The notes under the pieces were generated by a model. The model ran no database searches, had not been told where the DNA came from, and saw nothing but the letters and a program-made list of their open reading frames with translations. 64,000 nucleotides of DNA from contig WHVA01000006.1 of assembly GCA_015179125.1 (NCBI GenBank), positions 310,001-374,000 of the forward strand. Direction: 5' to 3'. A program made the translations under genes and the position numbers. The stretch is from Gautieria morchelliformis. Its lineage: Eukaryota; Basidiomycota; Agaricomycetes; Gomphales; Gomphaceae. Within the stretch, counting starts at the first letter, position 1, and every line of letters starts with the position of its first letter. Of the stretch, positions 1 to 64,000 are shown one piece after another.

Positions 1-516
1 GCTTCTGAATATCGAGTTTAGTTTGATATTGGCAGCGAGCCATGTCGCTGCGTATGATATCCTGATCCGGGAAGGGCGTGACATCCTTCACCGTGTTTTC
101 GTTCTGCTGGCGCAGATCGAAGACAGTTCTCAACGTACCGTTCTTCTTCGGCACACACAGCATGGGCACTGCCTGCTGCGCTACTGCCGGAATCCACCAC
201 TTTGCAGTGGTGTATCGTTCTATTTTGCCGACAGTTCCTCTCGGAAGTGTTCGGGGCATTTCGGTAGTCGATACCGCATGTGCTTGTTGGGATCGATGAG
301 GTTGATCTCATGGTTGATCTCCCGCAGTGGCGGGAGTTCTAATGGAATTCCACTGACTAGGTCAGCGATTCTTTCCATCCATTCCTCGCGGAGGCGAGGA
401 AGGTCATCATCCGTGAGGATGATGGTAGTGGTTGGCTTAGAAGCCATTAGGCGCTGTTGGCATCTATTAGGTCCCGCGGCGCACGGGCCCGCTTTCCTCT
501 TTCCCATCGCTTTCAC
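1..516 (-). pseudogene. B1 pol: start of reverse transcriptase, frameshifted, cut by window edge
   Basis: The reading frame from 516 encodes the leader before the RT fingers (INHEINLIDPNK, then a YRLP-type motif), as in the intact B2 copy at 16305-17039. Near position 222 B1 lacks one base that B2 has at about 16742. Translation therefore terminates at 220, and the RT sequence continues in another frame (18-311). The catalytic YMDD motif would lie beyond the left edge. Pol makes cDNA from the element RNA. This copy cannot make a normal Pol without restoration of the frame. Confidence 0.75.
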
Positions 517-518
517 CG

Positions 519-1748
519 TTAGGTGAGAGCGTCTCTCCCTACGACTGTAGGGTGAGTTCGAGGACGAGTCGTCTCGCGACTCGTCCTCCTGGCTTCAATG
601 AGCCAGGTTCGGCGTCGGCGCTTGGGTGATCTGCTCACCCGTGGCCCCTTGTCCTCGTTCTTCGATTCGTCGTCGTCGAATGAGACCTTGCCCGTGGGGA
701 TCACCTCGTTTCCCTTGCGGATCGTCCCTGGGCTCGAGAAGTCCAGGGTTATGCCGAATCTCCTTAGGAACGGTGTCCCTAAGATCGCGTCGTAATATTC
801 GACGTTTGCTACGTCGAAGTATTCGTCGTATGTCCCGCGACCAAACTTGATGGTCGTGTTCGTTCCATAGTTGATCGTGGAACGGCTGCCTATGCAGGCT
901 AGCTGCAGCGCGATTGGTTGCTCCAGGGAGAATGTCTTCATCCCTGTAGCTCGCGTGAATTCGGGGGACAGCAGTACCCCTTCGCTGCCGCTATCTAGCA
1001 GGCAGTGGGCTTTTACGCCGTTTATTTCCCAGTACCCCGATAGGGTACGGTTCTCACTACGCGGACGCGTTGGCCGCGTTCTGTGTTTGCTTCGGTGGTG
1101 ATACACCGGCTCGGCCGCCTTGTCTGGCGTGACCGATGTGCGTGCCGCCATGACTTTCGTGGCGGTTTCGTCTTCCAGCGCGAATCTGATCGCGCTGGAC
1201 CTGTAGGTGGTGTCCTCCACCTCTTCGTCCCATTCATAGTATTGGGACGGCTCAGGGTCCCACTCTTCAGCGGGCGTGTCTCCGTTATCCGGAGTGTCGT
1301 TGGGTTGGGGATCACCCTCCCCCTCTTCATCAATCTGTTGAAGAGAGCTTTGATCGGGATCCGTCTCCGGATCCTCGGCTTCACCGTCGTGCCTCACGGC
1401 CGCTGTCCTTATACCGGACCTAAGCCGGGGGCATTCTGCCTTCTTGTGGCCAGGTTGGCCGCATTCAAAGCATGCGGTGTTGCTTTGGCTGCCGCTGGGC
1501 CTGTCATTGGGCCGGCCCGACGTTTTCGTCGGTGGGGCAGGTCGCGGGGACGATCCTGACGCTTGAGGCTGTTTAGCTTCAGGCGGGCGTCCAGCTTGTG
1601 CTGGGCGTGAGGGCGGTAGCCGTTGACCTGTTCCGCTTCTTGCGAACAGGCTGGGCCTGGTCAGGCCCGTTTGTGTCAACGGCTTGCTCCCTGTGAGCCG
1701 GGCGGCGCTTGCCGTTGCTGCTGCGCTTTCTGCGCGGCGCATCCCCAT
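519..1748 (-). CDS. B1 nucleocapsid zinc knuckle plus aspartic protease
   Basis: This 409-residue frame carries a Pro/Ser/basic-rich stretch, then a CCHC zinc knuckle (CFECGQPGHKKAEC) at about residues 93-106, an acidic linker, and a retropepsin-type protease with the catalytic CLLDSGSEG motif at about residue 250. A long protease-to-RT linker follows. The zinc knuckle packages genomic RNA and the protease processes Gag-Pol. The frame begins with an ATG two bases after the stop of the upstream capsid frame (1751-2425) and differs from it in phase. It therefore represents either a stop-restart arrangement or a frameshift mutation. The same segment is partly deleted in B2. Confidence 0.8.
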   Translation of the reverse strand: MGMRRAESAAATASAARLTGSKPLTQTGLTRPSLFARSGTGQRLPPSRPAQAGRPPEAKQPQASGSSPRPAPPTKTSGRPNDRPSGSQSNTACFECGQPGHKKAECPRLRSGIRTAAVRHDGEAEDPETDPDQSSLQQIDEEGEGDPQPNDTPDNGDTPAEEWDPEPSQYYEWDEEVEDTTYRSSAIRFALEDETATKVMAARTSVTPDKAAEPVYHHRSKHRTRPTRPRSENRTLSGYWEINGVKAHCLLDSGSEGVLLSPEFTRATGMKTFSLEQPIALQLACIGSRSTINYGTNTTIKFGRGTYDEYFDVANVEYYDAILGTPFLRRFGITLDFSSPGTIRKGNEVIPTGKVSFDDDESKNEDKGPRVSRSPKRRRRTWLIEARRTSRETTRPRTHPTVVGRDALT

Positions 1749-1750
1749 GT

Positions 1751-2425
1751 TTATCGGGATGCCTCCTCGATCATCCGGGCCGTCTCGAAGAGTTGCTCTA
1801 TTGAGCTGCTCTCGGCATTATAGCCCTTTTTGAGGACCTCGTTGCGCAGCGTTTCGCGTAGCGCAGATACGAACCGTCTCCGGAACGTGTACTCGTCTGG
1901 CGGCTGTATCATACGTGCCGCGTATTTCGTGAGCTCGTTCAGCATCTCCTGAACGGTTTTCATGCCTTGCATGACCGCGTCGAACTTATTCGATGCGTGA
2001 TGGTATGTCAGTGTGTGCAGGAACCTCTTTTGAAGGCCTTGCATCACAGATTCCAGCATCCAGATGCGGACCTGGCGATCGAAGCGTTCAACGTTTCGAA
2101 GGAACCATTCCTGGGCTTCGCCGGTGAGGCGAGTGCCCACATAGCCGACCTGCATGTCGATGCTGGTTGGTCCTAGGAGGCAATTCATTTTCAGCCATCG
2201 TAGGATGGCTGCCACGAAGATTTCAAACTCTTCGAGGTCCGATCCCCCTGCATATGGCTCGGGGTGGGCCAATTTTACGCCGGCCTTCGCTAGCACAGAC
2301 TTCTCCGGGTCTGTGTCCGCGGCGTCTGCCAACGCCACGCGGATCATCCGCGTGATCCCGTCGTACGGCTCCATTGGTACGACGTCGGCCTGGTCAGGGA
2401 TTCCCTGGCCTTCCGTTGGGGCCAT
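1751..2425 (-). CDS. B1 Gag capsid domain
   Basis: This 224-residue frame resembles fungal Ty3/gypsy capsid domains. It has a helical region with the order KLAHPEPYAGGSDLEEFE, then FVAAILRWLKMN, VGYVGTRLTGEAQEWF and a trailing helix with MNELTKYAARMIQPPDEYTF. This is the usual retrotransposon gag fold, which assembles the virus-like particle. It ends with TAA (1753-1751), and the nucleocapsid/protease ATG follows after two bases. In B2 the corresponding gag is one longer frame (17865-19241), so the break upstream of 2425 is specific to B1. Confidence 0.8.
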   Translation of the reverse strand: MAPTEGQGIPDQADVVPMEPYDGITRMIRVALADAADTDPEKSVLAKAGVKLAHPEPYAGGSDLEEFEIFVAAILRWLKMNCLLGPTSIDMQVGYVGTRLTGEAQEWFLRNVERFDRQVRIWMLESVMQGLQKRFLHTLTYHHASNKFDAVMQGMKTVQEMLNELTKYAARMIQPPDEYTFRRRFVSALRETLRNEVLKKGYNAESSSIEQLFETARMIEEASR

Positions 2426-3720
2426 GGATCGCTCGGCGGTTGTGACGCCGCGCGGGGTAGGCTGTTATATGCCCTGACGGCCCCAGGCCCGGATCGGGCT
2501 CGGGATCGGGACATTTTGTGCTCTCGGTTCGGGGCGTTTTGTGCCTGGTGTCCCCGGTCAGTCCCGCGTTGCGGATCCGTAGCCTGCTGTTGTAGGCAGC
2601 GCGCGCTTGCCGTGCGTCCTGTACGGCTTGCGTGAGCTGCTCGTCGGGCAGCTGAGCGGTGTGGCTGTGGGCCACCGTTCTTCAGCGTTCTTCGCTAGTA
2701 GCTCGAGTGCCCGCATGTGGCGGCGCGCGGCTGCGGCTTCTTTACGCTGCCAGTGTGCGACTTCGAGCTCTAAGCTCTCGGTCGTCGTTTCAGAGTCAGG
2801 CTCTGAGGCGACCTGATCCCTAACGATCTGTTGGATCATTTTACGGCTGTCCGTTGGGGCAGCCGGTTGTTCCTGAGGCTCGTTCCCGAACCTTACTCCT
2901 GTTCGACCGGGACGGCTGGCGGCGGCATTCGCTGTTTGTCTCGCTCATTTCGGCACGCGTTGCGACTGCGTTCGTTGCTGCGGACTGTCGCGAGCTCGGA
3001 CGAGTTGCGTCGCGTTCCCCACGTGGGTGGAGTGCTGTCTGGACGTCCTCCAGCATGGCTGCGTCTTGCAGCCTGATCTCCTCCGCCTGGTGGAGTTCCT
3101 TGCCGATTGCCATTAGGGCGGCGTGGCGTTGTCAAGCTGCGATGCCAGCTGATCGTGCTTGTGGCGCGTCAGTGTACTTCGGTGCAGCGCAGCCTGCACC
3201 TGTTTGTTCAGGGCCTCTGCCGTCTCGTGGTCGATGGCGTGAGCCCTCGAGCTCTTGCGACTAGAGCTCGAGTATTCCGAGTCCTGACCATCGTCTGGGG
3301 CTCGTCTTTTTTGCGTCGTCCTCCTTCAGGGACGATCGTCGTCGCTCTACTTCGTGAGCGTCGGTTTGAGTCGTGGCTTTGTGCCCGTCTCGACGTGTTG
3401 CTCTACCGTCTGACGACGGCGAGACTTCTCTGCCCTTTCCTTTGTCCTCGGGCAGAGGGAGATGGGGGGCGGTGCCGGCTCGTTGCTCGGCGTCGTCTCT
3501 TCTTCGGCCACGCTCGACGAGACTGGTCGGGGTTTTCCTCGTTCTCTACTGAGGGGACGAGGGCGGTGAGATCTACGATCTCTCCGTCTTCTATCGTCCT
3601 GGTCTCTTGGTCCAGGATAGCATCAGCCGTCGTGTCACTGGGCTGCGCCTGGGGTGTGGATCTCGAGCTCGTCGCTCGTGTCCGTCTTCGACTGCGTGGA
3701 ATCATCATGCTCGCAGCCAA
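2426..3720 (-). pseudogene. B1 Gag N-terminal region, broken by frameshifts
   Basis: This stretch aligns with the N-terminal part of the B2 Gag. Its pieces lie in several frames (2558-2839, 2841-3113, 3403-3720), for example MIPRSRRRTRATSSRS at the start and a coiled-coil-prone LHQAEEIRLQDAAMLEDVQTAL segment. B2 reads most of this region as one open frame, so B1 has accumulated single-base indels here. It starts about 120 bp inside the LTR. Confidence 0.7.
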
Positions 3721-3847
3721 CAGTAGAGGGTCTACTGGAGGGTCTCAACGATGTTTAGTCGTCGACGCAGCGATCTTTTTCAAGATTGCTTCGAATCCAC
3801 TATCAGTTCATCGTGTGGCGATCAACCACAGGATAGTTCAAAAAGGT

Positions 3848-4060
3848 GTAAAGATGTCGATCTTAGGACCTTGTATCACAAGGGCACTGCAGAACTTGAC
3901 CAATGAGTGGTATTATGAATGCTACGTAGTGACAGGTAAGAGTAAGATGCGATGGGGACCGCTGGCCGGTTCCCACGCATAAACTATACAGTGGGTCCCT
4001 AAGGGGCCCACTGGGATTATGTAATAACTAATGTACATGTAGATACACGGGTTATTTACA
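3848..4060 (-). repeat. LTR of B1 (5' LTR, about 213 bp)
   Basis: The ends are TGTAAA and TTTACA. On the minus strand it reads TGTAAATAACC..., the same orientation as the B2 5' LTR at 19870-20083, and it sits directly upstream of B1 gag. It contains a near-palindrome CAGTGGG..CCCACTG around CCC-TAA-GGG that is conserved in all three LTR copies. The GTGGC at 4061-4065 is one copy of a 5-bp target duplication whose partner (GCCAC on the plus strand) is at 5394-5398. Confidence 0.85.
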
Positions 4061-5143
4061 GTGGCCCTGCCTCCACCGGCGGGGACAGTTCGCCCTCCCT
4101 ACCCCAGGGAGGGAGTGATCATACCACTCGGAGACCCGCCGATCTCTGAGACGGGCCTCCTACCATGGCCGGTAGGAAAGGCCCAACAGCGTCGTACTCA
4201 ATGGTACGACGTCTGCCCGCTCGACGACCCACGCTTCGTCGAACTCATAGCGCGGGCAAAAGAAACACCGCAGCTCGTGCGTACCCGTGAGATGATCGGC
4301 GTATTCAAACGCGTCGAGCGTGAACAACGCGCTCGCAATCCCAAAAGGGATTGTCTCGTGATAGCGGATGGCACCCCGTACGACATTACGGCCATCCTGA
4401 AGGGTTGGATACACAACCCTGAAGGGATCCCATCCGCCATCCGTGACAATGTGGACGGCACCTTCAACCTAGACGACATGGACGTCTGGATGTGGTTGAA
4501 GGCCCTCGCGCCCCGGGTCAAAGGGGTCACATCACCACTCAGGGCGAGGCTACTCGACCTCTTCGGCTCGACAGACCAATGGTCGAGCCTCGTCGACGCC
4601 AGGGAAGTGCTGACGCCTCAGAGCACCACCCTGCGGCGCTCAATCATGGGCCCATTCCCTGTGGAGGGCCGAGCCGGCCCCGACATCCCACTCGCGGAGA
4701 TCGCGAGATGGTTGGCCCGCTACGCGGGAGTCACTCACGAGCGAGCGGCGCGCATTGAACATTACGTTCAGCGCAGCATCACCGGCGCGGCATTCAGCGC
4801 CGCCGCCCGTGAGGGCCAACAAAAGGTCATCGAGACCAGCCATGTGAGGGCCGCAGTGCCGCGACCCCTCACTCACGCTCAGCTCGACCAAGAGCTGGCG
4901 CGCTTCCGGCCCCCTCCTCAAACGGAGGACCCGGCCGTTGAGGCCATGCTCCGTGAGGACGCGGGCCCCAGCGCCCAAGCGGAGACCGCCGCTAGTGGTG
5001 AGACCGACCAACCTCACCTGATCACCACCGATGACGTGGAGGTGCCCCCGGAGGAGTCACGTGCTCCTCCGGCCCCGTACGACGATGTCGTCGTCGTATC
5101 GGCCACTCTAGAGGACTCCCTCATGGACGACCTTTATGAGTAG
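4061..5143 (+). pseudogene. C-terminal part of B2 ORF3, separated and inverted
   Basis: This is an open frame of about 360 codons with no convincing start ATG. It opens only at the LTR junction, so it is a 3' gene fragment. It begins with a Pro-rich stretch and ends with an acidic tail (EDSLMDDLYE, then TAG). I see no membrane segment and recognise no domain. The first 5 bases, GTGGC, match the last 5 bases of the minus-strand ORF3 segment at 5394-6304. After removing one copy of the duplication, the two parts are in phase, giving one protein of roughly 660 residues. A purine tract and an LTR follow directly, so this is the distal end of an element's third gene. It is not an obvious Env. Confidence 0.7.
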
Positions 5144-5167
5144 TAATTAACCCCTATAGTTATCTAT

Positions 5168-5179
5168 AGAGGGGGAGGG
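5168..5179 (+). other. Polypurine tract of B2
   Basis: A 12-base purine run (AGAGGGGGAGGG) abuts the TGTAAATAACC end of the LTR at 5180. This is the expected plus-strand primer position for an element whose 3' LTR is 5180-5393. It proves that the 4061-5393 block is oriented plus, opposite to the rest of B2. Confidence 0.8.
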
Positions 5180-5393
5180 TGTAAATAACCTGTGTATCTA
5201 CATGTACATTAGTTATTACATAATCCCAGTGGGCCCCTTAGGGACCCACTGTATAGTTTATGCGTGGGAACTGGCCAGCGGTCTCCATCGCATCTTACTC
5301 TTACCTGTCACTATGTAGCATTCAGAATACCACTCATTGGTCAAGTTCTGCAGTGCCCTTGTGATACAAGGTCCTAAGATCGACATCTTTACA
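5180..5393 (+). repeat. LTR of B family, 3' LTR of B2, inverted relative to pol
   Basis: This 214-bp LTR (TGTAAA..TTTACA) is in the opposite orientation to those at 3848-4060 and 19870-20083. Its left side continues from the polypurine tract of ORF3. Its right side abuts GCCAC and the truncated ORF3 N-terminal segment. It is interpreted as a recombinant LTR, the second crossover point of an inversion between oppositely oriented LTRs. Confidence 0.8.
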
Positions 5394-6304
5394 GCCACGC
5401 CAGGCCCGATGTACTGGGCCTCGATCTGTGCTACCCGCCGTTGAAGGGTGGGGTCGTTGATGGTGTGCGACGGTGACGCCACTAGGTAAGTGCTAATTGC
5501 ACTTTCCTTCGCAATGGCTAGCCCATTGACGGAGTGGGGGGAGCCGCACAATTTCTTGCGCTTCTTCTTTGGCTGTTCCGCCAGCCGCTGTGCCCGTTCG
5601 GGGTCGTACGTCTTCCAGACGGATGAGTCAGACTCCCATCCATCTGGGACGCCGTACGCGGAGTCGGAAGGCGCGCTCTGCCCTTCCGTTGTTGTCATCG
5701 TTGGGGTCGGCGCCGACAATCGGGACGCTAGCCCCAATGTTGCGCACGCCAGCAGAGGTGCCATCGCGCGAAGGGATGATGGCCCGGCCACTGGGTCCGT
5801 AGCCGGGTCATGTCGTGGCCTTTTTGAGGCAACGTGGGCCAGGGTAACCTGGAGCTGGGCTGCGCTCAGCTGTTGCTCCAGTTCCTTGATCCTTGCGCGC
5901 TCGGTTGCGAGCGCGTCGTCGCGGTCCTCGACCGCGCGTTCCAGCTCCTTGACCTCCTTTTTAAGGTCATGGATGTCCCGGAGGGGCTCCTCCCACGTGT
6001 CACGCGCGATGCCCCGTGGGAGCCATCCCCAGGCTGCATTGACGGCGTCGCCGATGTCCTCATCTCGCAATTTGACCTTGCGGGTGCCGGTCGCGGCCCT
6101 AAGGTGCACGGCGTAGTCCGCGCATGTTGAGCAATCGTCCGGGTGGACGATGGCAAGGGTGTCCTCCCAGCCCACGATCATCCAGTGCTCCTGGTCTATT
6201 GGAGCATGGAGAATGTCTGCAGCCCCTTGTCTCGGGGCCGATGTCTGCGTTGTGGACGTTGACGGGTCAACGTCCATTCCATCTTTGGGGGGCATCATCT
6301 TCAT
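5394..6304 (-). pseudogene. N-terminal part of B2 ORF3, coiled-coil protein downstream of pol
   Basis: This frame starts at ATG 6304, about 150 bp after the pol chromodomain, and runs into the LTR at 5393 (44 LTR-encoded residues follow before a stop). About 303 residues belong to ORF3: an N-terminal region with a CSTC pair, a predicted coiled coil around residues 110-155 (LKKEVKELERAVEDRDDAL), and a basic KKKRKK cluster. I do not recognise the family. It has no signal peptide or membrane helix. A sense ORF after pol is an accessory gene beyond the usual gag-pol set. The gene is split by the B1 insertion and inversion, and its other half is 4061-5143. Confidence 0.65.
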
Positions 6305-6378
6305 GGGTAGATGATGGTGGTTGCTTCCAAGAAGCGATGCGCCCTCGGAAAGATCCGAGGTGAAAATTTAACCGCGCC

Positions 6379-6442
6379 GTGGCCGGCACGTCACGTGGCC
6401 GGCACGTCACGTGGCCGGCACGTCACGTGGCCTGCACGTGAC
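6379..6442. repeat. Four 16-bp tandem repeats between pol and ORF3
   Basis: The unit GTGGCCGGCACGTCAC occurs three times exactly, followed by one variant copy (GTGGCCTGCACGTGAC). Junctions create CACGTG (E-box/G-box-like), and each unit holds ACGTCA (CRE-like). The position just upstream of the ORF3 start suggests, as inference only, an internal promoter for ORF3. Confidence 0.7.
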
Positions 6443-6450
6443 AGACACGT

Positions 6451-7835
6451 CTAGCGGCATCTGGGGAGGTCGCGTGGCTTGCCCACCCCCCGAAGCTCTA
6501 GGTAGCTATCTAGGGCTTCGAGGTCCTTGCAGGACGACATGGGTTCCCATGTCACATCACCTAGGGTCCAACGGACCTGGAACTCCAGGTCCGTCGAGTT
6601 TATCCATCGATGTGCGATAATCTCGTCGACGAGCCACTCCTCGTCGTCATTTGCTCCGAAGTCATAAAATGACTTGGCCTCGCGACGAGGGAACAATTCG
6701 TCGTTGTTAGCCTCGTATCGCCGCACGAGACTTGAATGGAAGACCGGTGAAATGCGACGGCTTTTCAGTTCGTCGGGAAGATCGAGGGTCACAGTCGAGG
6801 CGTTGTTGTGAGCCTCGATGATGCGGTACGGTCTGATGTACCGCGGGACTAGCTTTCTGGCTCTTCCTTTCGGGAGAGTTAGGTTTTGTGTCGAGAGGTA
6901 GACGCGGTCGTTGGCCGCGTACCTGTCGCTCGCCATACGTTTCTTATTTGCGTGAAACGTTTGCGTCACTCGATGCTCTATGATTGCATCGTGTGCCGCC
7001 ATCAGGTTCCATTTTGCCTGATGTGCGAATCGGGCCACCCCCTTGAACGGGGTGTCCGTGGATATGGGAGGTCTATCTGCGGCATATATCCGTGGTTCAG
7101 CTCGAAACGTGCGAACCCTGTGGTCACGCTGACGTTGCTGTTGAGGGCAACCTCAACCATTGGGCATTTCAATGCCCAATCCTTCTGATCATCTCTGACG
7201 ACCGCGCGCAATATCTGGCCGATCGAGCGGTTTGCCCGCTCAGTTGCTCCATCCGTTTGGGATGGAAGGCAGTTGACATGAGGAGCTTAGTCCCCATGAG
7301 TCGCTGGAGTTCACGCCAGAAGATCGACGTGAACTTTGAGTCTCTGTCTGAGACAATGGAGTCGGGAACTCCGTGTAGTCAGATGACCTCTTTCAGAAAC
7401 AGCCAGGCTACTCCCTTGGCTGACACGCTCGTCGTGGTTGGCACGAGGTGTACGAGCGACGTTAGTCGGTCGATGACTACCATCAGGTAGTCACAGTCGT
7501 TGGACTTGGGCAGGGGCCCCATGAAGTCGATGCCAATCGACTGCCACGGCCTATCCGGAATGGGTAGGCTGTGTAGTAGGCATTTGGGCCGTTGTGGCCC
7601 GGTTTTCGTCATCTGACACCTCGCACACAATGTGCCCGATCGATGATAATTTCGATCAGCCTCCTTCCCCCTTGAAGAACAGAGCGGGGGACGGCAACGA
7701 CATCTTTCTTGAGCTGATTCTTCGTGCAGATCAGCCCGTCCCAGATCCCAAATCTCGGGTGCGCGTCCGGGTGCGCCATGATCTTTGTGACCATGGTGTC
7801 CCTATGGTACACGTCTCGTAGGACCTTAGACAGGT
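6451..7835 (-). pseudogene. B2 pol C-terminus: integrase and chromodomain, degraded
   Basis: Integrase pieces are spread over several frames. They are the zinc-binding end (CARCQMTKTGPQRPK), the core with SIGIDFMGPLP and VIDRLTSLVHLVP, and an SDRDSKF segment near 7350. The next segment, the usual HPQTDG-like motif, is garbled by a shift near 7250. After that a frame of 195 residues (7038-6451) encodes the C-terminal domain (PYRIIEAHNNASTVTLDLP) and a chromodomain (WLVDEIIAHRWINSTDLEFQVRW). Integrase inserts the cDNA and the chromodomain targets chromatin. Multiple stops and shifts make this copy non-functional. Confidence 0.8.
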
Positions 7836-8900
7836 CTACGCTTTGCTCAACGATACAGCGCAGGGTGTGCCATCATTCCCTGCGGCGATGGCTCTGATGT
7901 CATCGTCATCGTCGCTGGACGCGGCGACGTGCGCGGGCTCAGGTGAGCCCTCGTTTAATGCAGCGGCTTCCGTTACTCTCGCCTCTGTCTTCTCAGCGAG
8001 GCATTTAGAGCATCTTGTCGCCGCTGTTCGCAGCTTGACATACCGGTCGGTGGGCAATAACTCACCGTCCGGATCTAAACGCGCATCCGCGTTCACGAAG
8101 ACGTGGTCCGGGTGATTGTCATCGCTCGTGTCACTCTCGTAGTAGCGCGACAGGCAGTGTGCTACCTTGTTCTCTACACCGTCAACATGAACGGTGTTGA
8201 AATTGAACCAGGAGAGAAACTCCCACCATCTGACCTGTCGCTCAGATAGGCTCTTTTGGGTCTCGAAGTACTCGAGTCCCTTGTGGTCTGTGACGAGGGT
8301 GAACCTTCGCCCCAGCAGTTTGTCCTCCCACTTCATGAGAGCCTCGAGCACCGCGATAGTCTCGTGCTCATGAGTCCGGTAGTGTTGCTGAGCAACGCTG
8401 AACTTCTTTGACAAGAAGCCGGCCGGTCGACAAGTTTTCCAGTCAGGACCTTGGCCGTAGACCGCACCGACGCCGGCTTTTGATCCGTCGGTGATCACCC
8501 AGATCGGTTCTGGGCACCTTGCGTCTACTGGATGCAGGATCGAGGCCTTACAGGCCAACGCCTTAATGCTTTGCCAGCATTTGTCGAGCAGTGGTGTCCA
8601 TTCGAATGGACGGTTATTACGAGCACAGCCCGATAGCGGGGTGGTATATGCGATAACATCCGGCATGTAGTCTGCCAGATACTGTACCAGCCCGAGGAAA
8701 CGCTGGACGTCGTTGAACGTCCGTGGCCTGCGCCACTCGCAGATGCGTTGCATCTTATCCTCGTCGGCATGTACCCCTCGGCCATCGATCATATGGCCGA
8801 GGCACTCCATTCGGATGGAGTAGAGGTCCACCTTTTTCTTGCTCAGAAAGAGGTGGTTCTTCCTCAGTCTGTCAAAGACAATGTAGAGGTGCTCTTCATG
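7836..8900 (-). CDS. B2 pol: RT thumb/connection and RNase H, distal to insertion A
   Basis: The frame carries the end of reverse transcriptase (CLGHMIDGRGVHADEDKM, FLGLVQYLADYMPD) and RNase H (VITDGSKAGVGAVYG, HEHETIAVLEALMKWEDKLLG, TDHKGLEYF). It continues the frame broken at 16305 on the far side of element A: removing A and one TCATG copy restores an uninterrupted reading frame. The frame stops at 7836 in the tether region before integrase. Confidence 0.85.
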   Translation of the reverse strand, partial: HEEHLYIVFDRLRKNHLFLSKKKVDLYSIRMECLGHMIDGRGVHADEDKMQRICEWRRPRTFNDVQRFLGLVQYLADYMPDVIAYTTPLSGCARNNRPFEWTPLLDKCWQSIKALACKASILHPVDARCPEPIWVITDGSKAGVGAVYGQGPDWKTCRPAGFLSKKFSVAQQHYRTHEHETIAVLEALMKWEDKLLGRRFTLVTDHKGLEYFETQKSLSERQVRWWEFLSWFNFNTVHVDGVENKVAHCLSRYYESDTSDDNHPDHVFVNADARLDPDGELLPTDRYVKLRTAATRCSKCLAEKTEARVTEAAALNEGSPEPAHVAASSDDDDDIRAIAAGNDGTPCAVSLSKA

Positions 8901-9593
8901 TGTTACAACCGTTCATTTCCAACTTCCGACCCTCAGTTCCGCCATACATTCCGCCTCTCCAATAGTTCCGCCCAACGTTCCGCCCCTCCGACATTTCCGA
9001 CATTCCGCCCCTTGTACATTTCCCTTGTTCTTTCGACTCTATTACTCGGACCCACCGGACCCACCTCGCCATCCATCAAAACCATATATCCGGTCACCCT
9101 TGTAGTTCGTTGTCAGATATGTTCTTCCGACCCCTTGTTCTTTGCCATTGTTCTACCTTACCCTGAACCCCCCTTGTAGTCCCATTGTTCCCAATAAGTT
9201 AGTTCCCACACATTGTACTCGACTTCCGCTTCCTCCGGAATTTGCTTAGTACAACACCATTACTTGTTGCTCTGCGCTTTGTATAAAAACCCCCTCATGT
9301 ATGTCTGTTATTCTGCAATCAGATAATCACCTTCGATACTTGATTTCCTTCGCTCCATCTCCTGTTTTTAGCACAGCGAGTCTAGCAAGATCTCAGTCTC
9401 TCTCTCAGCCTTCCGTCTTCCGCCCTCCGCCTCAGTTCCGACTCAAGTTCCGACCAAACCTCTGGTCCAGTACTTTCCAACTTCCGGCTCATTTCCGAAA
9501 TACCTAGGACGATAGTTCATTGGGGGCGCAACCTATAAGTTGAAGCCGCTGTCCTTTCCAGTTCCGACTTAGTGGAAATCTCGATACGTAACA
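8901..9593 (+). repeat. 5' LTR of element A
   Basis: 693 bp, TGTTAC..GTAACA. It holds a TATA box at 9282-9288 and about 16 copies of TTCCG on the plus strand against one on the minus strand. Both differences from the 3' LTR are TTCCG to TTCCA changes in this copy. Confidence 0.95.
9282..9327 (+). promoter_or_regulatory. LTR promoter and predicted self-primer
   Basis: TATAAAA lies at 9282-9288. About 30 bp downstream is AATCAGATAAT (9317-9327), at the expected RNA 5' end. This 11-mer is the exact reverse complement of the primer binding site at 9596-9606. In Tf1-type elements the first 11 nt of the mRNA prime reverse transcription in this way. The start site itself is inferred. Confidence 0.7.
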
Positions 9594-9595
9594 GT

Positions 9596-9606
9596 ATTAT
9601 CTGATT
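9596..9606 (+). other. Primer binding site, self-priming type
   Basis: ATTATCTGATT begins 2 bp after the 5' LTR and is complementary to 9317-9327 within R. No TGG-type tRNA complement is seen at this position. The same pair occurs in element C (45366-45376 and 45626-45636). Confidence 0.7.
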
Positions 9607-9626
9607 CCCACCCGATAACTATCACT

Positions 9627-11029
9627 ATGCCTCCTCGTACCACAGCTACTTCAGCTCGAGCAGGAGCTGTCGAAGCTCTCTCTTATTTTGGCAATCTTAG
9701 ATCCGCAGCGCCAAGGCACGCGGAACCCTCCAGCAGCTCTCGTGCCGACGATGAGCTTTCCGATGTTTTCCGCAACGTTTCGAAGAAGTTCCCGACGCTA
9801 ATCCCGACGACAATCCCGACTACGACGGGAATTCGACGAGTAGCAGCGGCGAACAAACAGCAGCGTCATACCGACGCCCAGCTCCACCACCACCACCTCC
9901 ACCAGGACCACCTCCAGGCGGCCCTCATGGCGGTCCTCCCGGCGGTCCTCCACCTCCAATTCCACCTCAGATTCCCGCCAACCCAGTTCCGCCTGCGCCA
10001 GTTCTGGATCTTGCACAAGCCATCGCCATGCTAGCCGGACAACTCCAGCGCCCGGCCCAAGCACCACCACGCCCCAAGACAAAGGTCCGCGAACCAGATC
10101 AGTTCGACGGTTCCGACCCCAAGAAGCTCCAGCCATTTCTGGTTCAGCTTCAACTCAATTTCCGTGATCGTCCCGACGCCTTTCCCGACGACGAACGAAA
10201 GGTCAATTATGCCCTTTCCTATCTCCGAGGCACGGCGCTCGACTATTTCGAACCCGCCCTCATGGATCCGTTCGCTCTCGTCGACTGGGCCGACGATTAC
10301 CCCAATTTCATTTCCGAACTCCGCAGCAACTTCGGACCATTTGATATGGAAGCCGATGCGGAGAACGAACTCGATAAGCTTCGCATGAAAGACACTCATA
10401 AGATAGCTAAATATATCGTCACGTTTCAGCAGCTCGCTCCTCGAGTCCAATGGGGAGAAGCCGCACTCCGACGCCAGTTTTACATGGGCTTGCCATCCCG
10501 CATCAAGGATGAAATTGCCCGCGTCGGAAAACCCGCCACCCTTACCGACCTCCGCAACCTCGCCCAATCCATCGATTCGCGCTACTGGGAAAGACACTCC
10601 GAGATTGCTCGTGAAACTTCCGCCCAGAGCAAGAACGACAAGTCTTCTGACAAGAAGTCTGATAAAGACAAGAAGAAGACCAATTCCGGAAACACCAACT
10701 CCGGAAACAACAACAACAACAGTTCCGGATCCAACTCCGGCAACCGGAACAACAACAACACCCCTCGGAACAACCAGGCCTCTGGTTCTAACACCAACGC
10801 CCGGAAGAGCACCCCGGATCTTTCCGACAAACTTGGGAAGGACGGAAAACTAACCCCTGTAGAACGCCAGCGACGCATGGACAACAACCTTTGCCTCTTC
10901 TGCGGCAAAGGAGGTCACGTCGCTCGCGACTGCACTCGCGCTTCCGCCTCCGCTGCTAAGGCCAAGGGCCGCGCAGCAAAGACGGAAGAGAAATCCGAAG
11001 CGGTTCCCGCTGCGGATTCAAAAAAATAG
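9627..11029 (+). pseudogene. Element A Gag, one frameshift near 9764
   Basis: The start is ATG 9627 (MPPRTTATSARAG), the same as in element C. A is one base shorter than C near 9764, which knocks the N-terminus out of frame. The rest is open from there to 11029. It has a proline-rich linker, a capsid domain (EPDQFDGSDPKKL, LNFRDRPDAFPDDERKV, ALSYLRGTALDYFEPAL, MGLPSRIKDEIARVG), an Asn/Ser/Gly-rich linker and a CCHC knuckle (CLFCGKGGHVARDC). The frame ends KK-stop inside the frameshift signal. An internal ATG at 10028 could start a shortened capsid protein. Gag forms the particle and packages RNA. Confidence 0.85.
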
Positions 11030-11066
11030 TCAGCAGTCCTCTGGCCTCCGCACGAGCCGAGGGCTG
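11020..11066 (+). promoter_or_regulatory. -1 ribosomal frameshift signal, gag to pol
   Basis: The heptamer A AAA AAA (11020-11026) is in the correct phase for -1 slippage and is followed immediately by the gag TAG (11027-11029). After a 7-nt spacer a stem-loop can form. CAGTCCTC (11034-11041) pairs with GAGGGCTG (11059-11066) over 8 bp with one U-G pair, and GGC (11043-11045) pairs with GCC (11056-11058). The -1 frame from the heptamer is open all the way into pol. Confidence 0.75.
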
Positions 11067-14000
11067 TGTTGACCCCATTCGTGCGACAAACGAGGTTAAA
11101 CTCAACGCATCCGCTCTTTCGTCCTCCGACTCTCTCTCTGTTCCGCTCACTTCCGACACAATTTCCGCACCCCCGTTTACAGCATTGGTCGACTCCGGTT
11201 CGACTCATTGTTTCCTCGATTCCGACTTTGTTTTGAAACATAAACTTCCGACCCGCAACATTCCGACTATTCCGCTCCGCCTTTTCGACGGGTCTTCCAA
11301 CACGGGAATTTCCCAAGTTGTGGATCTGTCTATCCGTTTCGCTACTGGGGACAACCATGAAGTTACGTTTTACGTTACTCCGCTAGATGCTAGCTGTTCC
11401 GTTGTACTAGGACACAATTGGCTCACCCGATATAATCCGTCGATTAACTGGGCATTGGGCCAAATACAGTTCCGTACCCCGGATCGACTTCTGTCTATTC
11501 CGACGTCTTCTGCAAAGATGGTTCAGGCCTCTTCTGCAACTCCGCTCGTGGATTCAGTTCCGCACTCCGGTCCCGCTTTAGCACCTCCGCCCCTCGAAGC
11601 CCCTCGAATTGCGCTCGTTTCCGCCACCGCTTTCCGCGTATTGCAACGGCAAGATGATACGACCATTTTCCAGCTTCACCTCTCCGATTCGGCTTCAGTC
11701 AAGGCTCGTTCCGCCTCGACTTCCGCTCCGGTCGACATGAGCTCAGTTCCGGAAGAATATCGTGACTTCCCGGACGTGTTCAATAAGGCCAAAGCCGACA
11801 AACCTGCTGAACATCGACCTTACGACTTGAAAATAGATTTGGAAGAAGGAGCATCTCCGCCCCTTGGACCGATCTACTCCCTTTCGCAAAGTGAACTCCT
11901 AACTCTCCGAGAGTTCGTCGATGAACATCTCAACATGGGCTTTATCCGCCCTTCGCTGTCTCCGCACGGCGCTCCGGTCCTCTTCGTCAAGAAGAAGGAT
12001 GGATCTCTCCGCCTCTGCGTCGATTTCCGCGGACTCAATGCCCTCACTAAAAAGGACAAATATCCGCTTCCGCGCATTTCCGATTTACTCGACACTCCCC
12101 GCAGGGCGAAGATCTACACCAAAATTGACCTACGGCACGCTTATCACCTTGTCCGCATCCGGGAAGGTGACGAGTGGAAAACCACTTTCCGCACCCGCTA
12201 CGGCGCTTTTGAGTGGACTGTCATGCCTTTTGGTCTAACCAATGCTCCCGCCGCTTTTCAGCGATTCATGAACGACGTATTTTCCGACCTCCTCGACGTA
12301 TGCGTCCTAGTCTACATCGACGACATCCTCATCTATTCCGACACACCGGAAAAACATCGGGAACATGTCCGCGAAGTACTCCGCCGTCTACGCAAACATC
12401 ATCTCTATGCAAAAGCAGAGAAATGCGAATGGCATCGCGACACGGTCGAATACCTCGGCTACATCCTCTCTCCAACAGGTCTTACCATGGCAGAGGACAA
12501 GGTCCAGGCAATTCAAGAATGGCCGGAACCCCGACGTGTTAAGGATGTGCAGTCTTTCCTTGGCTTCGCCAATTTTTACCGGCGTTTCATTTATAATTTT
12601 TCCGACATTACTGTTCCGCTCACGCGTCTCACCAGGAAGGGTGCCCCATGGAATTTCACTCCGGAATGCCGTTCCGCATTTGAAGCTCTCAAATCGGCCT
12701 TCACCACGGCTCCCATACTCGGTTTCTGGATTCCTGATGCCCAACTTGTACTCGAAACCGACGCTTCTGACTACGCGCTAGCCGCCATTCTTTCCATCAT
12801 TTCACCCGACGACGGAGAAATTCATCCGATCGCCTTTCATTCCCGCACCTTTTCCGCCCCGGAACTCAACTACGACGTCCACGATAAGGAACTACTTGCG
12901 ATTTTCGAAGCCTTCAAAATCTGGAGACATTACCTCGAAGGTCCAACTTATCCCATCGACGTTGTAACGGATCATAAGAACCTTGAGTATTTTGCAACCA
13001 CTAAGATTTTGACTCGCCGTCAAGTCCGCTGGTCTGAATACCTCTCACAGTTCAACATGGTGATCCGTTTCCGCCCCGGAAAGCTCGGAGCAAAACCCGA
13101 TGCGCTCACTAGACGTTGGGACGTCTACCCAAAAGAGGGAAGTAGCGACTATGCCAGCGTTAATCCGCACAATTTCCGCCCAGTATTCTCCACTGAGCAA
13201 CTGGCATCGTCCCTGCGTGCCACAGCATTGCAGTTTCCACTACTCCGCGCCTCAATTATTATGGACACCGAGTCTATCCATTCCGACATCCGTTCCGCAC
13301 TCCGTTCCGACCCCACCTCCGCAACCCACCTCGATTACCCCACCAGTCCTGGATGGTCCCTCGATTCCGACGGATTTCTCCGGTACAAGTCCCGGATTTA
13401 CGTTCCGGACACCAACGATCTACGACTTCGCGTGCTCCAGCAAAGCCACGATCATCCGCTCTCAGGACACCAAGGCCAGAACAAGACCCTCGACATAATC
13501 CGACGCACCTATACTTGGCCTCTCCTCCGCACAATGGTCCAAGACTACTGCAAGTCATGCACCACCTGTATGCGAGCCAAGCCTCAACGTCACAAACCCT
13601 ACGGCCTCCTGAAACAACTTCCGATCCCGGAACAACCGTGGAATTCGATATCCATGGATTTCATTGAGAAACTTCCTAAGTCATCCGGCTATGATACCAT
13701 TCTAGTGATCGTTGACCGCCTTACAAAGCAGTCCATCTTTATTCCGACCTACGACACCATAACTTCCGCCCAGCTCGCACAGCTCTTTGTGCTCCACGTC
13801 TTTTCCAAGCACGGAATCCCTTCCCATGTCACTTCCGACCGTGGATCCGAATTTGTGTCCTCCTTTTTCCGCACACTCGGCAAGGCTCTCGACATGAAGC
13901 TCCACTTCACCTCCGGTTATCACCCCGAAGGAGACGGACAAACGGAACGTACTAATCAGACCCTTGAGCAGTATATCCGCGTCTATTGCAACTACCAACA

Positions 14001-14733
14001 TAGCAATTGGTCCGACCTTCTTCCGCTCGCGGAATTTGCCTACAACAACGCGCCTTCCGCTACCACCGGAATTTCACCCTTTTATGCCAACAAGGGCTAC
14101 CACCCGAATCTCGCCATCCACCCTGAACGCGACCTCGCCTCTGCAAGAGCCCGAGATTTCGTTGTGGAACTTGACGACCTTCACCAGCACCTCCGAGAGA
14201 ACATTACCGCTGCCCAGAAGAGATACCAAACTTCCGCCGATCGGAAACGCCTTCCGCAACCGGCATTCGAGATAGGCGACAAAGCCTTTGTCAAAGCGGA
14301 AAGCTTCCGCACCACTCGCCCCTCGAAGAAGCTCTCTGAGAAATACCTCGGTCCTTATGAGATCATCGCTAAGGCCGGCAGTCGTTCTTTCACCCTCAGA
14401 CTTCCTGACAAAATGCGCGCAGTACATCCGGTATTCCATGTCTCCATGCTTGAACCCGCAGTTCCGAATACAATTCCGAATCGAGAACAACCTCCGCCTC
14501 CGCCAGTCGTCATCGACGGAGAACCGGAATATGAGATTTCGGAAATTCTCAACTCCAAGCTCGACAGAAGATACCGCTGCCAACTCCAGTACCTAGTCAA
14601 GTGGGCAGGCTATGAAAACACTGACGAAGAGACTTCGTGGATTTCCGCCACGGAACTTGACCACGCCTCTGACCTCGTCTCTGATTTCCACAAGTCATAT
14701 CCTGACAAGCCTGGCCCCATTTCCACGCCCTAG
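11020..14733 (+). CDS. Element A Pol: protease, RT, RNase H, integrase, chromodomain
   Basis: This is an uninterrupted frame of about 1238 codons in -1 phase to gag. Domains in order are: protease (VDSGSTHCFLDSDF), RT with FPFGL-type MPFGLTNAPAAFQRF and active site YIDD (about 12315), RNase H (LETDASDYALAAIL, KELLAIFEAFKIWRHYL, TDHKNLEYF), the integrase HHCC finger (HPLSGHQGQNKT, CKSCTTCMRAK), the DDE core (SMDFIEKLPKS, SDRGSEFVSSFF, EGDGQTERTNQTLEQY), the GPY/F module (KYLGPYEIIAKAG) and a C-terminal chromodomain (YEISEILNSKLDRR, YLVKWAGY). All catalytic motifs look intact. It is expressed as Gag-Pol through the frameshift signal. Length and order are normal for chromoviruses. Confidence 0.95.
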   Translation, partial: KKIVSSPLASARAEGCVDPIRATNEVKLNASALSSSDSLSVPLTSDTISAPPFTALVDSGSTHCFLDSDFVLKHKLPTRNIPTIPLRLFDGSSNTGISQVVDLSIRFATGDNHEVTFYVTPLDASCSVVLGHNWLTRYNPSINWALGQIQFRTPDRLLSIPTSSAKMVQASSATPLVDSVPHSGPALAPPPLEAPRIALVSATAFRVLQRQDDTTIFQLHLSDSASVKARSASTSAPVDMSSVPEEYRDFPDVFNKAKADKPAEHRPYDLKIDLEEGASPPLGPIYSLSQSELLTLREFVDEHLNMGFIRPSLSPHGAPVLFVKKKDGSLRLCVDFRGLNALTKKDKYPLPRISDLLDTPRRAKIYTKIDLRHAYHLVRIREGDEWKTTFRTRYGAFEWTVMPFGLTNAPAAFQRFMNDVFSDLLDVCVLVYIDDILIYSDTPEKHREHVREVLRRLRKHHLYAKAEKCEWHRDTVEYLGYILSPTGLTMAEDKVQAIQEWPEPRRVKDVQSFLGFANFYRRFIYNFSDITVPLTRLTRKGAPWNFTPECRSAFEALKSAFTTAPILGFWIPDAQLVLETDASDYALAAILSIISPDDGEIHPIAFHSRTFSAPELNYDVHDKELLAIFEAFKIWRHYLEGPTYPIDVVTDHKNLEYFATTKILTRRQVRWSEYLSQFNMVIRFRPGKLGAKPDALTRRWDVYPKEGSSDYASVNPHNFRPVFSTEQLASSLRATALQFPLLRASIIMDTESIHSDIRSALRSDPTSATHLDYPTSPGWSLDSDGFLRYKSRIYVPDTNDLRLRVLQQSHDHPLSGHQGQNKTLDIIRRTYTWPLLRTMVQDYCKSCTTCMRAKPQRHKPYGLLKQLPIPEQPWNSISMDFIEKLPKSSGYDTILVIVDRLTKQSIFIPTYDTITSAQLAQLFVLHVFSKHGIPSHVTSDRGSEFVSSFFRTLGKALDMKLHFTSGYHPEGDGQTERTNQTLEQYIRVYCNYQHSNWSDLLPLAEFAYNNAPSATTGISPFYANKGYHPNLAIHPERDLASARARDFVVELDDLHQHLRENITAAQKRYQTSADRKRLPQPAFEIGDKAFVKAESFRTTRPSKKLSEKYLGPYEIIAKAGSRSFTLRLPDKMRAVHPVFHVSMLEPAVPNTIPNREQPPPPPVVIDGEPEYEISEILNSKLDRRYRCQLQYLVKWAGYENTDEETSWISATELDHASDLVSDFHKSYPDKPGPISTP

Positions 14734-14838
14734 TCATTTCCGACCTCATTTCCGACGCCCATTGATTCTTACAGTCCTCAAGTCATTTGTCAAAATCCGA
14801 TTAATTTTCCGTTACTCTATTTCCGACACTTCAAGAAA

Positions 14839-15484
14839 TTATCTACAAGTCCTTGACACCCCTACTCCTTCCCCATTGTCTCCGCCTCGACCTCCTTTTC
14901 CGCTTCCGGCTCTTTTCCGCTTCTTAGTCGCGGGATTTTCCGGCCCCAGTTCACGGAGTTCTAACATCCGATTCAACTTCTCCTTTCGAGCCTTCTGGAA
15001 TGCGTCCGCTCGAGTTTTCCGTTCCGCCACAAGGTTCACCGGGGTCGCAATCTCCTTTTGCTTCCCTTTTCCTTCCGGAGTCGGTGTACTTTCCGCCGAA
15101 CCTTCCGAGTCTGACTCTGACTCGTCCTGAACATGATTCTGGAAGAACTCTAGTTAATTTCAAAATCATTTCCGCCGGACATTTCCGACTCACCTGATCC
15201 CTTTCCGCTTTCTCCGCAGCCGCTTTCTCTGCAGCAGCCTTGTCCGCAGCAGCCTTCCGTGCCGCGTTCCGTTTCCGTTTTTCTTCACGAACGCGCTCCT
15301 CCTCGCGGCGTTCGCGCTCTTTCCTCTCCTGCTCCTTCCGCTCCTTCTCCCGACGTTCTTTCTCTTTCCGCGCAGCTTCCTCAGCCTCGCGTTTCTCGGC
15401 CATTTCCTTTTGCGCGAGCATATCAGCGAAGTGCTGTTTCATCTCCGCGCTGGACATCTTAGAGAAATCTACTGGGGCACTCAT
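14839..15484 (-). CDS. Antisense spliced gene inside element A, charged coiled-coil protein
   Basis: Exon 1 is 15484-15194 (97 codons, phase 0) and exon 2 is 15126-14839 (95 codons plus stop). The 67-bp intron 15193-15127 has a GTGAGT donor, a TTCAG acceptor and a TTAAC branch-like site. Without splicing the frame changes character and loses the conserved-looking tail. The 192-residue product begins MSAPVDFSKMSSAEMKQHF, has a long Glu/Lys/Arg-rich helix rich in Ala, an acidic DESESDSEG segment, and a basic C-terminus (ATKKRKRAGSGKGGRGG), which suggests a nuclear protein. A TATA-like AAATATAGG lies about 40 bp upstream of the ATG, with CACGTG beyond it. It fills the gap between pol and the 3' LTR. 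The function is unknown. Confidence 0.7.
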
Positions 15485-15593
15485 GATGGAATAGGGAGAA
15501 GACGCGTTTGTCTTTCAGCCTATATTTCAAACTCCGACGCGTTTGTTCACAGGTCACGTGATTCCGACTTGTGGTCTCGCGGGGCTCGACCTT

Positions 15594-15603
15594 AGAAGGG
15601 AGA
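15594..15603 (+). other. Polypurine tract of element A
   Basis: A purine run (AGAAGGGAGA) ends 3 bp before the 3' LTR (TGTTAC at 15607), the expected plus-strand primer site. Confidence 0.7.
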
Positions 15604-15606
15604 TAC

Positions 15607-16299
15607 TGTTACAACCGTTCATTTCCGACTTCCGACCCTCAGTTCCGCCATACATTCCGCCTCTCCAATAGTTCCGCCCAACGTTCCGCCCCTCCGACAT
15701 TTCCGACATTCCGCCCCTTGTACATTTCCCTTGTTCTTTCGACTCTATTACTCGGACCCACCGGACCCACCTCGCCATCCATCAAAACCATATATCCGGT
15801 CACCCTTGTAGTTCGTTGTCAGATATGTTCTTCCGACCCCTTGTTCTTTGCCATTGTTCTACCTTACCCTGAACCCCCCTTGTAGTCCCATTGTTCCCAA
15901 TAAGTTAGTTCCCACACATTGTACTCGACTTCCGCTTCCTCCGGAATTTGCTTAGTACAACACCATTACTTGTTGCTCTGCGCTTTGTATAAAAACCCCC
16001 TCATGTATGTCTGTTATTCTGCAATCAGATAATCACCTTCGATACTTGATTTCCTTCGCTCCATCTCCTGTTTTTAGCACAGCGAGTCTAGCAAGATCTC
16101 AGTCTCTCTCTCAGCCTTCCGTCTTCCGCCCTCCGCCTCAGTTCCGACTCAAGTTCCGACCAAACCTCTGGTCCAGTACTTTCCGACTTCCGGCTCATTT
16201 CCGAAATACCTAGGACGATAGTTCATTGGGGGCGCAACCTATAAGTTGAAGCCGCTGTCCTTTCCAGTTCCGACTTAGTGGAAATCTCGATACGTAACA
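15607..16299 (+). repeat. 3' LTR of element A
   Basis: 693 bp, matching the 5' LTR except at two positions seen by eye. It holds 18 TTCCG on the plus strand and one CGGAA. It is followed by the TCATG duplication at 16300-16304. Confidence 0.95.
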
Positions 16300-16304
16300 T
16301 CATG

Positions 16305-17039
16305 CTCTTGTATTGAGAGTGAGAATATGAAGATGTCATCCATGTATACATGGACAAAGCGACCTATGCAGTCGCAGAAAATGGCTGTCATCAGCCGTTG
16401 GAATGTTGATGGGGCGTTACAGTCCCCCATCTGTATCACCTGGCTCCTGAAGGTGACAAGGATCGTGGCAAAGGCTGTCTTTGCTACGTGATCCGGATGG
16501 ATCCGGATCTGCTCGTATGCTTCTGACATATCAAGTTTGGTTCGATATTGGCAGCGAGCCATGTCGCTGCGTATGATATCCTGATCCGGGAAGGGTGTGA
16601 CATCCTTCACCGTGTTTTCGTTCTGCTGGCGCAGATCGAAGACAGTTCTCAACGTACCGTTCTTCTTCGGCACACACAGCATGGGCACTGCCTGCTGCGC
16701 TACTGCCGGAATCCACCATTTTGCAGTGGTATATCGTTCTATCTTTGCCGACAGTTCCTCTTGGAAGTGTTCGGGGCATTTCGGTAGTCGATACCGCATG
16801 TGCTTGTTGGGATCGATGAGGTTGATCTCATGGTTGATCTCCCGCAGTGGCGGGAGTTCTAATGGAATTCCACTGACTAGGTCAGCGATTCTTTCCATCC
16901 ATTCCTCACGGAGGCGAGGAAGGTCATCATCCGTGAGGATGATGGTAGTGGTTGGCTTAGATGCCATTAGGCGCTGTTGGCGTCTATTAGGTCCCGGGGC
17001 GCACAGGCCCGCTTTCCTCTTTCCCATCGCTTTCACCAT
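16305..17039 (-). CDS. B2 pol: RT fingers and palm, proximal to insertion A
   Basis: The frame from 17039 encodes the pre-RT linker, then RT with MLCVPKKNGTLRTVFDLRQQN, RTKLDMSEAYEQIRI and VYMDDIFIFS, the YMDD polymerase motif. The B2 gene is cut 6 codons after this by element A. The distal half resumes at 8900 in the same frame. It is closely related to B1 (1-516) and lacks the B1 frameshift. Confidence 0.9.
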
Positions 17040-17114
17040 TAGGTGAGAGCGTCTCTCCCTACGACTGTAGGGTGAGTTCGAGGACGAGTCGTCTTGCGAC
17101 TCGTCCTCCTGGCT

Positions 17115-17741
17115 TCAATGAGCCAGGTTCGGCGTCGGCGCTTGGGTGATCCTGCTCACCCGTGGCCCCTTGTCCTCGTTCTTCGATTCGTCGTCGTCGA
17201 ATGAGACCTTGCCCGTGGGGATCACTTCATTTCCCTTGCGGATCGTCCCTGGGCTCGAGAAGTCCAGGGTTATGCCGAATCTCCTTAGGAACGGTGTCCC
17301 TAAGATCGCGTCGTAATATTCGACGTTTGCTACGTCGAAGTATTCGTTGTATGTCCCACAACCAAACTTGATGGTCGTTTTCGTTCCATAGTTGATCGTG
17401 GAACGGCTGCCTATGCAGGCTAGCTGCAGCGCGATTGGTTGCTCCAGGGAGAATGTCTTCATTCCGGTAGCTCGCGTGAATTCGGGGGACAGCAGTACCC
17501 CTTCGCTGCCGCTATCTAGCAGGCAGTGGGCTTTTATGCCGTTTATTTCCCAGTACCCCGATAGGGTACGGTTCTCACTACGCGGACGCGTTGGCCGCGT
17601 TCTGTGTTTGCTTCGGTGGTGATACACCGGCTCGGCCGCCTTGTCTGGTGTGACCGATGTGCGTGCCGCCATGACTTTCGTGGCGGTTTCATCTTTCAGC
17701 GCGAATCTGATCACACTGGACCTGTAGGTGGTGTCCTCCAC
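17115..17741 (-). CDS. B2 protease domain
   Basis: This 208-residue frame is the counterpart of the C-terminal half of the B1 frame 519-1748. It has NGIKAHCLLDSGSEGVLLSPEF (DSG catalytic motif) and the ILGTPFLRRFGITLDF segment typical of retropepsins. It ends early because of an extra base near 17150, where B1 reads on. About 450 bp, including the zinc knuckle, are missing between this frame and gag (junction near 17830). Confidence 0.8.
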   Translation of the reverse strand: MEDTTYRSSVIRFALKDETATKVMAARTSVTPDKAAEPVYHHRSKHRTRPTRPRSENRTLSGYWEINGIKAHCLLDSGSEGVLLSPEFTRATGMKTFSLEQPIALQLACIGSRSTINYGTKTTIKFGCGTYNEYFDVANVEYYDAILGTPFLRRFGITLDFSSPGTIRKGNEVIPTGKVSFDDDESKNEDKGPRVSRITQAPTPNLAH

Positions 17742-17864
17742 CTCTTCATCCCATTCATAGTATTGGGACGGCTCAGGGTCCCACTCTTCAGCGGGCGTGT
17801 CTCCGTTATCCGGAGTGTCATTGGGTTGGATCCTCGATCATCCGGGCCGTCTCAAAGAGTTGCT

Positions 17865-19241
17865 CTATTGAGCTGCTCTCGGCATTATAGCCCTTTTTGA
17901 GGACCTCGTTTCGCGTAGCGCAGACACAAACTGTCTCCGGAACGTGTACTCATCTGGCGGCTGTATCATACATGCCGCGTATTTCGTGAGCTCGTTCAGC
18001 ATCTCCTGAACGGTTTTCATGCCTTGCATGACCGCGCCGAACTTATTCGATGCGTGATGGTATGTCAGTGTGTGCAGGAACCTCTTTTGAAGGCCTTGCA
18101 TCACAGATTCCAGCGTCCAGATGCGGACCTGGCGATCGAAGCGTTCAACATTTCGAAGGAACCATTCCTGGGCTTCGCCGGTGAGGCGAGTGCCCACATA
18201 GCTGACCTGCATGTCGATGCTGGTTGGTCCTAGGAGGCAATTAATTTTCAGCCATCGTAGGATGGCTGCCACGAAGATTTCAAACTCTTCGAGGTCCGAT
18301 CCCCCTGCATATGTCTCGGGGTGGGCCAATTTTACGCCGGCCTTCGCTAGCACAGACTTCTCCGGGTCTGTGTCCGCGGCGTCTGCCAACGCCACGTACG
18401 GCTCCATTGGTACGACGTCGGCCTGGTCAGGGATTCCCTGGCCTTCCGTTGGGGCCATGGATCGCTCGCGTGGTTGTGACGCCACGCGGGGTAGGCTGTT
18501 ATATGCCCTGACGGGCCCCGGGCCCGGATCGGGCTCGGGATCAGGAGCATTTTGTACTCTCAGTTCCGGGGGCGTTTTGTGCCTGGTGTCCCCGGTCAGT
18601 CCCACGTTGCGGATCCGTAGCCTGCTGTTGTAGGCAGCATGCGCTTGCTGTGCGTCCTGTACGGCTTGCGTGAGCTGCTCGTCGGGCAGCTGAGCGGTGT
18701 GGCTGTGGGCCACCGTCTCTTCGGCGTTCTTGGCTAGTAGCTCGAGTGCCCATGTGTGGCGGCGCGTGGCTGTGGCTTCTTTACGCTGCCAGTGTGCGAC
18801 TTCGAGCTCTAAGCTCTCGGTCGTTGTTTCAGAGTCAGGCTCTGAGGCGACCTGATCCCTAACGATCTGTTGGATCGTTTTACGGCTGTCCGTTGGAGCA
18901 GCCGGTTGCTCCTGAGGTTCGTTGCCGAACATTACGTCCTGTTCGACTGGGACGGCTGGCGGCGGCATTCGCTGTTTGTCTCGCTCATTTCGGCGCGCGT
19001 CGCGACTGCGTTCGTTAGCTGCGGACTGTCGCGAGCTCGGACGAGTTGCGTCGCGTTCCCCGCGTGGGCGGAGTGCTGTCTGGACGTCCTCCAGCATGGC
19101 TGCATCTTGCAGCCTGATCTCCTCCGCCTGGTGGAGTTCCTTGCCGATTGCCATTAGGGCGGCGGTGGCGTTGTCAAGCTGCGATGCCAGCTGATCGTGC
19201 TTGTGGCGCGTCAGCATGCTTCGGTGCAGCGCAGCCTGCAC
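17865..19241 (-). CDS. B2 Gag: coiled coil and capsid domain
   Basis: This 458-residue frame has an N-terminal helical segment (LTRHKHDQLASQLDNATAALMAIGKELHQAEEIRLQDA), a basic/acidic low-complexity part, a second helix around LELEVAHWQRKEATATRRH, and the capsid domain (KLAHPETYAGGSDLEEFEIF, LTGEAQEWFLRNVERF, YHHASNKFGAVMQGM). Relative to B1 it lacks 10 bases near 17910 and about 450 bases distal to it, so the zinc knuckle is gone. A truncated N-terminal extension lies at 19432-19743. This Gag could assemble but probably could not package RNA in the usual way. Confidence 0.8.
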   Translation of the reverse strand: MQAALHRSMLTRHKHDQLASQLDNATAALMAIGKELHQAEEIRLQDAAMLEDVQTALRPRGERDATRPSSRQSAANERSRDARRNERDKQRMPPPAVPVEQDVMFGNEPQEQPAAPTDSRKTIQQIVRDQVASEPDSETTTESLELEVAHWQRKEATATRRHTWALELLAKNAEETVAHSHTAQLPDEQLTQAVQDAQQAHAAYNSRLRIRNVGLTGDTRHKTPPELRVQNAPDPEPDPGPGPVRAYNSLPRVASQPRERSMAPTEGQGIPDQADVVPMEPYVALADAADTDPEKSVLAKAGVKLAHPETYAGGSDLEEFEIFVAAILRWLKINCLLGPTSIDMQVSYVGTRLTGEAQEWFLRNVERFDRQVRIWTLESVMQGLQKRFLHTLTYHHASNKFGAVMQGMKTVQEMLNELTKYAACMIQPPDEYTFRRQFVSALRETRSSKRAIMPRAAQ

Positions 19242-19431
19242 CTGTTTGTTCAGGCCCTCTGCCGTCTCATGGTCGATGGCGTGAGCCCTCGAGATCTTGC
19301 GACTAGAGCTCGAGTATTCCGAGTCCTGACCATCGTCTGGGGCTTGTCTTTTTTGCCGTCGTCGCTCTACTTCGTGAGCGTCAGTTTGAGTCGTGGCCTT
19401 GTGCCCGTCTCGACGTTGTTGCTCTACCGTC

Positions 19432-19743
19432 TCACCACGGCGAGACTTCTCTGCCCTTTCCTTTTTTCTCGGGCAGAGGGAGATGGGGGGGCGGTGCCGG
19501 CTCGTTGCTCGGCGTCGTCTCTTCTTCGGCCACGCTCGACGAGACGTGGTCGGGGTTTTCCTCGTTCTCTACTGAGGGGACGAGGGCGGTGAGATCTACG
19601 ATCTCTCTGTCTTCTATCGTCCTGGTCTCTTGGTCCAGGATAGCGTCAGCCGTCGTGTCACTGGGCTGCGCCTGGGGTGTGGACCTCGAGCTCGTCGCTC
19701 GTGTCCGTCTTCGACTGCGTGGAATCATCATGCTCGCAGCCAA
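19432..19743 (-). pseudogene. B2 Gag N-terminal extension, out of frame
   Basis: This 103-codon frame (MAASMMIPRSRRRTRATSSRS, then an acidic segment) is the true N-terminal part of the B-family Gag, starting about 130 bp inside the LTR. It terminates before joining the main frame at 19241, so at least one indel separates them. Confidence 0.6.
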
Positions 19744-19869
19744 CAGTCGAGGGTCTACTGGAGGGTCTCAACGATGTTTAGTCGTCGACGCAGCGATCTT
19801 TTTCAAGATTGCTTCGAATCCACTATCGGTTGGTCGCGTGGCGATCAACCGCAGGATAGTTCAAAAAGG

Positions 19870-20083
19870 TGTAAAGATGTCGATCTTAGGACCTTGTATC
19901 ACAAGGGCACTGCAGAACTTGACCAATGAGTGGTATTCTGAATGCTACGTAGTGACAGGTAAGAGTAAGATGCGATGGGGACCGCTAGCCGGTTCCCACG
20001 CATAAACTATACAGTGGGTCCCTAAGGGGCCCACTGGGATTATATAATAACTAATGTACATGTAGGTACATGGGTTATTTACA
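19870..20083 (-). repeat. 5' LTR of B2 (214 bp)
   Basis: TGTAAA..TTTACA, in the same orientation as 3848-4060 and closely similar to it. The left flank (GTTCAAAAAGG) is the same internal boundary as in B1. The right flank is D-type LTR sequence. Confidence 0.85.
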
Positions 20084-20800
20084 GGGATCAACCCAGTAGA
20101 CGAAGAGTCCGTTCAGGGTAGCATGCATGCGGGTCCCAAGACATGGTTTTGTACATAAGTGCCTTCGCCGCCTTTACTCTCTGTCGTTTCATGTTCGCAC
20201 TCTTCCCTCACTCTATTGTATGTTTATTCCATCTACTTAGTATCATGACTGCGCACCCCTATCCAACCCTGACTCACGACGGCCTCTTTCCTATTCGCTG
20301 ATACCTTACGAGCATTCGATATAAGTAGTTTACATTCGCGTGTATATTCTCCAGTTCAATTATCATACGTCGTCCATCTTGTGCAAAATTGACCTCACTG
20401 TGATCATCGTCTTGAGCCTTCTCCTGGAGATTTCTATCTTCGACCAGAAGAGGACTTAGGCATCACTGGTGAGTTCTCATACTTCATCTTCATTACCTTA
20501 GCCTTCGAACTATTTTCTGTGCTCACAGCGAAGGGCTCCGAAGGAGCACCTTCGCCGGCGAAGGGATTGTCGCTACTTAGATAATCCTTCCATGACACCT
20601 TGTGCGTTACATTGTCAAGTGCCACGGGCTATTTTGCTACGACTGTAGATAGGGCGAGCTCCGCTCGGGCAGCCCTCTTATCTTGTGAACATTTATTGGT
20701 TCACCTATTCACCGAACGGCATACTTATTCACACAAGTTATTCGGGCATTCGCTGTGTTCACCAATACACGATATTAACACCTAAAAACCAATCTTGACA
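20084..20800 (+). repeat. D-type LTR, right part, target of B2
   Basis: It matches the complete D LTR at 48456-49484 from its internal GGGATCAACCCAG to the CAATCTTGACA terminus. The left third should lie beyond the left edge of the window, on the other side of B1/B2. No coding sequence is seen. Confidence 0.8.
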
Positions 20801-20880
20801 ATCACCATGCATCCAACAACTGCATCCAACAACACATTGCATACCGAGGATGTCTTCACTCGACCACACGTTTCATACGG

Positions 20881-21165
20881 CATCCCCCACAATGCTTCAA
20901 CTGCTACAGCATAGGCCACTTTGCTCAATCATGCAAAACCACCGTGAAATGTGGAATATGCACGGGTCCACACGCTACATCCGACTGCAAGTGCCCTGAC
21001 CAGAATACATGCCAGGAGTCAATGTGCCCACATGTCACACCAAAATGCGCCCTCTGCAATGGATCCCATGCAGCAACTGACCGCAAGCTTTGCAGGGCTC
21101 ATCAATTCCTTCTTGACCAGCACATTTGGAATGCTGCAACAGCAGATGGTCTGTATCATGCTTGA
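20881..21165 (+). pseudogene. LINE-type ORF1/Gag relic with three zinc knuckles
   Basis: The frame encodes QCFNCYSIGHFAQSC (CX2CX4HX4C), then CGICTGPHATSDC and CALCNGSHAATDRKLC (two CX2CX3HX4-5C). This triple arrangement is typical of Gag-like ORF1 proteins of fungal non-LTR retrotransposons. No RT or endonuclease follows, and the upstream part is cut by the D LTR. It is a fragment. Confidence 0.55.
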
Positions 21166-21169
21166 AGGA

Positions 21170-22390
21170 GAGGTAGACTACAATGCAATGAGAGGAGGAC
21201 CAAAGAAGGAGGCAAATAGGTAAAAGGTCGAGACACACAAGGTGCAAAGCCACACACACCCCTCGCCCACATAGGCATGGACAAGCTCGGGGCCTTGCCC
21301 AAAGAGCACAAGCAGAGACAGAGAACAAAAGGCAAGAAGGAGAAGACATAAGATAGGAGCTGTACTTACCATCTTACATAGGGCATTGCCCCAAAAGACG
21401 TAAAATTCGGAATAAAAGAAATAAATAAAAAAAAAACTGGGAAGACATTGACGTGCATGAGTGCCAGCTCATGACAACATCATATCTCACATAGATGATG
21501 TGCCATGTGATACATGAAGCCTCGGTCATGCTAGCCCAGGTGCTGCACTGGCAGAGGTGTAAGGGCAACTCCCCAAGACAGCAGAAATCACATGGCCTGG
21601 CAGGGAGGGATCCAAAGAGGAAAAGCTGAGGATCCTCACAGCTAGTGAGCTACCTATATACATCATGCCCCTACTGCAGCCAGGGGTGCCCACTTAACAA
21701 CCAACATCAACCCTGACCTCTCTGGTGATCACATATTGCATATGACCCTGACACCACTCCAGAATGGCTGCCAAAGCTGAAGCCTCAGGAACTCAGTCTT
21801 GAGATTGAGATTGAGATTGAGATTGAGATTGAGATGGATGTAAGGATGGCTTGATGGCTCAGGATGTGCTCAGACCAGGACTGGGGCTGAGCTCAGATGG
21901 CTTCAGAAGGGGGTTCCCCTGACATCACTCCTCCTCTAGCATGCTGTGTGCTCAAGGCATGGGATGTGATCAAGGAAGGCCATTGACCAAATTCTCTGGG
22001 GTGTGCCTGGGTGAGTCCAGTAAAACTTGTGCACCTTGGCTGGTGCATAGACATCTCCCTTGGAACACCGGTAACTGGTTGGATCCAGAGATAACCAACA
22101 TTATCCAGATACACAACACAGTCCATCGAACTTCAGAGAGCGCGGTTCAGGAACACAAATAGCACACCGACGTGGCAGCGCATGACAGACACAGCGGTAC
22201 GCGCATGTCGTTCCGTCCTTTGTGCCCACACCCCACTCCCTCGTCTTTCACGGCACTACTAAGCATTTTACCATTCCACTCCAAACGTCAGTTCACCTCC
22301 CCTCACATGACACTAACAGCCTCCCCTCCCGGGCTTCATATCCCCCACCGCCCTCTCCCACCCACGGACATGAACTTATAATGATGTTTC
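21170..22390. other. Non-coding stretch with a GAGATT microsatellite
   Basis: No convincing gene is present. An A-run lies near 21427, and a (GAGATT)n tract of about six units lies at roughly 21799-21836. The rest is unassigned, probably degraded repeat. Confidence 0.5.
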
Positions 22391-23290
22391 TGGTGTGTCT
22401 GCCAGTAGAGGTGTGTGTGTGTATGTGCCGGGTGTAGATAAGGCCAGCAAGAGGAACGAGCGTAAGCAGCCCTTCCCGTCCATCCTGCATGACGCGTTTG
22501 CTGCCCTCTCCACCACATCTCGCCATCCATCCGCTAGCATGACCCAGACACAGACACAAACACAGACCCTGGGGGCACAACCCCGCCCGGCGGGTGGTAC
22601 ATCCCGTTTCCCACTCACGCGTGGCTCTGACCGAGCGCCACCCGCTGCTCCCTACACTCCACCATCCGCCCCTCATGCCCCCCCCCCCCCCCGGCGGGCC
22701 CTTCCCGCCCGCCCAAGGGGCACGAGCGCCTCGCCCCCGCCGCCACACAGCACGTACCCGCACCCGCACCCTCGCACACACACCTGCGCCCACCAGCACA
22801 ACCACAGCGGCCGCACCCGCAGCGCCACACACGCCCCCCACCTCCAACTCTACTACACCCACAAGCCCCTTACCCGCGCACACCACCGCACCCTTGCCCT
22901 TACCCGCACGTTTACCTATACCCGCCCCCGTCCCAGACCCCCCAAACCCCCCGGCCGCCGCGCGGGCAAATACACGAAGCGCGTCTTCGTGAACTCGCCC
23001 CCCACGCCCCCTGGCCCCACACCCGCGCCCGCGCCCGTGCCCAACGCGTACCCCCCCTCCCCCCCACGCACGCACATATGCTCCCCCCGCCCCGCCCACC
23101 CAGCACGCGCATGCCTTCCCTGCCGCGGGGTCGCCGCCTCCCCACTCCTACCCCCTCGCACACACACACGCACACACGAATCCGCCCCATGGCTCGAACA
23201 CGCTCGTCCCCATCGCGGCGCCTGCGCCGCGGGATGTTACGGGTCCCGGCGTCGGACCCGGCGTAGGTCCTGGGGCGGGCCCTAGTGTGC
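22390..23290. other. C-rich, G-poor low-complexity tract
   Basis: The plus strand is dominated by C and CA runs, including a poly-C run of about 14 near 22680 and many CACA repeats. Long open frames exist on both strands, but they encode only Pro/Thr/His/Arg or Gly/Arg low complexity and lack domains. I therefore do not call a gene. The complementary G-rich strand could form G-quadruplexes. Confidence 0.5.
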
Positions 23291-23394
23291 TGTGTGGGTC
23301 GTCCTGGGGCTGGAGTTTGGTGCCTGTGCGGCGGCATTAGGCTTTATTAGGAAGGAAGGCTTGGGATCCGTGAGATTCGTTGTGTGGGTATGAG

Positions 23395-23993
23395 GAGGTG
23401 CGCCGTCGATCATTTCTCGGAAGCGTGGGTGATCCATTTCAGATACTGTATCCGCTGTTAGTCGAGCGTAAGTGCTAACGATAGTCTCAGGGATGACATC
23501 ACACGCCAGATCAGTTACCATCAGCAATTCAATTACTATCAACCATTCAATTGGAACGACGTGTGCTTTGGTCTCCTTGGATAGGGCAGTTGACTCGTTG
23601 GAGTTTTGACACTTTTGAACTTGAAGGCATTGGGAAGTTTGCTCGTGAACTTACCTGTCACTTCGCACCATTCCTTGTACGCTGGTTGAGAACTGCGCCT
23701 GAATGCCACTGGAGACAGTGCATATATGATTGCAAACGCACCCCGTGTGTAGCTTACATCTCACTGCGGGAAAATCCCAACAAATAATACCTGGAAATTC
23801 CACGTATGATCCCATATACGTGGAATTCCCACCAAAACGCGGTCCACGTATTTATCCACGAATATACGTGGCTAAAAAATTAGCCAGGACCGTGAATCAA
23901 TGCTGGGAAAGTCACAATGTCAATAGTCTCAATACGTGGGATTTGAAATTGTGGATTTCCTACCAGCAGTTAGTAGAAAATCCAGTTAATTAC
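23395..23993 (+). repeat. Dispersed repeat R, copy 1
   Basis: A stretch of about 600 bp resembling 26007-26567 in the same orientation. Shared blocks include CAGATCAGTTAC, TCGTTGGAGTTTTGACACTTT and CTACCAGCAGTTAGTAGAA. This copy has an extra roughly 50-bp insertion rich in CCACGTAT near 23830. No TG..CA ends or target duplication were found. Confidence 0.7.
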
Positions 23994-24890
23994 CGGTGTG
24001 CTGGATTGGATCTGAAACAGAGGGATGCTGGTATGACTGTGGGAAACCTAGCGATGTCGCCAAGTGAGGCGTCGTGACGTCATCTGCATCGATCCACCAG
24101 ACTTCGAGACGAAGCGACCCCTTCGATCCATAGCGGATGATAGTGTTCTAGACCAGGGATCTGATGTATCGTCGGCTAAAATCATGAGTACTCCCCCTTT
24201 TAAGTCGCTCCCCTTTCACCAGACACGGATCTTATCGGGGGACATGGTTCACACCATGATTCAGTGCTTAACTTGCCACATCGTCTTCGTTCACGACCGC
24301 ATGCTCCCTCACTGCAACAGCCGCAGCAACTAGTCACTGCTGTTCCTGTTCCTATTCCCCAGCAGCTCCGGCCTCAACCAGCACCCCCTCAACCTCCTTA
24401 CATACTCGGCTCCAGTTGTCCTAGGTGCGGGTTACATGGAAATAGAACGCTGCAAGATCCATGTTTCAGTTCGATCATATACACCCACGCCTGCATTGGC
24501 TGGTCTGTATTTGAGGAACAGTGGCAGAAGAACCACGGCCTGCGCTAGAGCTGGATAATTCGTTAGAGTGTCGAAAAGGGAGAAGGCAAGATTTTTGCAG
24601 CACTTCCTATTAAGTAAATAACACTGCACGTCACCGAGTGACGTGACTTCACCAAGCCGGACCTGTCAGCTGACTATCTCCCAGCGGCCGGGTTGCTCTC
24701 CCATACTTGGTGCCACGTAAAAGTTGGGCGCTACTAACCAGCTTTTCGGGGCTTCCTGATGTATATTTTGTGCCGCCAATATAGTAGCGTATATAGTGTA
24801 TGTACTGTGCTGCGGCAATGGATACGGCATAACCAGACAGTATATATACTCATACTTAGAGCTATAGACAGTACGTATTTTGATAGCTCG
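23994..24890. other. Non-coding stretch
   Basis: No supported gene. Short frames are unrelated to known domains. A run of C/A-rich, Gln/Pro-like sequence at 24330-24410 is not part of a long frame. Confidence 0.4.
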
Positions 24891-25096
24891 CTCGCCGATA
24901 ACCACTTTTGCTCTGGCATGCGTCCACTGTATAAAAGGCCATCCCTAAGTCCCTTTCGTAGAGTTGTGCAGTTTATGACCATCCCTCTCGTAGAGTTTGT
25001 GCAGTTTATGGTAACTTACATAAACTGCACAAACTCTTCGAAAGGGAGCCTTTTATACAGTGGACGCATGCCAGAGAAAAAGCGGCTATCGGCGAG
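24891..25096. repeat. Inverted repeat P1 in hydrophobin upstream region
   Basis: The left arm (24891 to about 24978) includes CTCGCCGATAACCAC and GCATGCGTCCACTGTATAAAAGG. The right arm (about 25019-25096) is its near-complementary copy with a few mismatches. The arms enclose a roughly 33-bp tandem duplication (GTAGAGTTTGTGCAGTTTATG) and a short loop. The TATAAAAGG in the left arm is a plausible promoter TATA box. Confidence 0.8.
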
Positions 25097-25159
25097 GTAA
25101 CAACCCAGTCGGACTACTCTCCGCTTCAAGTGGAGAGTAGTCCGACTGGGTTGTTACCT
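25095..25159. repeat. Inverted repeat P2
   Basis: Perfect 28-bp arms (25095-25122 and 25132-25159) with a 9-nt loop. It overlaps the end of P1 by two bases and abuts P3. Confidence 0.9.
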
Positions 25160-25212
25160 ATTGAGAAGAGTAGGAAGAGCTGGAAGTTCCAGCTCTTCCT
25201 ACTCTTCTCAAT
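25160..25212. repeat. Inverted repeat P3
   Basis: Perfect 26-bp arms around a single central G (25186). It abuts P2 on the left and the hydrophobin ATG (25213) on the right. Confidence 0.9.
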
Positions 25213-25784
25213 ATGATGTTCTTCAAGGCTGTCGTCATTTCCACCTATGCTATCCTTGCTACCGCCGCACCGAAGAAACCCACCGCCAATGTCGCCGCGA
25301 CGTCTCCGAAGTCTCACCAGTTTTGCTGGTCACAGTGGAGGCAGGAGTCCTGCCTCCACTGTGACCAGCAAGACTGGCGAGACTTCGTGTGGATTTTATG
25401 TAATAGCTTGACATCCTGTTGACAACCTTGCCAGGTGACGCTCAGTGCTGCAACACCGTCGGAGCAGCCAACTCTCTCCCCGGCGTTGACCTCATAACAG
25501 GCTTGCTCGGTATTGTCATCCATGACCGCTCTGTCGTCATTGGCATCGGCTGCGTACCCATTAGGGTCAAGTTAGTCTTCTTTTGCTTTGATCTGGTTTG
25601 GTACCAATTGTTAATCACCCGGCCATTCTATGTGCAGTGGTGTCGGAGGCGGTGTTACTGACTGCTTCCAGCCCTTGTGTTGTAATAAGAACTCCCATGG
25701 CGTCGTGAGTCCCTATTCATGATCTGGCTGCATGCACCCTTGCTCAATATAAAGTAGATCAGCATCGGCAACTCCTCCGTTTAA
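25213..25784 (+). pseudogene. Class I hydrophobin, possibly disrupted
   Basis: The start MMFFKAVVISTYAILATAAP looks like a secretion signal. Predicted later exons are 25435-25570 (GDAQCCNTVGAANSLPG, LITGLLGIV, VVIGIGC), 25638-25704 (GVGGGVTDCFQPLCC) and 25758-25784 (ISIGNSSV-stop), with introns 25571-25637 and 25705-25757 (GT..AG). The CC..C..C..CC order and the LLGIV/IGIGC pattern match class I hydrophobins, secreted amphipathic proteins that coat aerial hyphae and fruiting bodies. Two oddities stand out. The eighth cysteine position reads Asn. Exon 1 contains inverted repeat P4, and no exon 1 donor joins exon 2 in phase with a clear first cysteine. It may be a pseudogene or an altered paralogue. 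Confidence 0.65.
25307..25387. repeat. Inverted repeat P4 within hydrophobin exon 1
   Basis: The arms are 40 bp (25307-25346 and 25348-25387) around a central G (25347), with two mismatches, both transitions. The left arm continues the exon 1 reading frame. The right arm is its inverted copy and precedes the predicted intron. Confidence 0.9.
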
Positions 25785-26006
25785 ACAAGACTACCCATTG
25801 CCCTTAAATTTCGTTCGAGCACAATCTCTTTTCTATGTGAATTGGTCTTGCGTGTATTATTCTGTATTCAATGTCATTCACATGATGACCAGCAATAAAT
25901 TGCTTTTTTCTTTTTTTTTGGCATCGCGTTGGCTTTCAGAGAATTCGTCTAACTTAGGTGATGTCGGTGAATTAGTTCGGTTGCTTCGGATTTTCACGCC
26001 CTCCTT

Positions 26007-26567
26007 CGCGCGAGATGCGACGTCGATCATTTCGAGGAAGCGCGGGTGATGCATTGCAAATATCCGCTGTAATTAGTCAAGCGCAAGTGCTAACGATAAT
26101 ATCAGAGATGACATCACACGCCAGATCAGTTACTATCAGCAATTCAATTGCTATCAACCATTCAATTGGAATGACGTGTTCTTTGGTCGCCCTGGATAGG
26201 CTCGTTAGCCGTTGACTCGTTGGAGTTTTGACACTTTTGAAGGGCTTGGGAAGTTTGCTCTTGAAACCTGTCACTTCGCACCATTCCTTGTAATTACGCT
26301 GATTGAGAACTGCGCCTGAGTGCCACTGAAGGCAGTGCATATATATATGATCGCAAACGCATCTCGTGTGTAGCTTCCATCTCACTGCGGGAAAATTCCC
26401 AACAAATAATACCTGGAAATTCCACATATAATCCCATATACGTGGTTAAAAAATTAACCAGGACCGTGAATAAATGCTGGGAAAGTCACGATGTCAATAC
26501 GTGGGATTTCTGTAGCAAGGCAATTGTGGATTTCCTACCAGCAGTTAGTAGAAAATCCAGTTAATTA
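26007..26567 (+). repeat. Dispersed repeat R, copy 2
   Basis: The direct-orientation partner of 23395-23993, clearly diverged. The two copies bracket the hydrophobin locus. A minus-strand frame (26077-26427) spans it but shows no known domain. Confidence 0.7.
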
Positions 26568-27174
26568 AGTCGCGACGATACCCCGTATATAATACGTGCT
26601 ATTACTACCCAATGGACATATGGAACTGAGCACCACCTCAAGAGCAAGGAAAGCGAGATAAAAGAGCAGGTGGATTCCTTGCCCCTAAGATGTAAATCAC
26701 TAGGACACGGCAATGGAAGCAATGCGTCACCCAGACGCCGCACTCAATTGCGTTCAGATAGGTTTCAGATAGCCTTGACTACTGCATGCGGTTTATCAAG
26801 CCGATGAGAAATCTTGACGCTTCGGGGGGAATTTGACAACATACCGGGCTGCAGGAAACCCCTTGGTAAAAATTGGAAAAATGAATAATGTCTCCTGGGA
26901 ATGCAATTCTGTCTCCGCCAAACAGCCTGGTGTCACGGCGCGTTGGGGCCTTTGTCTCATCCACAATGCATTCCTGTCTCAACTTTATGTAGCTCGTCAT
27001 GTACTCATTATTATGCCTTGCGTAAAAATTAACACCTGAGTGTACCATCCTATTTCATCATACCCAACCACAATCAAGTACACTGATGGTGGAGAACAAC
27101 GTAGTTTTCTACGTGAGGTATTATTTTGTGTCTACAGTAGAACATAGTAATTTTCAAGGATCCGTCCCGACATG
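26568..27174. other. Intergenic region
   Basis: No supported gene. It is the 3' flank of the DUF6535 gene. A minus-strand frame at 26779-27048 has no recognisable features. Confidence 0.4.
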
Positions 27175-29797
27175 TCACTCCTCCGCTGCCAGTGAATCGC
27201 TCTCCCATTTGTCCGATATCCGCTTCAAGCTCTGAAGAATTCGTTGCAGATCGCGTCGACGGACGGGAGTCATACTAGGGTCATGCATACTGTCTCCGGT
27301 GTGCATGGAATGCTCCAAGACACGTATCAGCTCACGGAAGGTCTGTTTGAAGTCGCTCCCATCAACATCGTGCCGCTCGATCCATGTGGACCCTACGAAC
27401 GTCCAGGACCAGTAAGCGAGGTTTTGCTGGGTGGCACTGCTGGAAGCGAAGAACGTCGTCAGTCCCTCAGCTAGCCCCAAATCCACCATCCTATCCCGTG
27501 CCTCTGGGTCCCTTGCAAGGCCCACCAGAGCAAGCGAGGAAGCATTGGAAAGATCGCCACACGGGGAATTCAAGTTCCGGATGAGGGCACGCACACCACA
27601 CTGTCCAAGGATGGTCTTTCTATGTTCCCGCCAGTGCATCATTTCTCCAAGGACCTGTGTCGCTTTGATCTGCACGGGTTCCGTCGCTGGCGTCTCCAGG
27701 AGGGGAATGATTGTAGACGATAGTTTCGGGACCGTCGATTGCGAATCAAAGGAAAGTAGTCGTCGGAAGGTTTCCAAGACCCTGCACGTCAAGCTTTCGG
27801 ACTTGGAGAATGAAAGCACGGCGATTAAAGCCGTGGATGCCCCGCTAGGCCACGACGGGACATTATTTTCAATGAGTAGTTTGCAGATAACCAATCCCCC
27901 AGCCTCGAAATCGGTTCCTCCAAGGCAGTACCGCGACGCGGTGTCGTGGGGGTTGTCTTTTATGATGTCGACGACCCCGCGTATGAGTAGTGTTTGGGCG
28001 TCTTGTCGCCTCGTTTCCTCGTCTCTATAATGGACCACTTCGTGCTTCTGGAAATCAAGAACGAAGACCCCGAGTGCTACACCTATAGCGCAGGTGACAG
28101 GGTCTCCCATGGTATACGGCAACCCCAAGAGTCGAAGCAGGCATGCAGCCACTGCCGGACGAGTCGAAGTCATCGACGCTTCACCGAATTCGGCACCCCA
28201 GAGCGCAATAGTGTCGACCAACGCCCAGACAGAGAAACTCTGCAAATGGGCCTTTCCTGAAGAATGCCGATTAAGAAGCTCCACTATGACACCGAACTCC
28301 CTATTCGCGCGACGACCCTCTGCTCTGTCGCATTGAGTACTGGCACAGAGGTATAAGGCGAGTGCGTCAAGGTCCCAGCCTTCAGATACGAGCTGTTCCA
28401 GGGTGAAGTCACCCCATGAAACAATCCAGGCTCGCCAGTGAAAGCGACTGAGGATGGGAGCTATGTCGCTTTGTGTGCAATGGCGCAGGGCGCAAAACAT
28501 GGAGGCAAGGTATGGGATGCTGTTTGCAGCATGTCGCCTGAAGGCGACGGAGGCCGACTCGGACGATGGGTCCTCAATGAAGGCAGGCTCCAGTCTATCC
28601 ACTAGCAGGTGGATAGCACCACTCTCGCGAAGCATTGACGTTGCACTGAAGTCTGGCCTAAGAGAGGATGTCGCTCTCAGAGCTACGTCGACCACCTCGA
28701 GGTTGTGCGAGGTAGCCACCAGCCAGCCTATGGCTCCAACGTTGAGAACGTGACATGCTTCATCGATCCCAGCACGCTCCATTTCCGAGTTCGACGGAGC
28801 GTGATTCAATTGGAATGAAGGGATGGGGGTCCGAAGGCGAATGGCACTTAACAAAGCGCGTGCGTACTCCGTTAATGCGGATCCTTGGCAGTACGCCCGC
28901 CGAACCTGCATGCGCACAGTCAAAGAAAATGGTGTTTTGTAGGGGCATGTAAGGTCAAAGAGCGGTGCGATCGTTGTAATGACAAAAAATCCTAATAAAA
29001 GGACGGTGAGGGTGATCATTATGTACCCAATATCAGGGTCGATGGACCACAGGAGTATGTCGAGCCCTACGAAAAACAAGGAAAACCCGACCTGTAAAAG
29101 AATGGGAAGCGTGGAAATGATCTCGGATACTTTCCAAGTAACAAGACCAGCATATCTGAAATGACGCTGCCTAGCGTGTGTTTCCACGCGGCCCGGACGA
29201 TTCAGAGTGTATGCTTGGAGCCATTGCTTAGCGAGCATGGCGAAAAAGGCCGCGGAGAGGCTGCACATCAGACTCGAGAACCAGATGGCGTTAATCCACC
29301 ATATATAAGATGATGGTTGGAAGGGGGTAATGAGCGACGATAACGAAACCCCAGAGAGCGAGTCTACAATGCTATTGTTTGTGGGTAGCAACGTATCGAG
29401 CTGTTGCGTTATGTGTAAAAGGAGGGTGGTGGTTGTCGTTTGAGGGTCAGGACTTAACATTTTGTAGGAGTCAACGATAAAGGCTGTAAGGACGGCTGAG
29501 AAAAGGCCGGCCTGAGGCCAAGTTTTGAGCCGCGCCCATAAACGTGTCATATACAACCTTGCTCACCATGATGAGCAAGACGTCTAGGGAATCGTTCCAA
29601 CTTTTCAACATGGCCTTGTCGTATTCCATCGACTCCTTGGCATACATAGACCATAGCTTGCCTTCGCTACGCAGGTCATTCCCGAGAGCTTGATCAGCTT
29701 CTAGACCCAACTGTGGAGCAAAAGTATGCCTCGATGCAGAACGGTAACGGCCTTTCACGACGGGCTGACGCAGCAACCCAAGCAAGTCAGTACGCAT
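27175..29797 (-). CDS. DUF6535-type multipass membrane protein with C-terminal helical repeats
   Basis: Exon 1 is 29797-29567 and exon 2 is 29511-27175, joined by a 55-bp GTGAGC..CAG intron in phase 0. The product is about 855 residues. The junction yields DVLLIM then AGLFSAVLTAFIVDSYK, the hallmark of the basidiomycete DUF6535 family. Preceding residues (W..YAKESMEYDKAMLKSWN) are also typical. Membrane segments follow around AGLFSAVLTAFIV, the INAIWFSSLMCSLSAAFFAML helix, LPILLQVGFSLFFVGLDILL and IMITLTVLLLGFFVITTIAPLF. The rest (about 550 residues) is soluble and helical, with ARM-like character. The biological role is unknown. The start is the first ATG and an upstream exon is possible. 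Confidence 0.85.
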
Positions 29798-29799
29798 AA

Positions 29800-31190
29800 T
29801 CGTAGGAATGTCAGCGAGAATCCTACACTGTGTCGGTACATGTCAGATAAGCGACCAAAAACGAGCCAGTGAATGTGCTTGAAGGTTGATGAGAGTCGCC
29901 AGAGGTAAGAAGCTTATGCTGCCGATGTACTGGCCTTTGTGTCGCCAAGCTGCTATCAGACCAATGGTCTGCTGACTGCTGCCCACACAGCACGACTTGG
30001 AACCAGGGGGCCAGATTCAATAGCGGGTGAAACACATATTTGTAGGCTCACAGGAACCCGGGAGACATATTGCGTATATCGGTTATATAAAGCTCGAGGC
30101 TGTGAGTCCATTTCTGTTATCATTTCGGGTAAGTGTGGAGCACAGCATAGAGAAGCGGAAGAGCCTAATGAAGCCAGACTAGGCATATGCATGAGATGGT
30201 TGATTGCCCTGGACATCGAAGGCAGGCATGTGAGCTGCGGTCAACTTGATACTGTAGGTCAAACGCCACAGCCTTCCGTCTGCGGACGAGATTTACACGG
30301 GGCACAGTTTCATGTGCCAGGGCGCCGGCGTGTGTGGGGCCAGGGTCTGTCTTGCTCAAAGAGACCCTGGTTACAACTCGAAATGTAGCAACGAGCTAGC
30401 CAGACAGTTGGACATTCAAAACCAAAAAAAAAGTCAGAGAGTAAAGTTCCTCGCCCGCGTGGTCGATGACCAGTGACCATGCACAGCCTGGCGATCATTA
30501 ATGATGGGGTATATATACAGCACAGTCAGGCGCCTGGTGTTTGAAAATAACGCTCGCGCTGCACCTCAGAATTACCTCTGGTCAGCTTACCGCCTCATCA
30601 TTCGGCACTTTAGCTGCAAAATGATCCACTTTTCATGAAAATCAAATAAGATTTAAGAGAATTTAAATCCATCAAGATGTCAGACATTAATGGTTGAAAG
30701 GCCTACTTCTCTGCTAGAGAAAGGGCTTTCAACTCCCGGTCCACCTGATTCAATCGTATATCCAAAACGTTAATCTATTTCCATTCTCCAGCAGTAGTGG
30801 CGTAATCACGGTTTGCTTTAGATTAGGTTTGACGAGAGCAGTAAGGTAGCCGGCGCGGAAATCTGGTCTCAGTCACCTTGCACTGATCGCTCACTTAAGA
30901 GAGGTTTTCAGTAGACCAACATGGAAAATCCACACTCCCAGCCGCCTCCCCTGAGTACCCACTTCCAGCCGGTATCGATTCATGCTAAGAAGAAATCGCC
31001 AGAGCTAAGGCCTAATCTGGAGGCGCTCGTCATTGGACTGCATGGCAGTGTTCATCGCACCCAGGTTGTTTACACGGGGAATGCATGTTGACCCCAATGA
31101 TCGAGAATGAAGGAAGTCTTCGACTAATTTCTGGCAATGCGCTATCAAGCCATCATGCTTTGCTTCGCTTCCGTATGATGCTGGGAGAGA
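29800..31190. other. Intergenic region
   Basis: No supported gene. A plus-strand frame at 29939-30388 has no domain and atypical composition. An A-run near 30423 and AT-rich non-coding sequence follow. Confidence 0.4.
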
Positions 31191-31194
31191 TCCA

Positions 31195-32150
31195 GATGCT
31201 GTACGAGTGGTAGTCCGGGGCGCGAATCAGCCAAAGATGACCTGATGACAATTTTGGTCGCCGTGTTGATCGGGGCACGGTGTTTGTGATCTGGTGCTAT
31301 GCGATTTGAATAGCATGATTCACCTGGTGCGTAGCGTGTCTACCTCTCGGAAAAGTATGTTGTCCCAGAGAGGTCCCCTTGCATCTCGCCTCTTCATCTG
31401 CATGTTCGGCGTACTGGAGCTGGTGTAGGGAGGTCGGAGAACCCGTCGTAATACGAGCTTTGCAATGCCACGCAGAATCACACACGGTGACACGCATATC
31501 ACCTTTCAGCGAAAAATATCTGGCACACCTTACTCTGTTCCGGAACTTCTGCCAACTCCAAAATGTGACCTGATGCTGTACGAGTGGTGCGAATCAGCGA
31601 AAGATGACCTGATGACAATTTTGTTCGTCGTGTTGATCAGCCGCGGTGTTTGTGATATGGTGCTATGCGATTTGAATAGCATGGTTACCTGGTGCGTAGC
31701 GTGTCTACCTCTCGGAAAAGTATGTTGGCCCAGAGAGGTCCCCTTGCACCTCGCCTCTTCATCTGCATGTTCGGCGTACTGGAGCTGGTGTAGGGAGGTC
31801 GGAGAACCCGTCGTAATACGAGCTTTGCAATGCAACGCAGAATCACACACGGTGACACGCATCACCTTTCAGCGAAAAAAATCTGGCACACCTTACTGTG
31901 TTCCGGAACTTCTGCCAACTCCAAAATGTGACCTGATGCTGTACGAGTGGTGCGAATCAGCGAAAGATGACCTGGTGACAATTTTGTTCGTCGTGTTGAT
32001 CAGCCGCAGTGTTTGTGATATGGTGCTATGCGATTTGAATAACATGGTTCACCTGGTGCGTAGCATGTCTACCTCCCGGAAAAGTAAGATGTCCGAGAGA
32101 AGCCCGTGGCACCTCGCATTTCCATGTTCGGCCTACTGGAGCTGGTGTGG
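31195..32150 (+). repeat. Three-copy direct tandem repeat, units about 363-377 bp
   Basis: Units start with GATGCTGTACGAGTGG at 31195, 31572 and 31935. Each contains GATGACCTG.TGACAATTTTG, the ATGCGATTTGAATA.CATG block, TCTACCTC.CGGAAAAGTA and the CGGCGTACTGGAGCTGGTGT block. The third copy is truncated and more diverged. A 239-codon frame across copies 1-3 is a by-product of the repetition. Confidence 0.85.
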
Positions 32151-33185
32151 CATCATGCCTCGGCCGCCGGTGTCAAGGGGTTGATTCTGGGAAACAATAA
32201 ATCACTTCCAGGTTTCTATGACGAACCATCTCATTCAGCTCACCCAGTTTGTCTAATCATCGGCGAGGACTGAAATACTTAAAACGGCGCCAGAGCCCAT
32301 AACAACGCTTTAAATGTAGGCCATGGCACATCAAGGGAATGATTTCAAATTATAGAAGACCCATTTACCACGTTTATAGGACTAGCCCAGGGGATACCTC
32401 GTGGTTTCAGATCCGTGTGAGGACACTTAACTAACACGGATTAACGCTTCAGACAAGATGTTCAATTTCGAAGCGTTATCGCTGAAAAATAGCTGAGCGT
32501 CAAGAACGGATTCGTGAGCCGGGAAGTCAAAGAAAGTAGAGCGCAGAAATCCTCGCCTGTTTGAATATATGCATCGGAGGAGTAATTAATCCATTCTGTC
32601 GTACACAGGTACTAGTGCCCCCAGTCACTGTATAGAGTGTTTAGGATATAACGTCACCCCTGCCGGTAAGCATTGCCTTGGTCCATTCCGACCAGAGCCG
32701 ATCTTCAACTGCACGGCGTTCACTTGCAGCATGCTTCCTCGTAGACTGAGCCTAATGGATGTTTAGAAAGTGTAGCGGTCAAGGGTCGAAGGGAGAAATA
32801 ACCATTGGATTCACAGCTTTACCAGAAATATTGGGATGTACCGATGCATGTGAGTAGTGCAAGTTTGGTGTGATTCAAAGATGAACCCCACCAGAACCCG
32901 TGAAGATGGAGAAAAAGACCTAGGTTGGTTAACCAGCGGAGTCAGATGCCGCCAATCCTTGCAACGAGCGGCAGATCTGAATAATAGCTAGTCCAAACTA
33001 GTAGATGGAGAATTTCTGCCCGCATCACGAAGTCACAGGTGTTCCATGGGTATGAATTACGATTAGACTCTAGAAATACAGCAGGTATCCTTGTTGGGCT
33101 GTCGAAGCCATTCTCATATCTTATAAGTACCCAGAGCCTTTGTATCAGACTGACAACGGAACTCACTTCAGGGTATAGAACAAGG
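32151..33185. other. Intergenic region
   Basis: No supported gene. It holds the 3' flank of the dynactin-like gene. A minus-strand frame over 32942-33358 overlaps the real last exons in another phase. Confidence 0.4.
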
Positions 33186-34054
33186 TCACTCATATCCCAA
33201 CCGCCTCTGCTCCTCTTTTTCTCGTTCCTTTTTACCGACTCGGTCTTCAGCTTCAGTGATAACATCGTTCCAAGCCACGAAAAGTTCTGACAATGCATCG
33301 ACCTATATCGGTCAGGATTGTATGCAAACAAAGCTTGACCTGCAGACCTTCGTCGCATGCCGCTCCAGCAGGGCTCCTATGCGACTCTCAAGAGAAGCTG
33401 CCTTGGCAAGATCCTCCTCATGGGCCGTCACTAATGCCCGCAGTCGTGGCTGGAGGGGCTCATGGTCTGTTACCGTCAACTAGTTAATCACGTATATCTA
33501 GGAGTGCCCGAGCTACTCACCGACCAGCTTTCCAGCTCCAGTTACGCCACGCTTTTCCAGGGCGTCGACTTCTCGCAAATCCCGATCAGCAGCCCGAATC
33601 TCGACCTCCATCTCGGACAAGAAAGCATCCAACTCTGTAGAGGACATGGAAGAATAACTCGGCGGCGCAGACGAAGAGTTTGAGAGCCCTGAAAGTGCAA
33701 AGGAAGGGGTTAAGAATTGTGCGTGCTCGTCATCTACGCGAATAAGGGTCAGACACTCTGGACGCTAGTACGATGGGCCGACGGACAATGCTCCATGAAT
33801 CGCTTTAGCCCATCATTGCTAGCGACAATTGCATCCAGTCCTCTCTGGACTTCCTCTGCTCTTCTAAAGAGCGGCTCTCCTTTCTGTGCATCCTCTTTTG
33901 TAGCTCTGCCTTCAACCCCCAGTTTACGCGCCTCCTGTCGAACGCCTAGAAGTAATGCCTCTAACCACCTTAGTCGCAACTCCAGCGACACCTCGGGAGA
34001 AATTTCAGATGGTATTGGAGTTTCGACCTCGAGCTTCGACTGGTCCATGTCCAT
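33186..34054 (-). CDS. Dynactin subunit 3 (p24/p22)-like protein
   Basis: Predicted exons are 34054-33757, 33688-33521, 33466-33348 and 33302-33186, with introns of 45-70 bp. All phases are compatible (GTGTCT..CAG, GTGAGT..CAG, GTCTGC..TAG). The product is about 233 residues, mostly helical. It has LELRLRWLEALLLGV, RRAEEVQRGLDAIVASNDGLKRFM, TELDAFLSEMEVEIRAADRDL, HEEDLAKAASLESRIGALL, and LSELFVAWNDVITEAEDRV near the C-terminus. This pattern recalls the p24 shoulder subunit of dynactin, the dynein cofactor. I chose the ATG at 34054 (MDMDQSKLE). The frame is open upstream to 34303, but that extension looks non-coding. Two donors are non-consensus. Confidence 0.55.
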
Positions 34055-34303
34055 CGCGGACGCCGAGTCCGCACGAGCCGGCTGGGCTCGAAAGGTGAAA
34101 CTGGGTTCACTGGGAGGCGGTGGTGAGGTTGGAGGTGTGGTTGAGAAAACTCGGTGATGGTGAGCGTCTCCTAGGAACACACTACCGAGGACAGGCATCG
34201 GTGGCTGTTGATTAAGAAACAATCGAAGTCCGCTAATTTGACAACGAAAATACTGTAGCGTTCCGGCCGAGTCTTCATATGTCACCCAATGCACAATCGT
34301 CAC

Positions 34304-34944
34304 CTCCTGGGTGTGATTACACTTATCTCTCCCTTTGCGTCATTAGTCTTTAAGGTCTCCTTGCAACGTAGTACGTAGGCTAAGCACTTACACACGTTAC
34401 AAGAGGAAAGGAGCCGCATTATGATGTGAATGAAACTCTAAATAAGACATGTATATCATTGTGGCTACAGCTACAGCAGTGTCCGTCCCCCATATTGCGT
34501 CAGCGAAAAAAATTGTAAGAAATCTGGAAAGAGATGTGAGTACAATTCTTAGCACAGAATACTCAATCAACAATGAAGTATCAGTATGTAAATGCAATAT
34601 AAATGTGTCTCCACAGCACAAGTGTGCAGGCAGAACAGGTCTGAGATTTTGTCATCATAAAAAGAATCGAAGAGGATTGGAAACTAGTGGATAAGAACAC
34701 GAGAACTCACGGTATGTTTCATAGATTGCAGGATAAGGTCCTGTCAAGAGCAACGTAGATCAGTATCTCTCACAGACGATCGAAGAAAATCTAAGGAAGG
34801 TATCGTTGGGAAGATCAGATATTATAGGCAATATTTCGTTTGTCCGCAACACCCCGTCAGGGCTTTCGGAACAGGTCTGAATATTATTTCATCAAAGGAA
34901 GGGTGCACTGGTTCACGATCCTGGATAACAAAAACATACCAGGT
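34304..34944. other. Intergenic region
   Basis: AT-rich, with no supported gene. It lies between two minus-strand genes, so it holds the 5' region of the dynactin-like gene and the 3' end of the calcipressin gene. Confidence 0.4.
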
Positions 34945-35729
34945 TTAAGCCGTTGATCTAGAAACAAGAGGCGGCATCGACGTGCGGGGAAGTATGGGCT
35001 TTGAATGGTTGTCGCTGTCCCATTCGTCATCGACATCTCCTACAAGTGCATCGTCTAGCCGGCCACAATCTTCTACATACACGCCAACACCGGCGGCTGT
35101 CTCCTCGGCTCGCCATAGGATCTCGCCACGCCCGTCGGCTGTTCGCCGTGTGGTGTCGCCCCGCAAGTCCTGTTCGAATTGGATTTTATAGAGGGCCGCC
35201 ATGAGATCGTCGGCAAGCGGCGTGGCATTCGGTGGTTCCTCCTGGATCGGCTCCCATCCCTCTGGGGGTGAGCCTGGCGGTGATATAAGGAAGTTCTTTG
35301 TCGGCGACGGCGGTGCTAGATGGTATGGATCGCGTTTACGAGTACCGTCCGGGTCGAATTCGACATCAGGGGGATCAAGAGGAGTCGGATGCCCGCGGTA
35401 GACTCGTAATGTCACACGCGCACTGGAGGGCCGGGGCCTGAGTCTTCAGCAAGAACATGAAAAACGAAAACCTACTATCCAGCCGTACCTCCAATCTCAA
35501 GGCCGTCGAGGTTTTGCTTACCTTGCTCGGCCGCATGGTCCTCGTAATATACGATGATAGCCCGCCCAAACGCACTGATAGGAGCAAATGTGTGCAATGC
35601 ACCGTACAGAGCAAAATGTTCTCGCAGAGCATCAAGGATACGGGGGTGGAAGAACGATGCTGGCAGCGAAGCCAGAACAAGTGTATTCGTGGGCGTAATG
35701 GCTGGAGGGGGAGCTATTGTGAGGGCCAT
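34945..35729 (-). CDS. Calcipressin (RCAN/Rcn1-type calcineurin regulator)
   Basis: Exon 1 from ATG 35729 encodes an RRM-like domain: NTLVLASLPASFFHPRILDAL, REHFALYGALHTFAPISAFGRAIIVYYE. Exon 2 (about 35415-34945) encodes RVYRGHPTPL and the signature KNFLISPPGSPPEGWEP followed by EEPPNATPLADDLMAAL. The FLISPPxSPP motif is the calcineurin-binding signature of this family, whose members modulate calcineurin in calcium and stress signalling. The intron (roughly 35505 to 35420) cannot be placed with certainty. The strongest donor (GTACGG) and the CCAG acceptor differ in phase, while an ACGAG acceptor restores phase at the cost of two residues. The C-terminus is short and ends SRSTA. Confidence 0.8.
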
Positions 35730-36335
35730 GTCGACGTGAAAATAGCTTGACGGATTTGGGCGACGGATTTTATACCTCCGACCACGTTCCTAAATCTCCG
35801 ACCGCAGGAATGGCAGTGCTTACCGTAAGCCACTGCCCGACCAGCTGCAGCCTCCAGACAACGCCAAGTACCGGCCATGTACTGCCTGTGTATTGCTCCG
35901 TGCAGCGCCTCCACACTTGTCCGGCTATTGAAACCTAAGAGACAGCCTGCTCTCAATTTGACTTACTGCGCCGATCGTCATCCTCGTGCCAATCCTTAGG
36001 AGGAGCTAGCAGTGCCCATCCGTGACTCAGATAAGTGCGTATATCAAAAGCTGCATCATATTCAACAACAGGATGTCAAGCATTCGAAATCCTATCAAAT
36101 GTGGTCCACTGGCTGGAACCACTGCAACGTATTGTTACAACGACCGGACAAGAAACTAGTTTATCCGAGATATGGGAGTACATAACCTGCCTCTCTCTTA
36201 TCCTTTACTGCAAGGAAATAGTGGTTCACTATCCGAGAACGGTATAGTGAGCAATCACAACGAGTAGCGGAAATGTGGGTTCTCCTGCGGTTCCATGATC
36301 GCAAATTAGTCGACCACGCCAAGACACACAGAACT
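35730..36335. other. Intergenic region
   Basis: This is the 5' region of the calcipressin gene and the 3' region of the transporter gene. No supported gene. Confidence 0.4.
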
Positions 36336-38799
36336 GCACCGCGCGGTACTCACAAATTCGGTCCTATCGAGCATGCTTAGGCGCTGCCCTTCATGCTCAT
36401 CGAATGCGATCCCAGATGTGGCTTGGGAGCGGTCGCGGCGTCTGTTCTCCCACAGCATATATATACCAAGCAAAAGCCCCATTGCCGTTTTGATCACGTC
36501 TGAGTAATCTCAGAATATGCATGTTAGGATATCTGAGGCAACTTACATCCTGCCAACATCGCTTGTATGGCAGATATGCTAGTCAAATGAGCCGACATTA
36601 CGCCAAAGACCGATTGATAAACGTACTAGCGAGGGGCTTGGGAAGGAAATACAAAAAATGGTCCAATTATATTCCCTACACAGTAAGCGACAAACAGTGT
36701 CGCGCCCTGAACGCCTTGTTTTCAGAAGATGAAAATATAAGTATCACATGTACTTACAGTAAATGACTTCTTGGTGTCTGTGTGAATAAAGTTTAGTATC
36801 AACCAAAGCTTCTCATATCCAACTGAGCCACTGACAACCGCCCATGTTGAGGCTAACCATAGCCAATCCAAGGGAAAAGCCAACGCTACAAAAGGACCTT
36901 CAGACCGGAAATATGACACGCATACGAGGAAATGACCTTTGTAAAGAAGTGAACCAAAATGCGACTAAACGTCCCCACTGGTTCGAAAGGGGGAGGTATG
37001 CCATACATGCAGACGCAATAATGCACGTGACGTTTCCGATAGTCATGGCAATGACGCGACAATTTGGAAAGCGAGAGGCTGCGTATCCCGCGGCGAGCAG
37101 TGAGAGGCCCTGCACGAAGTCGCCTGGGATTCCTAGGAGTGTTGTTTGCAAGACGCCAAATCCCATTTCTTGAATGATCTAAAGTTTGGATCAGGACAAA
37201 ACAAAGGGGTAGGCAAAAGCAGGTGGTACCTGGGATTTGAAACTTGTCAATAAGCCATTCGGGATCTGGGATGATAGGCATAGCAGGAACAGGAGATAGG
37301 TCTTCGGATCAACTAGCGCATGTCTGATTTGATATGCTTTGAAGTGCTTGTTTTCTAAGAGCGAGATAAACATCGACAATACATCAACGTCATAAATAAA
37401 GCTCACTGATGCCTGTCTTGTTAGAGGCCACTCGCTTCACAGCTACCACTCGCTCCTGTTCGGAAAGGAATCGAGCTTTGACAGGTGAGTCGGGGAGCCA
37501 GACGTATACAACCACTGAAAACAGAGCTGTGATTGCTCCCAGGATCAAGAACTGGCACTGTGTGAGCACAACCCTGGACAAGATATGAGGTTGAAGACCG
37601 ACAACGTAAGTCCATCGTGCAAGACCACCATTTATATGTCCAACGGCGTAGCCAATAAGAGCTCCTATGGTGCTCGCCTTTGAATAAAAATACTCAGTGT
37701 GCTGATGCTCAGTAATAGGATCAATATCACCCAAGATTGGAAAGAAAACCAAGACAGCTGTCGAAACGGTTGTTCCGCGGAAGTATACCTCACCCCAGAA
37801 CCCGACTCAGATGAAACTCAAGTGAACATGAAACTACTCACCACATCCCCGTCATCAATACAAACGCAGGCCTGTCTCATTCTTAGCAATAGACCAGCTG
37901 CCTTGACCGCAGGTAACTCACGTCACCGCGGCTTCAAGGCATCCAAGGACAAAACGGTTGATCATGGCACCCGTAAAATCCTTGCACCCTGCGGTGGACA
38001 TAAGAACTACCGACCAAAGGAATACAGTGACTCCTATCGAATTGTCAGAGTAATGAAGACTTTTTTTTCAATTCCCTATATCGAACCAAGAAATTTCCCC
38101 ATCGGGAGTCGCTGCATTAGCCAGGCCAATGGATACTGCGATACCAGGTATCTAACAGATTTTGAATGGTGAAAGGTACGCTGGAAGAACATCGTGAACA
38201 TACCCGAAATAAAAGATACTGGCCACCCAGGAACTAGATCAAGGGTATATACCTTTAGCGAACGAAGATAGCCTCGCAGCGCTCTGGGACTGACTATTGC
38301 TGCCCGATCAGATGCAAACTCTTCTGGAAACCAAAAATATTGGAGTAGCTGTTGAAGTTAATTCACATTCGAACTAGTATAAGGACCGCAGTATTCACTT
38401 AAGACCTTGTTCTGGGAGATATAATTAGCTCGAAGCCACGCATAGCAGTAGATGGATAAGACAGACGTACTGTCCATAGACTGAAGACAATAGACGATGC
38501 ACCTATGGGTGTCGTGAACGCCGACATCTTTGTTGCGGTGAATAGATCACGCACATGATGGGGAGCACGCGGCGATCAATTTTCTTGAGAACCTGTCGTG
38601 AATATACCTCCCACTGGTGCTCGCGATTCAAGCTGTCGGTTTTCTCATCCCGTGTGAGATGTTCACTTCTCCAAAATAAGTCATAGCCATCGTCAGCTTC
38701 TGAGGAATGAAGACTGGTTGCCGGGTGAGCATTGTCGACTTTCTCATCAGAGAGCTCTCGATCCAATGATTCGGTGTCCTTCATGTCTTCAGCAGCCAC
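36336..38799 (-). CDS. MFS transporter, anion:cation symporter (allantoate permease-like) family
   Basis: A multi-exon minus-strand gene starts at ATG 38799. Recognisable exons in order are: the cytosolic N-terminus and TM1 start (VLKKIDRRVLPIMCVIY), the TM2-3 region near 38170-38080 (YLVSQYPLAWLMQRLPMGKFLG), INRFVLGCLEAAVT near 37950, the TM5-6 block (LILGAITALFSVVVYVWLPDSPVKARFLSEQERVVAVKRV at about 37560-37420), DPKTYLLFLLCL near 37300, TM8-9 (37166-36960), YCVGNIIGPFF near 36680, and the last TM with IYMLWENRRRDRS near 36450. The LPDSPVKARFLSE.ER motif and the C-terminal WENRRRD are typical of Dal5-like permeases that import organic anions or vitamins. At least eight introns are implied and exact exon ends are not assigned. 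One or more exons may be damaged. Confidence 0.75.
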
Positions 38800-39106
38800 G
38801 ACGGGGGGTCGAAGTCAAGACAAAGTGAACTCTCAGCCGATTCGGGCGTTCTTTCATATGGTTCGCTGAGATAACGTCCCTATCACGCTTAGAAGCGTCA
38901 AAATGGACCCTTGTTGCGTTAGTAGGATTGACTTCAGAAGCGTCCGCCACGTGCGTGTGTGCCTGGTATCTTGTCAGTTCTTATTAGTTGGAGTCCGCCC
39001 CATAGCTCAGTCACTTGTGAGCCAGCAGGTAAGAGAAGTACGCAATGATGCCGGCCTTTAAGATAAGTAAGTTCGTTGATGAACAGTGTCGCAAAGCCGA
39101 AGTTGA
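38800..39106. other. Intergenic region
   Basis: The 5' flank of the transporter gene. No feature is recognised. Confidence 0.4.
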
Positions 39107-39508
39107 TCACCCGTGGGAAAGAAGCCCGAAAAGGTAAGTCAAAACTGCTTCGCAGACTTGTAAGTAATTAAGTATTGTAATACTGTAGCTGATATTTTGA
39201 AAGACGCTGGTAGAGACAGCGCCTGCAATGACGGAAATGAAGATCGCAGAAATGATCACGAGCCAGATGATGCTGGAGGCGGGCGGCGGAGACTGGAGTG
39301 TTGCCGGGATCGTGGAGGTCGGAGTGTAATCGGGCACATCAGCAGCTGGTCGTGCGTCGGATTCAAGGGTAAGTATTCCAGATGAGGGCAGCAGGGCAAA
39401 AGGCGCCGGAGCGGGTAAAGTATAGAGATTGAACGAGGTGCTACCAAACGAGAAGAAATATAAGGACATTGCTGCCCGTAAGACAGTGAATAGGAGATGG
39501 AGATACAT
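39107..39508 (-). CDS. Hypothetical small membrane protein
   Basis: A 133-residue frame has an N-terminal hydrophobic segment (LLFTVLRAAMSLYFFSF), a Pro/Ser/Thr-rich middle, and a strong hydrophobic helix (SIIWLVIISAIFISVIAGAV). This could be a signal anchor plus one membrane span. No family is recognised. It lies head-to-head with the F-box-like gene. It could be a chance frame. Confidence 0.3.
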   Translation of the reverse strand: MYLHLLFTVLRAAMSLYFFSFGSTSFNLYTLPAPAPFALLPSSGILTLESDARPAADVPDYTPTSTIPATLQSPPPASSIIWLVIISAIFISVIAGAVSTSVFQNISYSITILNYLQVCEAVLTYLFGLLSHG

Positions 39509-39735
39509 CGCTGTATTGCCCCGGCTGAAGCTTGAAGGTCGACTCGTCGAGCTTATATGCTATTCCAGTGTCAGCCACATAGAAAGCATGTCTCGTGTGT
39601 ATGAGACTACCGAGACCGTCGGTGGCTGGCTGGGATCCTGCGTGCAGACGTGGCGCAGCGGGACGCGAGGTGCGGAACGGCGATGCAGTGAACGGGCGAC
39701 GCGGATCGGAGTGTGGAAACGGCGCAGGACCGTAA

Positions 39736-41048
39736 ATGGATGCGCCAAGCGGATCGGAGAGAAGGCGTCAGATCCGAAGCAATACCTACCCGTTACTCGC
39801 GTGTTCACTGGTTTGCCGTTCATGGCTTCCCTCGAGCCAGCGCCATCTTTTCCGGCGCGTAATTCTTGCTCTGGACAGAGACGACTGCAAGCGACTTGAT
39901 CAAGCTTTACTCAGTTCTCCTCATCTTTCCAATTACATCCGAGAGCTCAAGGTGCATTTGCGTGGAGTCACCCGCTTTCAGAGCCGGACAGTCGCGCACC
40001 GGGCTATAGATCAATCAGTCGCCGCGGCGGTGTTACGCAAGCTCAGCAGGCTCCAGAGCATAGAAGTACGCAATCTGGATTGGTGGTTAATGACACCAGA
40101 TCTCCGCCAAACCCTTCGATGGCTACTTGTGCTACCCTCGATCAGGTTCCTAACGCTCGATATTACTCGCTATGAAAGCCAGATCGACTTCGTGAGCCTT
40201 ACATATCATGCTGCTTTTCGTTAGCTTATGTCGTTTTGCCATCGTGGCAGTTTTCGTGGCAGTATCAACCGCCCTTGACGCGAAAAGCTCAAGAGGAAAA
40301 TGATGATGGATTAAAGCTTGAACGCATACGCCTTGCTCGTCTTGATTTGGATTTGGCGCATGAACGCAATTGTCGCGCATACGTTGACTGGTTTCTTGGG
40401 CGTCGATCGCGTTATGAGCCGCACATACAGACTTTGTGTGTAGATAATCTGCGACACGAAGACGCAAAAGCTTTAAACCGCCTGCTTCGCACGATTGGCA
40501 GCTCACTCAAACATCTCGAATTTTACGTGCCATCTCAGTATGGCCGTGGTGGGAGTGAGTAACCACTTATTTCGAACTCAAATAGATTATCTAACTTTAG
40601 GTTACTAGAACCAGAGTTCGACATCAAACTGGAATCTAATTCGAATATTAGATTCCTGCGTTTGACGAATATCCATAATTTGGGATACGACGTAATGTCC
40701 CGGAAATCACTCGAGATGATCTGGCTTCTACGCCTCCTTTCCAATATTGACAATTCTAACAAATTAGAACAGATCCAACTTGAGATGATACTTGATTGTA
40801 GCTATGGGGGTCCGTGCTCAGCTTCTGGCGGCCCGGGGGAAGTTGACTGCCTTGCGGGCAAGTTTCAAAAACTGCAGAAGCTGGACATCAAGTTTTTTTT
40901 CATCACGCGCGAACGGCATGACACCTTCGCGTGTAGTGAGATTCGTCAGCGTATGCTTGATGCGTATCCATTGTCAGTAGGGCGAGGTGTTTCAGTGGAT
41001 GTTCGGGGTGAATGGTGCCTATTGGACGACTATAGGGAGCTATTTTGA
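39736..41048 (+). CDS. F-box-like protein of basidiomycete type, exons or frames uncertain
   Basis: Three open segments follow each other on the plus strand (39736-40224, 40236-40562, 40662-41048). The first has the typical LLACSLVCRSWLPSSQRHLFRRVIL motif seen in many mushroom F-box-like proteins, followed by ALLSSPHLSNYIRELKVHL and leucine-patterned strands. The second and third continue with HIQTLCVDNLRHED, LKHLEFYVP, FQKLQKLDIKFFF. F-box proteins are substrate adaptors of SCF ubiquitin ligases. The N-terminal F-box helix upstream of 39780 is not clear. The joins near 40225 and 40560 may be introns, or frameshifts if this is a pseudogene; I could not find an in-phase intron at the first join. 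Confidence 0.6.
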
Positions 41049-41517
41049 AATAACTCCAATACATACAGCCGCACGCACTTGAACGTCGTGTTGAATCTCG
41101 AACATCATGAGTAATTTTCTGACTGAGTAATGGCCATGGTCGTCACCTTATGATCCTAGCTCAGAGGGCCGTGCATACCTGATGATCAAAGTGCTTGGGT
41201 TGGCATGACACAATGTCTTCGCTGTCCTCGACGTTGCGGATTAGAAAGACCACTTATGATTAGTACGGCAAGATGAATGAGGCGTAAATATCTCTTACAT
41301 TAGAAGTATCCGATTGTCATTGAATGAACTGATGCCGGGCGCCCTCACAGAAATTCTGAGTCCTCACCTTGTCCTTTGCATTTGCAGTCAGATGGCTGAA
41401 TCTAACGTACTCGACTTTATTCCAGCCTGCAATGTCTCTGCGTGAAGTCCCTGTCACATCCAAGTCATCTCGAACTAGAGTGAGTCGGTGATAAGCCAAT
41501 TAGTGGTTGTCGTACTT
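41049..41517. other. Intergenic region
   Basis: No feature is recognised. Confidence 0.4.
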
Positions 41518-42173
41518 GCCTTCGCATGTATGCGGGTCCCAAGACATGGTTTTGTACATGAATGCCTTCGCCACCTTTACTCTCCATCGTTTCATGTTCG
41601 CACTCTTCCCTCACTCTATTGTATGTTTATTCCATCTACTTAGTATTGTAACTGCGCACCCCTATCCAACCCTGACTCACAACGGCCTCTTTCCTATTCG
41701 CTGATGCCTTACGAGCATTCGATATAAGTAGTTTACATTCGCATGTATATTCCTCAGTTCAATTATCATATGTCGTCCATCTTGTGCAAACTTGACCTCG
41801 CTGTGATCATCGTCTTGAGCCTTTTCTTGGAGATTTCTATCTTCGACCAGAAGAGGACTTAGGCATCACTGGTGAGTTCTCATACTTCAGCTTCGTTAGC
41901 TTAGCCTTTGAACTATTTTCTGTGCTGACGGCGAAGGGATTGTCGCTACTTAGACAACCCTTCCGTGACACCTTGTACGTTGCATCGTCAAGTGCCATGG
42001 GCTATTTCGCTATGACTATAGATAGGGTAAGCTCCGTTTGGGAAACCCTCTTATCTTGTGAACATTTGTTGGTTTACCTATTCGCCGAACGGCATCTTTA
42101 TTCGCACAAGTTATTCGGGCATTCACTGTGTTCACTAATACACGATATTAACGCCTAAAAACCAATCTTGACA
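41518..42173 (+). repeat. D-type LTR fragment, 5' truncated
   Basis: It starts within the D sequence at GCGGGTCCCAAGACATGG and runs to the CAATCTTGACA end. It is very similar to 20084-20800 but lacks a roughly 25-bp GGCTCCGAAGGAGCACC block. The left terminus is missing. Confidence 0.8.
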
Positions 42174-42212
42174 TAGTGGTAATGGGCAATGACTAGTGGG
42201 CAAATCAAGGGT

Positions 42213-42296
42213 GGGGGCGTGGGATTTGAACTCGCGAGTGCCGCTCAAGTAAGCGACACCCAGCCGCGGTGGTCCCACTGCACCACCACACCCCCC
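42213..42296 (-). other. tRNA-like sequence with pol III A and B boxes
   Basis: On the minus strand, GGGGGTG at the start can pair with CGCCCCC at the end. An A-box-like TGGTGCAGTGGG and a B-box-like GAGTTCAAATCCC are correctly ordered, and GGTGGT/ACCACC can form a D-like stem. The T stem pairs poorly and I see no convincing anticodon arm, so it is more likely a decayed tRNA or the head of a SINE than a working tRNA. Confidence 0.4.
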
Positions 42297-42299
42297 AAT

Positions 42300-42776
42300 G
42301 AGAGGGAGGATGCAACCCATAGTAACACTCATGCCATGGACTCAGAATCAGAGGAAGACAATGATAGCGATGGCCTCTCGGGCAGTGAATATGAAAACAA
42401 ATCCTCATGTGTTCACATTGCCTCTAGTTCTGATTCCCAGGATGAGGAAGAAGACATCCTCCCTGGTCATGCTAAGACCATGGACAGTGGCGACATTGAT
42501 GCTACCAATGCCAGCAATATCAGCAGTGACAATAATGACACTCCAGCCAGGAAAAAGAAACAAGAGGAACTTTATTGTGAATTTACCCACAAATACAGTT
42601 CTGCAGGGATTTTGGTCAACGGCTAAGACAACATCCAATGGCCAAGATTACCAAGCAGCATCACATGACACCTATGGCTGGCTAGATACACAGGTGCCAT
42701 GAATGGTGAGCGCGGCATGTCTGTCCAAGAGCTCCAGGACTACTGTGACGTGCTGGTGAGTTCTTTTCTAAATTTA
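42300..42776 (+). pseudogene. Acidic protein relic of unknown family
   Basis: A frame at 42339-42626 encodes a Ser/Asp/Glu-rich segment (MDSESEEDNDSDGLSGSEYE, then KKKQEELY). Neighbouring frames continue with short plausible coding (for example WLARYTGAMNGERGMSVQELQDYCDVL) ending at a GT donor-like site near 42773. It could be the N-terminal part of a transposase-type gene. Not identified. Confidence 0.3.
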
Positions 42777-43006
42777 ATATTCCTTTATTTTTGACTTGAC
42801 CGGCATAGTATCACCATACGTGGTGTGGTCACCCACGCCACTCCCTTTTCCGTCACCGTTGTGGATGTTAGGAAACGGACTGTACGGTATTCTGTCACCC
42901 CCTCACCCAGTTTGATCCACTGGTTACTTACCACTACTTCCCCTCCATGAGCTTCCATCACCCCGCGAGTCAAACGAGTCCACTGAGGCGCGCACGCGTG
43001 CAGTGA

Positions 43007-43030
43007 GTCGAGTCGAGTCGAGTCGAGTTG
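43007..43030. repeat. CGAGT pentanucleotide microsatellite
   Basis: Roughly five GAGTC/CGAGT units in a row. Confidence 0.8.
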
Positions 43031-43321
43031 CCACGCGAGCCCACGCCAGCTCATGGGCTCACAACGCCGCATATACATCGCGGATCAGCCGGACGATCGA
43101 GTCTCATCTATTTTCTCCCCCCCCTCTGCACCTGACCCGACCCTGTACCATTTCGCGATCACATCACATTGCTCCACAATATGTACATGTAGGTAGTTCC
43201 ATCTTCCCGATCTACCCCATGAACGCTCCACACCTATCTCCAACCCTTGGTCCACCATCTTCTGACCTTCCTCTCGCCCATGCCCCCTCAATCTCATCGT
43301 CAGCTATCTTAGTTACGCTTG

Positions 43322-43807
43322 TATAAAAGACCGAACACTGTTCCCAATTAAACTACCACTTCTCCTGGTCATTTCCCCTGGTGCTCGAGTTCTAAGCGCA
43401 TCGAGTCCTAGCTGAAATATTCCGGGTCACTCCAGACCCTAATTCCTTAGCTACACTTAGTAGCACACCCCGTAGTTACTCAGTATTCTTTAGAGTGGAC
43501 CCTCGAGTCCCAGGGTAAGTGTTTCTTTATGTACAGTACAGTGAACTGATGTTTGATATCTAGAATCATGTATATTGTGCACCAACTCATCACGCACGAT
43601 GCGATCACCGACACCCCCTCTTTCACCAACAGGCTCTCTTCCCCTGATGCGCTCTCTTTCCTGGAGATGGCACGAGATGCAGAGATGGCACGAGACAAGA
43701 TCATCGCGTCAGTTCAAGTTGATATCACGTCGATGATCGACGGGTGGGTCGCTGAGCGGCAAGGAATCCCCTTACATGGTGTGTCATCCGCCTCAGCAAC
43801 CAACTAA
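43322..43807 (+). CDS. Hypothetical short gene with TATA box and leader intron
   Basis: TATAAAA at 43322-43328 is followed by a leader. A GTAAGT donor at 43515 and a CTAG acceptor ending at 43563 could define an intron just before ATG 43568. The 79-residue frame MYIVHQLITHDAITDTPSF..SVQVDITSMIDGWVAERQG has no recognised domain. The arrangement could also be the LTR and gag start of an unidentified retrotransposon. About 90 bp downstream is imperfectly duplicated (43795-43840 and 43899-43945). Confidence 0.3.
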
Positions 43808-44021
43808 CGTCTCACTCCGCTCCCAGAAAACCCTCCAGAACAGTCACCACTGTCCACCAACCCGTCGCCGCTATCGCCTCCCTCACCACTCTCGGCCGTC
43901 GCGTCATCCGCCCCAGCAACCCTTTCGCATCTCTCTCCGCTTCTGTGAGGGCAACACTAATGACGAAGCCACAACCAAAGATACTCAAGGAGATAAGAGC
44001 CGATACTAGGACAATGACCAA

Positions 44022-44340
44022 CTGTGTAGTGGGTATCCTCAGTTTATAACTCTACCAACGATAGATACATGGGATGGGGACTTGCCTGTGTAGTGAGTAT
44101 CCTCAGAGATCAAGCTGAGGAAACACCACCCACGGGCTACAGTCTTATAGCGCTGGCAAGGCTTACATAATAGGGGAGACGGAAACTTGTAGAAGGTTAC
44201 GGAAGGTGACGGAAAGTGACATGTGATGGAATGTGACGGAAGGTGATGGAAGGTTATGGAAACTGACGGAAGGTGACGGAAACTCATGGAAGGAAATAGA
44301 AACTTGTGGAAGGAAACACGTGAACCCTGACAGCTTCCAG
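44022..44340 (-). repeat. GGAAGGTGAC-type minisatellite and short direct repeat
   Basis: Between 44178 and 44323 units of 10-11 bp resembling GGAAGGTGAC/GGAAACTGAC recur about a dozen times. To the left, TGTGTAGTGRGTATCCTCAG occurs at 44022-44041 and again about 66 bp further on. This sequence replaces the rest of the internal region of element C. Confidence 0.7.
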
Positions 44341-44361
44341 GGAACCTGACCTTACTCAGCG

Positions 44362-45345
44362 ACTTGTCGTTCTTGCTCTGGGCGGAAGTTTCACAAGCGA
44401 TCTTGGAATGTCTTTCCCAGTAGCGCAAATCGATGGATTGGGCTAGGTTGCGGAGGTTGGTTAGGGTGGCGGGTTTTCCAACGCGGGCAATTTCATCCTT
44501 GATCCGGGATGGCAGGCCCATGTAGAATTGGCGTCGGAGTGCGGCTTCTCCCCATTGGACTCGAGGAGAGAGCTGCTGGAAAGTGACGATGTATTTAGCT
44601 ATCTTATGAGTGTCTTTCATACGAAGCTTATCGAGTTCATTTTCCGCATCGGCTTCCATATCAAATGGTCCGAAGTTGCTGTGGAGTTCAGAAACGAAAT
44701 TGTGATAATTGTCAGCCCAGTCGATGAGGGCGGGTTCGAACAGTCGAGAGCCATGCCTCGGAGATAGGAAAGGGCGTAATTGACCTTTCGTTCGTTGTCG
44801 GGAAAGGCGTCGGGATGATCACGGAAGTTGAGTTGAAGCTGGACAAAAAAATGCTGGAGCTTCTTGGGGTTGGAACCGTCGAATTGATCCGGTTCATGGA
44901 CTTTTGTCTTGGGGCGTGGAGCTTGGGCTGGGTGTTGTAGTTGGCCGGCTAGCATGGCGATAGGTTGTGCAAGATCCGGAACTGGCGCGGGCGGAACTTG
45001 GTTGGCGGGAATCGGAGGTGGAGGACCGCCTGGGGGGCCGCCATGAGGGCCACCGGGAGGTAGTCCTGGTGGCGGTGGTGGAGGTGGTGCTGGGCGTTGG
45101 AATGACGCTACTGTCTGTTCACCGCTGCTGCTCGATGAGTTTCTGTCGTAGTTGGGATTGTTGTCAGGATTATCATCGGGAACTTCTTCGAAGCGTTGCG
45201 GAATAGCGTCGGAAAGCTCATCGTCGGCATGAGAGCTGCTGGAGGGTTCTGCATGCCTTGGTGCTGCGGATATAAGGTTGCCAAAATAAGAGAGAGCTTC
45301 GACAGCTCCTGCTCGAGCTGAAGTAGCTGTGGTACGAGGAGGCAT
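44362..45345 (-). pseudogene. Element C Gag, truncated and frameshifted
   Basis: It begins MPPRTTATSARAG as in A. The frame is intact through the Pro-rich linker and capsid start (EPDQFDGSNPKKL, ALSYLRGMALD), then shifts near 44745 where bases are missing relative to A. It continues in another frame (MEADAENELDKLRMKDTHK, MGLPSRIKDEIARVG) to the truncation. It is not functional. Confidence 0.8.
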
Positions 45346-45378
45346 AGTGATAGTTATCGGGTGGGAATCAGATAATAC

Positions 45379-46000
45379 TGTTACGTATCGAGATTTCCGC
45401 TAAGTCGGAACTGGAAAGGACAGCGGCTTCAACTTGTACGTTGCGCCCCCAATGAACTATCGTCGTAAGTATTTCAGAAATGGGTCGGAAGTCGGAAAGT
45501 ATTGAACTAAGAGTTGGTTGGAACTTGAGTCGGAACTGAGACGGAAGGCGGAGAGATGGAGGTCTTGCTAGACTCACTGTGCTAAGAACAGGAGATGGAG
45601 TGAAGGAAATCAAGTATCCAAGGTGATTATCTGATTGCAGAATAACAGACATACATGAGAGGCTTTTATACAAAGAGCTGAGGCAACATGTAATGAGATA
45701 GAATTTTGGGGGGTTGCGGAAGTCAGGTAGACATACGTGGGAACTAACTAATTGGGAACAATGGGACTACAAAGGGGGTTCAGGGTAAGGTAAAACAATG
45801 GCAAAAGAACAAGGGGTCGGAAAACATATCTGACAACGAACTACAAGGGTGACCAGATATATGATCTTGATGAACGATGAAGCGGGTCCAGTGGGTCCGA
45901 GTAATAGAGTTGAAAGAACAAGGGAGTAGCACAAGGGCGGAATGTCAGATATATTGTGTGCGGAACTGAAGGTTGGAATCGGAAATGCACGGTCGTAACA
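45379..46000 (-). repeat. 5' LTR of element C
   Basis: It is related to but clearly diverged from the A LTR. It retains the TATA-like TATAAAAG (minus strand near 45665) and the self-primer 11-mer (45626-45636). Its outer flank starts TCCGC. Confidence 0.85.
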
Positions 46001-46004
46001 TCCG

Positions 46005-46140
46005 CCCTTACTGTTCACGCCGTGACCACTGGGTCAAGTGTCCAGATGGCAATGTTGCTTCCCATTCTGCTTGCTGCCTGTTTTTTGCCCTTCGCAGCGA
46101 CCTGCAAAATAACGCGTATGTGTTTCTTCCGGGTTGCCCA
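46005..46140 (+). pseudogene. Fragment of class II (ligninolytic-type) peroxidase
   Basis: The frame reads KCPDGNVASHSACCLFFALRSDLQNN. This matches the mature N-terminus pattern of fungal Mn/versatile peroxidases (C-x-DG-x5-ACC-x2-F-x4-D-x-Q-x-N), where the two cysteine sites form structural disulphides. A GTATGT..TTTAG intron-like stretch follows (about 46115-46174), but joining leads to a stop. The haem-ligand regions are absent. The LTR of C lies immediately upstream, so the gene was cut by that insertion or by a rearrangement. Confidence 0.5.
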
Positions 46141-46229
46141 TTGTGGTCTGTTTGCAATCCTTTTGTTCTCTTTAGATAGGCTTGGCATTGCCCAGAGTAT
46201 TGAAAATAACTTTGCGCAGCTATAGACAG

Positions 46230-46430
46230 ATTAACTCAGTGAACGGTAGTTTCACTGTGTATAGTATAAGTACCTATAGACAGATTAACTATGAGGACAT
46301 AAATGGTAAGTATGCTCACCTCAGTGAATGGTACTTTCACTGAGGTGCGACAGTATTTTGGTGAGGCTTGTATAATATCGGTATGGTCCGTGTGTTCTCT
46401 GCTTACTAACACTAACAAGTATAAGTAGTA
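46230..46430 (-). repeat. Copia-type LTR fragment with stem-loop
   Basis: It contains a perfect 12-bp inverted repeat CACCTCAGTGAA / TTCACTGAGGTG (46317-46328 and 46336-46347). A degenerate second copy lies near 46235-46255. Order and motifs (GTAAGCAGA on the minus strand, then the hairpin) resemble the LTR remnant at 47960-48122. Confidence 0.45.
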
Positions 46431-47959
46431 CAGGTTTTCATGGAATATAGACATCTTTTGACCTCCCTTCCACTCGCCTGGTTCCTTTCTGAACTCTACC
46501 TTTCTAGCTACTACAAATGTATGAACGAAATCATCCAGAATCAACTGTTTCACCCCCTGAAATCACTGTAGTCTTGTTTGATAGCTACAGAACTTAAATC
46601 TTGATAGTTTACTCCAATTCTTCGTTGAGAGTTCACTATTACTGTTTACTCTACACTATCTCAAAAGCGAACGCTTTTGACTTGGTTATCCCTTAGATCG
46701 ACACCATTTTCCTGTCGACACTGTCACGTGACTTTCATCCATCAGTGCTGGACGCGTCTCAAGGGGCTTAGTCAGCGCACTGAGGAGGGACGAACATAGC
46801 GGTCCCAACTGCTAAGCAACAGAATTTGTTTACTAAAGGCATCATATAACATCTTAATCCAAAAGATTGAACACAAAACCTTTGCCTGACTTGATAGCAA
46901 CCTGCATCTTTGGTAATCTGGCATTCAACATGAATATTGAAATCCTAAGTGTGGCTCGCATGAGTATGAAATAGAACAGCCTATCCACCTTAAGGAGGGT
47001 CCTGTCTACTATCAATACATCCAACCATATACATCTTATGGAATTGTGTATGGTTCCTCCCGGCCCCGTGGACTGGGCAGCTTGGGCAGAAGTGTACAGC
47101 GTCCTTGCGGGGCCTCGTTTCCAGCTGCTGAGGTGCTGTACATCAATATTGGGCCTGGCTGGGCTGCCCACTTACCCAGTGACTCTCTGGTTTTGGCTGA
47201 GACGAGTAAGGACATGGTTGCCGGACATCCATCATTAGCAACATGAGGCGTTAGGGTGTCTTCTTGTGAGCAAATTGATAGTTACCATTGTACATTTTGT
47301 TCGAATAATCCCTGGAATGAAGTGGGATATAATTGGCATTTAAACAAACATTTCTGTGGGTGGACTGATCAAGTTCCGTAAAGAGCAGAAATACGGTACT
47401 AGCATTAACACAGCTGGAAGAAGCTTACTAGGAGCTTAAGACCAAGGTCAAGCGTAAGGTCTGGATGGCGGCTGCAGAATTGCTACCAAATACCGAGGGT
47501 CAATTCACTTCCTAAGTGAAAGCGGGGCAGGTGCACACCAGTGATGAACTAGGTCCATAAGTGGAGATGTGGATGAATGGCGGAATAAAGGTATTATTCC
47601 TGTGACTCCCATGAGGTGCAGGCATGGTGTTCACGCTGAAGGTGATGTTTATCTGGAATGAACACACGACCCATATGCACAAATCCCAACTCATCCACAG
47701 ATGAACCTGCACCAGAAGTGAGTGCTGCAGCGACTCCGGACTCAATTTCGCTGTTATTTTTGGTTGCGCCATTGCCATCATGACACCTATGCAGTGCCAG
47801 GTACAGGCTTCCCGGTTCCACTGGCAAGAGGGTCACAATGTGCGGTCCTTTGTCGTAATAGATTGGAGCAGTCACTGAGCTATTGGAATGAGCGCAGTAG
47901 ACTAGAGACGAAGATGCTATAGACACAGTATAAGCTACCGCACATCTCGGTATACTGAA
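46431..47959. other. Unassigned stretch, probably degraded copia element
   Basis: No supported gene. Short frames (for example minus 47594-47926) lack domains. Confidence 0.35.
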
Positions 47960-48122
47960 ACAGTACGTACCTCAGCGAATGGACAATTCACTTGAGGTAC
48001 AACTAGCTAACAGTCCGAATAATATACTGCCATGGTTGAGCATGACTGTGGCTGCCTAACTACACGTCTGTGCGTTGGATGCGACCCTGCATTATCTGCT
48101 TACTGGCCCCAACCCTCTAATC
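47960..48122 (-). repeat. 3' LTR start of a decayed copia element (family G)
   Basis: On the minus strand a purine tract (TTCAGGGGAG) at the end of the RNase H gene is followed by TGTAGGGATTAGAGGG, a likely LTR start at about 48122. A GTACCTCA / TGAGGTAC stem lies at 47967-48000. The far end is not defined. Confidence 0.5.
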
Positions 48123-48450
48123 CCTACACTCCCCTGAAGCAGAATGCAGTGCCACTAGGGCATTCATGTGCAGTACCTTGTGCCAGGGGAGGCCTTTAGT
48201 GAACATGTCAGCCACCATGTCTGGCGTAGGTACATAGTCAATATGAAGAAGTTTCTCCCCTACCGACTGGCGTATTAAATGGTACCAAATATCGATGTGC
48301 TTTGTGCAGGGATGATACTCGTCGTTTTTGGTAATGGAGATGGAAGAGACGTTGTTGAGGTGCATGGTGATGGGCTTTGGGAGGGGGTGCGCGATCTCCG
48401 CGAGGAACATACGTCCTCTTTTGCAGTGTGTGTTGCTGCAATGTACTTGG
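48117..48450 (-). pseudogene. Copia pol remnant: end of RNase H
   Basis: It encodes KHIDIWYHLIRQSVGEKLLHIDYVPTPDMVADMFTKGLP, the conserved copia RNase H C-terminus. The preceding residues (AKYIAATHC) pair with the upstream fragment at 49490-49990 once the D LTR between them is removed. Confidence 0.85.
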
Positions 48451-48455
48451 CCTCT

Positions 48456-49484
48456 TGTCATGACCCATTTATTTCCCTTACCCAGCTATCCCTACCTTCC
48501 TTTTCACCACTCCTCCTGTATGTTCACTTGAGTTTGCCTTTCCCTTCTACCACTCCTCCTCTATGTTCACTCCATTCGCTCTTCGCTGCATTCGCCGAAT
48601 GACCATTTGCTACTCGCATCATTCGCCAGTAGGCATGCCATCAAACACAATTGACATCCTTTACCTGGCGTGATGGTTCATCACTGGCCCGATCATCTTC
48701 CCAACTGATCCCCTTTGGGTATCTCGATGGCCGGAATGCATTCATGGGATGTCCTACCTGTAGATCGTGTGGGATCAACCCAGCAGACCAAGAGTCCATG
48801 CAGGGTAACATGTATGCAGGTCTCAAGGCGTGTTTTTTTACATAGGTGCCTTCATCCTCTCTCCCTCCATCATTTCATGTTCGCACTCCTCCCCTCTTCC
48901 ATTATATATGTGTTTCACCTATTTGTATCCTGACTGTGCACCCCTATCCAACCCTGACTCAAGATGGCCTCTTTCCTATTTGCTAGCATCATATGAGCAT
49001 TCAGTATAAGTAGTTTACATTCGCATGTATATTCCCCAGTTCAATTATCATATGTCCATTTTGTGCAAAACTTGACCTCACTGTGACCATCGTCTTGAGC
49101 CCTCTCCTATAGATTCCTATCTTCAACCAGAGGAGGACTTAAGCACCACTGCTGTGTTTTTGTACTTCACCTTCATTACCTTACCCTTCGTACTATTATT
49201 GGCGCTGTTGGCGAAGGGCTCCAAAGGAGCACCTTCTCCGGTGAAAGGATTGTTGCTGCTTAACAACCTTTCCATGACACCTTGCATGTTACATCATCAA
49301 GTGTCACGGGCTACTTTCCTATGACTGTAGATAGGGCGAAGCTCCGTTCGGGCAGCCCTCTTACCTTCTGGACATTTATTGGTTCGTCTTATTCACTGAA
49401 CGGCACCCTTCTTCGCACAAGCTATTTGGGCATTCGCTGTGTTCACTAATACACGATAGTAATGCCTAAAAACCAATCTTGACA
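48456..49484 (+). repeat. Complete solo LTR, family D (1029 bp)
   Basis: The ends are TGTCA..TGACA, flanked by a perfect 5-bp duplication CCTCT (48451-48455 and 49485-49489), inserted in the ALSTTE|AEYIA codons of a copia RNase H gene. There is no internal region, so this is a solo LTR or non-autonomous unit. Other D copies or fragments in the window are at 20084, 41518, 50005, 50384, 51041 and 57265. Confidence 0.9.
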
Positions 49485-49489
49485 CCTCT

Positions 49490-49995
49490 GTCGTCGAAAG
49501 TGCAACAATTGCTTGCTTTTTCGAGCTCCATGAGACGGTGCCGCCACCCATCGTGAAGACATAGCCAGAAATCAAGTGCCAGTGTTCTTGGGATGCCCAA
49601 TCCGCATCTCAGAACACCTCGAGTCCTTTTCCTGTTCCTCCGATGACAAGACTCAAGTCTTTTGTCCCTTTGAGGTAATGGAAGACCCATTTGACTGCCT
49701 CCCAGTGTGGCCTTCCAGGGTTTTGCATGAACTGCGAAAGGAATGAGACGGCGAAAGAGATATCCGGGCGGCTTCCCAGTGCTGTGTACATGAGGGAGCC
49801 AATGGCTTCCCTGTAAGGTACGCCATGCATATCCTTGAACTGGCGAGGGGTGGAGTGGCATTGCGATAGGGAAAGCTTGTGGTGAGGGTCGAGTGGAGTG
49901 CCAAGCGGGTTAGCATCCTGTAAGCTAAACCTCTCAAGTATCTTCTGAATATACGCACACTGTGATAGCGAGCTCGTGCGTAACTTGCGGTCCCT
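49490..49995 (-). pseudogene. Copia pol remnant: end of RT and RNase H start
   Basis: Frames carry YIQKILERFSLQDANPLGTPLDP, YREAIGSLMYTALGSRPDISFAVSFLSQF, HWEAVKWVFHYLKGTKDLSLV, and VFTMGGGTVSWSSKKQAIVALSTTE, the standard copia RT tail and RNase H. At least one frameshift occurs near 49620. The fragment is cut on the right by D sequence at about 50000. Confidence 0.85.
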
Positions 49996-50004
49996 CTTCA
50001 CCTC

Positions 50005-51170
50005 TATCCCTCACTCTTCACTGAATTCGCCGAATGACCATTCACTACTCACATCATTCACCAGAAGGCAAGCCATCAAACATGATTGACATCTTCTAAC
50101 CAGTGTGATGGTTCATCACTGGCCCCATCACCTCCCCGATTAAACCCCCTTTAGGTGTCCCTATGGCCAGGACATCCTACCTGTAGATCATGTGGGATCA
50201 ACCCAGCAGACCAAGAGTCCATGCAGGGTAACATGTATGCAGGCCTGAAGGCATGTTTTCTTACATAGGTACCTTTGTCCTCTCTCCCACCCCGTTCTTT
50301 CATGTTCACACTCCTCTTTCCTCCATTGTATATGTGTTTCATCTATTTGTATCCTGACTGTGCACCCCTATCCAACCCTGAATCTACAGGAGAGGGCTCA
50401 AGACGATGATCACAGCGAGGTCAAGTTTGCACAAGATAGATGTATGATAATTGAACTGAGGAATATACATGCGAATGTAAACTACTTATATTGAATGCCC
50501 ATAAGGTATTAGCAAATAGGAAAGAGGCCATCATGAGTCAGGGTTGGATAGGGGTGCGCAGTCATGATACAAAATAGATGAAATAAACATAAAATAGAGT
50601 GAGGGAAGAGTGCGAACATGAAATGATGGAGAGTAAAGGTGGTGAAGGCACTTATGTATGAAACCATGTCTTAGGACCTGCATGCATGCTATCCTGCATG
50701 GACTCTTCGTCTACCGGGTTGATCCCACATGACCTACAGACGGGACGTCCTGTGAACACATTTTGGCCATATGAACACCCAAAGGGGTTGGATTGAGAAG
50801 ATTATGGGGCTAGTGATGAACCATCATGCCAGGTAAATGGTATCGATCGTATTTGATGGTGTGCCTGCTGGAGAAATGTGTGAGCAGTGAATAGTGGTTC
50901 GGAGAATGGGGTGAACAGTGAATAGAGTGGACATAGAGGAAGAGTGGTCGAAGGGTGAGGAGAACTCTGGTGAAGATGCTAGGGAGTGACGATGGGGAAC
51001 ATAGAGGCAGCAGGGTAAGGGAAATAGACAGGTCATGACACATATGAGCATTCAGTATAAGTAGTTTACATTCACATGTATATTCTGCAGTTCAATTATC
51101 ATATGTCTATCTTGTGCAAAGCTTAACCTCACTGTGACTATCATCTTAAGCCCTCTTCTATAGACTACTG
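50005..51170. repeat. Two D-type LTR fragments, one inserted inverted in the other
   Basis: A forward D fragment (50005-50383) breaks at CCAACCCTGA and resumes at CATATGAGCATTCAG (51041-51170). Between them lies a minus-oriented D copy (50384-51040) whose outer end is the intact GGTCATGACA terminus. About 32 bp of the forward copy are missing at the junction. Confidence 0.75.
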
Positions 51171-51529
51171 TTATGAAGTGAGGATTACCTGGCAATTTTC
51201 CCGCTATTTCTACTATTTTTCCTAGCCTTCTAGGTAGTATTCTTCTGCTTGTTACGCTTGCGTCACCTGTCACCATTGCTAATACCGGTGATTGCCATTC
51301 CGGTGTTCCATGACGTTCTACCGGTTTCTACCTCTATGACCGTCATATACAAGTAGTAGATCATTAGTTACAAACAATCTAATGGTTTTAGCCCTTCACT
51401 CCCATGAGGAGTCCGGTCGAGCGAGTTAACAGTGTCCTCGCTAGTGTCAGGGGACACCCTGTTTTCCATTTCCAGTTCTGACACCACACCCAGTTCCGAC
51501 TCCATTTCGGACTCCGCTTCCGGTTCCGA
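51171..51529. other. TTCCG-rich flank in which copia E inserted
   Basis: Non-coding. The end (51470-51529) and the continuation at 56775-56930 are rich in TTCCG/TCCGA, resembling element A-type LTR sequence. It could be an old solo LTR of that kind, split by E. Confidence 0.4.
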
Positions 51530-52017
51530 TGTTAGCAACTAGGGGCTATGGCAGGGAAGGTTCGGTAGAGTTCTTAGAAAGCTAGAATCAAATATACTCT
51601 CTCAGTGAATTTATTGTCACTGATGTATTAATACAGTACCTAGAATCAAATATACTACATGATTTTCAGTCAACATGCTATGTAAATATGAAGAATACTA
51701 CTCGCCTCTCTCAGTGAATTTATTGTCACTGAGAGAGGAGTGTAATCCTGTCTCAGAAGGCATATACTTGCACCCGGCCCTTTAGCGCCCAAGGGCTCGC
51801 GCGTCGAAGTCGTTTCAAACTCCGCTGGGTGCAGCCGCCTGTGAAAGTAGAAATAACAGAATGAAATGGAGAGATAGAGAGTGACTAGAAAATTTCGAAA
51901 ATAAGCAGAGAAATGGATGCATGGTACAAGAACAGTATGAGAAAATATTGAAACACCACACAATAAATTGAATATATTATGCTTGATTTTGGTGCAGGAG
52001 CATAAATGCACCCAACA
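51530..52017 (-). repeat. 3' LTR of copia E
   Basis: 488 bp. It contains a perfect stem-loop with 13-bp arms (51705-51717 and 51726-51738, CCTCTCTCAGTGA / TCACTGAGAGAGG) and a partial second copy near 51600. Confidence 0.95.
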
Positions 52018-52030
52018 CGCCCCCTCAAGC

Positions 52031-53620
52031 TTAATATATTCTGATTCTCTCGTTGAGGATTCTCACTCTAGGACTAGGAAGTCCTTTAGTGAGAAGATCG
52101 GCTAGCATGTGTTCCGTTGGTAGGTACACAAGCTTAATTTCTTCATCTTCGACTATATCTCGGATGAAATATAATCTAATGTCGAAATGCTTGGTCCTCG
52201 TGTGTTGTTGAGTGCCATAGACGATGGCAATGGCTGATTGATTGTCTGAATAAAGTTTGATGGGACAATTCAGCGGTTGGAATACTTCAGAAATAAAGTG
52301 GCGCATCCATAAGGCTTCTTTGCTCGCATGAGTCAGAGCAACGAATTCGGCTTCAGTTGATGATAGGGCTACTATGGATTGTTTTTGACAACTCCATGAT
52401 ACTGTCCCTCCATCAATCTGAAAAATATAAGCCGAGTATGAGTGCCTGTGCTCTTGAGAAGCCCAATCCGCATCTGAATACCCAATGAGGCCGTCTCGAT
52501 TTTTCCCAAGTGTCAATTTGTAGTCCATCGTGCCTTTTAGATATTTAAAGACACGTTTGACTGCATGCCAATGTGTTGGACCTGGGTTTTCGAGGAATTG
52601 AGAAAGTAATGACACTGCGAACGCAATGTCCGGTCGAGTGGCTACTGCTGCCCACATCAATGATCCTATCGCTTGTCTGTATGGAATTCTTGACATCTTC
52701 TGTTTGTCTTCATCTGTGGAAGGGCATTGGTCCCTGGATAATTTAACGGCTGGGTCGAGAGGCGTGGAAAATGTTTTGGCATCATCCAGATTGAATTTTT
52801 TGATGATTTTCTGGATGTATGTGGCTTGTGATATTGCAATCGATTTGTTATTCCAATCTCTTTCGATTTTGAGGTTCAAAAGCCAGTGAATCTCGCCTAG
52901 ATCTTTCATACTGAAGATCTGGGCAAGATCATGCTTTACCCCATCGAGGATTGGTTGACTCTCAGCTGTGATAGTGAGGTCGTCTACTGCTGTCGCAATA
53001 ATCGCATGCCCTCTCGGTCCACGTCTACAAAATACAGCTCCATCCGAAGCTGATTTAGTGAATCCTAACTTGAGAAATTCACCACTCAGACGTTTGTACC
53101 ATTCCCTTCCAGATTGTTTGAGGCCGTAAAGTGCTTTCTTCAGCAGGAGGACATCATCTTTGTCTCCGGTCTCATATCCATACGGCTGTCTCATGTAAAT
53201 AGGTTCTGGCAGTGTAGCATTCAAATACGCACTGTCCACATCCATTTGGTGAATAGGCCAGTTATTCCTGGCAGCAATGGCACATATAATCCGTAAGGAA
53301 GTCATCCGAGCAACAGGTGCATAGGTTTCATTGTAGTCAACTCCAAAACTTTGTGTAAAGCCTTGGGCGACCATCCTCGATCTAGGTGTGATGGGTTCAC
53401 CTTCTGGATTGCGTTTCCAGAGGAATACCCATCTATTTCCGACAATATTTGCCCCAGGAGGTGGTTTAACCACTTCCCATACACCTTTGTCGAGTAGCAC
53501 CTTATACTCTTTATCCATCGATGCTTTCCACATAGGATCATTTAAGGCTTCATCTGCATTGCTAGGCTCGGTCTGATTTAAATCCGGCAGCACATTATCT
53601 TTGTTTTGATCGGAGGTGAA
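52031..53620 (-). CDS. Copia E reverse transcriptase and RNase H
   Basis: About 520 residues. RT motifs: WVFLWKRNPEGEP, MVAQGFTQSFGVDYNETYAPVARM, IHQMDVDSAYLNATLPEPIYM, LLLKKALYGLKQSGREWY. The catalytic site is AVDDLTIT, with Ala in place of the usual Tyr of YVDD. F shares this, so it is lineage-specific rather than a mutation. RNase H: YSDADWASQEHRHSYSAY, VALSSTEAEFVALTHASKEALW, TKHFDIRLYFIRD, MLADLLTKGLP. It lies in a different phase from the upstream Gag-integrase frame. Confidence 0.9.
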   Translation of the reverse strand, partial: FTSDQNKDNVLPDLNQTEPSNADEALNDPMWKASMDKEYKVLLDKGVWEVVKPPPGANIVGNRWVFLWKRNPEGEPITPRSRMVAQGFTQSFGVDYNETYAPVARMTSLRIICAIAARNNWPIHQMDVDSAYLNATLPEPIYMRQPYGYETGDKDDVLLLKKALYGLKQSGREWYKRLSGEFLKLGFTKSASDGAVFCRRGPRGHAIIATAVDDLTITAESQPILDGVKHDLAQIFSMKDLGEIHWLLNLKIERDWNNKSIAISQATYIQKIIKKFNLDDAKTFSTPLDPAVKLSRDQCPSTDEDKQKMSRIPYRQAIGSLMWAAVATRPDIAFAVSLLSQFLENPGPTHWHAVKRVFKYLKGTMDYKLTLGKNRDGLIGYSDADWASQEHRHSYSAYIFQIDGGTVSWSCQKQSIVALSSTEAEFVALTHASKEALWMRHFISEVFQPLNCPIKLYSDNQSAIAIVYGTQQHTRTKHFDIRLYFIRDIVEDEEIKLVYLPTEHMLADLLTKGLPSPRVRILNERIRIY

Positions 53621-56280
53621 GGTGTACTGATGGCAAGGTTATAATCACTGATGCCGTCAGTGACAGAGGATAAATCTTGTTCGAATAATTTGTCTTGATG
53701 GTCCTCAATGTCCTCGTAAGCTAGTGTAGTGATATCTGCACCAGCATGTCTCTTGGTTTGAGATCTTGTTACGGGACCACTTGGGGCCGGCTGCACCTGC
53801 TGCTGACGGATTCTCTCGCTTCTCCTTGTTGGAGCAGCTTCTTTAGGTCTGGCATCAACAGTCTGACTGGGTTGCAGCTCTTTCAGACGTTCCTCTGGTT
53901 CATCATCATCAATTTCCTCGATCTTTGCCTCTTCGCTGACTAAGCGGCTAGGCATAGGTGCTGGCGCCGAGATGGCCTGTACCATTTTTCTGGACGTAGG
54001 TAGCTGTGACTCTTCAATAGAAATGATTGGAGCTTTGCCCCCCTTCATCTCTGAGTCAAATATAACATTCCGCTCGACAGAAACCTTCTGAGAGTCAGGC
54101 CAGTAGATGCAGTGACCATGGCTCTGTCCAGAGATTCCTATCCACCGAGCTCTTTTGGCACGGGCTGCTAGTTTGTTTCCCTCTTTGACTTTAACGTAGA
54201 CTTCAATTCCCCACACGTGTATGTCTTTCAGGTTCGGTTTCTCGTGATGGATCATTTCAAAAGGGGTTTTGCCTGGCAAAGCTCTTGTATGTGTCCGATT
54301 CCTAAGATAGTTGGCGTGCAAAATTGCATGCCCCCATAGAGTCTTAGGAAGACTTGATTCCAATAGCATGGCACGAGCTCTTTCAACTAGAGTTCGGTTT
54401 AAACGTTCAGCAACACCATTTGACTCTGGGGTGTCGTGCACGGTTAACTGATGCTTCGTGCCTTGCTTGGCCAAATGCTGTTCAAATTCTGAGCTTGTGT
54501 ATTCGCCCCCTCTGTCGGAAACAAGTGCTTTGATGTGCATATTCCTCTGTCGAAGCATCAAGGCCTCGTAGAGTTTGTATTTTGAAAATGCTTCCGATTT
54601 GTTTGCCATCAAATAGATAACCGATTCTCTTGAGTAGTCGTCAATGAAAGACACATAATAGGATTTCTTGTCAATTGTGGAGTGTCTCGCTGGTCCCCAG
54701 ACATCAGAATAAATTCTGTCACCGAATTTTGATGATCGGCTTCTGGGTTCCTGAGGAAGTGATTTACGTGCAATCTTCGCCTGAATGCACGCATCGCAAA
54801 CAACCTTGTCACCTTTTGAGCTCAATTCAATGCCTAATATCATGCCACGGTTGAGCAAGTGCTGTAGGGACTTTTGTGAAATGTGCCCCATTTTTTGATG
54901 TATTTCCATGGCTGATGCGCATACATGCGCTTCGGCACTTGTGTGTTGTAAATCAAATTGATATAAGCCATTCAGCTTCGGTGCTTGCATCAATATCCTG
55001 CCTTTACGATTGGATATTGTGCATTTCTGATCAGCTATTTGTGTGTTATAGCCTGCATCATCGCACCGGCCGATCGAGATGAGGGTAACAGCCATTTTTG
55101 GCGCGTAGAACGTATCCTTCAATGTAATGTTCACAGTCTTATCTCCAACCTTATTAGATAGCACGAGTGAGCCTGAACCGAAGGCATCAAAAGTGCCTTT
55201 GTTGGCTGCACGAATTGTGCGCGGCTGTGAGAATGGACTGTAATCCCTCAATAAATTCTTGTGAGGGGTCATATGTGCGGTCGTTCCAGTGTCGAGGATA
55301 ACAACAGTGTCCAGAGATAAACTACTCAAATTAGAGCAGTCGAAGTTGGCGAAAGCGGCTGGACTGCCACTCTCATCCTCTTCAGAGGACACTTCTTCGG
55401 CAACATTCGCCTTGGCTTTGCCCTTCTTCTTTTTGGCTTTCGCTTTCTTCTTCTGACGTGGCCCCTGGCCTTCTTTACCACCTCCTTTAGCCCAGCAACT
55501 TTCTATAGCATGTCCAGGCTTGTGGCAATTAGTGCATGCAAGCACCTTCGGGTCTTTCCGGCCCTTCTGCCCTTTCGTAGATGAACCAATAAATGCCTGC
55601 TCTTCTTGTGAAATATTGAGGGTCTTTCTCCTGTCATATTGAGCCTTTAGTACTCTGATAATATCATCAGGCACTAAGGGCATTCCACATTCTTCGAGCG
55701 ACGTGGTAAGGGCATTCATAACTGCCTCATAGGAGGGTGGAAGTGATGCAAGGATAATGTCGGTGAACTCTCCTTCAGAAATTCTGGCTCCCATCTCATT
55801 GAGATGAGCATAGAGGTCTTGGGCCTTGTCCAAGTGATCTCTCAAGTCTCCATCCTCAGGACACCTCATACTGCGAAGCTGTCTCTGTAGGTTGGTGAGG
55901 ACCATCTTGGGCTTTTTGGTCATCTCATTGACCAATGCATCCCAGACTTCTTTTGCTGTATGTCTCTTCTGTAGCATCAGGGCTAGTGACTCTGACACTG
56001 AGACGATTATTTGGGTTTTTGCCTGTCCTTCTCTGGCAAGATATTTCTCCAGCTTCTCCTCAGCCTTCTCTATCTGAGTTTCCTCAGCTTCTGTGAGAAT
56101 ATGGCCTGGGGGCATGACTGGAGGATCAGGAGGTCGAATGGCTCTCCCTTCAATATGCCTGAGTAGATTTTTGGACTCAAAATAACTTGTGAGAGTAGCT
56201 CGCCACAGAGGCCAATTACTTCCATCTGTTGCAAGCTTCTCCACACCCAAAAGCTTCTGCGAAGTGTCTGCGGGGCCCAT
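53578..56280 (-). CDS. Copia E Gag, protease and integrase
   Basis: It starts at ATG 56280 (MGPADTSQKLLGVEKLATDG), just inside the LTR. The order is Gag (UBN2-type: NWPLWRATLTSYFESKNLL, LRDHLDKAQDLYAHLNEMG), a CCHC knuckle (CTNCHKPGHAIESC), a Lys-rich stretch, protease (VVILDTGTTAHMT), GAG-pre-integrase HHCC (HQKMGHISQKSL, CDACIQAK), and the integrase core (SDVWGPARHSTIDK, SDRGGEYTSSEFEQHL, NGVAERLNRTL), with an Arg/Pro/Gln-rich tail. The frame runs out at 53578, while RT continues in another phase. In F the same region reads in one phase, so E carries a +1 or -2 type change near 53610. Confidence 0.9.
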   Translation of the reverse strand: MGPADTSQKLLGVEKLATDGSNWPLWRATLTSYFESKNLLRHIEGRAIRPPDPPVMPPGHILTEAEETQIEKAEEKLEKYLAREGQAKTQIIVSVSESLALMLQKRHTAKEVWDALVNEMTKKPKMVLTNLQRQLRSMRCPEDGDLRDHLDKAQDLYAHLNEMGARISEGEFTDIILASLPPSYEAVMNALTTSLEECGMPLVPDDIIRVLKAQYDRRKTLNISQEEQAFIGSSTKGQKGRKDPKVLACTNCHKPGHAIESCWAKGGGKEGQGPRQKKKAKAKKKKGKAKANVAEEVSSEEDESGSPAAFANFDCSNLSSLSLDTVVILDTGTTAHMTPHKNLLRDYSPFSQPRTIRAANKGTFDAFGSGSLVLSNKVGDKTVNITLKDTFYAPKMAVTLISIGRCDDAGYNTQIADQKCTISNRKGRILMQAPKLNGLYQFDLQHTSAEAHVCASAMEIHQKMGHISQKSLQHLLNRGMILGIELSSKGDKVVCDACIQAKIARKSLPQEPRSRSSKFGDRIYSDVWGPARHSTIDKKSYYVSFIDDYSRESVIYLMANKSEAFSKYKLYEALMLRQRNMHIKALVSDRGGEYTSSEFEQHLAKQGTKHQLTVHDTPESNGVAERLNRTLVERARAMLLESSLPKTLWGHAILHANYLRNRTHTRALPGKTPFEMIHHEKPNLKDIHVWGIEVYVKVKEGNKLAARAKRARWIGISGQSHGHCIYWPDSQKVSVERNVIFDSEMKGGKAPIISIEESQLPTSRKMVQAISAPAPMPSRLVSEEAKIEEIDDDEPEERLKELQPSQTVDARPKEAAPTRRSERIRQQQVQPAPSGPVTRSQTKRHAGADITTLAYEDIEDHQDKLFEQDLSSVTDGISDYNLAISTPSPPIKTKIMCCRI

Positions 56281-56286
56281 AACCCT

Positions 56287-56774
56287 TGTTAGCAACTAGG
56301 GGCTATGGCAGGGAAGGTTCGGTAGAGTTCTTAGAAAGCTAGAATCAAATATACTCTCTCAGTGAATTTATTGTCACTGATGTATTAATACAGTACCTAG
56401 AATCAAATATACTACATGATTTTCAGTCAACATGCTATGTAAATATGAAGAATACTACTCGCCTCTCTCAGTGAATTTATTGTCACTGAGAGAGGAGTGT
56501 AATCCTGTCTCAGAAGGCATATACTTGCACCCGGCCCTTTAGCGCCCAAGGGCTCGCGCGTCGAAGTCGTTTCAAACTCCGCTGGGTGCAGCCGCCTGTG
56601 AAAGTAGAAATAACAGAATGAAATGGAGAGATAGAGAGTGACTAGAAAATTTCGAAAATAAGCAGAGAAATGGATGCATGGTACAAGAACAGTATGAGAA
56701 AATATTGAAACACCACACAATAAATTGAATATATTATGCTTGATTTTGGTGCAGGAGCATAAATGCACCCAACA
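56287..56774 (-). repeat. 5' LTR of copia E
   Basis: 488 bp, and I see no difference from 51530-52017. The Gag ATG begins 7 bases inside this LTR boundary (GGTTATGGG). No standard tRNA-type primer site was identified. Confidence 0.95.
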
Positions 56775-56779
56775 TCCGA

Positions 56780-57264
56780 TTCCATCTCCGTCTCCGCTTT
56801 CAGAAATGATTCCGCTTCTGGGAGAACTTCCACCAGTTCTGTTCGCCTCGCCAGTTCCACTCCAATTTCCGACTTCCACTCTTGGAACAGTGTCAGAAAT
56901 CAAGCGACTCGCTTAATAAGTGGCATCAAGGGTAGATCAAGGGTCAGGGTGGTCAGGGAGATGCAGGGTTGATGGCAGGTGCCAAGTGTTGTCCCTGGCT
57001 GCGCAGCATAGTATCATACGGGCTCGCTGACATTGGGGGTCCTTAGACTTTTCTCTTTGGATTTCCCCTTGTCAGGTGAGAATCCCCTCTCTTGTATACT
57101 CTGTTCATTTATACATACTTTGGATTTCCCCTTGTCAGTTGTGTGGTAGTGTGATCTCCACAACCAGCCAGGGTTGCCCTTACAGCTAGTGTTTCATCTC
57201 TCGCGCATTGCGCTTCGTGTCCCGTTCCGTCTGTCTCTATCTCCCTTCTTATCCCTCAATTACA
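56780..57264. other. Unassigned flank with short direct repeat
   Basis: TTCCG-rich sequence to about 56930, then unassigned. CTTTGGATTTCCCCTTGTCAG occurs twice (about 57054 and 57117). No gene. Confidence 0.4.
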
Positions 57265-57636
57265 ACTACTATCTTAGACCAGAGGTGGACTTGAGCACCA
57301 CTGGTGAGTTTCCATACTTCACCTTCACTACTTTAGTCTTCATACCATTGTCGGTGCTGTCAGCGAAGGGCTCTGAAGGAGTACCTTCGCTGGCGAAAGC
57401 ATTGTTACTACTAGACAACCTTTCTGTGAGACCTTGTATGTTACATTGTCAAGTATCATGGGCCATTTGGCTATGACTGTAGATAAGGTGAGCTCTGTTC
57501 AGGTAGCCCTCTTACCTTCTAAACCTTTATTGGCTTAACCTTGTTTGCCAAACTACACACTTCATTGCACAAGCCATTTGGGCATTCGCTGTGTTCACTA
57601 ATACACAATATTAACGCCTAAAATCCAATCTTGACA
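57265..57636 (+). repeat. D-type LTR fragment, 3' part, diverged
   Basis: It matches D from the TCTTAGACCAGAGG.GGACTT region to CAATCTTGACA. It is more diverged than other copies. Confidence 0.7.
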
Positions 57637-58330
57637 CAAGGGAGGGGGGCGTGGTGAGGGCAGGGAGGAGGCTAGGAGGGCTGGGGGTTAAGGTTATGTG
57701 GGAAAGGTGAACAGGAGATTAGCTGAATAGTGCAAATCACGCAGTGACTAACAACTCACCAACCGAAATCCCATAGATAAAAAGGTGGGGGAGATGTGAT
57801 TATTCTATTTGGAAACCCCTCAAAACCCTTTGAAACCCTCGAAACCCCCCTGGGTTTCAGTGACATCACCAGAAACCCTGTGGAGTTTTTTACTAAGATC
57901 CTCTAAGAGCCTGAAGTGCTGGCCAAGTGCCAGCTACAATTCCAGGGAGTTGGTGCTGCCACATCTGAAGTAACTGTACCTTCACAACTCGCTAGATGTA
58001 ACTATGTCCTAAGCTTTTTCTCAGCTAGTGTGACTATGCTTTGGACTTATTAATGTCAAACATGCATTAGCCATTCAAACAGGTTTGAGCTGACTTTGAA
58101 CTGACCCTGCCTCGAGTGTATCAGCCGAGAAGACTAAAGCCTGAGACCACTGTCATCCAAAGTCTTTTGCAGTCATCCATCATTTACACCTTCCAATGTG
58201 AGCTTCTAACTTCAACACATACACCATACCCGGCGCGAATGTTTGCTACTCCGAGGCTTTCTTTCAAGAGACCACTTTTGGTCAAAGTCTCAGCTTAGTA
58301 TATCCCAGCATTCTGCCTGCCAAATCCCTT
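57637..58330. other. Unassigned stretch
   Basis: A run of GAAACCC-like repeats lies at about 57810-57890. Otherwise nothing is recognised. Confidence 0.35.
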
Positions 58331-59250
58331 GTGTCGTGGTCATATGAAACATCAATATGGACAAGTGCAAAAAGCCTGACAGTACAGCCAGGTGAAAAAA
58401 TACCTCACTCAGATGATCTTCGAACAATTATAAAAATGATGGGAGCTGCCTTCTCCAGTGGAATGAGGGCTGTAGTTTTGACACTGATGATTGATGGACA
58501 AATACAGACATCGTTGGTTCATATGAGTAAAGTGAGTCTGAAAGTACATTTAATGTAAGAAGCTCTAGCGCTGACAAGAGCTATATCCACATATTTATCA
58601 GCATCAATAATCACAGCCCCCATCTTCGACTCAGCCACAGTTTCATGATTCAAGCCCAAACCCTTGACATACCTTTACCAGCACTTGAACGGCTTGGCCG
58701 TCAGCGTGTCATGTCTCCCTTGTTAGGATTCCTTAGCACCACTGACATTCCTATGTGGCGGCTTGGGACACTGACTGGTGAAGAGTACCTCGATGAGGAT
58801 ATCCTCAATGCTATGCTTGAACTTGACTACATATTATTGTGCGGTGGTACAGGGGGTGTACCAACCCATCTCCTCTTGCCAACTTCTTCATGAGTCTATA
58901 GCAAAAATCTCTGTGACATCTGGGAAAGATTGGCTAGCCTCAATTTCCCCCCTATCAGTTTGTTGTGTGTCAGAATAGCCACTACACAGGGTTTAACTTC
59001 AAAGCTACCTTGGAACTGCACCATTATGATCCGCTTGGTGGCCCTCCAGTTGGTGATGTACAGCAGGTCATCAGCTGGGTCCTGGAGGGGCTTCGGATAC
59101 CTCAAGTCACTTCCATCAAGTCGGAAGCTGGACCTCGACAATCACTGTCCAGTGGTAGCTGTGGCATAGCTACTGTAAGTTTCCTGGAGAGTCAGGCTGG
59201 GCTAGACCAGCCACGTTGGTCTTGGTACATCGGCAGCCAGATGTAAGGAA
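58331..59250 (+). pseudogene. Ulp1-like (C48) cysteine protease relic
   Basis: Pieces in several frames read WRLGTLTGEEYLDEDILNAMLELDYILL with PTHLLLPTSS, then NSHYTGFNFKATLELHHYDPLGGPP, VQQVISWVLEGLRIPQVTS and SGSCGIATVSFLESQA. The His in NSHYTGF, the Asp in YDPLGG and the Cys in SGSCGIA are positioned as in Ulp1/SUMO-protease domains. These are common in basidiomycete genomes as standalone or transposon-linked genes. Stops and frame changes indicate decay. Some breaks could be introns. Confidence 0.5.
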
Positions 59251-59997
59251 TGGATTTGAACCTTAGTTACTTACCATATGCATATGGTAGAACAAGGGGT
59301 GCGTTGCATAAAACTCAGGGAAGTCTAATATTCAGTCACCTTTTTTGTCATAGCTTGTTCAGCCAGTGGATTGGTTTGAAATGGATAATACCAATGTTGC
59401 ATTATTTCACAATGCTCCCCACTCAGTGGTACCTATTTTTGGTGTAGAATACAATGATTTTAATCTGTATAATGTTCAGGTGCATGTTGTGTTCTTCTTC
59501 AAGGCCTTCAATTGATCGACCAGGTTAGTCTTCACACCCCTATCATAATTTTGGGTGTAATTCTAGAGTATTACCATCAACATCCACTATTGCATCGTGC
59601 ATGGTATCTACACTGCTGGTTCATCTATCCTCAGTTGACTATTCATTATTCATATTCCTGTTAGCCTGCACTCAAGCTTGCAGCCCCTTCCATCAGACTT
59701 ACTGTCACCCATTTCCTTGATTCAACGACATCACATCACATCTTCCACTGCTGGTTTGGATATCCCAGTGACACCCATTTGTTCTACAAGGGATGAGGTC
59801 ATTGTTCTTAGTTTGGATACAGATGAAGTCAAACCAGCACGCACTTAGCACAAGACCAACTGCAAATCTGGAGATTTGTATTTGGGAAGCATCAAAGCTG
59901 CCCCAAAGTCAAGGGCATGGAATCTGGGTCATACAGCCAATCACAATGGGGATGATGCAGACATTGTTGGCATCCAAGATGTGCCAAATGTCCCCCC
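59251..59997. other. Unassigned stretch before copia F
   Basis: No supported gene. It ends at the LTR start of F (CCCCCC then TGTTGGG). Confidence 0.35.
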
Positions 59998-60510
59998 TGT
60001 TGGGTCCATTTAGAGATCTGTAAAAGGGGCTCCTGCACCAAAATCAAGCATAATATATTCGATTTGCTGTATGGTGTTTCAATCTCTTCTCACATTGTTC
60101 TTGTACCATGCACCCATTTCTCTGATTATTTTCGAAATTTTCCAGTCACTCCTTACCTCTCCATTTCATCTTGTTATTTCTATTTTCACAAGCGGCTGCA
60201 CCCAGCGGAGTCTGAAATGACTTCGACGCGCGAGCTCTTGGGCGCTAAAGGGCCGGGTAGTAGTACATGCACAGTGAGACAGATTTCCCCCTCTCTCAGT
60301 GACAACTAAATTCACTGAGAGAGGCAAGTAAATTAGTCTAGTGTTCTTTCGATTTATTGACCTAGAAATCCTCTGTAGTGAATTAATTTCTAGGTAGTGT
60401 ATAATATACTTACAGTGACAACTAAATTCACTGAGAGAGTGAATTAATTTCTAGTCTATTCTTTTGAGCAAGCAGTCCATACCTACTGCCTATAATTCCT
60501 GTCCTCTACA
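59998..60510 (+). repeat. 5' LTR of copia F (about 513 bp)
   Basis: It starts TGTTGGGTCC and ends CTCTACA before GGGTTATGGGCCCC, the same junction as in E. It shares with E the CACCAAAATCAAGCATAATATATTC block and a stem-loop CCTCTCTCAGTGA (60290-60302) / TCACTGAGAGAGG (60312-60324), plus further CTCTCAGTGACAACTAAATTCACTGAGAG copies. Confidence 0.8.
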
Positions 60511-60515
60511 GGGTT

Positions 60516-62321
60516 ATGGGCCCCGGAGACACTTCTGAGAAGCTATTGGGTGTTGAGAAGCTTGCTACTGATGGAAGTAATTGGCCATTGTGGCGAGCCA
60601 CTCTCATCAGCTATTTCGAGTCCAAAAATCTACTCAAGCATGTAGAAGGGAGAGTCACTCGACCTCCTGATCCTCCAGTTATGCCCCCAGGCCATATTCT
60701 TACAGAAGCTGAGGAAACTCAGATGGATAAGGCTGAGGAGAAGCTGGAGAGATACCTTGCTAGAGAAGGACAAGCCAAGACCCAAATCATCGTCTCAGTG
60801 TCAGAGTCATTAGCTCTGATGCTACAGAAGCAGAAGACAGCAAAAGAGACTTGGGATGCACTGGTCAATGAAATGACCAAAAAGCCCAAGATGGTCCTCA
60901 CCAGCCTGCAGAGACAACTCCGCAGTATGAGATGTCCTGAGGATGGAGATTTGAGAGATCATTTGGACAAGGCCCAAGACCTATATGCTCGTCTTAATGA
61001 GATGGGAGCCAGAGTTTCCGAAGAAGAATTCATGGACATTATCCTTGCGTCACTTCCACCATCCTATGAGGCAGTCATGAACGCCCTTACCACTTCGCTT
61101 GAAGAATGCGGGATGCCAGTAGTCCCTGATAATATTATTAGGGTACTAAAGGCTCAGTATGACAGGAAGAAAACACTCCCGCAAGAAGAGCAGGTGTTTA
61201 TTGGTTCATCTACTAAGAAGGACCAGAAGGGGCAGAAGGCGCATATATTCACCAACTGCAAAAAGCCTGGACATTCCATCGAAAATTGCTGGGCTAAAGG
61301 AGGTGGTAAAGAAGGTCAAGAACCACGTCAGAAGAAAAAAGCCAAAGGCAAGAAGAAGAAGAAGGGTAAAGCAAAAGCGAATGTTGCCGAAGAAGAGTCC
61401 TCTTCTGAGGAAAGTGGTGATGGGCATCTTGCCTTCACCAATTTCGACGAGTGCTCGAATTTCAATCTGAGCACATCCTCAGGAGTTATAGTCATACTTG
61501 ACACCGGAACGACATCGCATATGACTCCTCATAAAAATTTATTGAGGAACTACTGTCAATTCTCACAGCCGAGGACTATCCGAGCAGCCAACAAAGGCAC
61601 CTTTGATGCCTTCGGTTCAGGACTGCTCGTATTATCCAATAAGGTTGGAGATAAAACAGTAGAAGTCACTTTGCAAGATACATACTATGCACCAAAAATT
61701 GCTGCTACCCTCGTCTCGATCGGTCGGTGCGATGATGCTGGCTACGACATTCGACTCGGTGGCCAGAAATGCACGATATCTAACGCTGTTGGAAAGGTAT
61801 TGATGCAAGCACCGAAGGTCAATGGTTTATATCGACTAGACCTCCAGTCACCAAGTGCTCAAGCCCATATGTGTTTGTCTGCCATGGAAATTCATCAAAA
61901 AATGGGGCACATCTCACAGAAGTCCCTACAACATCTATTAAATCATGGCATGATATTGGGCATTGAACTGAGCTCCACAGGCGATAGAATTGTCTGTGAT
62001 GCGTGTATTCAGGCCAAGATTGGACGCAAACCTCTTCCTCGAGAACCCAGAGACCGAACATCAAAATTCGGTGACAGAATTTATTCTGATGTCTGGGGAC
62101 CTGCAAGACACCTCACGATCGATAAAAAGTCATATTATGTCTCTTTTATCGATGACTACTCAAGAGAATCGGTGATCTATCTCATGGCGAACAAATCAGA
62201 AGCATTTTCAAAGTACAAGCTCTACGAGGCTTTAATGCTTCGACAGAGAAATGTGCACATCAAGGCACTTGTTTCTGATCGAGGGGGCGAGTATACGAGC
62301 TCTGAATTGAACAGCATCTAG
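60516..62321 (+). CDS. Copia F Gag, protease and integrase start
   Basis: 601 codons from MGPGDTSEKLLGVEKLATDG. It carries UBN2-type Gag, an altered zinc knuckle (FTNCKKPGHSIENC, first Cys replaced by Phe), protease VIVILDTGTTSHMT, HHCC (HQKMGHISQKSL, CDACIQAK), and the integrase core up to SDRGGEYTSSEL, where a one-base deletion ends the frame. The knuckle change alone should impair RNA binding. Confidence 0.85.
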   Translation: MGPGDTSEKLLGVEKLATDGSNWPLWRATLISYFESKNLLKHVEGRVTRPPDPPVMPPGHILTEAEETQMDKAEEKLERYLAREGQAKTQIIVSVSESLALMLQKQKTAKETWDALVNEMTKKPKMVLTSLQRQLRSMRCPEDGDLRDHLDKAQDLYARLNEMGARVSEEEFMDIILASLPPSYEAVMNALTTSLEECGMPVVPDNIIRVLKAQYDRKKTLPQEEQVFIGSSTKKDQKGQKAHIFTNCKKPGHSIENCWAKGGGKEGQEPRQKKKAKGKKKKKGKAKANVAEEESSSEESGDGHLAFTNFDECSNFNLSTSSGVIVILDTGTTSHMTPHKNLLRNYCQFSQPRTIRAANKGTFDAFGSGLLVLSNKVGDKTVEVTLQDTYYAPKIAATLVSIGRCDDAGYDIRLGGQKCTISNAVGKVLMQAPKVNGLYRLDLQSPSAQAHMCLSAMEIHQKMGHISQKSLQHLLNHGMILGIELSSTGDRIVCDACIQAKIGRKPLPREPRDRTSKFGDRIYSDVWGPARHLTIDKKSYYVSFIDDYSRESVIYLMANKSEAFSKYKLYEALMLRQRNVHIKALVSDRGGEYTSSELNSI

Positions 62322-64000
62322 CCAAACAAGGCACGAAGCATCAGTTGACAGTACACGACACACCAGAGTCTAATGGTGTTGCCGAACGTCTGAACCGAAC
62401 TCTCACTGAGAGAACTCGTGCCATGCTGCTGGACTCAGGCCTTCCTAAGATATTATGGGGCTATGCAATACAGCATGCCAATTATCTTAGGAACAGGACA
62501 CATACAAGAGCTCTACCGGATAAAACGCCCTACGAGATGATCCACCATGAGAAACCGAATCTCAAAACATTCACGCGTGGGGAACTGAAGTCTATGTTAA
62601 GGTCACTCAGGGAGATAAATTGGAAGCTCGTGCCAAGAGAGCTCGGTGGATAGGAATTTCTGCACAGAGCCATGGTCATTATATTTATTGGCCTGACTCG
62701 CACAAAGTTTCTGTCGAGCGGAATGTTGTGTTTGATTCAGAGATGAAGAAGGGAAAGGTCCCAATCATTTCTATTGAGGAATCCAAGCTACCTACGTCTA
62801 GAGAGGAGAAGAAGGCCATTCCGGCATCAGTGCCTGTGCCCGGTCGCTTAGTCGGCGAAGAGGCAAAGATCGAAGAAATTGATGAAAGTGCACCAGAGGA
62901 ATATCTTGAAGAGCTGCAACCTATTCAGGGAGTTGATGACAGACCTAGAGAAGCTGAACCGATAAGGAGAAGCGAAAGGATCCGTCAACAACAAGTGCAG
63001 CCGGCCCCATCAGGTCCCGTAACAAGATCTCAGACTCAGAGACAAGCTGGCGCACATATGACTACGCTAGCTTACGAGGATGTTGAGGACCATAAAGAAG
63101 TTTTATTCGACCAAGAATTATCCTCCGAGATTGATGGCATCAGTAGCTATGAGTGTGCCATCAGTGCGTTTCCAACCGACGGTCAAAACAGTGACAAGGC
63201 GCCGGATTTGAGTCAAATTGAACCTAGCAATGCAGACGAAGCTCTGAATAATCCTATGTGGAAGAAATCAATGGACAAAGAGTACGAGGCCCTAATCGAA
63301 AAGGAGTGTGGGAACGAGCTAAACCACCTCCTGGAGCCAATATTGTGGTAATAAATGGGTCTACCTTTGGAAGCGTAATCCAGAAGGGAAACCAATAATG
63401 CCTAAATTGAGAATGGTCGCCCAAGGCTTCACACAGAAGTTTGGAGTCGACTATGATGAGACATACTCACCTGTTGCTCGGTTATCCTCCCTACGGATCA
63501 TATGCGCCATTGCTGCTAGAATGACTGGCCTATCCATCAAATGGACGTGGACTATGCATACCTCAATGCTACACTGCCTGAACCTATTTACATGAAGCAG
63601 CCGTATGGATATGAGTCCGGAGACAAAGACGAAGTGCTACTTTTGAAGAAAGCACTCTACGGCCTCAAACAATCTGGAAGGGAATGGTACAAACGTCTAA
63701 GTGGTGAATTCCACAAATTAGGATTCACTACGTCAGCCACAATGGGGCTGTATTTTATAGACGTGGCGGAAAGGGGCATGTGATCATTGCAACAGCTGTG
63801 GATGATCTCACATCACAGCTGAGAATCAGTCAGTCCTGGACGAAGTCAAACGAGATCTTGCTCAGGTCTTCAGTATGAAAGATCTAGGCGAGATTCATTG
63901 GCTATTGAATCTTAAAATCGAAAGAGACTGGCAGAAGAAAACCATTGCAATTTCACAACCTGCATACATCAGAAGATCATCAAAAATTCAATCTCGAAGA
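62322..64000 (+). pseudogene. Copia F integrase end, RT, broken
   Basis: Continuation in several frames: TVHDTPESNGVAERLNRTL, RARWIGISAQSHGHYIYWPDS, MVAQGFTQKFGVDYDETYSPVARL, MDVDYAYLNATLPEPIYM, LLLKKALYGLKQSGREWY, AVDD near 63795. Each matches E. At least four frame changes occur. Confidence 0.85.

Follow-up and report, generated by a model that had tools for sequence, protein, structure and literature searches.

The DNA analyzed here, referred to as the window, is a stretch of 64,000 nucleotides from the genome of Gautieria morchelliformis. Its plus strand carries a 7.4-kb LTR retrotransposon, designated element A, which is enclosed by a 5-bp target duplication (TCATG at 8896-8900 and 16300-16304) and whose two LTRs are 99.7% identical to each other, with 2 mismatches. 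Pfam matches within element A include gag, protease, RT, RNase H, integrase and a chromodomain. Its LTRs, its gag, the position of the integrase after RT-RNase H and the chromodomain identify it as a Ty3/gypsy chromovirus. Between the pol stop (14733) and the start of the 3' LTR (15607) lies a gene in antisense orientation, and the whole element is covered by a short repeated motif. The features of the locus are:

8901..16299, plus strand: element A, a Ty3/gypsy chromovirus (LTR pair, Pfam domains, flanking duplication)
8901..9593, plus strand: 5' LTR of element A, 693 bp (LTR-pair comparison)
11185..14733, plus strand: pol ORF with the chromodomain at its end (ORF list, Pfam)
14839..14912, minus strand: remnant of the 3' end of antisense exon 2, out of frame past a deletion (comparison with copy L050)
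14913..15138, minus strand: conserved part of antisense exon 2 remaining in the window copy (226 nt identical to copy L050)
15139..15193, minus strand: probable intron, 55 bp, GTGAGT...TTCCAG with the conserved acceptor (splice-site comparison over 50 loci)
15194..15484, minus strand: antisense exon 1, 97 codons (open in most copies; dN/dS, where it could be measured, about 0.1-0.25)
15485..15606, minus strand: upstream region of the antisense gene, the presumed promoter, with a polypurine tract at 15594-15605 (82-94% identical between copies)
15607..16299, plus strand: 3' LTR of element A, 693 bp (LTR-pair comparison)
8901..16299, both strands: element-wide TTCCG/CGGAA array of 140 sites, 113 of them as TTCCG on the plus strand (motif counts)

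The gag region of element A consists of two overlapping ORFs, 9627-10034 without a Pfam match and 10028-11029 with a capsid match. Elsewhere the window contains an inverted 5' fragment, comprising LTR and gag, from an element related to element A at about 44361-45952 (84-87% identical), a minus-strand ORF of 793 codons with a DUF6535 domain (27178-29556; Pfam E 3e-46), and two pieces of copia-type elements, at 52034-56295 on the minus strand and at 60516-62318 on the plus strand.

Exon 1 of the antisense gene begins with an ATG at 15484, is open through 15194 and is followed by a GTGAGT donor in phase 0. The original prediction had joined this 97-codon exon, through a 67-bp GT..AG stretch (15193-15127, TTCAG acceptor), to 95 further codons whose stop ends at 14839, and all of these elements are present in the sequence as described. 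A second acceptor, TTCCAG, ends at 15139, 12 nt upstream of the TTCAG acceptor and in the same phase. Splice sites were compared over 50 modelled loci (L048-L097). The GTGAGT donor was retained in 50 of 50, and in five further loci, while the homologous acceptor AG was found in 49 of the 50 loci at the TTCCAG site as against 35 of the 50 at the downstream TTCAG site (both hand counts; alignment gaps displaced the anchor in L087, L095 and L096). By this comparison the conserved intron is probably the one of 55 bp rather than that of 67 bp, and exon 2 would therefore be longer by four residues (NHVQ). Upstream of exon 1, the presumed promoter contains CACGTG at 15555-15560. The TATA-like box that had been pointed out in this region, GAAATATAGG in the window, reads GAAAGATAGG in several other copies and is not conserved.

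Exon 2 of an undeleted copy was compared with the genome, and at least 135 places were matched (135 scored of 721 candidates), with identities of 63-100%. The matched part was free of in-frame stops in 110 of the 135 scored places (hand count). A second query, from the lineage of L096, scored 138 of 743 candidates, and many of its matches had open frames of 408-425 aa. Both exons were open, with at least 89 codons in exon 1 and at least 280 codons in exon 2, in 37 of the 50 modelled loci, and intron length in these 37 ranged between 51 and 56 bp. Random stops and lost splice sites, the pattern that would have spoken against the gene, were not what the copies displayed. In six pairs of copies dN/dS in the spliced frame was 0.09-0.25 (Fisher p 8e-27 to 4e-11), compared with 0.7-3.6, and stops, in the other frames of the same pairs; the exception was the antisense frame that shares third positions, with dN/dS of 0.15-0.37 and 1-9 stops. 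Judged by these substitution patterns, the antisense gene is under purifying selection at the protein level; its splice signals are retained as described above. That this chromodomain Ty3/gypsy family has a gene of two exons in antisense orientation between its pol and its 3' LTR, as the original prediction had it, is almost certain.

Two other accounts of the region bear on this conclusion. According to the first, there is no gene, and the region holds a chance antisense ORF or nothing beyond an unspliced ORF of 177 residues; indeed, the window copy has an open frame of 177 aa when it is read without splicing. However, constraint is found in exactly the spliced frames, the splice signals are conserved, and in 40 of the 43 loci having an exon 1, reading through the intron gives a shorter product than splicing does (for most copies like that of the window 177-178 residues, for other lineages 104-190). 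On the last result the unspliced reading was rejected, and the account as a whole is largely refuted and extremely improbable. In L076, L095 and L096 the unspliced frame remains open, so splicing is not required there; for the family at large the antisense gene is probably spliced. In the gene lineage of L095, L096 and L098 the intron measures 51 bp, and since it contains no in-frame stop in L095 and L096, spliced and unspliced mRNA of these two would both give nearly the whole protein. According to the second account, the antisense RNA is the main actor, limiting the element via double-stranded RNA with the protein being secondary, as has been proposed for antisense transcripts of LTR elements (PMC7264820). 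Protein-level constraint and frame conservation are, however, not expected of an RNA effector alone, and we consider this account very unlikely.

The 192-residue product that had been read from the window is not the product of the family. In comparison with copy L050, exon 2 of the window lacks 602 bp, which is not a multiple of three, at the junction 14912/14913, with a GCGGAAAA run ending at each of the two breakpoints. The 192-residue product is a truncation because this deletion shifts the frame in exon 2; undeleted copies encode about 390 residues, including a Zn2Cys6-like cluster, and both the cluster and the second helix are gone from the window copy through the deletion. A DNA search of the fungus's own genome (122 Mb, 1,113 contigs) with the 646-base query spanning 14839-15484 returned, among the best 40 of 524 candidates, only the window copy as an end-to-end match; in the other scored copies the match breaks off between query positions 570 and 591, which corresponds to about 14915-14894 of the window. 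Of seven copies that have longer flanks and continue past that point, six keep the spliced frame open to a common end, and the seventh, L008, has a frame break in exon 1. Element A of the window is a recent insertion whose antisense gene was cut short by deletion, and, as the deletion joins two GCGGAAAA runs, the TTCCG array may itself be a promoter of deletions.

Comparison of the antisense gene with the rest of the element revealed different degrees of divergence. Copies L050 and L096 are 98.9% identical in pol and 97.7% in the LTR, against 72.4% in exon 2. In 100-base windows their identity is 94-100% in the LTR and 98-100% in pol, goes down to 64-85% in the antisense gene, and is back up about 200 bases past the antisense gene's stop. 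Between these two copies dS amounts to 1.3 and 1.0 for the two exons as against 0.03 for pol, and fast evolution in place of exchange was rejected on this difference. Among the 49 loci in which gene, pol and LTR were all available, the antisense gene formed seven clusters at 85% identity, with 34, 6, 3, 2, 2, 1 and 1 members. Pol and LTR were at least 97% identical while exon 2 was at most 82% identical in 44 of 595 between-cluster pairs, and the three largest clusters have backbones at least 97.7% alike with exon 2 only 71.5-76.7% identical. For L097 a pol dS of 0.75 was set aside as the product of a frameshift; in blastn the pol of this copy shares 92.5-94.6% identity with the best of its listed partners. 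Trees of gene, pol and LTR were compared for 48 loci. The distribution of gene types requires one change on the gene tree, 11 on the pol tree (shuffled mean 13.0) and seven on the LTR tree (13.0); on the LTR tree gene type is clustered, as none of 500 shuffles gave so low a count. The starred branches by themselves require no more than one change in pol and two in the LTR, and the pol tree has one starred branch of 42. The trees point the same way as exchange and are weakly supported, and the main weight lies on the identity profiles. Taken from these profiles, the antisense gene is very probably a cassette exchanged between nearly identical element backbones, with template switching between co-packaged RNAs as the likely route. 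The gene alleles predate the backbones now carrying them.

In the protein of undeleted copies, the part from exon 1 contains many E, K, R and A residues and is followed by an acidic stretch, KKRK and the cluster motif; after the motif come more basic residues and then a long, probably helical stretch that has neither G nor P, and the acidic end of the protein is conserved. The cluster, CX2CX6CX10CX2CX6C, is complete in 14 of 15 diverse members and short of a single cysteine in the remaining one; five of the six cysteine positions never vary among the 15, and the sixth is kept in 14. Its spacing fits the Zn2Cys6 pattern CX2CX6CX5-12CX2CX6-8C. The Pfam family Zn_clus (PF00172) was matched at E below 1 by 12 of the 15 members, with a best value of 0.0015; the score printed for one match was 14.9 bits, below the curated cut-off of 21, and the product is therefore called Zn2Cys6-like and not a member of the family. 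In Zn2Cys6 clusters the CX2CX6C half with basic residues usually comes first, whereas here it is the second. With the fungal Zn2Cys6 proteins the product shares six cysteines in permitted spacing, basic residues and a following helix; it differs in its score below the cut-off where printed, in the order of the two halves and in being encoded by a retroelement. No Pfam family other than the weak Zn_clus was matched, and a PDB search with the product gave one match, a coil at E 0.53, which is not meaningful. On these sequence features the antisense product is a probable DNA-binding protein.

Within this genome the protein recurs at the places described above. Outside it no relatives were found: a search scoring residues 100-310 had none among its 458 candidates at E 1e-3, and another, scoring 7,992, had none at E 0.01, although an unannotated spliced gene could escape such a search; viral contigs likewise gave none. 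As a control, an RT query in the same protein collection scored 7,922 of 7,982 at E 1e-20, and the matches listed include relatives from Leucocoprinus (81%), Lentinula (79%) and Agaricus (78%) and from one further contig (89%). The control finds Agaricomycete relatives, so fungi are covered by the same collection; these RT matches would put the host in or close to that group.

The TTCCG/CGGAA motif occurs 140 times in element A, compared with a simulated mean of 26.2 (sd 5.0, maximum 43 in 1000 simulations), and its strand ratio is 113:27, about 4:1 (p 1e-13). The 3' LTR has 19 sites where 1.9 are expected, 18 of them as TTCCG, and pol has 59 where 12.2 are expected; the excess in gag (16 against 4.2) is weaker and without strand bias (8:8). 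Flanking bases favour G[GT]CGGAA, and 14 same-orientation pairs occur at spacing 12. Outside element A, the window holds 102 sites in 56.6 kb (57:45 between the strands), 25 of which lie in or around the related 5' fragment at about 44361-45952, at 22:3 in the fragment's own sense. The copia-type pieces (52-56 and 60-62 kb) and a gag/protease piece (0.5-1.7 kb) fall in bins with 1-2 sites per kb. Within the window, the dense array in one orientation is specific to element A plus this one related fragment, and its enrichment is firm. Seven distant copies keep 66 of the 124 motif sites present in the gene of L050, compared with 18-25% of other pentamers, and amino-acid-matched motif codons are kept in 157 of 209 cases against 121.7 expected, a 1.3-fold excess over comparisons that share one reference and are not independent. 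In the LTR the motif is kept in 98 of 139 cases, no better than CpG-free pentamers (0.69) and above other CpG pentamers (0.55). Retention of the motif is thus a suggestive and not a decisive result. Different cluster types occur on shared backbones, and the array consequently does not change with the gene.

As a rule, Zn2Cys6 proteins make contact with CGG triplets, CGG being their usual half-site. The occurrence of a Zn2Cys6-like protein and an oriented CGGAA array in one element suggests self-recognition. We propose that the antisense gene has its promoter next to the 3' LTR and that its transcript is spliced; the persistence of the intron would be explained because the sense genomic RNA does not expose an antisense intron to splicing. 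The roughly 390-residue product would be a nuclear DNA-binding regulator, whose cluster would bind the CGGAA half-sites spread across its own element, which are at their densest in the LTRs and the antisense region, and this binding would control the element's transcription or hold off silencing. To the whole proposal, a conserved and exchanged antisense gene with a product that acts as self-recognising regulator of its element, we assign a probability of roughly 0.45. Recognition of CGGAA by the antisense protein is, for its own part, a tentative suggestion from sequence at less than even odds. An extended version, in which the protein recognises a CGGAA code that includes the coding parts, thereby escaping silencing or setting expression, and in which old alleles are exchangeable as under rare-type advantage, is rather unlikely.

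The array could also act in the sense RNA or cDNA, in packaging, reverse transcription or escape from RNA silencing, and the antisense protein would then bind RNA or be unrelated. The strand bias of the array, overall and above all in the 3' LTR, and the presence of sites inside coding DNA are consistent with such a role, but CGG is the DNA half-site of Zn2Cys6 proteins. Nor does the bias require RNA, as the array of VANC21, which is a DNA array, is described as one-sided too (PMC5735166), and we regard action in the sense RNA as quite improbable. The VANC proteins of the VANDAL transposons of Arabidopsis provide the proposed likeness for self-recognition, that is, an element's own protein together with a dense motif array in one orientation, as described for VANC21 (PMC5735166). 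On the VANC side, the element is a DNA transposon, the domains are different (DUF1985 and DUF287 were absent among the Pfam matches of our product at E below 1), the motif is mainly non-coding and in tandem repeats, and anti-silencing is established for VANC only.

Antisense genes at this position are already known from plant elements and from fungal Boty elements. The aORF-3R of plant Ty3/gypsy elements (Grande gene23, RIRE2, Retand TRP28) is described as antisense, located between pol and the 3' LTR and present in many copies; the product of Grande is reported to be nuclear, that of Retand, TRP28, is predicted to bind DNA, and tandem-repeat arrays are described in that region for about half of the Retand clusters (PMC7264820; PMC11963269). 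The antisense ORF of Grande is further described as transcribed from its own promoter. The antisense ORF of the window and of the modelled loci occupies the aORF-3R position, and the likeness extends to orientation and to presence in many copies. The differences are the fungal chromovirus host element, the conserved intron, the cassette exchange, a weak Zn_clus match as the only domain, and an element-wide pentamer array in place of tandem repeats. The original prediction considered such a gene unusual in a fungal chromovirus; the gene does reside in one, but brtn, an antisense additional gene of the Boty elements of Botrytis cinerea, also fungal Ty3/gypsy elements, had already been reported (PMC7264820, PMC8365987). 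Both are antisense additional genes of fungal Ty3/gypsy elements, with brtn compared by its description only. The literature, covered as titles and abstract openings and thinly for subscription journals, yielded no antisense gene of a fungal retrotransposon that is spliced or encodes a zinc cluster; so far as this coverage goes, the family is set apart as new by its intron, its cluster, its cassette exchange and its array.

Among retroviruses, HBZ is described as a nuclear antisense protein that regulates sense transcription (PMC3185765). An antisense gene near the 3' LTR is shared with HBZ and APH of the HTLVs, where the nuclear product regulates the element. Their proteins are bZIP or related, whereas the product here is Zn2Cys6-like and had no Pfam match to a bZIP domain at E below 1; no homology is claimed, and repression belongs to the HBZ side only. 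In an alternative to self-recognition, the antisense product is an accessory protein of the nucleus comparable to HBZ or Grande gene23, which would regulate transcription or integration by way of host partners and its helices and would not read the CGGAA array, the array having some other cause. The charged helical ends, the basic stretches and a cluster below the Pfam cut-off agree with it, as do position and orientation, which are as in the plant genes, one of which has a nuclear product (PMC7264820). It leaves unexplained the saturation of the element with one CGG-type pentamer, and we hold it to be on the unlikely side.

What the antisense accessory genes of LTR retrotransposons do is not known (PMC7264820), and this family offers a handle on it, given that a recognisable cluster of DNA-binding type and a dense, simple candidate target are found in the same element. 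The exchange of one gene among nearly identical elements implies that diversity in this gene is favoured in some way, a question worth asking in its own right. If the proposed regulation by self-recognition is true, the family would constitute a retrotransposon counterpart to VANC self-recognition and to the retroviral antisense regulators.
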